DNA of 64,000 nt, taken from positions 53,413,501 through 53,477,500 of the forward strand of contig CM065804.1 of the NCBI GenBank assembly GCA_033398695.1, in the 5' to 3' direction. The translations under genes were made by a program, and so were the position numbers. The notes under the pieces were generated by a model. That model was not told where the DNA came from. It ran no database searches and worked only from the letters and a program-made list of their open reading frames with translations. The DNA comes from Orobanche coerulescens (taxonomy: Eukaryota; Streptophyta; Magnoliopsida; Lamiales; Orobanchaceae). Within the stretch, counting starts at the first letter, position 1. Every line of letters begins with the position of its first letter. Shown here piece after piece: positions 1-64,000 of the stretch.

Positions 1-467
1 ACGCACGGAACGAACACGACGAAAAGTTCGCGGACGACATCAACGACTCGAGATGAAAACGTAATGCAATAATTAATCATACGCGACCAAGAAAAGGGTC
101 AAGATGACAAATACAGATATGGATACCCGTAACTTTCAAGAAATTACAAAATGGTCCAAAACGCCCGGAAATCACGATACGTGATCGAATAACCAAACCG
201 AAGTTCACAACACGTCTAACAAAGTTAAACGGACTTGCGGGAAACTCGAAACAGCAGTTTCGGACGAGATTCGCAAGAATCGAACTCAAGTGCGAAAAAG
301 TCGCTAAAAAGCACAGAACTCAACAAAACAACACCCAAACGAACTCGGATGACAAAAAGTGTAGAATTAATCATTCTCAGAATGACGAAACGGTCATGAG
401 CGAGCCGTCAAAACGGACTCCGGCCGAAGAAGAAATTTACCAAAAATCGAAAATTGCGGATATTACA
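1..467 (-). repeat. LTR fragment of the F family
   Basis: This stretch matches the ends of the two F LTRs at about 52620-53095 and 58095-58554, in the same orientation. Like them it ends in ggatattaca. It stops abruptly at 467, and element A's 5' LTR follows at once, starting inside that LTR (matching from about 6655 of the 3' LTR). It is therefore the terminus of an F-type insertion, or of a solo LTR, lying in A. The presumed target duplication is ataat at 468-472. Its other half would lie left of the window, so this is not proven. Confidence 0.85.
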
Positions 468-1500
468 ATAATCATGTCTAAGAAGAGTTATGATAAGATT
501 GTTAGATGATTAACATAGCTTTGAGATGATTATTGTTGTTGGTTGTGTTCTTGGGGGATTATAACCATTTTAGTATAGAATTATGATGAATTATGTGATG
601 ATTGTCAGAATCAGGAAATGGTTGATTTAATCTTGTTGATTAATCCAAATTCATGATTAATTGGCGGTTGATTATTATTTAGACATCATGTTAGTAGAGT
701 TGATGATGTTCTTGAGGTGATAGTGGTGATATTGTTAATATTATCATTATAGGGTGATTAATATAATGTTGTTCTTAAGTGATTCTTGTTGAATTCTTTT
801 CACAAGTGTTAAGAACATTTGATCATATCGATCATTGAGGTATTGGAGGATGTTAGACTTCATAGTTGAGAACTATGATATTCGTTTGTGGAGTTTAACC
901 AATTTGTGATTGAATCGGGATTGTACTTGGTGTTGTTTTCCATTGATTTTGTGTTATTGAATGAATTGTATTTCATCCAAGGTTGTTCGGGTGCTTGTGA
1001 CTGTCGGAGGACGCCATTCATCATTTCGTGGGAGAAGGTTGATCGTGGAAGGACTGTCTCGCCTTTAGTTTGAGGAAAGTTTTATACTTGTACTAGTCAA
1101 TGAGATAAATGTTATCATATATGTGTATGAATGTGTTGTATCATTTCGAGATGTAGTCTCTTCATGATCTCTTAATGTCAGGGAATTGTTTGATACAAAA
1201 CCCTTCGATAATTATGCCAACATTGTTGATTGATCGTCTTGTTGTTATTGTTGTTTGTTAATGGCCGATTCAAGGCATTGAGATACTTGTTGGATTATGT
1301 TTTTGTCGATGGCCGATCGCGGTATCGATGTATCGATGGTTATTGTTGACTGATTTTCCATTGAGATATCATTGTGATCGTTGTTATTGATATCAGTGTT
1401 TTTATGTTGATGTTGTATTGGCCGATTGAAGGCATTGATATATTTGATTATCATCTATGTTTCTGGTGGGCGATTAAAGGCACCAGGACATTTGTTCTAA

Positions 1501-1975
1501 TTGTATTGTTGTTTATCGATTGACCGATCTAAGGTAATCGATGTATTGAATTGGGACTATCGAGGACATTTCCCATCCATTGAGTCGTTATCGATTGACC
1601 GTTCTCAAGTAATCGATGTATTCAATTGGGACTGTCGAAGACATTTCCCATCCGTTATATCGTTGTTATTGATTGGCCGTTTTAAGGTAATCGATGTATT
1701 GATTTGGGACTGTCAAAGATATTTTCCATCAGTGGTATCGTTGTTATCGATTGGCCGTTTTAAGGTAATCGATGTATTGATTTGGGACTGTCGAAGACAT
1801 TTCCCATCAGTGGTATCGTTGTTATCAATTGGTCGTTCTAAGACAATCGAGGTATTGAATTGGGACTGTCGAGGATTGTTCCCATCCGTTGAGTCGTTGT
1901 GATCGATTGGCCATTCCAAGGCTGTCGAGGTATTTGAATTGGGACCGCCGAGGATGGTGCCCATCCGTGAGTTAT
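1501..1975 (+). repeat. 78-bp tandem repeat inside A LTR
   Basis: About six imperfect units, each containing a variant of ttatcgattgaccgttctaa, then aatcgatgtattgaattggg and then acatttcccatc. Units are spaced about 75-80 bp. Because 78 is divisible by three, the array reads as an open frame with a 26-residue periodicity. That is why it looks coding on both strands. About four to five units also occur in the 3' LTR at about 7700-8060. Confidence 0.85.
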
Positions 1976-2253
1976 TGTTGTCATGTTGGCCAACTCAAGG
2001 CAGCACCTTATTATTCTTGTGAATTCGGTAATCTTGGGATCGTTGCCCTTTGTGATTAATTGTGTTTTGGGGTCTAGTCGTGGCTAGTGCTCGATGGGTA
2101 AGTTTGGGGCTTGAACCTTCGCGGTTGGTTTCCCAACACCTACATTTCAGTAGGTCACGGTCACTGGGTGATCTCATTATGGGTAAGATTGGGGCTTGAA
2201 TCTTCGCGGTTGATTTCCCAACACCTACAGTTCAGTAGGTCACTGTCATTGGA

Positions 2254-2410
2254 TGGCCTCATTGTGATACAGCTTCATGCCGTGGCTTCGGCCCTCATTG
2301 TGATACGGCTTCGTGCCGTGGCTTCGGCCCTCATTGTGATACGGATCCGTGCCGTGTCTTCGGCCCTCATTGTGATATGGCTTTGCGCCGTGGCTTCGGC
2401 CCTCATGTGA
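2254..2410 (+). repeat. 36-bp tandem repeat inside A LTR
   Basis: Four to five units of a 36 bp sequence beginning cctcattgtgatacggcttc and ending in gccgtggcttcgg. Looser related copies with cttcagctgagg and ctttcaggccat follow to about 2530. No function is visible. Confidence 0.8.
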
Positions 2411-3234
2411 TACAGCTTCAGGTTGTCTTGGATCCGGGCCATTGTGATGATTGGCAGCTTCAGCTGAGTGGCTTTCAGGCCATCGTGATATTTTGGCAGC
2501 TTCAGCTGAGGGCTTTCAGGCCATTGTGATGTTTTGGTATTTCCGTTGGAGCCTTCGAGTAGTGTGATTTGTATTTATTTCAGCTCTGGTTTGGTTTACC
2601 TTCGGGTAGTCCATTGTTGTGTTCTATATTGATGATTCGCCGTTGGGCATTTGTGTTCTAACCTGTTGAGCAGGTACCGATCGTATGTCATGGGCATAGT
2701 GTTTCACGAATGCTCGATTCTTACTTTAGTTTGTGAGCATCTCGTATTACCATTATTGTACTGTTTATTCTGTCGTTGGATGCACATCACGTTGTACATG
2801 TATTTGATATTCTTTATCTAGATGACTGACCCCGTGGCAGCGGAACATGTTTTCATGTTTTAGGTGCTTGCGAGGAGAAAGTTTAGACTCATGGGCATGA
2901 CGATGGCGACGAGGAATTCGAGCAATACTAGTCCGAGTTGTTTGGGTGTTCATGTCGGTCAGATAGTTTGGAGCACTCCGGTTTCGTCAGTTGTTGTCAT
3001 TTTCTATTATCCGAGCAAGGCTCGTGGATGTGGTTGTATTTTATTTGGCCATGTAGGCCCATTATTCTCATTGAAATTCCATATCGGAATAGTATTTCCG
3101 ATATCATAGTAGGTTCTGTGATTTCCCCTTTTGGTCAGTTTGTTGTATTTCAGTCGTGTTCCCTTGGTGGATCTCCTAGTGTGCGGTCCATGGCACTGTA
3201 GTAACCCAGTGGGATTTGGGGGCGTTACAGAAGA

Positions 3235-3246
3235 TGGTATCAGAGC
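3235..3246 (+). other. Primer binding site of A (tRNA-Met)
   Basis: tggtatcagagc lies five bases after the LTR terminus ggcgttaca. It is the exact 12-base complement of the plant initiator tRNA-Met 3' end, the usual primer of plant chromoviruses. Confidence 0.92.
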
Positions 3247-3697
3247 GCATGGGTTGTGAGATATCCTAATATGTGAGTTATGAGGTTCTACCGACGCGAT
3301 AGTAGTGGGGCTGTCAGGTTATTACAATCTGGACAGTCAGGGTTTGTGAGTCGTGATAGTTTGGCGACTGTATGTGTCATTCTTTCATCGAGTCGTCGGC
3401 AGTGAAGACTAGTATCGCAAGACCTCAAATCTTCGTATGACCTGTGTAAGGACTCGATTCTCTTTCATGTTCATACATTTATATGACATTGATTATGCAT
3501 GTTTTGTTGAAACCTGTATGTGATATATGTGGTACGATTGATTCATGAGTATTTGTTTTGGAGCGTGTGGGCTCTGTATTGGCTATAATTAGCATGATTG
3601 ATATGATTGTTTATATGTTGGGTATACATGCTCGTGTTTGGCTATTGACTTAGCATTCAGGATTGGTCGTTGAGGCGTATTTGAGCTATGACCATGA

Positions 3698-4948
3698 TTG
3701 AGCATTATTCTTTCAATATGGAAAGAGGAATCTAAGGACGTGGCAGAGGGGGTAAAGGCGGCAGAGCGGGTCGGAACCCAGAACCTTATGTTTATACATA
3801 TGCGGATGCCGAGATGGATCATAGTTCGGCCGGATGTGTTACTTATGCGACCAATATCCCTTCGGGATGTCATACTCGAGAGGTCGATTAGACTGAGAGT
3901 GGACACGTCGACCCTTTCTTGCTTATGAGGGGCATGATGTCCCAGATGACTCATATGATGCAAATAGTGGAGACCATGCAGGCCTAGATGGTTCGTGGTG
4001 CACCGCAGCAGGGATTCCAGGTGCCATTTCATGGGCAGAGTAGGGGAGTGAGTCAGATTGTTGGCGATATCTCTCGTCAGAGGCCGCCTATTTTTTAGGG
4101 TTCGTCGGAACCAGCTCACATTGTTCATTGGCTTGAACATTTTGATAAACTCTTCGACATGGTTCGGTGTCCAGAAGAGAGTAAGCTGGCAGTAGCGGCT
4201 TACTACTTGAGTAAGGGCGCTTATTCTTGGTGGCTTTCTCTGAAACCCACCGATCGTGATTGTGTCTGGAGCGAGTTCAAGACCCTGATGTTAGAGAGGT
4301 ATTATCCATCTCCACTTCGTGAAGCCAAGCTGTCAGAGGTTTTGAGCCCCGAATCCGTCGAGGAAGAGGGTGTTATTGTCATTGCTGAGAAATTTCAAGG
4401 ACTTCCTCAGTTTGCTTCGTCTGTTATCCGTACTGAAGCGGATATGATCAAGTATTTTAGCAAGAGGCTAAACCCATAGTTGAGGATGTAGTTATTTAAT
4501 CATAATTGTAACTCACTTGGTGAATTCATCGAGAAGGCTCTCGGAGCAGAGCTTTTGATCAAAGAGCTTGCTCGGAAGAACCCTTCAGTTTCTTATGTTG
4601 AGAACTAGGATGCCGGTTCGTTCAAAGGGACATCGGGCTCCAATGTCCAAGAGGTCGTTTTCTAGTCGTCTTCGTGTTGGGAAAGCATCTTCCTCTCAGA
4701 CGACGATTTCAACTGTTGTTTGCTTTAACTATGATTCAGCAGGGCACGTTAGTACTCAGTGTACTGTGCCAACTTTTGTTTGTCGTTCATGTGGGAGACA
4801 GGGACACCTACAGAAATACTGCAGGAGTTCTTGTGCCAGTAGATCTCTAGAGAGCTCACGGGCCTCAAAAAATTTTGTTACTCTCGTCCGTACTTCATCC
4901 AAGGGGTCCTATCAGGCTTCTGAATCCAGGGGTAAGGACAGCCGATGA
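3698..4948 (+). pseudogene. gag: Element A gag remnant with zinc knuckles
   Basis: Broken retrotransposon Gag. At 4110-4480 it reads as the conserved Gag core, with the phrases PEESKLAVAAYYLSKGAYSWW and MLERYYPSPLREAKL. At about 4730-4840 there are two CCHC knuckles. The first has lost its second cysteine (CFNYDSAGHVSTQC); the second is intact (CRSCGRQGHLQKYC). At least five in-frame stops are present. Those at 3985-3987, 4096-4098, 4477-4479 and 4489-4491 are all TAG where family members are expected to have CAG (Gln). Gag would form the virus-like particle; this copy cannot encode it. No polymerase follows. Confidence 0.82.
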
Positions 4949-5728
4949 GGAGTAGCGATTTCAGATTTAGGTCTTTTTTGAGTCGATGAGATTGAGGATA
5001 TCGATGATCTGGGGGATATTGATGTTGGGTACGTTTGAGATGTAGCCATGATTTGTATTTTCCTTGTTTTTCGGATTGATGTTTGACTTAATTTGTATTA
5101 TGGTATTGTGGTTGTGAACCATTTGTTGTTGATCTATCTTGTAATGATAGTATTTTAGAATCTTGAGATTTGAGGTCGTTTGATGCGTTTTTCTTTCCTT
5201 TTGGTGTTGTACCCGAGATTTCGTGATAATCTGGGTAATTGTTCATTGTGATTCGAGACGTCAAGTCATGAGGACTTAGGCGTGCGATTGATATGGTCCC
5301 GAGGACTATGTCTGTGTTGTTATTATCTTTGCGTGGCGTGTGTCAGTGTTTGCATGGGCGTCCGATGCCGACGAGAACGGGGAAGTGTGCACCGATGATT
5401 TTCGACATGTACAATGGGCGGCTCTTGTGGGGTGTGTACGCCGATGTTACGAGTCATGCGGTTAATACGACTTTCTGGCTGGTCTCTAGCGGAGGAGTCA
5501 TGATTCGACTGATCTTGCACTTGGTTGAGTGTTTTTATCACTTGGTTTTCGCCGTGTTCGGGCAGGGGAGACGCGGGGACCCGAGGGGTTAGCCCAGTTA
5601 CTCAGACAGAGTTGTTCTTATTGAGGAGTATTCCTGGAGATGTTGTTTTCAGATCCTGATGGATAGTTCATATCCCGAGTTGTGTACCCATAGTTTCAGG
5701 GACGAAACTCTTTTTAATGGGGGGAGTA
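4949..5728 (+). other. Non-coding tail of A and polypurine tract
   Basis: No recognisable coding domain between the gag remnant and the 3' LTR. A short GC-richer open frame at 5293-5592 has no family I recognise. The phrase gggacgaaactctttttaat and the purine run ggggggagta (5719-5728) immediately precede the LTR. Together they form the expected polypurine tract for plus-strand DNA priming. The same gggacgaaac signature occurs before the 3' LTRs of E and F, and a variant before that of D. Confidence 0.7.
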
Positions 5729-8067
5729 TGTAATATCTGGGAGTAATTTTTTTTGTTTCACTATTGTGTTGTATGTATTCGTTTGGAATTATACAAGTGT
5801 TGTTGTATTAGACTGATATAATGTATATTGTATTGGGATATTTTGGAATCGAAATATTTATACTTGTCGTCGGTATTGTGTTGCCGATCGGATGTTGCTT
5901 GGTGAGTTGGGAGTTTGATTTTGGCTAAGTATACTAGCCATAACGTACACTATATGTTTAACATTACGTACGATATGAGATGAGTTTTACATACGTTAAA
6001 CCTGGAAGGTTACGTACGTAACGATGGGTATCATATCGCATCTGACTTTCGCCGTGTGGGGCCGAACGGGATTGGATCATGTTGGCCTTTCGAGGCAGCC
6101 AAGTCAACAAGCATTACATATGTAAAGCTTAAGCTTATAACGTACGTAATGCATGGTTCGTTTTGAGGCAGTGAATTCTGGCAGAACGTAGCGTACGCTA
6201 CATATAAGCGATAACATACGTTATATGAATAACATACGTTAAGGTGGTGATATAGCGGCCGTAATGCGATGTGCAGATTATAAAGACATGCTTCGTCTTT
6301 CATTTTATCACGATCCAATTTCGACTTCTCTCTCTAGAAATCATCCCTCTGTATCTCTAAGTGAATTCTTGCCTCTTCCAACTTGATTTGGAGCTTCATA
6401 ACTTGGATTGAAGCTTAGGAACTTGGAGTTTGGAGTGTTTCTTGATGGTTTGAGGTTTTTCTTCAATTCTTCAAGAGGTATGTCTTTAATCTTGTGTTTA
6501 TCTCGAGATTATGTTGTTGCTATTGTTGATTACTTCGTGTTATGGATGGATAGAGTATAACATGATTCTTGATGAGTTTTTATAACTTATGACTAAGAAC
6601 ATGATGATTATGTCTTTAGGAGGAGTTGTTCTTGATGATTTATAATACTTGGGGGTTATAATCATGTCTAGGAAGAGTTATGATAAGATTGTTAGATGAT
6701 TAACATAGCTTTGAGATGATTATTATTGTTGGTTGTGTTCTTGGGGGATTATAACCATTTTAGTATAGAATTATGTTGAATTATGTGATGATTGTCATAA
6801 TCTTGAAATGGTTGATTTAATCTTGTTGATTAATCCGAATTCATGATGATTTGGCAGTTGATTATTGTTTAGACATCATGTTAGTAGAGTTGATGATGTT
6901 CTTGAGATGATAGTGGTGATATTGGTAATATTATCATTATAGAGTGATTAGTATAATGTTGTTCTCAAGTGATTCTTGTTGAATTGTTTTCACAAGTGTT
7001 AAGAACATTTGATCATATCGATCATTGAGGTATTGGAGGATGTTAGAATTCATAGTTGAGAACTATGATATTCGTTTGGAGTTTAACTGATTTGTGATTG
7101 AATCGGGATTATCCTTGGTGTTGTTTTCAATTGATTTTGTGTTATTGAATGAATTGTATTTCATTCAAGGTTGTTCGGCAACTTGTGACTATCGGAGGAA
7201 GCCGTTCGTCGTTTCGTGGGAGGACGTTGATCGTGGAAGGACTTTCTCGCCTTCGGTTTGAGGAAAGTTTTATACTTGTACTAGTCAATGAGATAAATGT
7301 TATCATATATGTGTATAAATGTGTTGTATCATTTCGAGACGTAGTCTCTTCATGATCTGTTAATGTCAGGGAATTGTTTGATACAAAACCATTCGGTAAT
7401 TATGCCAACGTTGTTGATTGATCGTCTTGTTGTTATTGTTGTTTGTTAACGGACGGTTCAAGGCATTGAGATACTTGTTGGATTATGTTGTTGTCGATGG
7501 CCGATTCGCGGTATCGATGTATCGATGATTATTGTTGACAGATGTTCCATTGAGATATCATTGTGATCGTTGTTATTGATATCTGTGTTTTTCTGTTGAT
7601 GTTGTATTGGCCGATTGAAGGCATTGACGTATTTGATTATCATCTCTGTTTCTTGTGGTCGATTAAAGGCACCGGGACATCTGTTCTAATTGTATCATTG
7701 TTTATCAATTGACCGTTCTAAGGTAATCGATGTATTGAATTAGGAGTGTCGAGGACATTTACCATATGTTGAGTCGTTATCAATTAACCGTTATCAGGTA
7801 ATCGATGTATTGAATTAGGACTGTTGAAGAAATCTCCCATCCGTTGTATCGTTGTTATCGATTGACCGTTTTAAGGTAATCAATGTATTGATTTGGGAGT
7901 GTCGAAGACATTTCCAATCAGTGGTATAACTGTTATCGATTGGCCATTTTAAGGTAATCGATGTATTGATTTGGGACTGTCGAAGACATTTCCCATCAGT
8001 GGTATCATTGTTATCGATTTGTCGTTCAAAGACAATCGAGGTATTGAATCGGGACTGTCAAGGATAG
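5729..8067 (+). repeat. Element A 3' LTR (interrupted by C)
   Basis: Begins tgtaatatctgg right after the polypurine tract. From 6655 it aligns with the 5' LTR from 468. It is cut at 8067, inside its 78-bp repeat array, by the terminus of element C. The promoter part, including the palindrome array and TATA box, is present here only. Confidence 0.88.
5941..6285 (+). promoter_or_regulatory. Palindrome array and TATA box of A LTR
   Basis: Roughly nine copies of a 12-14 base palindrome-like motif of the form taacgtacgtta lie between 5941 and 6242. Examples are ttacgtacgtaacg, ataacgtacgtaatg, gtagcgtacgctac and ataacatacgttat. A TATA-like ttataaag follows at 6278-6285. The layout suggests the U3 promoter of the LTR. 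Binding by bZIP-type factors (ACGT cores) is inference only. Confidence 0.65.
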
Positions 8068-9317
8068 TGTTACATATTTTCTGTGAACGCAAGTGCACGT
8101 TGCCGTATACAAGTAATAAAATGATGAGTAAAGTATCGTTCCCTCGAGGACTGATGTGCTAATTACCAATTTATTGGTATTTCTAATTTTATTTGAACGA
8201 CCGGAAAATTTGGGGTTGAACAATTATTAATAAATAAATATTGTGATAACTAAAATAAACAAGAAAATCAATAATCCAATAAAAGAAGTTTCAAATAGGA
8301 GAAGAATCTAGGATTAAGAATTCACCTCGATTAATCCAAATTAATCTTGATTTAAGTAAGTTATGCAATTTCTCAATTAATTGAAAGTTAAGATTATCTA
8401 ATTTAATCTAATGCCCCTTCCGAGGTTAGTATAATTTTCCAACACGAACAATTCACTCTATTCCTAGGTGAGTTAATTCGACATTAGCCAAAAAGATCTA
8501 TAATCTTCAAAATATTGATGCTTTTCCGATTCAAGTTAAGCAGCTAGAACAATTCAATCGTCGGCCACACAATTGAAAGCATTAAGAATAATCGGGAAAA
8601 ACTCAATAGAAAAGGGAAAACTATCAATAATGTAAAATCAAGAATTAATTCGTCATAATTTCGGTTTCATCTCAATCCTAGAATAAAGGAGTCTAGCCCG
8701 ACATGATAGAAATCAATACAAAAATACAAGAATTAAACATAAGGGTCAAGAATTTCAAACGCGATTGAAGAACTCGTCCCCTTCCGTCTTCTTGCCTTCG
8801 TCTCCCTTCTCTGCTCTATTCTCTGCTGCTAGGTCCTCTGTTCTCCTACGACTTGATACCCTTTTTCTGTCCTTCTCCCAGCTTTTATAACTTTCCCATG
8901 CCTCTAATTCGCGTCCCGAGAATTAGGTCTTCTTTCGCTCCAAAACGGCCAAAATCGCGAAGTATCATCGGGGTTCCCGCCGCTGCGGGCCACGGCCTGG
9001 AGTAAGCGAGCCGCGGACCTAGTAACTCCACTGCCCAGGTCTGGGCAAAAAGGCAGTACGGGCCGCGGGCCATAGAGAGTGTGTCGCGGCCCCCGGTACA
9101 GTTTGTGCCGCGTTACTTTGTGACGCGGCCTAGCTCTGTGTGACGCAACCCTCTACCGAAAAATGTCGTTTTTGGTCTGTTTTTCTTCGTTCAAGCTTCA
9201 AGACTTTAATTTCCTTCAAAACATGTAAACATCATGCATTAGGAGCTCATTTATGCAGAATTACACTAAAAATATGGATAAAATAATGACAATAAAGCGT
9301 AAAAAATACAGGTAACA
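8068..9317 (-). repeat. Element C 3' LTR
   Basis: 1250 bp beginning tgttac and ending gtaaca on the plus strand. It aligns closely with 48710-49753 (5' LTR). A short block near 8520 is shorter than in the other copy: 49150-49240 holds extra sequence. It follows a broken copy of A's 78-bp repeat, so it marks the insertion point of C in A. Confidence 0.9.
8883..9150 (-). promoter_or_regulatory. TATA box and GC-palindrome array of C LTR
   Basis: Reading the minus strand, an array of motifs around gccgcggc lies at 9150-8978 (ggccacggcc, gagccgcgga, gggccgcgggcc, gtcgcggccc, gtgacgcggcc). The TATA box ttataaaa lies about 90 bp downstream at 8890-8883. The partial 5' LTR has the same TATA box at 49599-49606. 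The arrangement matches the palindrome-array promoters of the other LTR families in this window. Confidence 0.6.
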
Positions 9318-10603
9318 AATACCCCAAACTTAAACCTTTGCTTGTCCTCAAGCAAAAATCAATTTCAAACAAACTATAAGTATCGTGGTCAATCGTGCAA
9401 ATCCATAATGCTCAACTTATTAATACTACCCTGAAAATCTCAAAGAATAATACGAATATCGTACTAGTGAGTCACATTACGGACAATGATTCCTCAAGGT
9501 AACCATTTTTAGTGCTAATCTCAGCCCATGAAGAAAGTCAAGGCTCAAAGATCGACAAACGTGAAATGAGCCGACCGACAATATGAATGTTAATGTTATA
9601 ACAAGCTAACTCGCCTAGTCCCATATCCTCGTGACATCAACATAAGAAATGCAGCACAAATGACATTCCTCGGACAGCAATCCCTTCTTATTTAATAATT
9701 ACTATGATTCGAGTTAACCACTAGGTTTCGACTCCCGGAAGGTTTCATCGGAAAAATACTAGGGTGGATTTCTATTCTTATGTATTAGGGAACCGTTTGA
9801 CGTAAAAGACAGTCATGGAGCTCATGAATGCTCCTAGTTACAAAGTCTCCTTCTACAGCGGAGAAAAAACTCGAGTATCTTTTTTTTGGCACGTCCAATT
9901 CAAGGTTGCTGTTTTACGCGAATGTAAACAACGGGTCACGTGAATACATCCGGTTATTTGGCTTCCTCTTATAAGAGATGTGATTTTTCCGAACAATTAT
10001 TCTTACACATGTCTATTCAAGGTTGTCGTTTTACGCGAATGTAAACTACGGGTCACATAAATACACCCGGTTACTAAACTTCCCATCCTAGAACATGCAA
10101 GGCTGCTCATATTTTTGGGAATTAAAACTGTCCGAACCAATGCCTAATCGTAGGTACAAGGCCCAATGTTTCTAGGCGACTAGCTAAGTGAATAGTGCAA
10201 CCAAGCATATAGACGGTGGCTCGTGTAATGCGGACATTACAAACACGTATGTCTCATATCTCGAATGCCAAGGCTACCACAATGACGTAAAAACCAGACT
10301 GAAATGAGTACTCGATTATAAAATAGCATAATGTGAACTCGACTAGACTTATCTGGTTCTTCAAATAGAAATCATTATCATATATTCAGTCTTACAAATG
10401 GCTGCACGTCATACTCACGAATCTAAACAATATCAAAAATACCAAAGAGGACAAACAAGTAATAAAGACAACTAAATAAGTTAAAACTAAAAGATAACCC
10501 CCCCCCCCCCCCCAACTTGACAAGTACAGTGACCCCAATGGAGAACAAATAAGAATAAGCAGTAACTGGTAGGTCAAGTACTCCCCTGAATAAAAAAAAA
10601 AGT
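9318..10603 (-). other. Element C 3' non-coding region and purine tract
   Basis: On the minus strand, aagtttggggtatt (about 9331-9318) directly precedes the 3' LTR and is the purine-rich tract typical of Athila/Tat elements. The rest is non-coding. An imperfect duplication of about 83 bp (9888-9970 and 10006-10089) contains ttcaaggttg and tttacgcgaatgtaaac. A run of 16 C lies at 10498-10513. I see no gene here. Confidence 0.65.
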
Positions 10604-11374
10604 TCACGCACTAGCATCAGCCTCGTCACGTGAAGTAGGTGGTGTAGGTGGCCTGGTCGGAGGTATGAATGGTCCGTCTAGGTGGAGGATATGGGCCGTA
10701 CACACTGCTAGATACTCCTGATGGTAAGCGTCCCTCGCCGCTAAATGCCTCTCAGCATGCCGATTGGCCCGGCGGACCTGCTGGTACATCTCATGTTGCA
10801 CAGCTGCAATCACACTGTCCCGCTCTGCTCGAATTTCCTCCCTCAGGACATCAAACATCGCCAGTAAAATGTGATCTCTCGCTAGGTGTGGGTCAGACTC
10901 AGTCTAATTCTCTGTATCTGCCGCTGGGTTATGAGTAAGAAGAAGAGGCTCTGAGGAGTGCTCAAGTGGCTCATCCAAAAGAAAACCTCGTCCACATGGG
11001 TGTGCTTGCGCACCACCCCACTGGTCGAAATAAGAAATTATGCGATGGTCAATCGGACCCTGGGGTGCGATGGTAGGCTCGTCATCCGACCAGATCACAC
11101 CTGACTGGCGGCATAAAGCGCAGATCAGCGAGGGATGCTTTAGTCCCGTGTTGGCACCTCCCTTGATGCATTGTAGTATGGACCAAACCAGACGTGGGGC
11201 TACATCGAATATAAGACCCGACGTGATGGCATAGAGCCGTCGAGCGCGAGGCAGCAAGACAGAGCGTATCTGTGAAGTAGGGTCAACCCGCGAGCATAGG
11301 AGGTATAGCCAAGCTCGCTCTAGCCGACTGAGCCGTGAGCTCTTAAAGAAGTAGGACTCGGACCCTGGAACACG
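10604..11374 (-). pseudogene. Element C second ORF, C-terminal part
   Basis: Continuation of the ORF at 44811-45474. Removing element B and one copy of its cgtct duplication leaves the reading frame unbroken. This half reads RVPGSESYFFKSSRLSRLER onward and includes SGLIFDVAPRLVWSIL. A single in-frame TAG lies at 10904-10906; the same frame then continues to 10604 with a charged helical tail (REEIRAERD) and a Pro/Thr-rich end. It resembles the uncharacterised plant retrotransposon proteins annotated as putative plant transposon protein. Function is unknown. It is broken by B and by the stop. Confidence 0.75.
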
Positions 11375-11379
11375 CGTCT
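11375..11379. repeat. Target site duplication of element B (left)
   Basis: cgtct immediately before B's 5' LTR start tgataag. The matching copy is at 44806-44810, directly after the 3' LTR end tgtca. A 5-bp duplication is what Ty3/gypsy integrases produce. It proves that 11380-44805 arrived as a single insertion, later expanded by nested elements. Confidence 0.95.
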
Positions 11380-12675
11380 TGATAAGTGTTAGTTTTATAC
11401 ACTTATCCATGGTTTGTATCGATATATTTCACCCATAATTGAGCTAGTCTACTCGTTTTTGCTTTGAATTAATTAGTTTTTAATAATTTTATTTTTATCG
11501 GATGAAGATGTAAATCTAGTCTTAATCAGATTGAAATAACATGTTTATAAAATATTCTATTTGTCGATTTTTTATGTATTCATGTTGTAGGGCTTTCCGA
11601 GATGAGTTCGGAAGTCTTTCCGGATTCAAAATCAGAGTTATATATCAAAAGTTATCATCCGAAGAAGATTTGGGGCGAAAATGCAAAAGTCAGAAATTCT
11701 GGGCTAAAAATGAAGTCTGAAACTCCATACGGGCGTAACATCTAAAAGTTACAAGCGTAACTCACAAAGCAACTAATGTGCAAAAATCCGTAGCCATGTT
11801 ACGGCCGTAACTCCTCAATGTTACGGCCGTAAGTCCTCATAGTTACGGCTGTAACTCCTCAAAGTTACGGCCGTGTAACTCTTGACAGATTTTTTATCAT
11901 TGTCTAATTTTTTATACTTTTGGTCTATTATTGAGGGGATGACTGGCATTGATCCGATCTAATGTAATAATGCTGGAGTTTTGGAGCAATTAGATGACTT
12001 TAGGTGTATAAATAGACCCCTTAGATCCATCATCCATCATCATTCATCTTATATTTTTCCACTTTTTGTAATATTTTCTTTTTGTATGAAGAACACACTT
12101 GTGTTCTTGAGTGACTTGTGTAATAGTGGTATAGCATATGTTGTTAAGGGAGTTTATTGCTTCTTTCTCCTTTATCTACTAAGGGAGTTAGGATCAATTC
12201 TTTCTCTTTTTCAACTAATAATGACCACTCAAGCTTGTAATATGTTTATTAAACCCTTCATGGGCTAAGTTACTTAAGTTGGGATTATAAACAAGGTTAG
12301 TCATGTTATTTAAGTTTGTATAAAGATCTATTATGAATTACTTATTATTGTGTGTGATTTTTATTGTTTTACCAATCTTTATTTATTTGACCAATAAATG
12401 ATGATATTTATGGTCTTCATATGTTTCGAAAGAAAATATGTTTGATTAGATTAAATGATCTTCGCTCTAAGTTGTTCTAGGGGATAGAAATATACCTCTA
12501 GACCTTAGATGAATCTTTGAGTTATTTTCATAAATCCTAATGCTATGTATTGAAGCCAATCAATATAGAAATATAGTGGATTGATTCAATATATAAGGGG
12601 CGTTTTATAGTTGGAAAGAGAAACCGTCTTTTTAAGGAAAATCGAATCTACACAACATAATAAGTAAATTCATCT
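11380..12675 (+). repeat. Element B 5' LTR, first piece
   Basis: Aligns with 43164-44477 of the 3' LTR from its first base tgataagtgttag. It lacks about 16 bp present near 43321-43340 of the 3' copy. It is cut at 12675 by the CACTA transposon. Confidence 0.93.
11729..12014 (+). promoter_or_regulatory. Palindrome array and TATA box, B 5' LTR
   Basis: Six to seven motifs of the form gttacggccgtaac lie at 11729-11880 (variants gttacaagcgtaac, gttacggctgtaac). The TATA box tataaata follows at 12007-12014. The 3' LTR has the equivalent array at 43530-43682 and TATA box at 43808-43815. The array-to-TATA distance is about 127 bp, longer than in A, E, F and G. Confidence 0.65.
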
Positions 12676-12860
12676 CACTACTACAAAAAGGGCTATTCTT
12701 AACGCGTAATGCGCGTCAAGAAGAGGAGTTATGACGCGCAAATGCGCGTCAAGGATGGACCCGTCATAAATTTTAATGACTCGCATTTGTGCGTCATCCC
12801 TCTATGACGCGCACTTATGACCCACGTTTTATGACTCTCCTTTTTGCGTGTCATAACCTA
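12676..12860 (+). repeat. Left TIR and sub-terminal repeats of CACTA
   Basis: The inverted terminal repeat is followed by several direct and inverted copies of atgcgcgtcaag, tgacgcgcaaatgcgcgtca and related motifs to about 12850. Such sub-terminal motifs are the usual transposase-binding sites of CACTA elements. Confidence 0.8.
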
Positions 12861-13082
12861 ATTTTTTTTTTTAAAAAAATTAATTTTTTCTACTTCCTAA
12901 TTTTCTATTAAATGACAATTAAAAACCTGATAATACAAAATTAAAAACACAAATATCAAAATAACGCATTTCATATATTAAAAACCTGATAATACAAAAT
13001 TAAAAACAGAAATGTCAAATATCAAAGTCAGTGAAACACAAATAAGAGTTCATATCAGATACATAAGTCCACATTATCATGC

Positions 13083-13160
13083 CTTGGTAAGTGATGAAGA
13101 TGCCACTGAGCGTGCTATCTTTGCTGCTTCAGCTTCATTGCCTGCACCAGTTACCGTCAC
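13083..13160 (-). pseudogene. Captured ArgJ exon (78 bp) in CACTA
   Basis: Read on the minus strand, 13160-13083 encodes 26 residues including NEAEAAKIARSVASSSLTK. This is the conserved segment of plastid ArgJ (glutamate/ornithine N-acetyltransferase, arginine biosynthesis) that lies just before the YGRDPNWGR motif. Just upstream is an intron-like 3' splice site, ccaattgttcag. Just downstream is gcatgat, a donor-like site in which GT would be GC. Codons read in phase exactly from splice site to splice site, so this is one exon with flanking intron, captured from genomic DNA. No neighbouring ArgJ exons are visible, so no functional enzyme is encoded. Confidence 0.8.
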
Positions 13161-13489
13161 CTGAACAATTGGCACACATACCCCTCTGTTACCATACCAT
13201 TTGTGTTCAACATCTTTCGTCAATTTTTTTACATTTTATAGAAATATGAGCCTGCATTAATTTTTTTTTGTGGATAAGAAAGAAACGTGTGTTAAAGTGT
13301 AGCAACAGAAAACAAAAGAGATGGTCACCTGTCCTTGCCGTCATGGTTTCAAAACTTACATGAACCCGTTGCACACCAATTCTAACATAACAAAAACGCC
13401 CCTGTTGGGTTCCTTTTTCACACCAAATAGACCAACAAACAAACAATTAGCTAGGCTTGTTGGATGGGGCACTTATCTGTGTGACAACA

Positions 13490-13690
13490 ACCAAACCAAA
13501 CGCACCTTTTTGCGCAGAAAAATCAGCAACAAACATACCCTTTTTAGTGCAGAAAATCGGCAGTAAACGCACCCTTTTTAGTGCAGAAAATCTGCAGCAA
13601 ACGCACCATTTTTAGTGCTGAAATTCCAGCAAACAAACACTCCCAATTGGTGCAGAAAATCAGCACACAAATACCCCTATTTGGGGCTGT
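13490..13690 (+). repeat. Degenerate short repeats in CACTA interior
   Basis: Four to five loose units of about 38 bp built on agtgcagaaaatcagcag and caaacgcacccttttt. The stretch 13200-14390 between the ArgJ exon and the downstream ORF is otherwise AT-rich and without a credible gene. Confidence 0.6.
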
Positions 13691-14396
13691 TTTGCAGCCA
13701 CTAAATGCACCCCCTTTGGATGGACTTTGTAGCTAATCCTAATAACAAAATAACAGCCTCTCGGCTGTGAATGTGGACCAAATCAACACACCCCCTTGGG
13801 CGATTTCCAATCGAACCAAAAAATAAACCAACACACCCTTGTGTGGCTCTCGGTGATGGGTCGAAACAAATCAAACGGACACCCTCTTTGGGCTGGTATT
13901 TCCAGCCGAGTCCAACACAAAACAAAATAAGCTCGTGAGCTTATTAGTAGACCCCAAATAAGCTATAAAATGAAATAAGCCAAACGCATAAGCCTAGGAT
14001 AAGCTGTAACAACAAGTCAAATAAGCATATTCATATTCGACCCATATACAAAAGAAATGAATAGACCGGTTTAAACCCGAAACAAAACTGAGAGCAGCCA
14101 CTTTAGGCTCTCGGTGGTGGTCGAAGACCAACGCCAAGAGAAGCAAAAACACCCTCTCGTGGGTGGAGTTTGAATCGACACAAAACACACCCAAAATAAA
14201 TATTCTCATATTTTACACAACTAATAATAAGCAGATCCGAACACAAACCGAACCAAACAATATCCAAAACCACAAACCACGAACCAATGATGACACTAGT
14301 CGTTTACAAAACAAATTTCTAATCCGTTCTATCATTATACAATTTTCAGTTTTATAATTGAATAATAAATAAAAAGAAAAAGCTCATTTTGAAATC

Positions 14397-15260
14397 TTGA
14401 AGAGTGGGCAGGAGATGTTTTGGGTTAGAATTTTGAATCTCCCAATTGAGATGTTTAGAGAATCAGTTATTCAGACTCTCGCAGCATGCATAGGAGATCC
14501 AATTAAAATTGATGGGAACACTTTTAATGCTACGAGGGGAAGGTTTGCAAGGTTCTGTGTGCAAGTGCAAACTGGCAAACCACTGGAGTTGGGTATATGC
14601 ATAGGGGGTAAAGTATATCAAGTAGTATGCGAAAATTTACCCTATTTATGTCATACCTATGGAAAAGTGGGTCATCTAGCTGCTGAATGCTCAAAGAACG
14701 TCAACAAGGAGGCTCAAGCGGAACGTGGAGATGGTCTGGACACCCAACCGAACGCAGCATATGGAAACTCACCTGCACAAAACAAGAACTGGTTAGTAGA
14801 AAAGGTAAAGAATAAAGAATGTGGTGCATGGATGCAAGTAACGAGGCGCAAAAAACCACAAATGCAGCGCAATAATAATACTTATACACAACAGGTTCCT
14901 ACTCATGCTAGGAATCAGAATACTAACCAGAATGCAAATCAGACACATGTTAGGGGTCCAACTCGAATTCTACAACGCAAAGATAAACAGCCCATGGGGG
15001 CCGACACAGTCCAAGCAGCGGACCAACCTGTTTTTAATTTGGGAGGGCAAGTTCTGCCAAACACAGTAACCGGCAGCAGATACATTCGGTCCCAGTCCTC
15101 CAGTCGATCCATAATCCTGCCAGGAAAAGGAAATTCAAGTCAGAATATAAATACAACACCACAGCAGACAGAAGCTATCAACAATATTCAGAACTTAGCA
15201 AATAATATTTTCAGCGTCTTAAATCAGGAAGAGGATGCAGTACACACTACCGAGCAGTAG
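14397..15260 (+). pseudogene. DUF4283/zinc-knuckle fragment, LINE ORF1-like
   Basis: An open frame, entered in phase from about 14360, with no ATG at the expected place, so the N-terminus is probably missing. Residues include FWVRILNLPIEMF and RGRFARFCVQVQTGKPLELG, then CHTYGKVGHLAAEC. This is the arrangement of plant DUF4283 plus CCHC proteins, found in ORF1 of L1-type LINEs and in related orphan genes. The knuckle's second cysteine is replaced by tyrosine (codon tat). The remaining 180 residues are Gln/Asn-rich and low complexity. It ends in TAG at 15258-15260. It was probably captured by the CACTA element. No reverse transcriptase follows. Confidence 0.65.
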
Positions 15261-15639
15261 GCGTCCAATAATAATAATGGCGGAGGAATTGAATTTGGAC
15301 AACCTCGAATTGGAGTTCGTGAGCGGAATGATGATAGCGCACGGTGGTGGCGGCATAGATGGTTGTGGCGTCGGCACAAATACAGAGGGGGCGTAGGGGA
15401 TGGATGATGGTGGTGGTGATAGAGGCAAGAGTGAGAGAGGGAAGGGAATCGCAGGAGCAAAAGAAAGAGGGGAGGGGGTTGGATTGAGGGTGCGTGAATG
15501 GATTTTTTGGTTAGGGTTTGATTGATAAATGTTTTTGGGTTTTTTTTTGGTTTAGCGGCATATATGTTTTGTTGGAGTGGGAAATGAAAGTTTAGTCCGT
15601 GTTTTTTAAAAAATTTGAGATATGACACGAATTTAATGA

Positions 15640-15774
15640 CACACAAAAATGCCTATCGTCTAGCCTTCAGATTTTACAATTTATGACAATTTTTTTATGA
15701 CTTACAATTTTGCGTGTCATTATATTGTGTGCGTCATAAAATGCGAGTCAAGGATACACCTTTTTCTAGTAGTG
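15640..15774 (+). repeat. Right sub-terminal region and TIR of CACTA
   Basis: Mirrors the left end: atgcgagtcaaggatacacc, then tttttctagtagtg at the terminus. The upstream stretch 15261-15640 is CT-rich on the minus strand and could encode a short Pro/Ser-rich peptide starting near 15428. That resembles a 5' leader exon, but I cannot assign it. Confidence 0.75.
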
Positions 15775-15777
15775 TCT

Positions 15778-15836
15778 TATGATCTCCTATACATCTTCTA
15801 TAACTAATGATGAACTAAGTTTATAATCCCAACTAT
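15778..15836 (+). repeat. Element B 5' LTR, second piece
   Basis: Matches 44478-44541 of the 3' LTR (tatgatctcctatacatctt onward). Bounded on the left by the CACTA duplication and on the right by element E's LTR start at 15837. Confidence 0.9.
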
Positions 15837-18297
15837 TGTAACACCCCGAGATATTTGGAATAATTACAGCACCGTAAACCCTTTAAGTAAGGATTTACAA
15901 GGCTATTTAAAAGAAATGAAAATATAATACTACAGTACCATAGAAGTTCAAAATACAAAACCGGTTTCAACTGATCCATTGAGTCATGAATACAACCATA
16001 TCGAAATAACATTATTAAGACACACGTACTCGAGTACTGAAAGTGAACCAAGAAGACAAATCACAATAACAATAAACATCACTGAGCCCCTTCGTCGTCA
16101 CGTCGGTACTGTGGCTGTTTTCACGCTCCACGGCTACCTGAACATCAAAACAAATGTCCACCCCCGAAGGAATTAGCAAAACGATGCTAGTACAAGTATC
16201 ATATTAAACAAATCGAATATGCAACAACAACGCATAACAGAATACACAATACGGACTTCCGCTACCGGAATCCAACAATGCGAATCCACAAGATTCCATT
16301 AACACAACATGGGTATTCCAACGATCCAGGGCCCTCAGCATAGATCCCAATATGATCCCGTCGGACCAACACGAGGTGGAAAAACCCGTCCAATGATCCA
16401 ACGCCCTCAGCATAGATCCCAAGATGATCCCGTCGGACCAACACGAGGTGGACATCCGATCCAGCGCCCTTAGCATAGATCGTACAACATACACAAACAC
16501 AACTCATGCATACATATATGCAAAATCGCTATGTCCATCAATATGAACATACAAACACTTGATAACGAATATCATAACAATTCAATGAAATAAATCCCAT
16601 GTTCAACAACATGAAATAAACCATATGCATGCTCGAAATACCAACATGAACAAATTACGATACTTGTCTCAAAGATGGCAAGAACTAATCACTCCGATGA
16701 TCTCAACACACTCGAAGGCCGCCTCATTCGATCACACGTTTGCAATGCTCGGCCCTTGAACAAATAGGAAAAATAACGGCAACTCAGGACAAATTTAAAC
16801 ATAAAAACATCTAACGTCTACTATTGTCGGGTTAACACCCTAAGCTTGCCGACTCACGGCTCAAATCACTCGACGACCGCCCGGTCTAGCTAGAGTCGCT
16901 CAAATCACCGTAACTACGTACTATGATTCCGAATTATCAACTTCCTCACCAAGTTCGGTTACAAATCATGCTTCAATCCGAGTTTAAGGTTTATCAACCA
17001 TATAATTCGTTCTTCCACAATTTATCTTCCTTGCCAAAATTTACGTTCATAGCAATGGTTACCCATCAACTTCCTTTTGTTTGAATCATCAACATGAAGT
17101 TAACCAAATCCAGAAATCACTGAGTTATGATTTACACTGAAGGTAACCTCATGCTATTCAAGGATATTACAAGACCATACTTATAATTCATCTTCATCTT
17201 CAAGAAAATATCCTAAGTTCAATCCATCAATGTCCCAAAATGTATAATTCCATTATGTAGATACATAAGAACTTGATATTCTCCAAAAGCTGGCCATAAT
17301 CGGTTTTGTAGTTACATGAATGTGCTTAGGAGTCCAAACACTAAAAGGTTCAATGGTCTATACGATGAAGAAGTGCCGAAACATCGAAAATATTCTTCTA
17401 ACAACATGATGATCGATTACGTACTAATTTAACTGACTAGATAATCTCAAAACATGTTCCAAAACATCATTAAGAATACTACTCCAGTTGGTGAAAAATC
17501 ACCTACCTCCAAAAATAGTGAAGAACAAGGAGGAACTTGAAGAAATCCAACACCGGAAGCTTGATCACCAATCTCCAATGATCCAAAATCTTTAAACTTG
17601 TGCTATGATGATGATATGTGAGGTTTAGGATGGAGGAAGTAACTCTCTAAGTTCAGAAATCGAGTTTGAGAAGTCATGAAGTCTGAAAAATGAAAAAGGG
17701 TGATGTCCTATATATAGAAAATGGTTATTAGCGCGCGCTAGTCCATATCCGTAGCGTGCGCTAACGGGCCTGCAGTCTAATGTTCTGCCTGGTCTCGACT
17801 TAGCGTGCGCTAACATATCCATTACATGCGCTAAGTTCAGGAATTAGCATACGTTACCACTTATATAGCGTGCGCTAACGACCATATGAAGCTTACTGAC
17901 CTCACTGTACTCAACATTTAGCGTGCGCTATCCTCATACGAGTAGCGTGCGCTAACAGCGTTGACTCGGCTTTTTCCAAAAGCCGTCCAGGTTCATCCCG
18001 ACATCTCCCAACCAAGATCCGCGGTTGATCTCACCTACCACCCTGTCTTAATCATGTTGACTACGTATAGCGTGCGCTAACGTTCATACATAGCGTGCGC
18101 TACGAATACAAATTAGCGTACGCTACGCCTAGTCGATTGCATGCGCTACAAGTGCAAAAATCACAATTTGAACACATTCATGAAGTCATACGCTCAACAA
18201 CACGGGATCATGAAATACGGAGAATAATACTCAGATCAAAATGCAACAAATACATATCACAAGGTTCAAATACACATCATAAATCTCGGGTATTACA
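15837..18297 (-). repeat. Element E LTR, 3' copy
   Basis: 2461 bp, plus-strand ends tgtaacacc and gggtattaca. It aligns along its length with 23210-25671. At 16310-16480 it holds two to three tandem units (tccgatccagcgccc, gatcccgtcggaccaacacg) that also occur, inverted, in the LTR of G at 60800-61110. Confidence 0.92.
17709..18150 (-). promoter_or_regulatory. TATA box and palindrome array of E LTR (3' copy)
   Basis: Reading the minus strand, about a dozen copies of tagcgtgcgcta and variants (tagcgtacgcta, tagcatacgtta, gcgcgcgcta) occupy 18150-17727. The TATA-like tatatata lies immediately downstream at 17716-17709. The other LTR has the same array at 25100-25523. This marks the U3 promoter. 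Confidence 0.68.
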
Positions 18298-18332
18298 TCC
18301 TCTCTCCCTAAAAAGAAGTTTCGTCCCGAAAC

Positions 18333-19600
18333 TTAAGATGAAAACAACTCTGGATACCTAGTCTTCATATTGTCCACTGTTTCCCAAGTGGCCTCTTCAA
18401 CTCCGTGTCGTGAACATTGTACTTTAACCAAGTTTATTGGTTTATTCCTCAATTGTTTGATCCGACTCTCAAGTATCTTGATTGGTCTCTCTTCGAAGGT
18501 GCCGTCATTAGCTACCTCGATCTCGTCGAAATCAATAATATGACTAGGATCTGGTACATACTTCCGCAATTGGGATACGTGAAACACATTGTGAACGTGA
18601 CTCAGCGATGGCGGTAAGGCCACCCTCTATGCTAAATCCCCAACTCTCTCAAGGATCTCAAATGGTCCGATATATCTCGGACTTAGCTTACCTTTCCTCC
18701 TAAAACGAAAAATTCCTCGAGTAGGAGACACCTTCAATAGTACATGGTCCCCAATCTCAAACTCCAGTGGGCGACGGCGCACATCACCATAAGACTTCTG
18801 TCGACTCTGGGCAGTCAACAGTCTTTCCCGAATCAAAGTTATCTTCTCCTGAGTCTGAACTATCAATTCCAGTTCCGTCCCGATCAAGTCTGAAGAATCA
18901 TCCCAGCACAGGGGTGATCGAAATCTCCTCCCGTACAAAGCTTCAAATGGTGCCATCTTAATAGAAGCATGCCAACTATTGTTGTAGGTGAATTCAATCA
19001 ACGACAAGTGAACTTCCCAATCAGTTGACCAATCCAAGGCACAAGCTCTAAGCATCTCTTCTACTGTCTGAATAGTCCTTTCGGACTGACCGTCCGTCTG
19101 AGGATGATAAGTCGTGCTAAAGTTCAGCTTGGTTCCCAAAGCCCTGTGAACTACTTTCCAAAAATGCGATACGAAGCGACCATCTCGATCTGAAATAATG
19201 GTCTTCGGCGTTCCATGCAATCTGACTATCTCTGCAATAAATACTCGTGCCAATTTCTCAGGTCCCCACGTGTCTTTAATTCCTAGGAAATGAGCCGACT
19301 TGGTTAGTCGATCAACTACAACCCAAATAATGGTCATTCCCGTCTTGGTCCTTGGCATATTGGTGATGAAATCTATCGAGATATCCTCCCATTTCCACCC
19401 AGGGATCGGAAGTGGCTTCAACATTCCGGCAGTCGCTGATGTTCAATCTTAACCTGCTGACAAGTCAAACACTTCGAAACGTATTCTGCTACGTCCTTCT
19501 TCATATTTCCACACCAGAAGTTTTGTTTTAGATCCTTATACATCTTACTGCTGCCCGGGTGAATAGAATAGGGTGCGCTGTGAGCTTCCTTCAGAATTGT
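18333..19600 (-). pseudogene. pol: Element E integrase with chromodomain
   Basis: Encodes the integrase that inserts element DNA. On the minus strand, 19424-18627 carries the catalytic core: IDFI, SDRDGRF and QSERT give the D, D and E residues. It ends with the GPFEIL region. The C-terminal part, 18623-18333, reads HNVFHVSQLRKYVPDPS to EEATWETVDNM, a chromodomain-like module. It is broken by one missing base near 19429: ggcagtcgc, where the second copy at about 26804 reads ggcaggtcgc. It is also broken by TAA or frame changes around 18624-18627. The zinc-binding N-terminal part at 19430-19600 is out of frame with the core for that reason. Confidence 0.85.
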
Positions 19601-22198
19601 CTATCTCAAAACATCATCATCGGGAACGCAAAGTCGACTCTGAAATCCCAAAACTCCATCATCTTGTATCATGAATCCTGGGGCCTTTCCTTTCTTTACT
19701 TCGTCACATAACCGAAGAATCAGAGAATCGGTCAACTGCTTAGATTTGATTTCCTCGACTAGTGACGAAGTTAGTTCCATCACATATAGTTGCCCTTGGA
19801 TTCCTGGTGCCCATACTTCAATCCCTTCGTGGATCAGTTCTTGTTGAATGCTGGTTTGGGACGTAAGTGCTTCCAACACTCGAAAAGAAATAGGTTTACG
19901 GCTCAGTGCATCAGCTACTACATTTGCTTTACCCGGATGATAGAGAATTTCCAAGTCGTAATCCTTGATCAATTCCAGCCACCTTCTCTGCCTTATGTTT
20001 AATTCTTTCTGACTGAAAATATACTTGAGGCTCTTATGATCTGTAAAGATCTGACAATGAGTGTCGTACAAATAATGTCGCCAAATTTTCATAGCAAAGA
20101 CCACAACTGCTAACTCCAGATCATGAGTCGGGTAATTAACTTCGTACAGTTTCAACTGTCGAGAGGCATAGGCAATCACCTTATTATTTTGCATCAACAC
20201 ACATCCCAGACCCTGATTTGAAGCATCGATGTATACCATGAATCCATCAGTTCCATCTGGTAACGCTAATATAGGCGCTGTCGTCAGTCTCCTCTTAAGT
20301 TCATCAAAACTAGCCTGACATTTCTCATTCCACGTGAACTTTTGAGTTTTCTGTAACAGTTGAGTGAGCGGACGAGCAATTTTGGAAAATCTCTCTTCAA
20401 AAAGACGATAATATCCAGCAAGTCTTAAGAAGCTTCGGACTTCTTTCACGTTATTAGGAGATTCCCATTCCAAGATTGCTTCGACTTTCTTCGGGTCCAC
20501 CTGAACTCCGTCAGCTGATATCACATGCCCAAGGAAAGTTACTTCCCGAAGCCAGAACTCGCATTTGTAAAGTTTCGCATAAAGCTGCTCATTCCTCAAG
20601 GTTCTCAAAACAACACGCAAATGCTCATCATGCTCCTATGTGTCTTTCGAATAGATCAAGACGTCATCAATGAAAATGACCACAAACTTATCTAGGTATT
20701 CTAAGAATACCCAATTCATCAATTGCATAAATACCGCAGGAGCATTGGTAAGTCCGAATGGCATTACCACAAATTCGTAGTGTCCGTACCGGGATCTAAA
20801 AGCAGATTTCGGTATATCCAATTCCTTAATTCTCAGCTGATGGTATCCTGATCGTAAGTCAATCTTCGAAAATACCCTTGCCCCTTGCAGTTGATCAAAC
20901 AAGTCATCGATCCAAGGTATAGGATACTTGTTCTTGATCGTCACCTTGTTTAGCTCCCTGTAATCGATACATAATCGGAGGGATCCATCTTTCTTTCGGA
21001 CAAAGAGAACGGGCGCTCCCCAAGGAGAAACGCTAGGTTGGATGTAACCCTTCTGTAATAATTCCTCCAGTTGCTTCCTTAGTTCATACATCTCGGTTGG
21101 CGCCATATGGTATAGTGCTCTGGAAATAGGAGCGGCTCCAGGCTCTAATTCGATAGTGAACTCCATTTTTCTCTGCGGAGGTAACCTGGGTAGTTCGTCA
21201 GGGAATACATCTGAAAATTCATTCACAACTGGAATAGATGAGAGCTCTACTTCTTCTTCCTTCTTCATGGCGTAGCACCAAAATCCGTAACAACCCTGAT
21301 TCAGTAATTTCACTGCTTTCATAGCCTTGATCAATTTTCCCGAGCTTCCCGGTCTCCATCCTTTGAATAAATGTTCAGATCCATCATCGGCAATGATAGA
21401 AATGACTCTCTTTCGGTAATTCAAAATATCTCTATAACGGTTGAGCCAATCGTCTCCGAGAATTAAATCGTCACCATGGATGTCGACTACAATAAGATTC
21501 GATGGCCAATCTCTCCCTCCTATAGATACTGGAAAATCTCTAGTTTCTAGGGTTCCCACAATTCTCTCTCCGCTCGGCAAACCCACAATATAAGGTTCAC
21601 AATTAAATAAACACGAGATTTTCAAATGATTAACACAGTTCAATGATATGAAAGAATGTGTAGCTCCTGAATCGAATAAGACACTAACTCGTTGCAAAAG
21701 AATCTGAATCGTACCTGATGCAACATAAGTGTTCTGATCGTCAGATTTCCTCATTTCGTATAGGCGCGGATGAACGGACCCAGCACTGGATGTCTCTCTT
21801 TTTCCAACATTCTGCTGTTGAAATCCACTCTGCTGTGTCTGGTTCACACTTATCTCTTTCGGAACTGGTGCTGGAGTGCGAGTACCAATTAATCTATCCA
21901 CATTTCCGTAATAATTCGCCCGGTGTCCTTGCCCACATTCAAAACAAGTCACATAAGGAATGGGACAATCACGTCGAATATGCCCTGCACGACCACAATT
22001 ATAGCACTTCTTTGATGCGTCCGAAACTGCTAATGTTGTCCGGAACTTCTTTCCACCTCGAGAAGGATGTGGAGGTTTCCTAGATGAATAAAATGAAGAC
22101 TGGCCCTTGCGGGCCCCACCACTTTTGTTTTCCAAGAAATTGCCAGACACTTTCTGCTTCTTTGCCTCCATCGATTTCTCCACTGCCGCCTCTTTCAT
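19601..22198 (-). pseudogene. pol: Element E protease, reverse transcriptase, RNase H
   Basis: From 22198 leftward: CCHC knuckle [14 protein letters not shown] (residues 65-78), aspartic protease DSGAT (176-180), reverse transcriptase with [13 protein letters not shown] and the catalytic FIDD (509-512), then a stop at 20633-20635. The same frame resumes at 20620 with the RT connection and RNase H ([31 protein letters not shown] supply the acidic residues) and runs to a TAG at 19601-19603. The second copy has CAG at that TAG position (26976-26978). Otherwise the family's normal length and order are kept. Confidence 0.9.
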
Positions 22199-22964
22199 GT
22201 CGTAGGCCAGCTGCTTTGTCCTGATACTGTCGCAACGTAGTATACTCGAATCCGGATATGTACTGCTGAATCTCCAGCTTCATCCGCATATCGAAATGAA
22301 AAATATTCTCCACCTCCGTCCTGACTAAGTGTCGCACACAAGTCAGCTGATGATTAAAAGTCTTGATTATGTCTGTCACAGATGCTTCCGAACTCTGCGG
22401 TGAGAAAAATTCTCGGATTTTTGCCTCTCTAACTGGACGAGGACAATATTGTGCTTCCATCATCATTTTGAATTCGGTCCAGTCAGCATTATGATTCTCA
22501 GGTCGAATAGCTTCCCACCAGTCGAAAGCCTCCCCAGTCAGAAAATACTAGGCAATAGGAACTTTCCGGTCCTCGGGACAGTTAATCCCCACAAATATCT
22601 TCTCTAACTCCTTTAGCCAATGATCCCAAGTAAGTGCCTCAGCAGAACCGTCAAATTTTGGCGGGTGCAATTTGACAACCTCAGTAAGCCATCTATCTCC
22701 CTGATTATCCTCATTATGCTGCTGTCCCATTGCCATCTGCATGCGGTCAACTACCTGAGCGAACTGGTTTATCTGAGCCACCACCTGTTGAAGTACTCCT
22801 GGCATGTTAGGATTCACGTTGTCGTTCGCTGATCCCTGCTGTCCTCCAGAATGGGAATCGGTTCGACTAGCTGATAATTCTGGGGTAGTTGCTGAATCCT
22901 CTTGTCTTACATTACCACGTCCGCGTCCACGACCGCGTCCACGTCCACGTCCTCCCCTCAACAT
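22080..22964 (-). pseudogene. gag: Element E gag
   Basis: Capsid-forming Gag. From an ATG at 22964 there is an Arg-Gly-rich N-terminus (GGRGRGRGRGRGRG), then LHPPKFDGSAEALTWDHWL and the capsid core. An in-frame TAG at 22548-22550 and a change of frame near 22200-22080 break it before the zinc knuckle. Short RG-rich N-termini are common in Tekay-type Gag proteins. Confidence 0.82.
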
Positions 22965-23192
22965 ACTGTAAACACAATTACTCAATATCCAGGGCAAAAT
23001 TTTCAAAAATAAAGCCCATCAATATTCACAAAACAGAAATTAAGTAAAACGGTAGTATAAGATATTAGGAGACTTACAACCACGGTCCACATGACGACAT
23101 TGGCTGAACAGTGATGTTACGAATGACCCGTAAATCAAATAACATAAACAGACCCAACTAAAACCCGACTGCCAAGATATCGATGAATCTTA

Positions 23193-23204
23193 GCTCTAAT
23201 ACCA
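23193..23204 (-). other. Primer binding site of E
   Basis: On the minus strand tggtattagagc, the tRNA-Met site with one change (C to T), five bases from the LTR terminus at 23210. Confidence 0.85.
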
Positions 23205-23209
23205 TATTC

Positions 23210-25671
23210 TGTAACACCCCGAGATATTCGGAATAATTACAGCGCCGTAAACCCTTTAAGTGAGGATTTAGAAGGCTATTTAAAAGAAACGAAAATATAA
23301 TACAACAGTGCCATAGAACTTCAAAATACAAAACCGGTTTCAACTGGTCCATTGAGTCATTAATACAACCATATCGAAATACATTATTAAGACACACATA
23401 CTCGAGTACTGAAAGTGAACCAAGAAGACAAATCACAATAACAATAAACATCACTGAGCCCCTTCGTCGTCACGTCGGTATATGGCTGTTTTCCCGCTCC
23501 ACGGCTACCTGAACATCAAAAAAAATATCCACCCCCGAAGGGGTTAGCAAACCGATTCTAGTACAAGTATCAAATTAAACAAATCGAATATGCAACAACA
23601 ATGCATAACAGAATACACAATATGGAGTTCCGCTACCGGAATCCAACAATGTGAATCCACAAGATTCCATTAACACAACATGGGTATTCCAACGATCCAG
23701 CTCCCTCAGCATAGATCCCAAGATGATCCCGTCAGACCAACACGAGGTGGAAAAACCCGTCCAATGATCCAGCGCCCTCAGCATAAATCCCAAGATGATC
23801 CCGTCGGACCAACACGTGGTGGACATCCGATCCAGTGCCCTTCCTTAGCATAGATCGTACAACATACACAAACACAACGCATGCATACATATATGCAAAA
23901 TCGCTATGTCCATCAATATGAACATACAAACACTTGATAACGAATATCATAACAATTCAATGAAATAAATCCCATGTTCAATAACATGAAATAAACCATA
24001 TGCATGCTCGAAATACCAACATGAACAAATTACGATACTTGCCTCAAAGATGGCAAGAACTAATCACTCTGATGATCTCAACACACTCGAAGGCCGCCTC
24101 CTTCGATCACACGTTTGCAATGCTCGGCCCTTGAACAAATAGGAAAATAACGGCAACTCAGGACAAATTTAAACGTAAAACATCTAACGCCTACTATTGT
24201 CGGGTTAACACCCTAAGCTCGCCGACTCACGGCTCAAATCACTCGACGACCGCCCGATCTAGCTAGAGTCACTCAAATCACCATAATTACGTACTACGAT
24301 TCCGGATTATCAGCTTCCTCACCAAGTTCGGTTACAAATCATGCTTCAATCCGAGTTTAAGGTTTATCAACCATATAATTCGTTCTTCCACAATTTATCT
24401 TCCTTGCCAAAATTTACGTTCATAGCAATGGTTACCCATCAACTTCCTTTTGTTTGAATCATCAACATGAAGTTAACCAAATCCATAAATCACTATGACT
24501 TATGATTTACATTGAAGGTCACCTCATCTATTCAAGGATATTACAAGACCATACTTATAATTCATCTTCATCTTCAAGAAAATATCCTAAGTTCAATCCA
24601 TCAATGTCCCAAAATGTATAATTCCATTACGTATATACATAAGAACTTGATATTCTCCAAAATCTGGCCATAATCGGTTTTTTAGTTACATGAATGTGCT
24701 TAGGAGTCCAAACACTAAAAGGTTCAATGGTCTATACGATGAAGAAGTGCTGAAACATCGAAAATATCCTTCTAACAACATGATGATCGATTAAGTACGA
24801 ATTTAACTGACTAGATAATCTCAAAACATGTTCCAAAACATCATTAAGAATACTACTCCAGTTGGTGAAAAATCACCTACATCCAAAAATAGTGAAGAAC
24901 AAGGAGGAACTTGAAGAAATCCAACACCGGAAGCTTGATCACCAATCTCCAATGATCCAAAATCTTTAAACTCATGCTAGGATGATGATATGAGAGGTTT
25001 AGGATGGAGGAAGTAACTCTCTAAGTTCATAAATCGAGTTTGAGAAGTGATGAAGTCTGAAAAATGAAAAAGGGTGATGTCATATATATAGAAAATGGTT
25101 ATTAGCGCGCGCTAGTCCATATCCGTAGCATGCGCTAACGGGCCTGCAGTCTAATGTTCTGCCTGGTCTCGACTTAGCGTGCACTAACATATCCCTTACG
25201 TGCGCTAAGTTCAGGAATTAGCGTGCGTTACCACTTATATAGCGTGCGCTAACGGCCATACGAAGCTTACTGACCTCACTGTACTCAACATTTAGCGTGC
25301 GCTATCCTCATACGAGTAGCGTACGCTAACAGCGTTGATTCGGATTTTTCCAAAAGCCGTCCAGGTTCATCCCGACATGTCTCGACCAAGATCCGCGGTT
25401 GATCTCACCTACCACCCTAGCTTAATCATGTTGACTACGTATATCGTGCGCTAACGTTTATACATAGTGTGCGCTACAAATACAATTTAGCGTACGCTAC
25501 GCCTAGTCGATAGCGTGTGCTACAAGTGCAAAAATCACAATTTGAAGACATTCATGAAGTCATACGCTAAACAACACGGGATCATGAAATACGGAGAATA
25601 ATACTCAGATCAAAATGCAACAAATATATATCACAAGGTTCAAATACACATCATAAATCTCGGGTATTACA
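23210..25671 (-). repeat. Element E LTR, shared central copy
   Basis: 2462 bp, same termini as 15837-18297. It serves as 5' LTR of the complete copy and 3' LTR of the partial copy to its right. The palindrome array is at 25100-25523, with tatatata at about 25082-25090. Confidence 0.92.
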
Positions 25672-25706
25672 TCCTCTCTCCCTAAAAAGAAGTTTTGTCC
25701 CGAAAC

Positions 25707-27463
25707 TTAAGATGAAAACAACTCTGGATACCTAGTCTTCATATTGTCCACTGTTTCCCAAGTGGCCTCTTCAACTCCGTGTCGTGACCATTGTACTTTA
25801 ACCAAGTGTGATGGTTTATTCCTCAATTGTTTGATCCAACTCTCAAGTATCTTGATTGGTCTCTCTTCGAAGGTGCCGTCATTAGCTACCTCGATCTCGT
25901 CGAAATCAATAATATCACTAGGATCTGGTACATACTTTCGCAATTGGGATACGTGAAACACATTGTGAACGTGACTCAGCGATGGCGGTAAGGCCACCCT
26001 GTATGCTAAATCCCCAACTCTCTCAAGGATATCAAATGGTCCGATATATCTCGGACTTAGCTTACCTTTCCTCCCAAAACGGAAAATTCCTCGAGTAGGA
26101 GACACCTTCAATAGTACGTGGTCCCCAATCTCAAACTCCAGTGGGCGACGGCGCACATCAGCATAAGACTTCTATCGACTCTGGGCAGTCAACAGTCTTT
26201 CCCGAATCAAAGTTATCTTCTCCTGAGTCTGAACTATCAATTCCGGTTCCGTCCCGATCAAGTCCGAAGAATCATCCCAGCATAGGGGTGATCGGCATCT
26301 CCTCCCGTACAAAGCTTCAAATGGTGCCATCTTAATAGAAGCATGCCAACTATTGTTGTAGGTGAATTCAATCAACAGCAAGTGAACTTCCCAATCAGTT
26401 GACCAATCCAAGACACAAGCTCTAAGCATGTCTTCTACTATCTGAATAGTCCTTTCGGACTGACCGTCCGTCTAAGGATGATAAGCCGTGCTAAAGTTCA
26501 GCTTGGTTCCCAAAGCCCTGTGAACTGCTTTCCAAAAATGCGATACGACGCGACCATCTCGATCCGAAATAATGGTCTTCAGCGTCCCATGCAATCTGAC
26601 TATCTCTGCAATAAATACTCGTGCCATTTTCTCGGGTCCCCACGTGTCTTTAATTCCTAGGAAATGAGCCGACTTGGTTAGTCGATCAACTACAACCCAA
26701 ATCATGTTCATTCCAGTATTGGTCCTTGGCATAGTGGTGATGAAATCCATCGAGATATCCTCCCATTTCCACTCAGGGATCGGAAGTGGCTTCAACATTC
26801 CGGCAGGTCGCTGATGTTCAATCTTAACCTGCTGACAAGTCAAACACTTCGAAACGTATTCTGCTACATCGTTCTTCATATTTCCCCACCAGAAGTTTTG
26901 TTTTAGATCCTTATACATCTTACTGCTGCCCGGGTGAATAGAATAGGGCACGCTGTGAGCTTCCTTCATCATTGTCTGTCTCAAAACATCATCATCGGGA
27001 ACGCAAAGTCGACTCTGAAATCTAAAAACTCCATCATCTTGTATCACGAATCCTGGGACCTTTCCTTTCTTTACTTCGTCACATAACCGAAGAATAAGAG
27101 AATCCTTCAACTGCTTAGATTTGGTTTCCTCGACTAGTGACGAAGTTAGTTCCATCACATATAGTTTCCCTTGGATTCCTGGTTCCCATACTTCAATCCC
27201 TTCGCGCATCAGTTCTAATTGAATGCTGGTTTGGGACATAAGTGCTTCCAACACTCGAAGAGAAACAGGTTTACGGCTCAGTGCATCAGCCACTACGTTT
27301 GCTTTACCCGGATGATAGAGGATTTCCAAGTCGTAATCCTTGATCAATTACAGCCACCTTCTTTGCCTCATGTTTAATTCTTTCTGACTGAAAATATACT
27401 TGAGGCTCTTATGATCTGTAAAGATCTGACAATGAGTGTCGTACAAATAATGTCGCCAAATTT
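25707..27463 (-). pseudogene. pol: Second, truncated E pol (RNase H end to chromodomain)
   Basis: Same sequence as 18333-20080 with scattered differences. It starts inside RNase H at the junction 27463 and runs through the integrase (including the in-frame zinc-binding region and [19 protein letters not shown]) to the chromodomain ending at 25707. Three in-frame stops lie at 27347-27345 (TAA, GAA in copy 1), 26474-26472 and 26174-26172. The last two are TAG, and copy 1 has CAG at the matching sites (19098-19100 and 18798-18800). This copy keeps the correct frame at the site where copy 1 lost a base. Confidence 0.88.
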
Positions 27464-27625
27464 GTGTGTTTCACTCATCTTAGTATATATAAAAATAGAC
27501 TAATAGTGTATAATTCAAATTATAACCAAACTTCCTCGTGGGATCGATAAACCGGACTCAAAAAGTCCACTTACTACTTGATACGATATTGTGCACTTGC
27601 AATAGTTACACTAAAGACCGTGTCA
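27464..27625 (+). repeat. Element B 5' LTR, third piece
   Basis: Matches 44648-44805 of the 3' LTR and ends in accgtgtca, the LTR terminus. It begins directly after the truncated E pol; the junction shows only a couple of shared bases. Confidence 0.9.
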
Positions 27626-27631
27626 AGTTTT

Positions 27632-27649
27632 TGGCGTCATTGCCGGGGA
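27632..27649 (+). other. Primer binding site of B (tRNA-Asp)
   Basis: tggcgtcattgccgggga, six bases after the LTR end. It matches the complement of the plant tRNA-Asp 3' end with two mismatches. This primer and the six-base gap are shared with element C. Confidence 0.85.
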
Positions 27650-27731
27650 AGTATAAGAGTTATTTTGAAGTATTACATTATTAACTATTGTTATAAATAC
27701 AACTTTTTCTTTATTGTTAATTCTCTTGTCT

Positions 27732-28202
27732 ATGCGAAGGACGTACAATCGCGATTTAGTTTCACTAGATCCCAAGATTGAAGCCACATTTAGAAGAAGG
27801 CGAAGAGAACAAAAAACAAGCCGTATTTCTTCACCATCAATGGCGGACGAACCAAACCCACCACTCCTCCAAGAAAATGATAACGAAAGAATTCCTCTGG
27901 TAGGGGGAATACCCAATGCTCAAAACATTCAACATCAACAACATCATATTGTGCCGGAAATAGATGAAGACAACATGCTCTTTGGGGAATTCACGAACCC
28001 CCCATCTTTGAGCGTGCAATCAAGTGTGATCTATCCACCATTTGGAGTGGACAATTTTCAAATTCGCCCCGATATCATCAATCTCTTATCTAACAATAAC
28101 TCATTCTATGGAAGAACCGATGAGAATACATATCTCCATATTAACCATTTTGTGGAGATTTATGGAAATTTCAAATATCCAAATGTAAATGACGAGGCGA
28201 TA
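27732..28202 (+). pseudogene. gag: Element B gag, N-terminal part
   Basis: Opens at ATG 27732 (MRRTYNRDLVSLDP) and runs in frame through IYPPFGVDNFQIRPDIINLL to NDEAI at 28202, where element D is inserted. The frame continues without interruption at 38641 when D and one cgata copy are removed. Basic Arg-rich start followed by a gag capsid region is usual for Athila/Tat elements. Confidence 0.85.
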
Positions 28203-31112
28203 TGTAATACCCATCATTTTTATAATGTAATATTATTAATTATAATAATATTATAATGCATTTCATGTTATTTAATTTCATTTAAGGAATCATGAACATT
28301 TAGTTCGACGTATCACAAGTCCTAGCCCGAGTCAATTTCTCAAGTTAATTTCAAAACATTTAATATTAGTCATTTTTATGATAATTAAAGGTATTATTAT
28401 TATAATATTTATAATAGGAACGATAATAATATTAATAGTATTAATATTTTTATCTTCATTATATTTATATATCATCATTTATATTACTTTCGATATTATT
28501 ATTAGTATCGATATTATTAATTATTACCATTGTTATTATTAATTTTATAATTATTATTATTATTTTTATTATTAGCATTATTATTATTGTTTTTATCATT
28601 GGCCCAAATACACATTGTGCTGACCCATAATAATATTACAAACCCAGGAAATTAATACAAGCCCAAAAAGAAATTAATTAACCCTAACCCTAAACCTACA
28701 GTATAAATATACCGCCTCTACTGTACAAATACACAATACAACACATACAACACAGAATACACCTTTTCTTCCCAGCGCCGTCTTCTTCTTCTTCTTCTTC
28801 GTTCCACAACCAAAAAAAAAAAAAAAAAAAAAGGAAAAGAAAATACAACACAGAAACTTGCTGCAAGGAGGAAGGAGGAGCAGACACGTCTTCATCTTCA
28901 TCGACCGTCCAAATTCAACGAGTCATCTGAATCTCAACAGGAGGTAGTCTGCCGATTTCTTCTCGGAATCATATTCTCGTTTTCTTATTTCCTGCTAGGA
29001 TATCAGATAATTCTTCTTCATGATTTCGAATCCATAACAGAAAATCATAATCCGAAAATATGAATTTCAATCAAACGTAGAAAACCACAACCCCAGAAAT
29101 TAAACCAGATTCCATAATCAACAACACCAAAATCAAACATCACCGTTTCAAATCCACTGCCCGAACCCGAAACCCTTCGGACCTGCGGCATAACACCGAG
29201 CCAGTTTCACAAAAATCTGCTCCAATTCGCAACGCCGAAACCAGAAACCTTTAAGTCACGAAGATCAACTTCAACCCGTAACCCAAAATCAAAACCCGAT
29301 CAACATTAATTTTGAAATCTAAACCTAAATTTCCAACCACATCGGCCATCTCCTCTCAGAACCAAAAACCATCACCCGCTGACCCGGATTCACTCAACCA
29401 TCAACCACGAACCATGGCCGAAATCAACCTCAGGAATACTAATACCCTTACCTGTTTCCAGTCGAGGCCCGACCCGAACGATGGGACTTTCCATCGCGTC
29501 GCTGATTCCCTTTTTGTTCATTCTCGTCTGTCGTGGTCTGTGTGTGTGTCCGATTGGTTGTGAATTGTGTGCAGATGGTTTGAGATACAGGGTCTGATTT
29601 GTGTTCCGACCGTATGAATGTTTTCCGTCTTCTGTACTCCGACCGAGATGGGATTTGAGAGAAGGGAGGTCCGTTTTTAGTAAAGGTTAGAGAGAGAGGT
29701 GGAAGAGAGGGCTGGAGAGAGAACGGGTTTGACGGGAGAAGGGGGTGAGAAATGAAGGTTGATGTCGGCTGAGGTGAAGAAGAGGGTTTTATATACCCGC
29801 GATTTTCGTAGGTTATTCGATTTAATCCTCTCATTTTCCAGCAACTTCAATTTAGCCCTCACATCTTTCAGAAACATTCAATTCAGTCCCAGATAGTTTA
29901 AATTAATTCGATTTTAATCCAGTCAGTTACTCAAGTCTTACAATCTGACCCAGTCAATTTTCAAACTTCAATTTAATCCTAATTTTGACCGAGACATTCA
30001 AAATATTGACTTCCAAATTAATAGTAATAATTATGGCATAAATATTTTACTTTCAGTCACTAATAATGTTAACTCTTCAGTTAATATTAATTAGCAATTG
30101 TAATTTATTTTCAGTTATTATATAGTGATATTCGTATCCTTTCATTTATTATATAAATAATAAATTGTAAGGATTTTAATTATTATTATTATATGTAGAC
30201 TTTGTCAAGGATTTACGGGCTTAGGACTGTGAGTCGAGCACATTCATTTCATCGGACATCATCATCATCATTTATTCAGTGGGAATTTTCACTATCACTT
30301 TAATTGCTTTAATTGGACCGTGTATGTGATCTTCTATTCATGTTTAAAATTTTTATGCACGTTGTAATTCAGCTAACTTGTTTTCGTGTAAGAGGCTATC
30401 TTAAGATATATGTTGTTGCGGGACACTGCGCAACCTCAATATTCACATGCGTGCTCGATTCATGTTATGTGGTATTGTGTTTATGTTTTATGTTGTTGCG
30501 GGGACACCTGCGCAACCTCAATATTAACATGCGTGCTCGATTCATGTTATGTGGTATTGTGTTTATGTTTGATGTTGTTGCGGGGGCACCTGCGCAACCT
30601 CAATATTCGTGTATGCGTGCTCGATTCATGCTATACGTAATATTGTGAGTATGCAATTACGTTGAGGAAAAATGTGATAGATTCTTCATGTTATGCTTTC
30701 CATGAGATTGTATATTACTGTGATCAGTGTGATTTCCACGAGCTGAAAGAAGCTCACCCCCACCTTTATTGAACTCGCAGTTGAACCTAGCCGGATGGAC
30801 GAAGGAGCGAGCCGAGAGGGCATATGAAAGATGAAATTATTATATGATGTTTCTTTATGTCAACTATTTTGAAACTTTTGGGGAAACTTTGACTAGAAAT
30901 ATTAAATTATGATTTATTTTCTTCCGCCGAAAATTTTTACCTCGTATTTATGATGAAATGTTACCTTATTTAAAGGTATTTATTTTTATGTCTTTGTAGC
31001 GACTCGACTTTGTAGGCGAGAATTTTTATATTCTCAAGAAAATTATTTTTCTCAAAATTTACCTTTTATTTATTTTTCCCCATTATTTACCCAAGAAAGT
31101 CGGGGCGTTACA
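28203..31112 (+). repeat. Element D 5' LTR
   Basis: Starts tgtaatacccatc and ends ggcgttaca. The first 400 bp are very AT-rich (ATT/TTA runs). TATA-like tataaata is near 28702, then a TTC microsatellite at about 28785-28803 and an A run at about 28813-28832. It has no palindrome array upstream of the TATA box, unlike the other LTR families here. Confidence 0.93.
30410..30640 (+). repeat. Tandem repeat in D 5' LTR (about 83 bp unit)
   Basis: Three units containing gttgttgcggggacacctgc, gcaacctcaatattcacatg and gcgtgctcgattcatg. The matching array in the 3' LTR is 37930-38162. Open frames here are repeat artefacts. Confidence 0.85.
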
Positions 31113-31115
31113 TAG

Positions 31116-31127
31116 TGGTATCAGAGC
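31116..31127 (+). other. Primer binding site of D (tRNA-Met)
   Basis: tggtatcagagc, exact match, three bases after the LTR terminus. Confidence 0.93.
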
Positions 31128-31339
31128 GGGTTCTACCTTTCTGTAGACTCGCTAAAATGTAAAAGTATCATATGCTCTCAGCTTCGCCACTTCGTCACTC
31201 CGTCTGAGGTACCAAATTTTAGTTATTATTCATGCATATGTCATTTCATTTTATTCACATAATTATTTACGCATGTACGAACTGTTAGAATGGCCAAACC
31301 TAGAATGACTCATGAGTTTTACAACTCGTTGGCAGACTC

Positions 31340-32410
31340 ATGGCTAACCGCGGAAATCGCAATGCCCCACCCACACAAGATCAACTCTTGGTTGGATTGG
31401 CCACCTTGCTTCAAGGCGCGACTATCGTACCGCCTAATAACCCTGAGCAGGCTCAAGCTCAAGTTATTAAGAGGTTCAACCACTTCAAGCCGCCTGTCTT
31501 TCTTGGTCGTGAGGGACCAGCAGCCATAGAGGAATGGTTGATGAATCTAGATAGCATTTTTGACTACATGGCGTGCACCGAAGCTCAGAAGGTGTCATGT
31601 GCTGTGTTCCAGCTTAAGGAAGATGCTCGGACATGGTGGATGGGAGTGTGGAGGCTCAAGACTCAAGACGAGAAAGACACATTCACTTGGGATCAGTTTA
31701 AGGAGACGATCATGGAAAAGTACTACCCAAGAGCATACAAGATCAAGATGCAGAAGGAGTTCCTTGATCTAACCCAAGGTGGAATGTCGGTAGCCGAGTA
31801 TGAGCGCAAGTTTAACCATATGTGCCGTTTCGCTCCCCACATGGTCGAGACGGATGATATGAAGTCTCAGAAATTCCGGGATGGACTTCGTGACCGGATT
31901 CGCCACCATTTGGCTGGTCATGGTCGTTTGAGATACAATGAAGCCGTTTCAAGGGCCGAGGACATTTCTGCTAGTTTAGATGTGGAGAAGGCTAGGGCAC
32001 AACCAGTTGCAACAAATAACAAGTGCAAGTGGCACGATCAAGGAGGTGGTAACAAGAAGATTGTTAAGACTGGACCTTCAGGGGTGAAACCCCAGTCAAC
32101 TAACCCTACATGTGCTACTTGTGGCAAGGGACATAAAGGTGCATGTATGCTTGGTCAGAGGCGGTGCTACTATTGCCGTGAGGAAGGACACCTGGCACCA
32201 GCGTGTCCGAAGATAGGAAAGGGCCCAGGCAATAATGTGCAAGGTCAAGGCTCAGGAGGCAGAACTCGAGTGTATAGCATGGCCGAGGTCAAGCAGAGAT
32301 CGAACCCCAAACAATGTCAGGTATGTTATCAGTTGCAAATATTCCTGCTTTGGTGTTGTTCGATACGGGTGCGTCTCATTCATTCATCTCTAGGAAGCTT
32401 TGTACTATGA
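31340..32410 (+). CDS. gag: Element D Gag
   Basis: 356 codons from ATG 31340. It has the capsid core ([40 protein letters not shown]) and then two cysteine motifs: [12 protein letters not shown] near residue 256 and the CCHC knuckle [14 protein letters not shown] near residue 276. It overlaps pol, which lies in the -1 frame from 32314. The last about 25 codons after [12 protein letters not shown] look like out-of-frame reading into pol. Either a -1 frameshift is used, or one base was lost in a formerly continuous gag-pol; Tekay-type elements usually have a single ORF. Confidence 0.88.
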
Positions 32411-35400
32411 TTGTTTGTAGAAGTAGTAAAGCCCCTAGATCTTTGTTAGTTAGCATGCCTGCGGGGGGAGTAGTGCGTGTAGACTCGATAACTAACAATG
32501 TGAAGATAGAGATTAATGATCATAGCTTCTTAGCCAACTTGCACATAGTGGAACTTAGCGATTTTGATGTCATTTTGGGTATGGATTGGTTGGACAAGCA
32601 TAGAGCTGTAGTTGAATGCTCCGAAAGGAGAGTAACTTTATGTCCGTCCGTTGATGTCAAGACCGTATTCGAGGGAGTTAGACACAGCAGTACCCCAAAG
32701 GTGATTTCTGCCATGAAAGCTGTGAAGATGCTGAAGAAGAGTGATTGCCAAGGATTTTTGGTGAACGTGATGGGGAAAATGACTTCGGAGAAGAAGGTAG
32801 CTGATGTACCTATCGTCAAAGAGTATCCAGATGTCTTTCCCGAAGACTTGCCCGGAGTTCCACCGAATCGTCAAGTTGAGTTCTCGATTGATCTAGTGCC
32901 AGGAGCGGCACCAATATCGAAGGCTCCCTATAGGATGGCGCCTAAGGAATTGCAAGAGCTGAAGGTACAACTCCAGGAACTGCTCGACTCTGGATTTATC
33001 CGACCGAGTGTTTCGCCATGGGGTGCGCCAGTGCTCTTCGTGAAGAAAAAGGACGGAAGTTTGAGGATGTGTATTGACTATCGTGAACTTAATCGACTCG
33101 GAATAAAGAATAAATATCCACTTCCTAGAATAGAGGACCTATTCGATCAACTTGGAGGGTCGGGAGTATTTTCGAAGATAGATTTGAGATCCGGATATCA
33201 CCAGCTGAGGATTAAGAGTGATGATATCCCGAAGACCGCATTTCGAACTCGTTATGGACATTATGAATTTATAGTGATGCCATTTGGTTTGACTAATGCG
33301 CCAGCGGTATTCATGGACCTCATGAACCGTGTATTTCAACCTTATTTGGATAAGTTTGTCATTGTGTTTATTGATGACATACTTGTATATTCGAAGACCA
33401 AGGTTGAACATGAGCAGCATCTTAGAACGGTATTGGGAATACTGCGCAAGGAGAAGTTATATGCGAAATTCAACAAGTGCGAATTCTGGCTTAACCGAGT
33501 TGCATTTTTGGGTCATGTGGTCACTTCTAAAGGAATTGAGGTTGACCCGATTAAAGTTGAGGCAGTCAATGATTGGAAAGTACCGAGTAATGCGAATGAA
33601 GTTCGAAGCTTCTTGAGATTAGCCGGTTATTATCGGAGATTCATCGAGGGATTTTCGAAGATAGCTGCACCGATGACTAAGTTGACTAGGAAGGGGGAAG
33701 CTTTCTTATGGAATGAGAAATGCGAAAGGAGTTTCCAAGAACTTAAGCAAAGATTAACTGCTGCACCAGTATTGACGATTCCCGATCCGACGAAAGAATT
33801 TGTCATCTACAGTGATGCATCCAAACAAGGTTTAGGATGTGTATTAATGCAAAAGGGCAAGGTAGTTGCCTATGCTTCGAGACAGTTGAAACCGCACGAG
33901 CTGAACTATCCTACTCATGATTTGGAATTAGCAGCGGTAGTTCATGCCTTGAAGATTTGGAGGCATTACCTATATGGAGGTAAGTGTGAAATCTATACAG
34001 ACCACAAAAGTCTGAAATATATTTTCACACTGAAGGAATTGAATATGAGGCAGCGCAGATGGCTTGAGTTGGTCAAAGACTACATTTGTACAATTCATTA
34101 CCACCCCGGTAAAGCAAACGTAGTTGCTGATGCACTAAGCCGTAAGGCAAGAGGAGACCTAACTTGTTTGTTGACCAAGGAGGAAAGCTTGGTCAAGGAA
34201 TTTGCAAGGATGAACCTTGAGATGGCTACACCATTGAGTCCAGTTGAGTCATTATTGGCTAGTTTGGTGGTACAACCAACCTTGAGAGAACAAATCAAAG
34301 AAGGTCAAGGACAGGACGACTTCTTGGTCAAAATGAAAGAACATACTCTTTCAGGTGAGGATAAGGGATTCAGTGTGTCTGATGATGGAACAATGTACTA
34401 TGAAGGGAGGATCTGTGTTCCCAAGGTTGTCAAGTTGAGAGAAGCTATATTGAAGGAGGCACATAGTACTCCGTATACAGCACACCATGGGAGTACAAAG
34501 ATGTACCAAGATCTTAAGGGGACATTTTGGTGGGGAGGTTTGAAAAGAGATGTGACGGACTTTGTCCGAAAGTGTATAGTTTGCCAACAAGTGAAGGAGG
34601 AACACCAACGCCTTGTATTACTTAAGTCACTTCATATCCCAGAATGGAAATGGGAACACATTACGATGGACTTTGTGGTAAGTTTGCCTCGAACGGAAAG
34701 AGGAAACCACGTTATTTGGGTTGTTGTCGACCGACTCACAAAGTCAGCTCATTTTATCCCAGTTAAGATGAACTTTCGAATGGATCAGTATGCTCAACTG
34801 TATATCAGGGAGATTATTAAGTTGCATGGAGTGCCAGTCTCTATAGTATCCGACAGGGATACTCGTTTCACGTCGCGTTTTTGGGAGAGTTTGCAAGAAG
34901 CTTTGGGAACGCAGTTGAATTTTAGTACGGCTTATCATCCTCAAACTGATGGTCAGTCCGAGAGGACCATCCAGATCCTTGAGGATATGTTGCGAGCATG
35001 TGTGCTAGATATGGGAAATAATTGGGAACGACTGTTGCCTTTGGTAGAATTTGCTTACAACAACAGTTACCAGTCGACGATCGGTATGGCACCGTATGAA
35101 GCCCTATATGGTAGGAAGTGTCGATCACCACTGTATTGGGATGAGGTAGGAGAAAGGAGGATTTTGGGTCCCGAGATGATCGAGCAAACAGTTGGCATGG
35201 TGGATAAGATTCGTGAGAGGATCAAGATAGCCCAGGACCGTCAGAAGTCTTACGCCGACAAGCGTAGGAAAGATTTCGAATTCTGTGTTGGCGACAAAGT
35301 ATTCCTGAAGGTATCTCCTACAAAGGGAATTGTTCGTTTTGGTCCGAGGAGCAAGTTGAGACCAAGGTATATTGGACCGTTCGAAATCCTCGAGCGGATT

Positions 35401-35547
35401 GGAGAGTTAGCTTACCGTTTGGCTTTACCCCGTAACTTTCTACGTGCACAACGTCTTCCATGTATCATTGTTGAGGAAATATGTGCACGATCTCAGCCAC
35501 GTCATCAACTATACCTCCGTAGAGATGAACAAAGACCTTACCTATGA
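32314..35547 (+). CDS. pol: Element D Pol: protease-RT-RNase H-integrase
   Basis: 1077 codons without a stop. Aspartic protease FDTGASHSF (Asp17). Reverse transcriptase about 190-430 with [13 protein letters not shown] (286-298) and FIDD (352-355). RNase H with Asp501, Glu539, Asp563 and Asp606. Integrase with His717, His724 or 725, Cys754 and Cys757 in the zinc module, and Asp786, Asp847 or Asp849, and Glu883 in the core. GPFEIL is at 1021-1026. All catalytic residues are present. The final about 37 codons run out of frame, because a shift near 35430 moves the chromodomain into the next frame. There is a two-residue gap after HQR in the integrase linker relative to E. Confidence 0.93.
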
Positions 35548-35758
35548 AGAACAACCAGAACTGATTCTCGATCGATCAGTCCGGCAATTGAGGAATAAAG
35601 AGAAGGTGTTCGTCAAGATCCAATGGCGTAACCACACCCAGGATGAAGCCACTTGGGAGCGCGAAGAGGAACTTCAAGCTCGTTATCCGAATTTCTTCAA
35701 TCAAGGTATATCATTTATTTTCGAGGACGAAATTTTTTCTAAGATGGGTAGGATGTAA
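35444..35758 (+). pseudogene. pol: Element D chromodomain, out of frame with pol
   Basis: Continues the integrase C-terminus in the +1 frame: [19 protein letters not shown] through LRNKEKVFVKIQWRNHTQDE to ATWEREEELQARYP. This matches E's C-terminal chromodomain-like module, which in chromoviruses is thought to bind histone marks and steer integration. A small indel near 35420-35445 separates it from pol. The stop overlaps the start of the 3' LTR. The purine tract aagatgggtagga (35741-35753) lies within its end. Confidence 0.82.
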
Positions 35759-38635
35759 TACCCGTCATTTTTATAATGTAATATTATTAATTATAATAAT
35801 ATTATAATGCATTTCATGTTATTTAATTTCATTTAAGGAATCATGAACATTTAGTTCGACGTATCACAACTCCTAGCCCGAGTCAATTTCTCAAGTTAAT
35901 TTCAAAACATTTAATATTAGTCATTTTTATGATAATTAAAGGTATTATTATTATAATATTTATAATAGGAACGATATTAATATTAATAGTATTAATATTT
36001 TTATCTTCATTATATTTATATATCATCATTTATATTACTTTCGATATTATTATTAGTATCGATATTATTAATTATTACCATTGTTTTTATTAATTTTATA
36101 ATTATTATTATTATTATTAGCATTATTATTATTGTTTTTATCATTGGCCCAAATACACATTGTGCTGACCCATAATAATATTACAAACCCAAGAAATTAA
36201 TACAAGCCCAAAAAGAAATTAATTAACCCTAACCCTAAACCTACAAAGATAAATATACAAATTTCTACCGTACAAATACACAATACAACACATACAACAC
36301 GTAATACACCTTTTCTTCCAGTACTGCCTCTTCTTCTTCTTCTTCGTTCCACAACAAAAAAAAAAAAAAGAAAAAGGAAAAGAAAATACAACACAGAAAC
36401 TTGCTGCAAGGAGGAAGGAGGAGCAGACACGTCTTCATCTTCATCGACCGTCCAAATTCAACGAGTCATCTGAATCTCAACAGGAGGTAATCTGCTGATT
36501 TCTTCTCGGAATCATATTCTCGTTTTCTTATTTCCTGCTAGGATATCAGATAATTCTTCTTCGTGATTTCGAATCCATAACAGAAAATCATAATCCGAAA
36601 ATATGAATTTCAATCAAACGTAGAAAACCACAACCCCAGAAATTAAACCAGATTCCATAATCAACAACACCAAAATCAAACAGCACCGTTTCAAATCCAC
36701 TGCCCGAACCCGAAACCCTTCGGACCTGCGGCATAACACCGAGCCAGTTTCACAAAAATCTGCTCCAATTCACAACCCCGGAACCAGAAACCTTTAAGTC
36801 ACGAAGATCAACTTCAACCCGTAACCCAAAATCAAAACCCGATCAACATTAATTTTGAAATCTAAACCTAAATTGCCAACCACATCGGCCATCTCCTCTC
36901 AGAACCAAAACCCATCACCCGCTGACCCGGATTCACTCAACCATCAACCACGAACCATGGCCGAAATCAACCTCAGGAATACTAATACCCTTTCCTGTTT
37001 CAATGAGGCCCGACCCGAACGATGGGACTTTCCATCGCGCCGATTCCCTTTTGTTCATTCTCGTCCGTGGTCTCGTGTGTGTCCGATTGGTTGTGAATTG
37101 TGTGCGGATGGTTTGAGATACGGGTCTGATTTGTGTTCCGACCGTATGAATGTTTTCCGTCTTCGTACTCCACCGAGATGGGATTTGAGAGAAGGGAGGT
37201 CGGTTTTTAGTAAAGGTTAGAGAGAGAGGTGGAAGAGAGGGTGGAGAGAGAACGGGTTTGACGGAGAAGGGGTGAGAAATGAAGGTTGATGTCGGTGAGG
37301 TGAAGAAGAGGGTTTTATATAACCGCGATTTTCGTAGGTTATTCGATTTAATCCTCTCATTTTCCGGAACTTCAATTTAGCCCTCACATCTTTCGAAACA
37401 TTCAATTCAGTCCCGTATAGTTTAAATTAATTCGATTTTAATCCGATCGATTACTCAAGTCTTACAATCGACCTACCAATTTTCAAACTTCAATTTAATC
37501 CTAATTTTGACCGAGACATTCAAAATATTGACTTCCAAATTAATAGTAATAATTATGGCATAAATATTTTAATTTCAGTCACTAATAATGTTAACTCTTC
37601 AGTTAATATTAATTAGCAATTGTAATTTATTTTCAGTTATTATATAGTGATATTCGTATCCTTTTATTTATTATATAAATAATAAATTGTAAGGATTTTA
37701 ATTATTATTATTATTATTATATGTAGACTTTGTCAAGGATTTACGGGCTTAGGATCGTGAGTCGAGCACATTCATTTCAATGACATCATCATCATCATTT
37801 ATTCAGGGAATTTTCACTATCACTTTAATTGCTTTAATTGATGTGTATGTGATCTTCTATTCATGTTTAAAATTTTTATGCACGTTGTAATTCAGCTAAC
37901 TCTGTTTTCGTAAGAGGCTATCTTAAGATATATGTTGTTGCGGGACACTGCGCAACCTCAATATTCACATGCGTGCTCGATTCATGTTATGTGGTATTGT
38001 GTTTATGTTTTATGTTGTTGCGGGGACACCTGCGCAACCTCAATATTAACATGCGTGCTCGATTCATGTTATGTGGTATTGTGTTTATGTTTGATGTTGT
38101 TGCGGGGGCACCTGCGCAACCTCAATATTCGTGTATGCGTGCTCGATTCATGCTATACGTAATATTGTGAGTATGCAATTACGTTGAGGAAAAATGTGAT
38201 AGATTCTTCATGTTATGCTTTCCATGAGATTGTATATTACTGTGATCAGTGTGATTTCCACGAGCTGAAAGAAGCTCACCCCCACCTTTATTGAACCTGC
38301 AGGTTGAACCTAGCCGGATGGACGAAGGAGCGAGCCGAGAGGGCATATGAAAGATGAAATTATTATATGATGTTTCTTTATGTCAACTATTTTGAAACTT
38401 TTGGGGAAACTTTGACTAGAAATATTAAATTATGATTTATTTTCTTCCGCCGCAAATTTTTACCTCGTATTTATGATGAAATGTTACCTTATTTAAAGGT
38501 ATTTATTTTTATGTCTTTGTAGCGACTCGACTTTGTAGGCGAGAATTTTTATATTCTCAAGAAAATTATTTTTCTCAAAATTTACCTTTTATTTATTTTT
38601 CCCCATTATTTACCCTAGAAAGTCGGGGCGTTACA
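35754..38635 (+). repeat. Element D 3' LTR
   Basis: 2882 bp, same termini as the 5' LTR. It differs mainly by small clustered indels, for example at 36240-36360 and 37360-37480. Followed by cgata. Confidence 0.93.
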
Positions 38636-38640
38636 CGATA

Positions 38641-39677
38641 AAAATGAGACTTTTCGTGAACACTTTGAAGGACAGAGCAAGAGAGTGGCTAGATACTTTG
38701 CCACCACGAAACATAACAAATTGGCCCGAATTTGTTCAAAAATTCACCAATGAATACTTTCCACCAATAAAGTGGCGAAACTCAAATACGAAATCTCTAC
38801 ATTTCGTCAACAAGATTCGGAGTCATTTCATGAAGCATGGGAGAGATACAAAGATATGCTACGAAAATGTCCAAACTATGGTTTCAATTTGGGAGCACAA
38901 GTCAGTTACTTCTATTCTGTACTCTTACCTACATACCGAGCCAATGTCGATTCATCATCAAATGGTTCACTTGGAAACAAAACTATGAGAGAGGCTTATA
39001 ATCTTTTTGAGGTTATAAGTGAAGAAAGTGCAAGATGGCTAGAAAGAAATATCCAAAAGAAACCAAATGGTATTTTTGAAGTGGATTCTTATTCAATTAT
39101 GGTGGCAAAAACTGAAGCTTTATCAAAGAAAGTCGAGGACGTGTCTTTTTCAACTCCTCAATCTGTGAAGATGGTGCAAACTCCACAAGTTTCAGCTCTT
39201 TCCGGTGAAATTTGTGGAGCAACTCACAACAGCACTATGTGTCCCTTAGCGCAATAGGAGCAGTCATTCCCACCACCAGAACAAGTGGCCTATGCTCAGA
39301 ATTTCCAAAGGCAAGCATACAATCCTTACGGGCCAACATACAATACAGGGTACAAAAATCATCCAAATTTTTCTTATGCAAACAACAACAATGTGTTGAA
39401 TCCAACGCATCTAGAAAAGAAGCCCGGGTGGGAAGAAGCAATCACAAATCTAGCCGAACAACAACTGAAGTATCAACAACGCAATGATGCTTCAATTATA
39501 AATCTGGAGACACAAGTTGGCCAAATGGCCAAAATACTTTCTGAAAGATCCCACGGCATGTTACCTAGCAATACCAAGGTAAATCCAAGGGAGAGTGTCC
39601 AGGCTATCACAACAAGAAGTGGAGTGCAATTGCGTGAGATTTCTGTGGAAAATCATCTGACAAAACAAAAAAAATAA
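38641..39677 (+). pseudogene. gag: Element B gag, C-terminal part
   Basis: Picks up the frame left at 28202: LFVNTLKDRAREWLDTLPP. It loses one base near 38772 (the frame moves to KLKYEISTFRQQDSESFHEA, the core Gag helix region) and then has a TAG at 39255-39257. The knuckle GEICGATHNSTMC has lost its first cysteine. Beyond it, LETQVGQMAKIL and AITTRSGVQL are typical of the Athila/Tat Gag-protease linker. It ends at 39677. Confidence 0.85.
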
Positions 39678-39689
39678 ACAAAGTCGAGA

Positions 39690-40457
39690 AATAGAAAAAG
39701 AATTTGAATCAGGACCTTCATCTCAAAAAGGTCCAGTTGCTACCAAATCTTATGTTCCACCTATTCCTTTTCCTCAACGGTTGAAGAATCACAAGCTCGA
39801 TGCGTAATTCGGCAAATTTGTGGAAATTTTCAAAAATCTACACATCAACATACCTTTGCCGATGCTCTAGCACAAATGCCAAGCTATGCCAAATTTATGA
39901 AAGTTATTCTTTCTAACAAATAAAGGCTTGAAGAATATGAAATTGCCGTGCTAACAGAGGAATGTAGCGCAATACTACAAAAGAAGTTGCCACCCAAGCT
40001 AAAAGATCCGGGAATTTTTACAATCCCGTGTACAATTGGTGAAGTAAATATTGACAAAGCTCTTTGTGATTTAGGGGCAAGTATCAATTTGATGCCCCTG
40101 TCAATTTTCAACAAACTAAACTTGGGATAAGCAAAAGCAACAACAGTTTCACTGCAATTACCCGATCGGTCAATCAAATATCCACATGGGACAATAGAAG
40201 ATGTGCTAATTAAGGTTGCTAAAGTTATATTTCCTACAGATTTTATCATCCTTGACATGGAGGAAGATCATGATATTCCTATTATCTTGGGACGACCATT
40301 TCTTGCAACCAGACATGCTCTTATTAACGTCTATGAAGGAAAGCTAATTCTTAGAGTGCAAGACGAACATGCCACCTTCAATGTCCTAAAAACTTTGAAT
40401 CATCCCTCCACAGATGATTACTGTCTAAAAATTGATGCAATTGATGCCAGAATATGA
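39690..40457 (+). pseudogene. pro: Element B protease region
   Basis: Aspartic protease of the Athila/Tat type: [17 protein letters not shown] keeps the catalytic Asp, followed by MEEDHDIPIILGRPFLATRH. It is broken by stops (TAA near 39921 and at 40128-40130) and by one-base losses, one near 39860. It ends at 40455-40457 with no reverse transcriptase downstream. Compare element C, where the catalytic Asp is Asn. Confidence 0.85.
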
Positions 40458-40854
40458 ACAACATCTTGGGAATCTGACGTTAAAAGACCCAGTTTGCCAA
40501 TTTATAAGAAAATTGGATGGGAAGCTTCAACCCGACTCTTAGAAGGTGTTTAAGCCGTTTCTGAACGTAAAATCAGAGGAAGATGTGAGCCACAGTCACA
40601 ACTACTGCACATATGCGTAAGTATCTTTTATTTTTGTCGTATGGTGAGATTTTCTGAATAAAAAAGGGGGTGATATGCAATAAATGCATTCATTATTCAA
40701 TTGAGTAGTTGGAGCGCAATCAAAGCAATCACAAACTTGTTAAACAATTTTTACCTTCTTTTTCTTCTATAAATAAATATTGTGCTTGTTTCTTTTATTC
40801 ATCCCTCAAACTTGTACTTTTCTCTTTTTCTCTCTAATAAATTTCCTTTCTAAA
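40458..40854 (+). promoter_or_regulatory. Spacer with TATA box upstream of the LOG gene
   Basis: No RT sequence follows the protease. The spacer includes a purine run (aaaaaagggggtga near 40660-40673). Then tataaata lies at 40768-40775 in a CT-rich context, with a CT-rich leader (cttttctctttttctctc) up to the ATG at 40855. The TATA-to-ATG distance is 80 bp. This resembles a plant core promoter and 5' leader carried along with the captured gene. Transcription is inference. Confidence 0.5.
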
Positions 40855-41511
40855 ATGGAGTCATCATCTTCAACAAAAAAATTTAGCACAGTCTGCATTT
40901 TTTGTGGAGCTAGTTATGGAAAAGAGGCATGCTTTACTGAAGCAGCCCACAACTTGGGTCGTACCTTAGGAGAAAAATGTATTCATGTAGTTTACGGAGG
41001 AGGAAGTCTAGGATTAATGGGATGAGCTGCTGCTTCTGCCTATATAGAAGGAGTAAGAGTGTTGGGAATAATTCCAAAACCTCTAGCTGAAAGTAAAATC
41101 ACCGGGGCAACTATTGGAGATGAGTTTAGATCTGTAAATATGCAAGATCGCATAACTCACATGATAAATAATTCTGGCGCCTTTATCACCCTTCCCGGTG
41201 GTTTTGGCACTCTTGAGGAACTTTTTCATGTGGTTACCAGAGCCCAGCTAAATGTTCATCAAAAACCAATAGGTCTGCTTAATGTCAATGGTTTCTTTGA
41301 TGGTTTACTATCTTTCATCGACTACTCTGCTGAAAAAGGTTTTATTTCCGAGCGTGCTAAACGAATCATAGTCGTTGCAACAACACCAGAAGAACTAATC
41401 AAAAAACCCATTGAATTTGTTCCTCAACCAGATCCAGCTCTAGCTAAAATTGTCTGGATGGAAGATTTTACCGTGAGAAAACGAAAAGTGGATTTATTCA
41501 TCTCCCTTTGA
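40855..41511 (+). pseudogene. LOG-like: LOG-type cytokinin phosphoribohydrolase inside element B
   Basis: LONELY GUY enzymes release active cytokinin bases from riboside monophosphates. This single-exon, 218-codon gene starts at ATG 40855 with FSTVCIFCGASYGKE, then VVYGGGSLGLMG (residues 45-56), GIIPKPL and the catalytic signature PGGFGTLEE (114-122, Glu122). Arg99 of the MHxRK-like motif is kept, but the next Lys is Ile (MQDRI). Length fits the family. One in-frame TGA is codon 57 (41023-41025); the 161 codons after it stay open to TGA 41509-41511. It diverges from the common plant LOG set, so it may belong to another clade. It lies between protease and the purine tract of B, in the element's orientation. 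Plant LOG genes normally have several introns; this copy has none. Confidence 0.92.
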
Positions 41512-43163
41512 TAACCCATGTCGGACCTCTTGTATTTTTACTTTCTGTTGTGTGTAAAAATCGTGCTAAATGATGGCAGCTTAAGGAGTTTCTTCGTGAT
41601 CTCTTGACGTGCATCTATTCGCGATTTATGTATTGTTATTTTATTGCTGTAATTTTTATTGTTTGTTTTTTTATAAAAGCATTGATGGCCGCGTAAGGCG
41701 ACTCTTCGGACTTTCTTGAAGCGCATCTTAAAAATTGTGTTATACTTCCGAGTATATTTTTATTTTCTTTTGTTGTTTGCCTCGTATATTTATTCTCTTG
41801 CAGATTCTAAAAGGCGTTAGCTCAAGCATCAACTTTCATAACAGGGAGTATTCTGTTTTTCTCCTTGCTTTTTATTTTATTTTTATTAAAACTGAGGACA
41901 GTTTTATTTTCAAGTTTGGGGGTGGTATGTTTTAATTATTTTGGTGTGTTGGTATTTTGGTCTGTTTTGATTATTTTGGTTATTCGCCTTAAATTTTTAC
42001 TCAATTTTTTTAGTGTATATATATATATAGTATTATGATTTATGAGATTTCTAGATCTGGCCATAACACCAATAAGTTAGCTATATACAAGCTTTTAAAA
42101 TCATTATAACCGGTAAAAAAATTGTATATTCCAAAATTTTTGAGCCTTAATCTCTCTTTCCAAGCCTTGTAGTTATCATATAAAATCGAGTCATTCGTTA
42201 CCTTTAGAAAAGAAGAATTAGTCGATTGATGAAAAATATAACTGAAATTTACTTAATTTGTGGAGTTTTTAATTTTTCATGCTTAGCTAATAAACGATTT
42301 TCTGTAAAAATTCTATTCCCTGAAAAAAGGAGTCATTGGTGAAAGGAGTCTAGTTGAAAAAAAAGGGAGAGGTGTTGAGCAGCAAGAGTTGCCTAATTTT
42401 GGAGGTCCTAAAATTTTGCGAAAAATAAAGGACTAACCATTGTTGGTGCGTAGCTGCCGTCTCACACGAAATGGAAATAGTGTTGGTGAAAAGAGCTACA
42501 CGTTAGCAAATAACGGTGTGAAAGCTATCACCTAAATAAAAAAAAAGATAGAAAATGTGTTGGTGAAAAGAGCTACACGTTAGCAAATAACGGTGTGAAA
42601 GCTATCACCTAAAAAAAATGGAAATGGTGTTGGTGAAAAGAGCTACACGTTAGCAAATAACGGTATGAAAGCTATCACTAAAAGGGATGTAGTTTATGAG
42701 CAGATTTGAATTAATTAGCGGCTGAATTTCAATACACTCAATTTCATGAACAATCACAATATGTAATGACGCCGATGAAATTCTTATTCATATTGAGTCA
42801 AAAAATAAAAGAGTGATCGAGAGCAACCATTAAAGGGAAGTCATGTGTGGCACGAGTGGGAAAGAAATAATCAACCTTTTGGGGGGAAACCTTGCATTTT
42901 GGAATTACAAAATAAAACCGTGTTTTAACATCAAAATCATTAGTAGATTTATTTTGAATCTTGATTCATTTCTATCTACTGTATAAAGCTGGTTGTTGTG
43001 TATTAATGACATTTTGATCTCTTTTTCTCTTTTTATATAATTATTTTTCTTAATTTGTGTGTGTATTATTTTTCTTATTTTGTGTCTTATTTTTATTTTT
43101 TATTTTGAGCGTAAATAATAAAGAGTCTTGCTCGGGACTAGCAAGAATTCAAGTTTGGGGGTG
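41512..43163 (+). other. Non-coding tail of B downstream of LOG
   Basis: No coding domain. An imperfect direct repeat of about 40 bp (41571-41616 and 41693-41728) has the forms tgatggcagcttaaggag and tgatggccgcgtaaggcg, each ending in gcatct. The phrase gaggacagttttattttcaa, then gtttgggggtgg (41911-41928), is the internal purine-tract motif usually found after pol in Athila/Tat elements. The true polypurine tract is aagtttgggggtg at 43151-43163, touching the 3' LTR. Confidence 0.75.
42481..42681 (+). repeat. Three tandem copies of a 55-bp unit (period 70-77 bp)
   Basis: Copies at 42481-42535, 42558-42612 and 42628-42681 of tgttggtgaaaagagctaca, then cgttagcaaataacggtgtg and aaagctatcacct. 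They are separated by A-rich spacers. The copies are nearly identical, so the amplification is recent relative to the element. The unit contains a weak inverted pair (cgttagcaaataacg). Confidence 0.9.
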
Positions 43164-44805
43164 TGATAAGTGTTAGTTTTATATACTTATCCATGGTTTG
43201 TATCGATATGTTTCACCCATAATTGAGCTAGTCTACTCATTTTTGCTTTTAATTAAATAGTTTTTAATAATTTTATTTTTATCGGATGAAGATGTAAATC
43301 TAGTCTTAATCGGATTGAATTACTGATTTACCCAAGAAATAACATGTTTATAAAATATTCTCTTTGTTGAATTTTTATGTATTCATGTTGTAGGGCTTTC
43401 CGAGACGAGTTCGGCAGTCTTTCCAGATTCAAAATTAGAGTTATAAATCAAAAGTTATCATCCGAAGAAGATTTGGGGCGAAAACGCAAAAGTCAGAAAT
43501 TCTGGGCTAAAAATGAAGTCTGAAACTCCATACGGGCGTAACATCTAAAAGTTACGGGCGTAACTCACAAAGCAACTAATGTGCAAAAAGCCGTAGCCAT
43601 GTTACGGCCATAAGTCCCCAATGTTACGGCCGTAAGTCCTCATAGTTACGGTCGTAAATCCTCAAAGTTATGGCCGTAACTCTTGACAGATTTTTGATCA
43701 TTGTCTAATTTTTTATACTTTTGGTCTATTATTGAGGGTATGGCTGGCATTGATCCGATCTAATATAATAATGCCGGAGTTTTGGAGCTATTAGATGACT
43801 TTAGGTGTATAAATAGACCCCTTAGATCCATCATCCATCATCATTCATCTTATATTTTTCCACTTTTTGTAATATTTTCTTTTTTGTGTGAAGAACACAC
43901 TTGTGTTCTTGAGTGACTTGTGTAATAGTGGTATAGCATATGTTGTTAAGGGAGTTTATTGCTTCTTTCTCCTTTATCTACTAAGGGAGTTAGGATCAAT
44001 TCTTTCTCTTTTTCAACTAATAATGACCACTCAAGCTTGTATTATGTTTATTAAACCCTTCATGGGCTAAGTTACTTAAGTTGGGATTATAAACAAGGTT
44101 AGTTGTGTTATTTAAGTTTGTATAAAGATCTATTATGAATTACTTATTATTGTGTGTGATTTTTATTGTTTTACCAATCTTTATTTATTTGGCCACTCAA
44201 TGACGATATTTATGGTCTTCATATGTTTCGAAAGAAAATATGTTTGATTAGATCAAATGATTTTCACTCTAAGTTGTACTAGGGGATAGAAATATACCTC
44301 TAGACCTTAGATGATTCTTTGACTTATTTTCATAAATCCTAATGCTATGTATTGAAGCCAATCAATATAGAAATATAGTGGATTGATTCAATATATAAGG
44401 GGCATTTTATAGTTCGAAAGAGAAACCGTCTTTTTAAGGAAAATCGAATCTACACAACATAATAAGTAAATTCATCTTATGATCTCCTATACATCTTCTA
44501 TAACTAATGATGAACTAAGTTTATAATCCCAACTATTTCAGTTTATCTTTTATCAATCTATTATTAGTACAACCTTTTATTTCCTTGAATATTAGAACTA
44601 TTATTGCATTTTCTTTGCAATTGTCAAACTAAACTCTTTAATTGTATGTTTCACTCATCTTAATATCTATAAAAATAGACTAATACTGTATAATTCAAAT
44701 TATAATCAAACTTCCTCGTGGAATCGATAAACCGGACTCAAAAAGTCCACTTACTACTTGATACGATATCGTGTACTTACGATAGTTACACTAAAGACCG
44801 TGTCA
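43164..44805 (+). repeat. Element B 3' LTR (complete)
   Basis: 1642 bp from tgataag to tgtca, uninterrupted, so it serves as the reference for the fragmented 5' LTR. Palindrome array gttacggccgtaac-type at 43530-43682; TATA box tataaata at 43808-43815. Followed by cgtct. Confidence 0.95.
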
Positions 44806-44810
44806 CGTCT

Positions 44811-45474
44811 CCCAAACAGACTCCGGCTGAGTTAGTGCTTCTAACAATGCCTCCTTTGTGAAGCTACCCATCATTGTTGTGAACGCTGATTCATTAACCT
44901 CGGGTAACTCATATAACCGTTGAATTGCCACCGCAGAAAAGTCAACCCTCTGACCGCGGACCGTGACCTCAGTACGGATGTTTGGTCTCCCCAACATAGG
45001 CCCTCCACTAACATGATGAAGCAAAGCACGAGTGTAGAATTCATGCACTATAGAGATGACGGGTGGCTCAGGTTGTGCAACGAATCGTGTCCATCCCATC
45101 TCGGTCATCATCGATAATAGTTCTCCGTCTTGCGGGGCGGGAGTGAATCCTCGCTCGAGAATAATGGGCTGCAGGCGAATCCTTTCATTGAAGAGTCGAT
45201 GAAGCTCAGGGTCGGAGAGATGCTGGAATTGCCCATCCGTCGGGTTTTGAGTGGTTTCCCCTCTCGGGGGAGATAATCGAGTCATGGCCCAGTTTGAGCT
45301 TACATTTCTCTTTCGAGCCATTACGAGTTCCTGCGCCGCGGAAGAAGGGCTTAGGGAGGAAAACCCGTTTCGGCCGAATGACTCTAGTTCTGCCCTATCC
45401 ATATAAATTCTTTCAGCAGGGGCCGCATCACGTAGTAAGCTGGCCACGGCCCTTGGTACAGGAAGACTTGGCAT
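44811..45474 (-). pseudogene. Element C second ORF, N-terminal part
   Basis: Minus-strand ORF reading from 45474 (or from an internal ATG at 45402, MDRAELESFGRNGF). It passes through HLSDPELHRLFNERIRLQP and VSIVHEFYTRALL to SVWET, where element B interrupts it. It then continues at 11374 in the same frame. It resembles uncharacterised plant retrotransposon proteins (putative plant transposon protein) that sit between the polymerase region and the 3' LTR in Athila-like elements. Function unknown. The upstream start would read through the GC-palindrome array, so I favour the ATG at 45402. Confidence 0.72.
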
Positions 45475-45760
45475 TCAGAGAGACTAGTAGCGTGCCGCGT
45501 CTCGAAGTAAGGGTGCCGCGGCTTCCAGAGTAAGTGTGCCGCGGCTCAACATGTGCGTGCCGCCGCCTATAGTACAGCAAGTTGGGCGTGGTTCTGGGGC
45601 TTTGGCATGCCGCGGCCTGTTCTCAGCATGCTGCGGCTCCTGGGCAAGTGTGCTGCGGCACAGAAGATGCGTGCCGCGGCCCACGGTACAGCGACTTCAG
45701 CCCACTTTTCTTTGATTTTGTGTGTCGTGGCCCTTACTTAGTATGCCGCGGCCCTAACTG
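45420..45760 (-). promoter_or_regulatory. GC-palindrome array upstream of C's second ORF
   Basis: About a dozen copies of gtgccgcggc and variants (catgccgcggcc, gtgctgcggcac, ggccacggccc) spaced roughly 20-35 bp, directly upstream of the second ORF on the minus strand. The motif is the same type as in C's own LTR promoter (8978-9150). This suggests an internal promoter copied from or co-evolving with the LTR, or simply a satellite-like expansion. Confidence 0.55.
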
Positions 45761-45964
45761 GAATTTAGCCTTGGAGCGATTCCTGCGAAGGTTCTTAAAC
45801 TGTAATCAAAGAAAACACATGAGAAAAACACAGTAAAGCGAAAATTCCGGAAAAAATAGATTAAAAAACAACAAAAACTAAAATTCTACTACTAATACTC
45901 GGGTTGCCTCCCGAGAAGCACTAAGTTTATAGTCTTCAGCCGGACCTTTTGAAAATCAATTTGC

Positions 45965-46747
45965 TTATCGCAAACACCATTTGGACTCTGCCAAGTCCAT
46001 CGAACCGTTATTACGTGTTTTAAATTTTTGACTATTAGTTTTTAACCATTCGACTTTTGGTTTGGACATCCAATGTTCTTTGCGAAAAGACTTGAACAAT
46101 AGTAACTTACCGAAACACCGATATAGCAAATGTCTTCGCAACCGTTTTACTTTCGGTTTAGTTTTCTTTTCCACTGACGAATTTATAACTGCATTAGCAT
46201 TTTTTAATGGTGGGCGAATGGATGATGAAGTCGACACGTCCAAATGACTAAGACACCCGACTAGTTCTAAATTCTTCTTAGATGTCAGAGCAGCTAAAAC
46301 AGATTCCGAACATTCTGACAGAGAACTCTCTAGGTTTGTATCTTTCACAAGAACATCCAAGCTTTCAGTTTGAGAACACGTCTCGACTGATGGAATGGTT
46401 CGCGTTGGAGAACTTCCGAGCTCCTCACAGGGTTTCCGAGTGAAAAATGGTGCTGAAGCATCTATATGTCGTAAATAAGCTACGTTCTCTGGATTCATCT
46501 CGGTAGAGGATCTGACTAAAATGGACTCCAGTGGATCTTATTGGTAGCTCTTCAGACAAGCGCTTCTTACATACGAGTCAATGACATCAATTTGAAAGCA
46601 ATTTTCGACATCTCTAGGATGTTGCATAGCTCGAAACACATTAAAAGTGACTTGCTCCTCTTGAACTCGTAAAGTTAGCTCCCATTTTTCCACGTCAACT
46701 AGAGTTCTGCCAGTCGCTATGTATTCCCAAGATAATTGGGATGTCAT
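45965..46747 (-). pseudogene. Element C post-protease tail
   Basis: Minus-strand frame containing the protease C-terminus (GRTLVDVEKWELTLRVQEEQ), a stop at 46538-46540, then a Ser-rich stretch (ENVAYLRHIDASAPFF to PKVEWLKTN) ending at 45965. Just beyond, on the minus strand, is the phrase cttctcgggaggcaacccga (45928-45909 region), a motif usually seen near the end of Athila/Tat pol. The polymerase itself is missing, so the frames before and after it have been joined by deletion. Confidence 0.65.
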
Positions 46748-48590
46748 GATCTTCTTCTATATCGAGCACAATAAAGTTAGCTGGGAAAATGAATTTATCC
46801 ACCTTAACCAAAACATCTTCTATCACCCCTCTAGGATACTTGATGGATATATCTGCTAGTTGTAAGGAGACCGTTGTAGTCTTGGCCTCCCCAGTACATA
46901 GTTTCTTGAAAATAGAGAGAGGCATAAGATTTATACTGGCGCCAAGATTGCACAAAGCTCTATCAAAGGACGAGTTTCCAATGGTGAAAGGTATATTGAA
47001 GCTTCCTGGATGTTTCAATTTAGGTGGGAGCTTCCTCTGCAAGATAGTGCTGCACTTTTCAGTTAGTTCCACCATTTCATATTCTTTGAGCTTTCTTTTG
47101 TTAGATAATATCTCCTTCATAAATTTCGCATAACTCGGCATTTGTTCTAAAACTTCGGCAAATGGGATATTAATGTGCAATTTCTTGAAGACATCAAGAA
47201 ACTTAGAAAACTGCTTGTCTAACTTTTTCTTTTGCAGACGCTGTGGAAACGGGACTGGTGGTACATAAGTAGGATGTGTGGTCGAGACTGCTTTTAGTTC
47301 GGGCTTTGAGGACATAGTGGTCTCTACTTGAGTGGGCTCCTAACTCTTGACTTTCTCAATGGGAATGCTCTTTTCTTCCCTACTCTTGGATTTCTCGTGT
47401 AGTTCCTTTCCACTTCGTAACTCAATAGCTTGCACATATTCCATGGGATTCATTTCGGTAGCACTTGGTAAGACACCTTGGGATCTAGATGATAATAGAT
47501 TTGCAATCTGCCCCATTTGAACCTCCAAATTTCGAATAGAAGCGGAATGATTCTGTAGAGTAGTTTCCGTGCGAGTCATGAATTGACTCGTGTTAGCCTC
47601 CATTTGAGCAATTGCATCTTCTAAAGAGACCTTCGGTGGTTGAGGGGGCTGCTATTGTGGCTGAGTGACTTGAGCTTGTGGAGGATTGTTCAACGCTTGC
47701 CCATTCCTCCACGAAAGATTTGGATGATTTCGCCACCCTTGGTTGTAAGTGTTAGAATACGGGTTATTTTGATGATTTCCATTGCCCACAAATTGAGTTT
47801 GTTCCACCTGAGATTGCTCAAATGGATTCCCGACTTGACATTTAGCACTAGGATGAGAGCCACTGCACCAATTACATGTTTTCGTGGTACTGGTATAAGG
47901 GGCGTGTGATAAAATTTGGAGTTGTTGAGTTAAAGCTGCAACTTGGGCCGATAGCGTAGATATCAGATCATTGTCGGAGATTTCCATAACTCGTTTCGGG
48001 TTTACACGCTCAGAAGGCCATTGATAAGCATTCACAGCCATAGCTTCTAGTAAGGAATAAGCCGCAGCCATAGTTTTGCCCATTAAAGCATCCCCAGCTG
48101 TTGCATCCACTAGAGTGCGTGTAGAGGCACTCAATCCATTATAGAATGTTTGAATTTGCAGCTAATCCGGTAGACCATGATGGGGGCATCTCCTTAGAAA
48201 ATATTTATATCACTCCCATGCCTCGTGTAGCGACTCCATATCATACTATCCGAAAGTGGTTATCTCATTTCTCAGTCTTGCTGTCTTTGCCGGTGGAAAG
48301 AACTTAGCCAGAAAAGCTTGCGCTAACTCTGCCCAAGTTGTGATATAGCCTGGTGGGAGTGAATTTAACCAGAACTTGGCCTTGTCCCGTAGAGAAAATG
48401 GGAAAAGTCATAGACAAATGGCATCATCAGTAACATCGATCCCTTGATTTCCAGTATTGTCTCCCGTAGTATCTGGAATCAATAACTCACGTCTTTCCTT
48501 CCTGTTTTTCCGCAGAGTGTGTTCGAGTTCGGTATCCAAAGAAAATAAACCTTCGTTACCAAATTTTTTCATGCACTAAACGAATTCCTC
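46695..48590 (-). pseudogene. gag-pro: Element C gag and protease
   Basis: Minus strand from about 48590. The Gag core includes SLRDKAKFWLNSLPPG and HEAWE, then SASTRTLVDATAGDALMGKT, a CX2CX3HX4C knuckle CNWCSGSHPSAKC, linker LEVQMGQIANLL and protease [17 protein letters not shown]. The catalytic Asp of the protease is Asn. Several in-frame stops occur (near 48412, 48236, 48162, and at 47652-47654 and 47340-47342). Those clearly readable are TAG. The frame changes near 46740. Confidence 0.85.
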
Positions 48591-48685
48591 GAAGGAAAAC
48601 AAGTGAAACAAAATTTACACAAAAATAAAATAATATTCAAATTAAGACTAGGAACACCGAAATTGATTTTAGCAAAAACAATCAG

Positions 48686-48703
48686 TCCTCGGCAACGGTG
48701 CCA
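48686..48703 (-). other. Primer binding site of C (tRNA-Asp)
   Basis: On the minus strand tggcaccgttgccgagga, complementary to the tRNA-Asp 3' end with two mismatches, six bases from the LTR terminus at 48710. Confidence 0.88.
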
Positions 48704-48709
48704 AAAACT

Positions 48710-49753
48710 TGTTACGCATTTTCCGTGAACGCAAGTGCACGTTGTCGTATACAAGTAATAAAGTGATGATTAAGTATCGTTCCCTCGAGGACTGATGTGC
48801 TAATTACCAATTTATTGGTATTTCTAATTTTATTTGAACAACCGGAAAATTTGGGGTTGAACAATTATTAATAAATAAATATTGCGAGAACTAAAATAAA
48901 TAAGAAAATCAATAATCCGATAAAAGGAGTTTCAAATAGGAGAAGAATCTAGGATTAAGAATTCACCTCGATTAATCCAAATTAATCTTGATTTAAGTAA
49001 GTTATGCAATTTCCCAATTAATTGAAAGCAAAGATTATCTAATTTAATCTAATTCACCTTCCGAGGTTAGTACTATTTTCCAACACAAACAATTCACTCT
49101 ATTCCTAGGTGAGTTAATTCAACATTAGCCAAAAAGATCTATAATCTTCAAAATATCGATGGTTCATAATTCTTATGAGTATGTTCCTATCTAACAAAAT
49201 AAAATAGTTTTCTCCCAATTATCACTACTCACTATCCTCTTCCAATTCAAGTTAAGCAGCTAGAACAATTCAATCGTCGGTCACACAATTGAAAGCATTA
49301 AGAACAATCGGGAAAAACTCAATAGAAAACGGAAAACTATCAATAATGTAAAATCAAGAATTAATTCGTCATAATTTCGGTTTCATCTCAATCCTAGAAT
49401 AAAGAAGTCTAGCCCGACATGCTATAAATCAATATAAAAATACAAGAATTAACATAAGGGTCAATAATTTCAAACGCGATTGAAGAACTCGTCCCCTTCC
49501 GTCTTCTTCCCTTCGTCTCCCTTCTCTACTCTGTTCTCTGCTGCTAGATCTCCTGTTCTCCTCCGATTTGATACCCTCTTTTCTGTCCTTCTCCCAGCTT
49601 TTATAACTTTCCCATGCCTCTAATTCGCGTCCCGAGAATTTGGTCTTCTTTCGCTCCAAAACGGCTAAAATCGCGAAGTATCATCAGGGTTCCCGCCGAT
49701 GCGGGCCGCGGCCTGGAGTAAGTGAGCCACGGCCTTAGTAAATCCAATGCCCA
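48710..49753 (-). repeat. Element C 5' LTR (partial)
   Basis: Starts tgttacgcatttt and aligns with 8068-9030. It is cut at 49753 by the 5' LTR of element G. The remaining about 290 bp should lie beyond the window. Confidence 0.9.
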
Positions 49754-49879
49754 TGTAATATCCGGAATTTCTACTACTGTTGTTTGAGATTATTTTATCC
49801 GAATTATATTGTACATCGTGGAATCTGTACAGTATAGATAAAATAAATAAAGGACTGAGATGTCAGTATTGGTACAATT
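49754..49879 (+). repeat. Element G 5' LTR, first piece
   Basis: 126 bp from tgtaatatccgg to the duplication caatt at 49875-49879. The LTR resumes at 58560. Confidence 0.85.
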
Positions 49880-52800
49880 TGTAACACCCCCAATCCACTC
49901 AGGGATATTACACGCCGTAGACCCTCTCCTCGAGGATCTACCAGGCTGGTAACAATATTTAACATTTCGACAATGCCTTCAAGGCTACAATGACTCAGTA
50001 GACCGATTTGGTCTTTCCACAAATACATACAACTCAAATACCACTCATGCCCACGCAGGGGACAAAATACAACTACACCCGTACAACGGGAACAATACAG
50101 CAACGGAAAATAAAGTACAACTGAACCAACACACGATGTACGGTTCCTCATGTGATTAGTATCGATCATCTTTCATCATCCTTCGTGCCGACCCTGTGTT
50201 ATGCTCCAAAACCTGAATGCAAAAACAGACATCCACCCCCCGAATACTCGGGGGTTAGCAAAACTCCACTGTTTTGCTAGTGCAAATACAAAGTGCAAAT
50301 ACGAGCCATACAATTCCCATTCCACGAATAACAATAACCGAGGATCCTCAAAGATCCAAACGAAACGAAAAGTACTTCCCGAGGCAAGGGTTTGAGAAAA
50401 CATTTCAAAAACGAAATATCATAAATCAATGGGAATAATTTATAAAACGGTTTAGAATGCCATCGAGAGTTTTAATAGAAAACAATTTAGGATTATCAAA
50501 TCCTACTTTTCAAAACCAAAGACAAAAGGGGTCACCGCCCAAAGGTTTACTTTACGGAAAATGACATTAACCAAATCGTTGGGATTTTAGCCCCAAATCC
50601 AGAAACGACTTTTATAAACCATTGGGATTTTAGCCCCAAATCTCATCAACTCACAGTACACGAGAACGTCAACAAGGTTCGTCTTCCAACGTCAAAATCC
50701 ACAAATAAATGATTTAAAACAAACAACAAAATACTCTAGAGCCATCCTAGCCAAGTAGGCCAAACGAACAACTTACCTCTTACACACTTAGTCAATGCAT
50801 GCAATCATGAAAGCCGTTCAAAAGCACTCATTTCCGGAAATGCCAATGATCAAACTACATTTGTAAAAATGCACCACAATTAACCGCGGACCCACAGCTT
50901 CGTGGATCCCTGCCGAGACCCCGTCGGATCTAACCCACAGTGGTTAAAAGCAAGCTCGCGGTCCCACAGCTTCGTGGAACCCTACCGAGACCCCGTCGAG
51001 TCTAACCCGTAGTGAGCATACACACACACACACATTACTCATGCAATACTAACATGCTAAGAATGTAAGTTCATTAAGAATACTCACTAGAGATGGCCAT
51101 TAACTCGACACCATTACCAAACTCTTCAAAAATACATTAACAGGATTAAATACGGAATACACGATTCCATAACTTAAACAATAGGAGCATCATCATAAAA
51201 TCCTTCAACGTTCAAAATAATCAAATCATAATCAATTCCCAAAACACACCATTCACAAAACACCCACGCATTTGAAAGAAAGCCTTTAACGAGGCCAAAC
51301 CGAAATCTTTTGAAACTTCGTTTCAAACAACCAAACAAACACACTAATACGATCACCGATCATCATATCCACAAAATAAGAAAAGTATGGGCAAGGTACT
51401 TGCCTCGAATAAGAACAACGCGGAGAATCGACCGGAGTAGGTTGGCCCGAACCGACTACGAACCCGCCGACTCCACCGAACGCCAACTCACGTTCATAAA
51501 CTACGAAGGACAAATAATAACAATGAAATGAATTCCATAACACGACTCAAAGTCGTTGAATTCAAAGAACGAATGACGAAAGTTCACGGATTTCCCCAAA
51601 GCGGCCAAGAACACGATTCGTTCCAAAACCCAAAACGAAATTTCAAGTTGAAATATGGATATACAATCCATAGAATATGTTTAACAACATCATTTAACCA
51701 TAATCGATCCATCAACGGATGAAAACGAGATCGGGACAAATCCCCCAAAAAGTCAACTCGAAGGAAATCAAGAAATATACTTCGATTCGACGAAGAACAA
51801 TGGATTAAATGATGTTAAACACAAGAATACTATCAAGATTAATCACACCCATCATGAATTAATCAACAACACGGAACGAATCGGACGAAATTGCAAAAAT
51901 CCCCAAATTCACGAAATTAGGGTTCTAAGGAAGATTACCTTGATTCGCTGGATCAAAGGTTGATAACGGACGATCGATTGATGTTTTGAACTCAAGGACT
52001 TCATGGATTTGTTGTTAAACAACATGGCTTCGTCGCCCATGAATCGCCACTCGCGGATGGAGAAGGAAGGAAATGAAAAACGAAGTGAAATGTGACTGCT
52101 CAGCCATATTTATACCGGGCCAGCCTAACGTGCGCTAGCCTTCCCGGACTAGCGTGCGCTATCGGCCGGTATCGGCCGAGTACCCTCGGCCAGGGCCCAC
52201 AACACCCGGCATCACCGACTAACCCTGCCGACCGAACCTGTCGACCCAACTCCCGCTAGCGCTACTGGCGGATACTGCGCGCTAGCCGACCTATCCAGAG
52301 CCACCGGATCAATCGCCCGGCAGTAACGACGCTAGCCGGGCCGACGCGTGCGCTACGCTGCCGACTAGCGCGCGCTACGCCGGCGTAGCGTGCGCTACTC
52401 GCCGATCCCGACCGAGTCGAGAACCTCGAAACCCCAGCTGTGCCCGGGCCAGAAGCGTCGCTGAGCCACCCGGCGTGCGCTACACTGCCGGTTAGCGCGG
52501 CAGCCTTCCGGCCAGAAGGCGCTCGCCGGTTCTGCCGCACCGTCCGGCCGGTGCCCGCAATCGTCCGGCGCCCCGCCACCGTCCGGCCCCGCCACCGCTG
52601 TGGCTCGGCGACCCGATTTCAAAGCAGGCGGAGCGAACACGGCGAAAAGTTCGCGGACAAGATAAACGACTCGAAATGAAAGCGTAATACCATAATTAGT
52701 CATACGCGACCAAGAAACGGGTCGAGACAACAATTACAGATACGGATACGTAACTTTCAAGAAATTACAAAATGGCCCAAACGCCTAAATCACGATACGT

Positions 52801-53095
52801 GATCGAATAACCAAACCGAAGTTCACAACACGTCTAACAAAGTTAAACGGACTTGCGGGAAACTCGAAACAACAGTTTCGGACGAGATTCGCAAGAATCG
52901 AACTCAAGTGCGGAAAAGTCGTTAAAAAGCGCAGAACTCAACGAAACGACACCGAAACGAACTCGGATGTCAAAAAGTGTAGAATTAATCATTCTCAGAA
53001 TGACGAAACGGTCATGAGCGAGTCGTCAAAACGGACTCCGACCGAAAAAGAAATTTACCGAAAATCGAAAATTGCGGATATTACATTCTACCCTC
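49880..53095 (-). repeat. Element F LTR, left (3') copy
   Basis: 3216 bp, termini tgtaacaccc and ggatattaca. Contains two tandem units around 50880-51000 (cccacagcttcgtggatccc, gagaccccgtcggatctaac) and a CA microsatellite at 51019-51033. Short open frames inside are not genes. Confidence 0.93.
52107..52500 (-). promoter_or_regulatory. TATA box and palindrome array of F LTR (left)
   Basis: Minus strand: array of tagcgtgcgcta-like motifs in a very GC-rich tract at 52500-52126, then tataaata at 52114-52107. In the right LTR the array is 57613-57992 and the TATA box 57595-57602. The array is where the two LTRs differ most. Confidence 0.65.
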
Positions 53096-55360
53096 CTTAA
53101 AAGAAGTTTCGTCCCGAAACTTAAAACAAGTAGGGAGAAGAAATATTCCGCCAGGAAAAACTCAACGAGACACACAAGAATGCGTAACTAATGCCCAACG
53201 GCGAAATGTTACAAACAACGCAAAGGAATATTCGGCGTGTAAACACGCTCCACGGTGACCAACACAACGTCGCCGTTAGGGATATAATAAAACCGACAAG
53301 TGACAAGCGTCATCAAACGGATACTATAGCCAAGTCAATTATCCGATAATCACAAAACACAACGAACGAAAATCAATATGATTGGCCAACCCAACGGTAC
53401 ATCAATCAAAACGCGAGTCAACCGCTGAACAAACACGGAATCCCATCGCCTAAGGGATGGAAGATTGAAAACGAAACTAATTTCCCGAACTAAAGGGAAT
53501 TACGAAGGAGCACGAGCGTTCAACAATCACGTAACGAGAACTAAAACCTAACAAACGATTGAGACAACAAAAATCGAACAATCATGTCCGAATCACAAAG
53601 AACAATAAAGTTCAAACAACAACTCCGAGGATGATCTGGTGAGAACTACAAGACATGCATTGCCGAAGATCCACAGGAAAGGGAATAGCGATTGAAAGGT
53701 CACCACGATGAACGAGTTATTCCGAAACGATACCACACTCGTTCGATAAACAAAAACAAGGGGCGGACAATCTCAGAAATGTCAACAAACATAAATGAGT
53801 CGACAGAGTCGAAAACATAAGAGTTCCAAATCCGATCCACTACGAATAAAAGGACTAGTAGAACCAGATGATGTCACTCCCAAACAAGGTTCACAAGAAT
53901 CGAACTGAACCCGAAAAAGTAACATCGATAACCAGATCAACTCAAAACAAGATCACAGTTCGTTCGGACGATGAAACTGAAATACCGAACAAGTTCATAA
54001 AGTACCAACGAACATGAGCGAATCGATAGGCGGGGAAGAGAAAATACAGAAGTCAAAATAGTACGGGCATTACCTCCGACCTCGTCCACGAAATTCACAA
54101 ATACGGGAGCAAGGTAACAAGACATTAAACAGCGGACACATAACGGAACCATCACCGATGCACACGGTCATACCAAACCAAGCTCTAACAGCTCGCACAT
54201 GCGCGACAACGCAGGAATCACTACGAGGCGATAATATTCAACACCAACATCCCGCCTCTCAAAGGGGGCTAACGCAACAAACGTGTGGAAAGCGACTCAA
54301 CGCTCACACCGCCAATTCGGTCATACTCGGGAGAAGGTATCAAAAGGACAACGCGAACATCACACATACATACCCAGCCCTCAAACGGGAATGGATAGGT
54401 TTTAAAAACGAAAACCTCATTTTGAAAATAATTTAGAAGAACACCGATTGATCTTGAGTATCATCTTTCGAAAAAAAAAGTACAAACGTGAAACATCGTT
54501 ATCGAGACATTGGAGAACCATTTCGCATTTGATAAAAATGAGGACATTTTCTCTTAGTGAAAACTTTCAAAATATTCGACCCTCGGGTCTAAATAAAAGT
54601 GTTGAAAATATCTCAAAACATTTTGGTCCTCGAGGTAGAAAATTTTTTTTGAAATACATTGTGGCACCTAGGATGTACCACAAAAAAATAAGTCATTTGA
54701 AAAGTATGTCTCGAAGTTTATTTTTCTAAGATACTCAAGGTTTTCAAAAATCCAATAGGCCAGAATGCCCAAAACTCACACATACCGACGTTCACTAAAA
54801 CAACTCCTAGCACACGCATCAAAACGTTTAAAATCAAGACAATACATGTCTTTAAACGAAAATAAACGATAAAATACCACATTCAGAACAAAACCACTGA
54901 TAAAATAATATCCCGCACTGTCTAGTGAAAAATTCGAACGCGTATAATCACAAATCTTCAACAAGAGACTTGTAAAACGTGCAAATCTATTCGAAAATCA
55001 TCAACAACGGACAAAAACAACAATAAAAAGACATCACAACGATTTACATTCCTAGTATAAATCAAATACGAGAGTCGACTAAATAAATATCGTGAAATCA
55101 AAATTCACATAAGTATTCCACAACTTAACAAATAATCATAAAAATAGCTCGTGTCACACGAGGCACAACACAAAGAAGGGAGACTTACCTCCACAGTCGC
55201 ACGAAGATGATGATCGCCCCACGATACTAATCACGACCAACAAACTCAAACGACGCGTCGCGACACGACTCGATCGGATAAAAATCCAACGAAACAAGAC
55301 TCAAACAACACGACTTGACCCGACGGCTAGGTTTCCTCAACCTAAGCTCGATACCATTTA
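53096..55360 (-). other. Element F interior, non-coding
   Basis: No Gag, protease, RT or integrase motif on either strand. On the minus strand, gggacgaaacttcttttaag then gagggtagaa (53124-53096) is the purine tract next to the 3' LTR. The degenerate primer site tggtatcgagc (55356-55346, one base missing from the tRNA-Met complement) adjoins the 5' LTR. A middle tract (54400-54730) is rich in short AT-rich direct repeats. Confidence 0.85.
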
Positions 55361-58300
55361 TGTAACACCCCGATCCACTCGGGGATATTACACGCCGTAG
55401 ACCCTCTCCTCGAGGATCTACCAGTGGTAACAATATTTAACATTTCGACAATGCCTTCAAGGCTACAATGACTCGATGAGACCGATTTGGTCTTTCCACA
55501 AATACATACAACTCAAATACCACTCATCCCCACGCATGGGACAAAATACAACTACACCCGAACAACGGGAACAATACAAAGAATGAAAATAAAGTACAAT
55601 CGAACCAACACACGATGTACGGTTCCTCATGTGATTAGTATCGATCATCTTTCATCATCCTTCGTGCCGACCACGTTTTCTTCTCCAAACACTGAATGCA
55701 AACACAGACATCCACCCCGAATACTCGGGGGTTAGCAAACTCCACCGTTTTGCTAGTGCAAATACAAAGTGCAAATACGAGCCATACAATTCCCATTCCA
55801 CGAATAACAATAACCGAGGATCCTCAAAGATCCAAACGAAACGAAAAGTACTTCCCGAGGCAAGGGTTTGAGAAAACATTTCAAAAACGAAATATCATAA
55901 ATCAATGGGAATAATTTATAAAACGGTTTAGAATGCCATCGAGAGTTTTAATAGAAAACAATTTAGGATTATCAAATCCTACTTTTCGAAAACCAAAAGA
56001 CAAAAGGGGTCACCGCCCCAAAGGTTTACTTTCTGGAAAATGACATTAACCAAATCGTTGGGATTTTAGCCCCAAATCCGTAAAACGACTTTTATAAACC
56101 ATTGGGATTTTAGCCCCAAATCTCATCAACTCACAGTACACGAGAACGTCAACAAGGTTCGTCTTCCAACGTCAAAATCCACAAATAAATGATTTAAAAC
56201 AAACAACAAAATACTCTAGAGCCATCCTAGCCAAGTAGGCCAAACGAACAACTTACCTCTTACACACTTAGTCAATGCATGCAATCATGAAAGCCGTTCA
56301 AAAGCACTCATTTCCGGAAATGCCAATGATCAAACCACATTTGTAAAAATGCACCACAATTAACCGCGGACCCACAGCTTCGTGGATCCCTGCCGAGACC
56401 CCGTCGGATCTAACCCACAGTGGTTAAAAGCAAGCTCGCGGTCCCACAGCTTCGTGGAACCCTACCGAGACCCCGTCGAGTCTAACCCGTAGTGAGCATA
56501 CACACACACACGTTACTCATGCAATACTAACATGCTAAGAATGTAAGTTCATTAAGAATACTCACTAGAGATGGCCATTAACTCGACACCATTACCAAAC
56601 TCTTCAAAAATACATTAACAGGATTAAATACGGAATACACGATTCCATAACTTAAACAATAGGAGCATCATCATAAAATCCTTCAACGTTCAAAATAATC
56701 AAATCATAATCAATTCCCAAAACACACCATTCACAAAACACCCACGCATTTGAAAGAAAGCCTTTAACGAGGCCAAACCGAAATCTTTTGAAACTTCGTT
56801 TCAAACAACCAAACAAACACACTAATACGATCACCGATCATCATATCCACAAAATAAGAAAAGTATGGGCAAGGTACTTGCCTCGAATAAGAACAACGCG
56901 GAGAATCGACCGGAGTAGGTTGGCCCGAACCGACTACGAACCCGCCGACTCCACCGAACGCCAACTCACGTTCATAAACTACGAAGGACAAATAATAACA
57001 ATGAAATGAATTCCATAACACAACTCAAAGTTGTTGAATTCAAAGAACGAATGACGAAAGTTCACGGATTTCCCCCAAAACGGCCAAGAACACGATTCGT
57101 TCCGTCAAAACCCGAAAACGAAATTCAAAGTTGAAATATGGATATACAATCCATAGAATATGTTTAACAACATCATTTAACCATAATCGATCCATCGAAA
57201 ACGGATGAAAAACGAGATCGGGGACAAATCCCCCAAAAAGTCAACTCGAAGGAAATCAAGAAATATACTTCGATTCGACGAAGAACAATGGATTAAATGA
57301 TGTTAAAAACAAGAATACTATCAAGATTAATCACACCCATCATGAATTAATCAACAACACGGAACGAATCGGACGAAATTGCAAAAATCCCCAAATTCAC
57401 GAAATTAGGGTTCTAAGGAAGATTACCTTGATTCGCTGGATCAAAGGTTGATAACGGACGATCGATTGATGTTATGAACTCAAGGACTTCATGGATTTGT
57501 TGTTAAACAACATGGCTTCGTCGCCCATGAATCGCCACTCGCGGATGGAGAAGGAAGGAAATGAAAAACGAAGTGAAATGTGACTACTCAGCCATATTTA
57601 TACCGGGCCAGCCTAGCGTGCGCTAGCCTTCCCGGACTAGCGTGCGCTATCGGCCGGTATCGGCCGAGTACCCTCGGCCAGGGCCCACAACACCCGGCAT
57701 CACCCGGCCAGAACACCTGCCGACCCAACTCCCGCTAGCGTGCGCTACGGCCGGATACTGCGCTTAGCGGCTTTGTCGATAGCCCTTGGGATCTGCCCGG
57801 CAGTAACGTCGCTAGCCGGCGGCGTGCGCTTCGCTGCCGACTAGCGCGCTACGCTCGGCGTAGCGTGCGCTACACCGATCTGGCCGAGTCGAGAACCTCG
57901 AAACCCCCACTTGCCCGGGCGATAAGCGTCGCTAGCCACCGGCGGCGTCGCTACACTGCCCGGTTAGCGCGCGCGACCTCCGGCCGTGGCGTGCGCTCGC
58001 CGGTTCTGCCGCACCCGTCCGGCGGTGCCGCAATCGTCCGGCCAGTCCGCCACCGTCGGCGATCCACGCCGAGTTTCGGCGACCGATTTCCAAAGCAGGC
58101 CGGAGCGAACACGGCGAAAAGTTCGCGGACAAGATAAAGCGACTCGAAATGAAAGCGTAATACCATAATTAGTCATACGCGACCAAGAAACGGGTCGAGA
58201 CAACAATTACAGATACGGATACCGTAACTTTCAAGAAATTACAAAATGGCCCAAAAGCGCGGAAATCACGATACGTGATCGAATAACCAAACCGAAGTTC

Positions 58301-58554
58301 ACAACACGTCTAACAAAGTTAAACGGACTTGCGGGAAACTCGAAACAACGATTTGGACGAGATTCGCAAGAATCGAACTCAAGTGCGGAAAAGTCGTTAA
58401 AAAGCGCGAACTCAACGACACGAAGCGAACTCGGATGTCAAAAAGTGTAGAATTAATCATTCTCAGAATGACGAAACGGTCATGAGCGAGTCGTCAAAAC
58501 GGACTCCGACCGAAAAAAGAAATTTACCGAAAATCGAAAATTGCGGATATTACA
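55361..58554 (-). repeat. Element F LTR, right (5') copy
   Basis: 3194 bp. Aligns with the left copy throughout, nearly perfectly from 55880 to 57600, less well in the GC-rich palindrome array (57613-57992). Confidence 0.93.
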
Positions 58555-58740
58555 CAATTGTCGTATCTGGTTGACAATTGCATTTTAGAATATCGTGTAT
58601 TGGGTTATCGTACTTTCGAAATGGAGTATATCGTATAAGAATATTATTGGATCCAGTATATATATTCAGTATGCGTGTATGCGTATCCGGTATGACGAGA
58701 TGGATAGGAACAATTAGATTTTTTGGCTAAGTATAGAGCC

Positions 58741-59149
58741 TTAACGTACGTTAAGATTTTGATTTAACATACGCTAAGTTGGTACGTGTTACGTACGTTA
58801 TGCATAAGGCATTACGCACGTAATGATAGAATCAGGCAAGTCCGAGTCGTGGTCGGCCGGTGGGCCCGGTTTCGGCAACGGATGTGGACAGCTGAGTCAA
58901 CGTACGTATTACGTATGCTATACAGGTTGTATTACGTACGTAATACGAGCTTTTACTTTAGCAAGTCAACGTACGTATTACATACGTTATGAAGAAATTG
59001 TTACATACGTAAGCATGTTAACAAAATAGCTCAGTTAGTTCTGGGATGAGGTTACATACGCTATGTGGGACGAGTAGCATACGCTAAAGAGCATTACGTA
59101 CGTTAATGGTGAAGCATAACGTACGTAATGAGTTATGCAGTTTATAAAA
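58741..59149 (+). promoter_or_regulatory. Palindrome array and TATA box of G LTR
   Basis: At least twelve copies of ttacgtacgtaa and variants (ttaacgtacgttaa, attacgtacgtaatac, ttacatacgtaag, tagcatacgctaaa) fill 58741-59131. The TATA box tttataaaa is at 59141-59149. This is the clearest example of the shared promoter layout. Confidence 0.7.
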
Positions 59150-60803
59150 TGAAGTTCGTTCTTTCATTTCACTTCAGCACCTCACTTTTATTTTCGTCTC
59201 CAAACACTGAGAGAGAGAGAGAGAGTTAGCTCTCCTAAGTCGGTTTTGAGCTCGAGGACTTGGATTTGAGGCTTGGATATGGAGCTATGGTTGATTCTTG
59301 AAGTAATTGCTAGTGTTTTTCATCTTCTAAGAGGTAAGTTGGAAAATCCTTCATTTCATTTTGGATTTTTGATGTTGTTATTGATGAATGATTTGTATGA
59401 AGATGATTAAGGGCTTGTTGTTACGATTCTTGAGGATATATGAGGTGTTTGTTGAAGGAAGATGATGATATGTTGGTTTATATCTTGAATATGTTAATTA
59501 TGATTATGAAATCATAGAGTTCTTGATGTTCTTGGTATTGTTGTTGCGATTTTTGACGTTAGGAAGATCGTATGTTGAAGAACATGATGATATACACCTT
59601 GAATTAGGATTAGGGATTGTTTAGATGTTAGAAAACATCGGATTACGTTGTTTTAGTGGCTATGAACAAGGTTTTGAGTCATTTAGTGTTCTTGAGGAAC
59701 TTCTTGATGAAATTATCATAGCAAGACGATCGTATGTTGAATTATCGGTATTTTTAGATATGAAGATCGAATGTTCGTTGATTGTAGTGGTATAATTCGT
59801 ATGTTCTTGATGAAATATGAATCAAGATATCAACTTGGAATCCGGAAAGATTGTGATTGTTCGTCAAATAAGATTTCCTTTACGTTCGTACCCGTAATCG
59901 CATTGTGGTTGTGAATTCATAATTGTTTGAATTGGGTTATTCGGACTCGTGTTTAATTGGGATAATATGGAACGTTTGGGTTTATTGATCGGTTGTAGTA
60001 ATCGTTAAGTATGATCATCGAGTTGCGGTTTATATTATAGATATGAATTCGTATTTGTTGAGTTGGATTGTTTGGTTTTGTGTACGATCGAGATATCGTT
60101 GAATCGTTGAGTTGATTGGTTGGTCGCATCGATTGTTGATTGTTATCGAATATGTGTTAATTGGTTACTTCAATAGGTTGAGATTATTGATCAATGATTA
60201 GAACCTCGCTTGCGGTCCTGATCGGGAACGTTCGTGAATCGCTTTGGCCGGGAGCCGAGGAGCTTGTAATCAACGACGAGAAATTTGTAGCGGCTTCATC
60301 ATCGTCGTATCAGTATCGAGGCAAGTTATTACTTGCTCAGTTATAATGTTTAATGAATGGTTTCAGTTTCATTTCGTTTATAATGCATATAACAATGATT
60401 ATATGTTGTCATTCCGATTCTGGGAGTTAAATCATAATGTATATGATTTATTTCGGTTATTGGCATATTCGGGTATCGAGGTTACTTTATGGTAAAGAAG
60501 AGGATATGAGTATCTGTAGTCCATGGTATGTTTGGATCGCCGAGCATTGCGGATAATCGTCGGTGATGGTTTGATATCGAGATTTATCCCGAAGGACTCG
60601 GGGCAAGTATCTTATATCGATTCAGTTAGAGTTAGTGATTTGATCATGCATATTGTCATTCATGTTGTCGAACATGAGGTCGTCTTAGTTGATTTGTCAT
60701 ATTCTCGTTCATGTTGCGTTGTTCATGTTGATGAACATATTGTTTTGCATATGTGTATGCATATTGTGTTGTTTATGTTGTGTTGATCCGATGGGGTCGC
60801 GCG

Positions 60804-61110
60804 ATCTATGCTGAGGGCGCTGGATCGGATGTCCACCTTGTGTTGGTCCGACGGGATCATCTTGGGATCTATGCTGAGGGCGCTGGATCATTGGACGGGT
60901 TTTTCCACCTCGTGTTGGTCCGATGGGATCATCTTGGGATCTATGCTGAGGGCGCTGGATCATTGGAATACCCACGTTGTGTTGATGGAATCATGTGGAT
61001 TCTTATCATTGATGTTATCATGTGTTGTTTCGCATATGTATATTATTGGTTATCCACCTCGTGTTGATCTAGTAGGATCATCTTGGGACCTATGCTGAGG
61101 GCGATGGGTC
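60804..61110 (+). repeat. Tandem block shared with E LTR
   Basis: Four units with ctatgctgagggcgctggat and gttggtccgatgggatcatc. The unit is the reverse complement of the tandem block in E's LTRs (16310-16480 and 23690-23860). It is therefore in the same orientation relative to each element's transcription. This is the main patch of similarity I see between the E and G LTRs. Confidence 0.82.
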
Positions 61111-62103
61111 ATGGGATTTCCATTGAGTATACACTGTTGATATTGTTTTGAGCATATTAACGTGGTCATATGAGTATGCATTTGTAGGTCTTGTGTTAGG
61201 ACCGTGTCCGTATTGCATTGTTCTGATCTCGGATTAGACTGATATGATATGATTGTCGTGGCACATCATATCTCGAGGTATGTTCCGTATTTCCTTTGGT
61301 ATTTGTCTTTTGATGGACAATCGGTTATCGTCTTGGGATTTGATGATGTTATTCGATGGATCGTATTGGTCAGAACTGGTATATTTCCGTATCGTGAGTT
61401 GATGATGATAGTTTGAGAATCTTGAGTATTGTTTGAGGTACAATACAGATATTAGGTTCGAGTTTATTGGTTAATCAAGTACGAGATGTGAAATGTGATA
61501 ATGGTTATTCTGATGAGAATGACTTGAGTAAGTAAAGTTATGGCGGTAAGATTACGTTGGTCGTATTCTTATGTTGTATTCTCATTGGTATGTAATTATT
61601 AATGTGATGTGACGGTTATCATTGTTGGACTTTATGGCTGACCCCGTCGTGGGATTTCTTTTTAGGTTCTCGGAGTATCGAGCTTGTAGCGGTCGTGAAG
61701 AGATGAGCTTCCCGGAGGATACTGGCTAGGACATGTTTTGTGCATTGAGTTTCTTGATTGGTTCTTGTATTCCGCTGCTAGAGTATATTTATGGTTGGTC
61801 TTTTTTCGCTGCGTGAGTATTTTGAAATGCTCTTTTGGTATCTGGTAGATGAGGTTACTTTGAAAATCGTTTTTATAAACCTTTGAGTGTCGGTTGTTTG
61901 GCCTTGCGATTTCAAATGAGTTTTTACTACGGTTTTCGATAAATGGATTTTATAAGTCTTTGTGCATTCTTTTAAGATAGTACCGTTGTTGGCCACTTGG
62001 GCATTTGTAAATGTTTGCGAAAAATTCTTTTAGCCTTGTGGGTTCCATCTCGGGGCCCACGGTGCTGTAATATTTCCGGTTAAATCTGGGGTGTTACAGA
62101 TTA

Positions 62104-62115
62104 TGGTATCGGAGC
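62104..62115 (+). other. Primer binding site of G
   Basis: tggtatcggagc, the tRNA-Met site with one change (A to G), five bases after the LTR end at 62098. Confidence 0.85.
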
Positions 62116-64000
62116 TTAGGTTGAGAAAACCTAGGCATTTAGGTCGAGTTGAGTCGTGTTTTTGTCGCGTCATTAGAGTTGTCGATTGACAAATATTGGA
62201 GTCGTGAGTTTTTTGTTGTTCACTCGGACTTGTGCGTTATGTGATTTACCAGTGTGGTACTGGGTTGTCATAAACTTTTCCAAATGGTATTAACGTATTT
62301 CTTCAGATAGAAATGTGTCGTGTCCTCGAGTTGAACTGGTTTTGCGAAATGCGTGTTTTGAAAATATCTTTGTCGAGTATTTTCTTGAGTATGTGCCAGT
62401 ATCACGGGGAATCGTCGGCTTCACGATCTGTAAGTATTTGGATTTTCGAATTTCATTGAGATTTACTGTCGTTCTAAATTGATATGCTTTGAGATTCGGA
62501 AGAATATTTTGTGTTATGTTATGAGATAACAGAACACAGTAGTTGGGACAGGATTGATGATCTTGAGAAGTTATGATTTTTGAAATTGGTTAAATTTTGG
62601 AACGTAGTTGTACATTTGGGAGAAATGTTGGGGATGGTTGAGAAGAACATGTAGTCATGTTAGTTCATATATGAATTGTTTTGAGCATTTGAAAATGATA
62701 CTTTTCAAAATGAATGTTTCACGAATGTTTTACGGAAAATGGTTTTGTGCCGAGACCCAAGTGATTTTAAAATAGTTTTACAACTCAGGACTTGGGGTCC
62801 GAAAAGGGTTGTCTACTTTTTAAAACTTCTTGTAATACGGAATGAGATTCGGGCTGAGACCCTAATGTTTCAAAAGGCTTTTCTGTATTCTAAAACTCAT
62901 GAGATTGTAAAACACTTTACTAATCGTTTATGCATTTTATTTCTACCTTTCGGGGTTTTGATTTAATTGTCCAAATGAGACTTCTCGGGTAGTCTTTCGC
63001 TGTGTTTGATTTGTTAATTATTCCATGTTTTGTCATAGCAAAATTGAGGTGATCCAGGATGGGATAATGGTTGACATTGCGAGTCATGTGTGGAAAAGGA
63101 GTTTTAATCGGAGTGTATACATTGAGATTTTGGATTCTATCGTGTAGTTTTCCGACCAAATGTCAATGGAATTTGGTGACAAGCCGAACTGGTATACGGG
63201 AGTATGGTTGTGGTCAATCATTTGCATGATTCCATTTTATTTAAATGTATGTTTTCGAAAAGAATTTTCGTCGAGAACTTGATGTAAACAAATCGATTTA
63301 ATTTTTTCGAAAATTGATTTCGTAATCCTGCGAGAATTTATGTTTTGACTTTGGAATATTTGAAAGAACTTTCGAAAACTGTCTTCGTAACAAGAGTATA
63401 CGATTTCAAAATGGTTTCGAAAATGTAATTGATGTACATACGCATCTAGTGCATAATGCATGTCGTGGTGAAGTTCTGAGTGGGACTTACAAACTGGATA
63501 ACGCACTAATGGTACTATGAAAAGAGATTTGAACTTTAGTATGGCAGTTTGATTATATTGGGATGATCGATTGATTTATCAGATAAGAGAAATATGCTGC
63601 GGGATGTAGATTCGGTACAGAATATGATCTTGGAACTTTGGATTTTGGGAAACTGGAGCATACGTGCTATGTGGCCCTGATGATGTGGTGGTAGCGTGTT
63701 TTGATATTGTGATTTCTGAATGATTCATTTGAAAGTATAGATTGGCGGATGGTGACTCCATACTGGTCGTTTTGGATATTGAGTAGTCGTTCCCACCCCA
63801 TGTATGATTTGGTATGTTCGCCGATTTGCGATTGGTTGTTCGTATGCCGAGGGGTATGTTCTCCAATAGGATATGATTATTGAGATCCACTGTATGTGAT
63901 TGGCGTGTCGTTTTGAGAACTTTATTTGTTTATATATCAATTTTTGTAGTTCTGTTAATCTGAATCTGAAGGAACTTCATGAGCCTAGTCCTCTAGGAAT
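62116..64000 (+). other. Element G interior start, no gene seen
   Basis: 1.9 kb of interior without a Gag start or zinc knuckle. It contains repeated phrases around gagaccc and ggtccgaaaagg (62750-62870) that have counterparts in F's interior (about 54560-54650, inverted). Probably a LARD-type interior like F, but the element continues beyond the window, so coding sequence further on cannot be excluded. Confidence 0.6.

Follow-up and report, generated by a model that had tools for sequence, protein, structure and literature searches.

The window (the 64-kb stretch of DNA analysed here) holds an LTR retrotransposon, element B, and within it a LOG-type reading frame. The question that this locus raises is whether the frame is cargo of the element or a neighbouring locus, and, if it is cargo, for how long and to what end such elements have carried it. 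The presence of LOG itself is confirmed. The first-pass annotation had recognised a LOG-type gene by its PGGFGTLEE signature, Arg99 and Glu122, and all three are present in the frame, the signature being of the PGGxGTxxE type; the Arg and Glu of this region are the catalytic residues of LOG enzymes. The part after an in-frame TGA matched PF03641 with E=3.8e-35 and 121.4 bits (Pfam cut-off 27), and its best solved relative was Arabidopsis At2g37210 (E=5.6e-39). The 56 residues before the TGA gave no Pfam match; an intact Orobanche relative covered the whole frame in one alignment piece (218 residues, 85.8% identity). The earlier description of the gene as full-length thus holds for the length of the frame but not for the integrity of this copy, which is broken by the TGA and carries in addition a Leu-to-Pro change found in 0 of 251 relatives. 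It was the single LOG match in the 64-kb window by tblastn, three further rows having E values of at least 0.34. The frame is intronless; ordinary plant LOG genes have introns.

Element B has the paired LTRs, target-site duplication, primer-binding site and polypurine tract of an LTR retrotransposon (Table 1). Its boundaries had been called firm in the first-pass annotation, and the LTR pair, the CGTCT on both sides, the polypurine tract and a primer-binding site that matches the tRNA-Asp 3' end at 16 of 18 positions bear this out. The LTR starts with TGATAAGTG (11380) and ends with GTGTCA (27625). Three insertions were found within B, a CACTA-like transposon and an LTR element in the 5' LTR and a further LTR element in gag, and because of the nested insertions the 5' LTR lies in three pieces. 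The CACTA superfamily was assigned by the end motif. At the 15837/27463 junction with the nested LTR element, the 5' LTR lacks about 104 bp, the equivalent of 44538-44641. The N-terminal gag part gave no Pfam match on its own and resembles plant gag. Minus its insertions, B measures about 8.4 kb by arithmetic. The divergence of the LTRs (K=0.037 over 1294 aligned positions) would place the insertion of this copy at 1.2-2.7, that is about 1-3, million years ago at assumed rates of 1.5e-8 to 7e-9. The copy in the window is now dead.

Table 1. Element B, its nested insertions and the LOG frame in the window
Feature	Position	Strand	Remarks
Target-site duplication CGTCT, left	11375-11379		
5' LTR, first piece	11380-12675	+	94.8% identical to 43164-44477 (1316 columns)
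CACTA-like DNA transposon nested in the 5' LTR	12676-15774		ends CACTACTA/TAGTAGTG; 3-bp duplication TCT
5' LTR, second piece	15775-15837	+	100% identical to 44475-44537
LTR element nested in the 5' LTR	about 15824-27463		LTR-like pair 15824-20088 / 23197-27463, 95.7% identical; ends approximate
5' LTR, last piece	27463-27625	+	27462-27628 against 44642-44808, 93.4% (167 columns)
Primer-binding site	27632-27649	+	16/18 match to tRNA-Asp 3' end
gag, N-terminal part (MRRTYNRDL...)	27732-28202	+	interrupted by nested element
Second nested LTR element, in gag	28203-38635	+	LTRs 28202-31112 / 35753-38635, 96.4%; duplication CGATA; own pol ORF 32314-35547
gag remainder, frameshifted	38641-39677	+	PF03732, E=8.8e-9 and 1.2e-5, two frames
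gag-protease remnant	39700-40457	+	RVP_2, E=2.3e-4, within 40131-40457
LOG frame	40855-41511	+	219 codons including terminator; in-frame TGA 41023-41025
Three tandem repeat copies, 3' non-coding region of B	42471-42688	+	70-77 bp each
Polypurine tract region AAGTTTGGGGGTG	43151-43163	+	
3' LTR	43164-44805	+	
Target-site duplication CGTCT, right	44806-44810		

LOG lies between the protease remnant and the polypurine tract, in the orientation of the element and inside both the LTRs and the target-site duplication. A LOG-specific insertion signature had been named in advance as the observation that would make LOG a chance single retrogene inserted into B; it was looked for and none was found. The longest direct repeat in the flanks (10 bp) was reached by 155 of 300 shuffles and hence did not exceed chance, and no run of seven or more A was present within 600 bp downstream of LOG. 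A single retrogene with a duplication of its own is therefore unsupported, and the frame has the properties of a captured processed gene: it is intronless, inside the element and free of its own insertion signature. Since, in addition, Orobanche annotations hold near relatives in very many copies (see below), the assignment of LOG as cargo of element B is well supported. The sequence TATAAATA, 87 bp before the LOG ATG, was considered as a TATA box of its own and rejected: with 8 occurrences of this 8-mer on the plus strand of the window, it gives no evidence of one.

No reverse transcriptase, RNase H or integrase was detected by Pfam in 12 short sense frames scanned within 40429-42436, and a search of 38641-43163 with the nested element's pol ORF gave nothing (best E=0.32), though a strongly decayed pol of another lineage could escape such searches; the same query matched another pol elsewhere in the window with 55.9% identity. 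Since none of the three enzymes was found, B looks non-autonomous, and the enzymes of a partner would then be needed. The lineage of B was judged from a neighbour on the minus strand, whose gag is Athila-like: 39749-40292 of B and 46725-47269 of this neighbour share 68% DNA identity over 547 columns, and the neighbour's ORF at 44803-45474 matched PF20167 below threshold (38.6 bits, cut-off 45). Judged from this one neighbour, the gag and protease of B look Athila-like. The neighbour, at 44803-48134 (minus strand), is another gag-protease element with a PF20167-like ORF, and B is inserted in or beside it. Antisense to the gag of B, at 38778-38884 (minus strand), Rfam reported snoR71 (RF00097; 54.9 bits, gathering threshold 40), and this family's match in B may be retrotransposon gag that it has picked up. 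Further along the window, two direct repeats of some 3.2 kb each (49880-53085 / 55361-58554, 94.6% identical) are perhaps the LTRs of another element.

A protein search with the LOG part after the stop gave 5490 matches, of which the best 120 were examined. By the name of the representative, 93 of these best 120 were Orobanche clusters with 818 member sequences, divided between O. hederae (31 clusters, 378 members), O. minor (55 and 420) and O. gracilis (7 and 20); the named clusters outside Orobanche were Rehmannia (7), Paulownia (4) and Reevesia (1). These copy counts are gene models without genomic context, in clusters formed at 90% identity that may mix species. The Orobanche representatives were spread, the 31 O. 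hederae rows over contigs of 23 different lengths and the 55 O. minor rows over contigs of 28. Among the matches listed, the closest relatives were 88% identical to the window LOG. Over the lists of all three protein searches, Reevesia contributed 219 members in 56 clusters and Diplodiscus 36 in 9, Populus, Melia and Parasponia were also present, and no row carried a Citrus name. A further 23 viral-contig loci with LOG relatives of 27-45% identity were not used in the conclusions. Because close relatives number in the hundreds in broomrapes and recur in several other flowering plants, the data suggest that LOG relatives have been carried and spread by jumping elements for a long time.

The tree was built from 120 of 254 proteins, hand-picked, mostly near full length and taken from each named group with some others, to which the window LOG, halves of two Xanthoceras rows and three canonical chains of solved structure were added. 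Support is given as ultrafast bootstrap/SH-aLRT. The window LOG grouped with Orobanche at 100/100, within a Lamiales group of 64 rows (100/97); the remaining 57 rows, rosid where a name is given, grouped at 96/79. Together they form a clade of 121 rows (100/98) that excludes Xanthoceras, At2g37210, At5g11950 and yvdD. The O. minor row P0114 (3 members) represents a second, long-branched Orobanche lineage. Xanthoceras P0121, P0122 and P0207 retain the canonical Lys discussed below, and the halves of two of them fall outside the clade. Frames of about 217 residues are retained across the clade, with rows from Lamiales, Malvales, Populus and Melia. With this sampling, which leaves out the nearest host genes, the clade may go back to one capture or to several.

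The fold was judged on P0002, an intact Orobanche relative and not the window copy. Its predicted structure (pLDDT 83.3) aligned with the At2g37210 chains (2a33) at TM scores of 0.93-0.95 by target length and 0.75-0.76 by query length, and the model is that of a LOG fold. Residues were counted in P0116 numbering over 251 rows, the 254 proteins minus the three Xanthoceras rows. The catalytic Arg98 was kept in 222 of these, Glu120 in 238 and Glu121 in 241. Lys99, the residue after the catalytic Arg, was kept in 4, replaced in 242 and gapped in 5. Of the mobile rows in the tree, 69 are not Orobanche; more than 90% of these had replaced Lys99, mostly by Ile, Met or Leu, and more than 90% had replaced Glu124, which follows the second motif Glu at a distance of three residues, mostly by Gln or His; Orobanche rows nearly always had Ile at 99 and His at 124. 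The mobile rows share the fold, the PGGxGTxEE motif and the catalytic Arg and Glu with At2g37210 and At5g11950, and differ from them at the Lys after the Arg, at the Glu after the Glu pair and in the tail. In the last 14 residues, LxLxL was present in 133 of 160 other rows, a set that includes the Orobanche rows P0114 and P0117, and in 0 of the 91 Orobanche rows counted. LxLxL resembles an EAR repression motif, and no claim is made from it.

Capture of cellular sequence by an LTR element is familiar from maize Bs1, which is low-copy and carries parts of cellular genes, whereas here a single enzyme frame is present in full and has many relatives. That the first-pass annotation was not aware of a LOG example cannot stand as a mark of novelty, and a claim to the first LOG case does not hold: in the accessible text of PMC9289625, a screen of 121 angiosperm genomes, a LOG-type YgdH domain is reported in Gypsy consensuses of Citrus sinensis and C. 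clementina and, once the filter of the screen was dropped, of Populus trichocarpa, in agreement with Steinbauerova et al. 2011 as cited there. These elements resemble B in carrying a LOG-type extra domain in a Ty3/gypsy context. According to the same text they were found through their reverse transcriptase, so that they have pol, whereas none was found in B; its Citrus/Populus section is without copy number or LOG clade. Populus LOG proteins share the clade of the window LOG, a comparison of proteins and not of element sequences. The Phalaenopsis AlkB Gypsy elements described in that text likewise carry a cellular enzyme domain in an LTR lineage; AlkB is an RNA demethylase active in vitro, whereas the LOG activity in B is predicted from sequence. 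Plant OTA elements (PMC6317226, as far as accessible) also have an extra ORF beside the polyprotein in Ty3/gypsy; that survey began at 250 codons, so that a LOG of about 218 residues lies under its threshold, and its most prominent domains were PMD, Transposase_28 and Athila ORF-1. In the titles and opening lines of abstracts from the literature searched, which covers few subscription papers, no further report of LOG in retrotransposons appeared. Within the accessible text, LONELY GUY, cytokinin, phosphoribohydrolase, gypsy and transposable do not occur in PMC13192451, which describes the Orobanche genome, nor do decarboxylase, cytokinin or Citrus in PMC7264820, nor cytokinin in PMC4381496; a text search of PMC11963269 was without match. 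New here are the Orobanche-like setting, an architecture without pol, the number of copies and a clade that is conserved. The abstract of PMC9289625 terms long-term fixation of cellular enzymes in retroelements rare.

To examine constraint, changes were counted by parsimony on protein trees, with 51 rows for the Orobanche clade, the window LOG among them, and 17 for the Reevesia clade; such protein data are no substitute for dN/dS, and gene models favour intact frames. At sites conserved in other mobile rows (39 of 206), 9 of 124 changes were found on internal branches of the Orobanche tree (p=2e-4) and 68 of 497 on terminal branches (p=1e-3). Other conservation thresholds gave the same direction, with a modest contrast between internal and terminal branches (Fisher p 0.007-0.066 depending on threshold). 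For Reevesia, 7 of 83 internal and 33 of 164 terminal changes fell at conserved sites (56 of 206), the terminal changes being not significant at the strictest threshold (p=0.14). As changes in the clade avoid conserved sites, and more so on internal branches, selection probably acted during the spread of the LOG copies. At sites invariant in five canonical rows, the internal-branch ratio was 0.29 for Reevesia, which avoids them, and 0.85 for Orobanche, which hardly does; 300 draws of five mobile rows gave a mean of 0.63 with a 2.5-97.5% range of 0.44-0.77. Orobanche was not significant at these canonical-invariant sites (p=0.14 internal, 0.053 terminal). In Orobanche, LOG is thus probably under weaker selection than canonical LOG, or under selection of another kind, and because canonical-invariant sites are so little avoided, canonical LOG activity may be relaxed there.

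Taking these results together, we consider it likely that, in an Orobanche-like plant, the intronless LOG belongs as a standing cargo gene to an Athila-like Ty3/gypsy family that has gag and protease, lacks pol and is non-autonomous. LOG was found within an element, its near relatives are multicopy in Orobanche, and its clade is multicopy in other eudicots; the broken window copy and copy counts drawn from gene models without context count against this reading. Alternatively, LOG could have been caught by a deletion derivative and copied merely by lying between LTRs, useless to element and plant. The broken copy, the missing pol of B and the weak avoidance at canonical LOG sites in Orobanche rows would all suit such a neutral passenger, which we nevertheless regard as unlikely, since clade-conserved sites are avoided in Orobanche, more strongly in Reevesia and above all on internal branches, and since frames of about 217 residues persist over Lamiales, Malvales, Populus and Melia rows. 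It is very improbable that one LOG transcript inserted by chance in this B copy while the multicopy LOG of Orobanche spread otherwise: B is known here from one copy, and LOG from a single match in 64 kb, but the frame has neither target-site duplication nor poly(A) of its own, hundreds of near relatives stand among the best 120 of 5490 matches, and LOG follows the orientation and the position downstream of the polyprotein that, in the accessible text of PMC7264820, are usual for extra ORFs. Least probable of all is an ordinary intronless plant LOG family, grown by tandem or segmental duplication and occasionally caught by elements, for although some Populus rows are annotated as ordinary LOGL10 genes and the tree follows plant groups, the representatives lie on many contigs and the LOG-type domain is published inside Citrus and Populus Gypsy consensuses (PMC9289625, accessible text).

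For the preferred reading, that of a standing cargo gene, a course of events can be proposed. A processed LOG transcript would have been captured by a B-type element and given rise to the LOG clade; the reverse transcriptase and integrase of an autonomous partner would have copied it, and selection would have kept LOG while copies spread. The predicted product would work as a nucleotide N-glycosidase, releasing active cytokinin or using a related adenylate as its substrate, and, as a guess, it might favour the cells through which the element is inherited. A bolder form of this proposal we hold to be possible but doubtful: that since before the asterid/rosid split a lineage of eudicot retrotransposons has had a LOG-derived enzyme gene as a permanent part. 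This gene would have been inherited with purifying selection acting on it and with changes at two positions close to the active site (the Lys after the catalytic Arg and the Glu after the catalytic Glu pair); its product, made by the elements themselves, would free cytokinin or cleave a related adenylate and so serve element spread, and in parasitic broomrapes the gene would have reached hundreds of copies.

The interest of the finding lies in LOG, if this is true, as a long-standing working gene of eudicot retroelements, which in the accessible text of PMC9289625 are thought to include few that keep a cellular enzyme for long. The LOG gene models that number in the hundreds in annotated Orobanche genomes would then be explained as element genes, a warning against counting element LOG models in gene-family studies, and if elements keep a LOG lineage, the activation of cytokinin would be linked to their spread.
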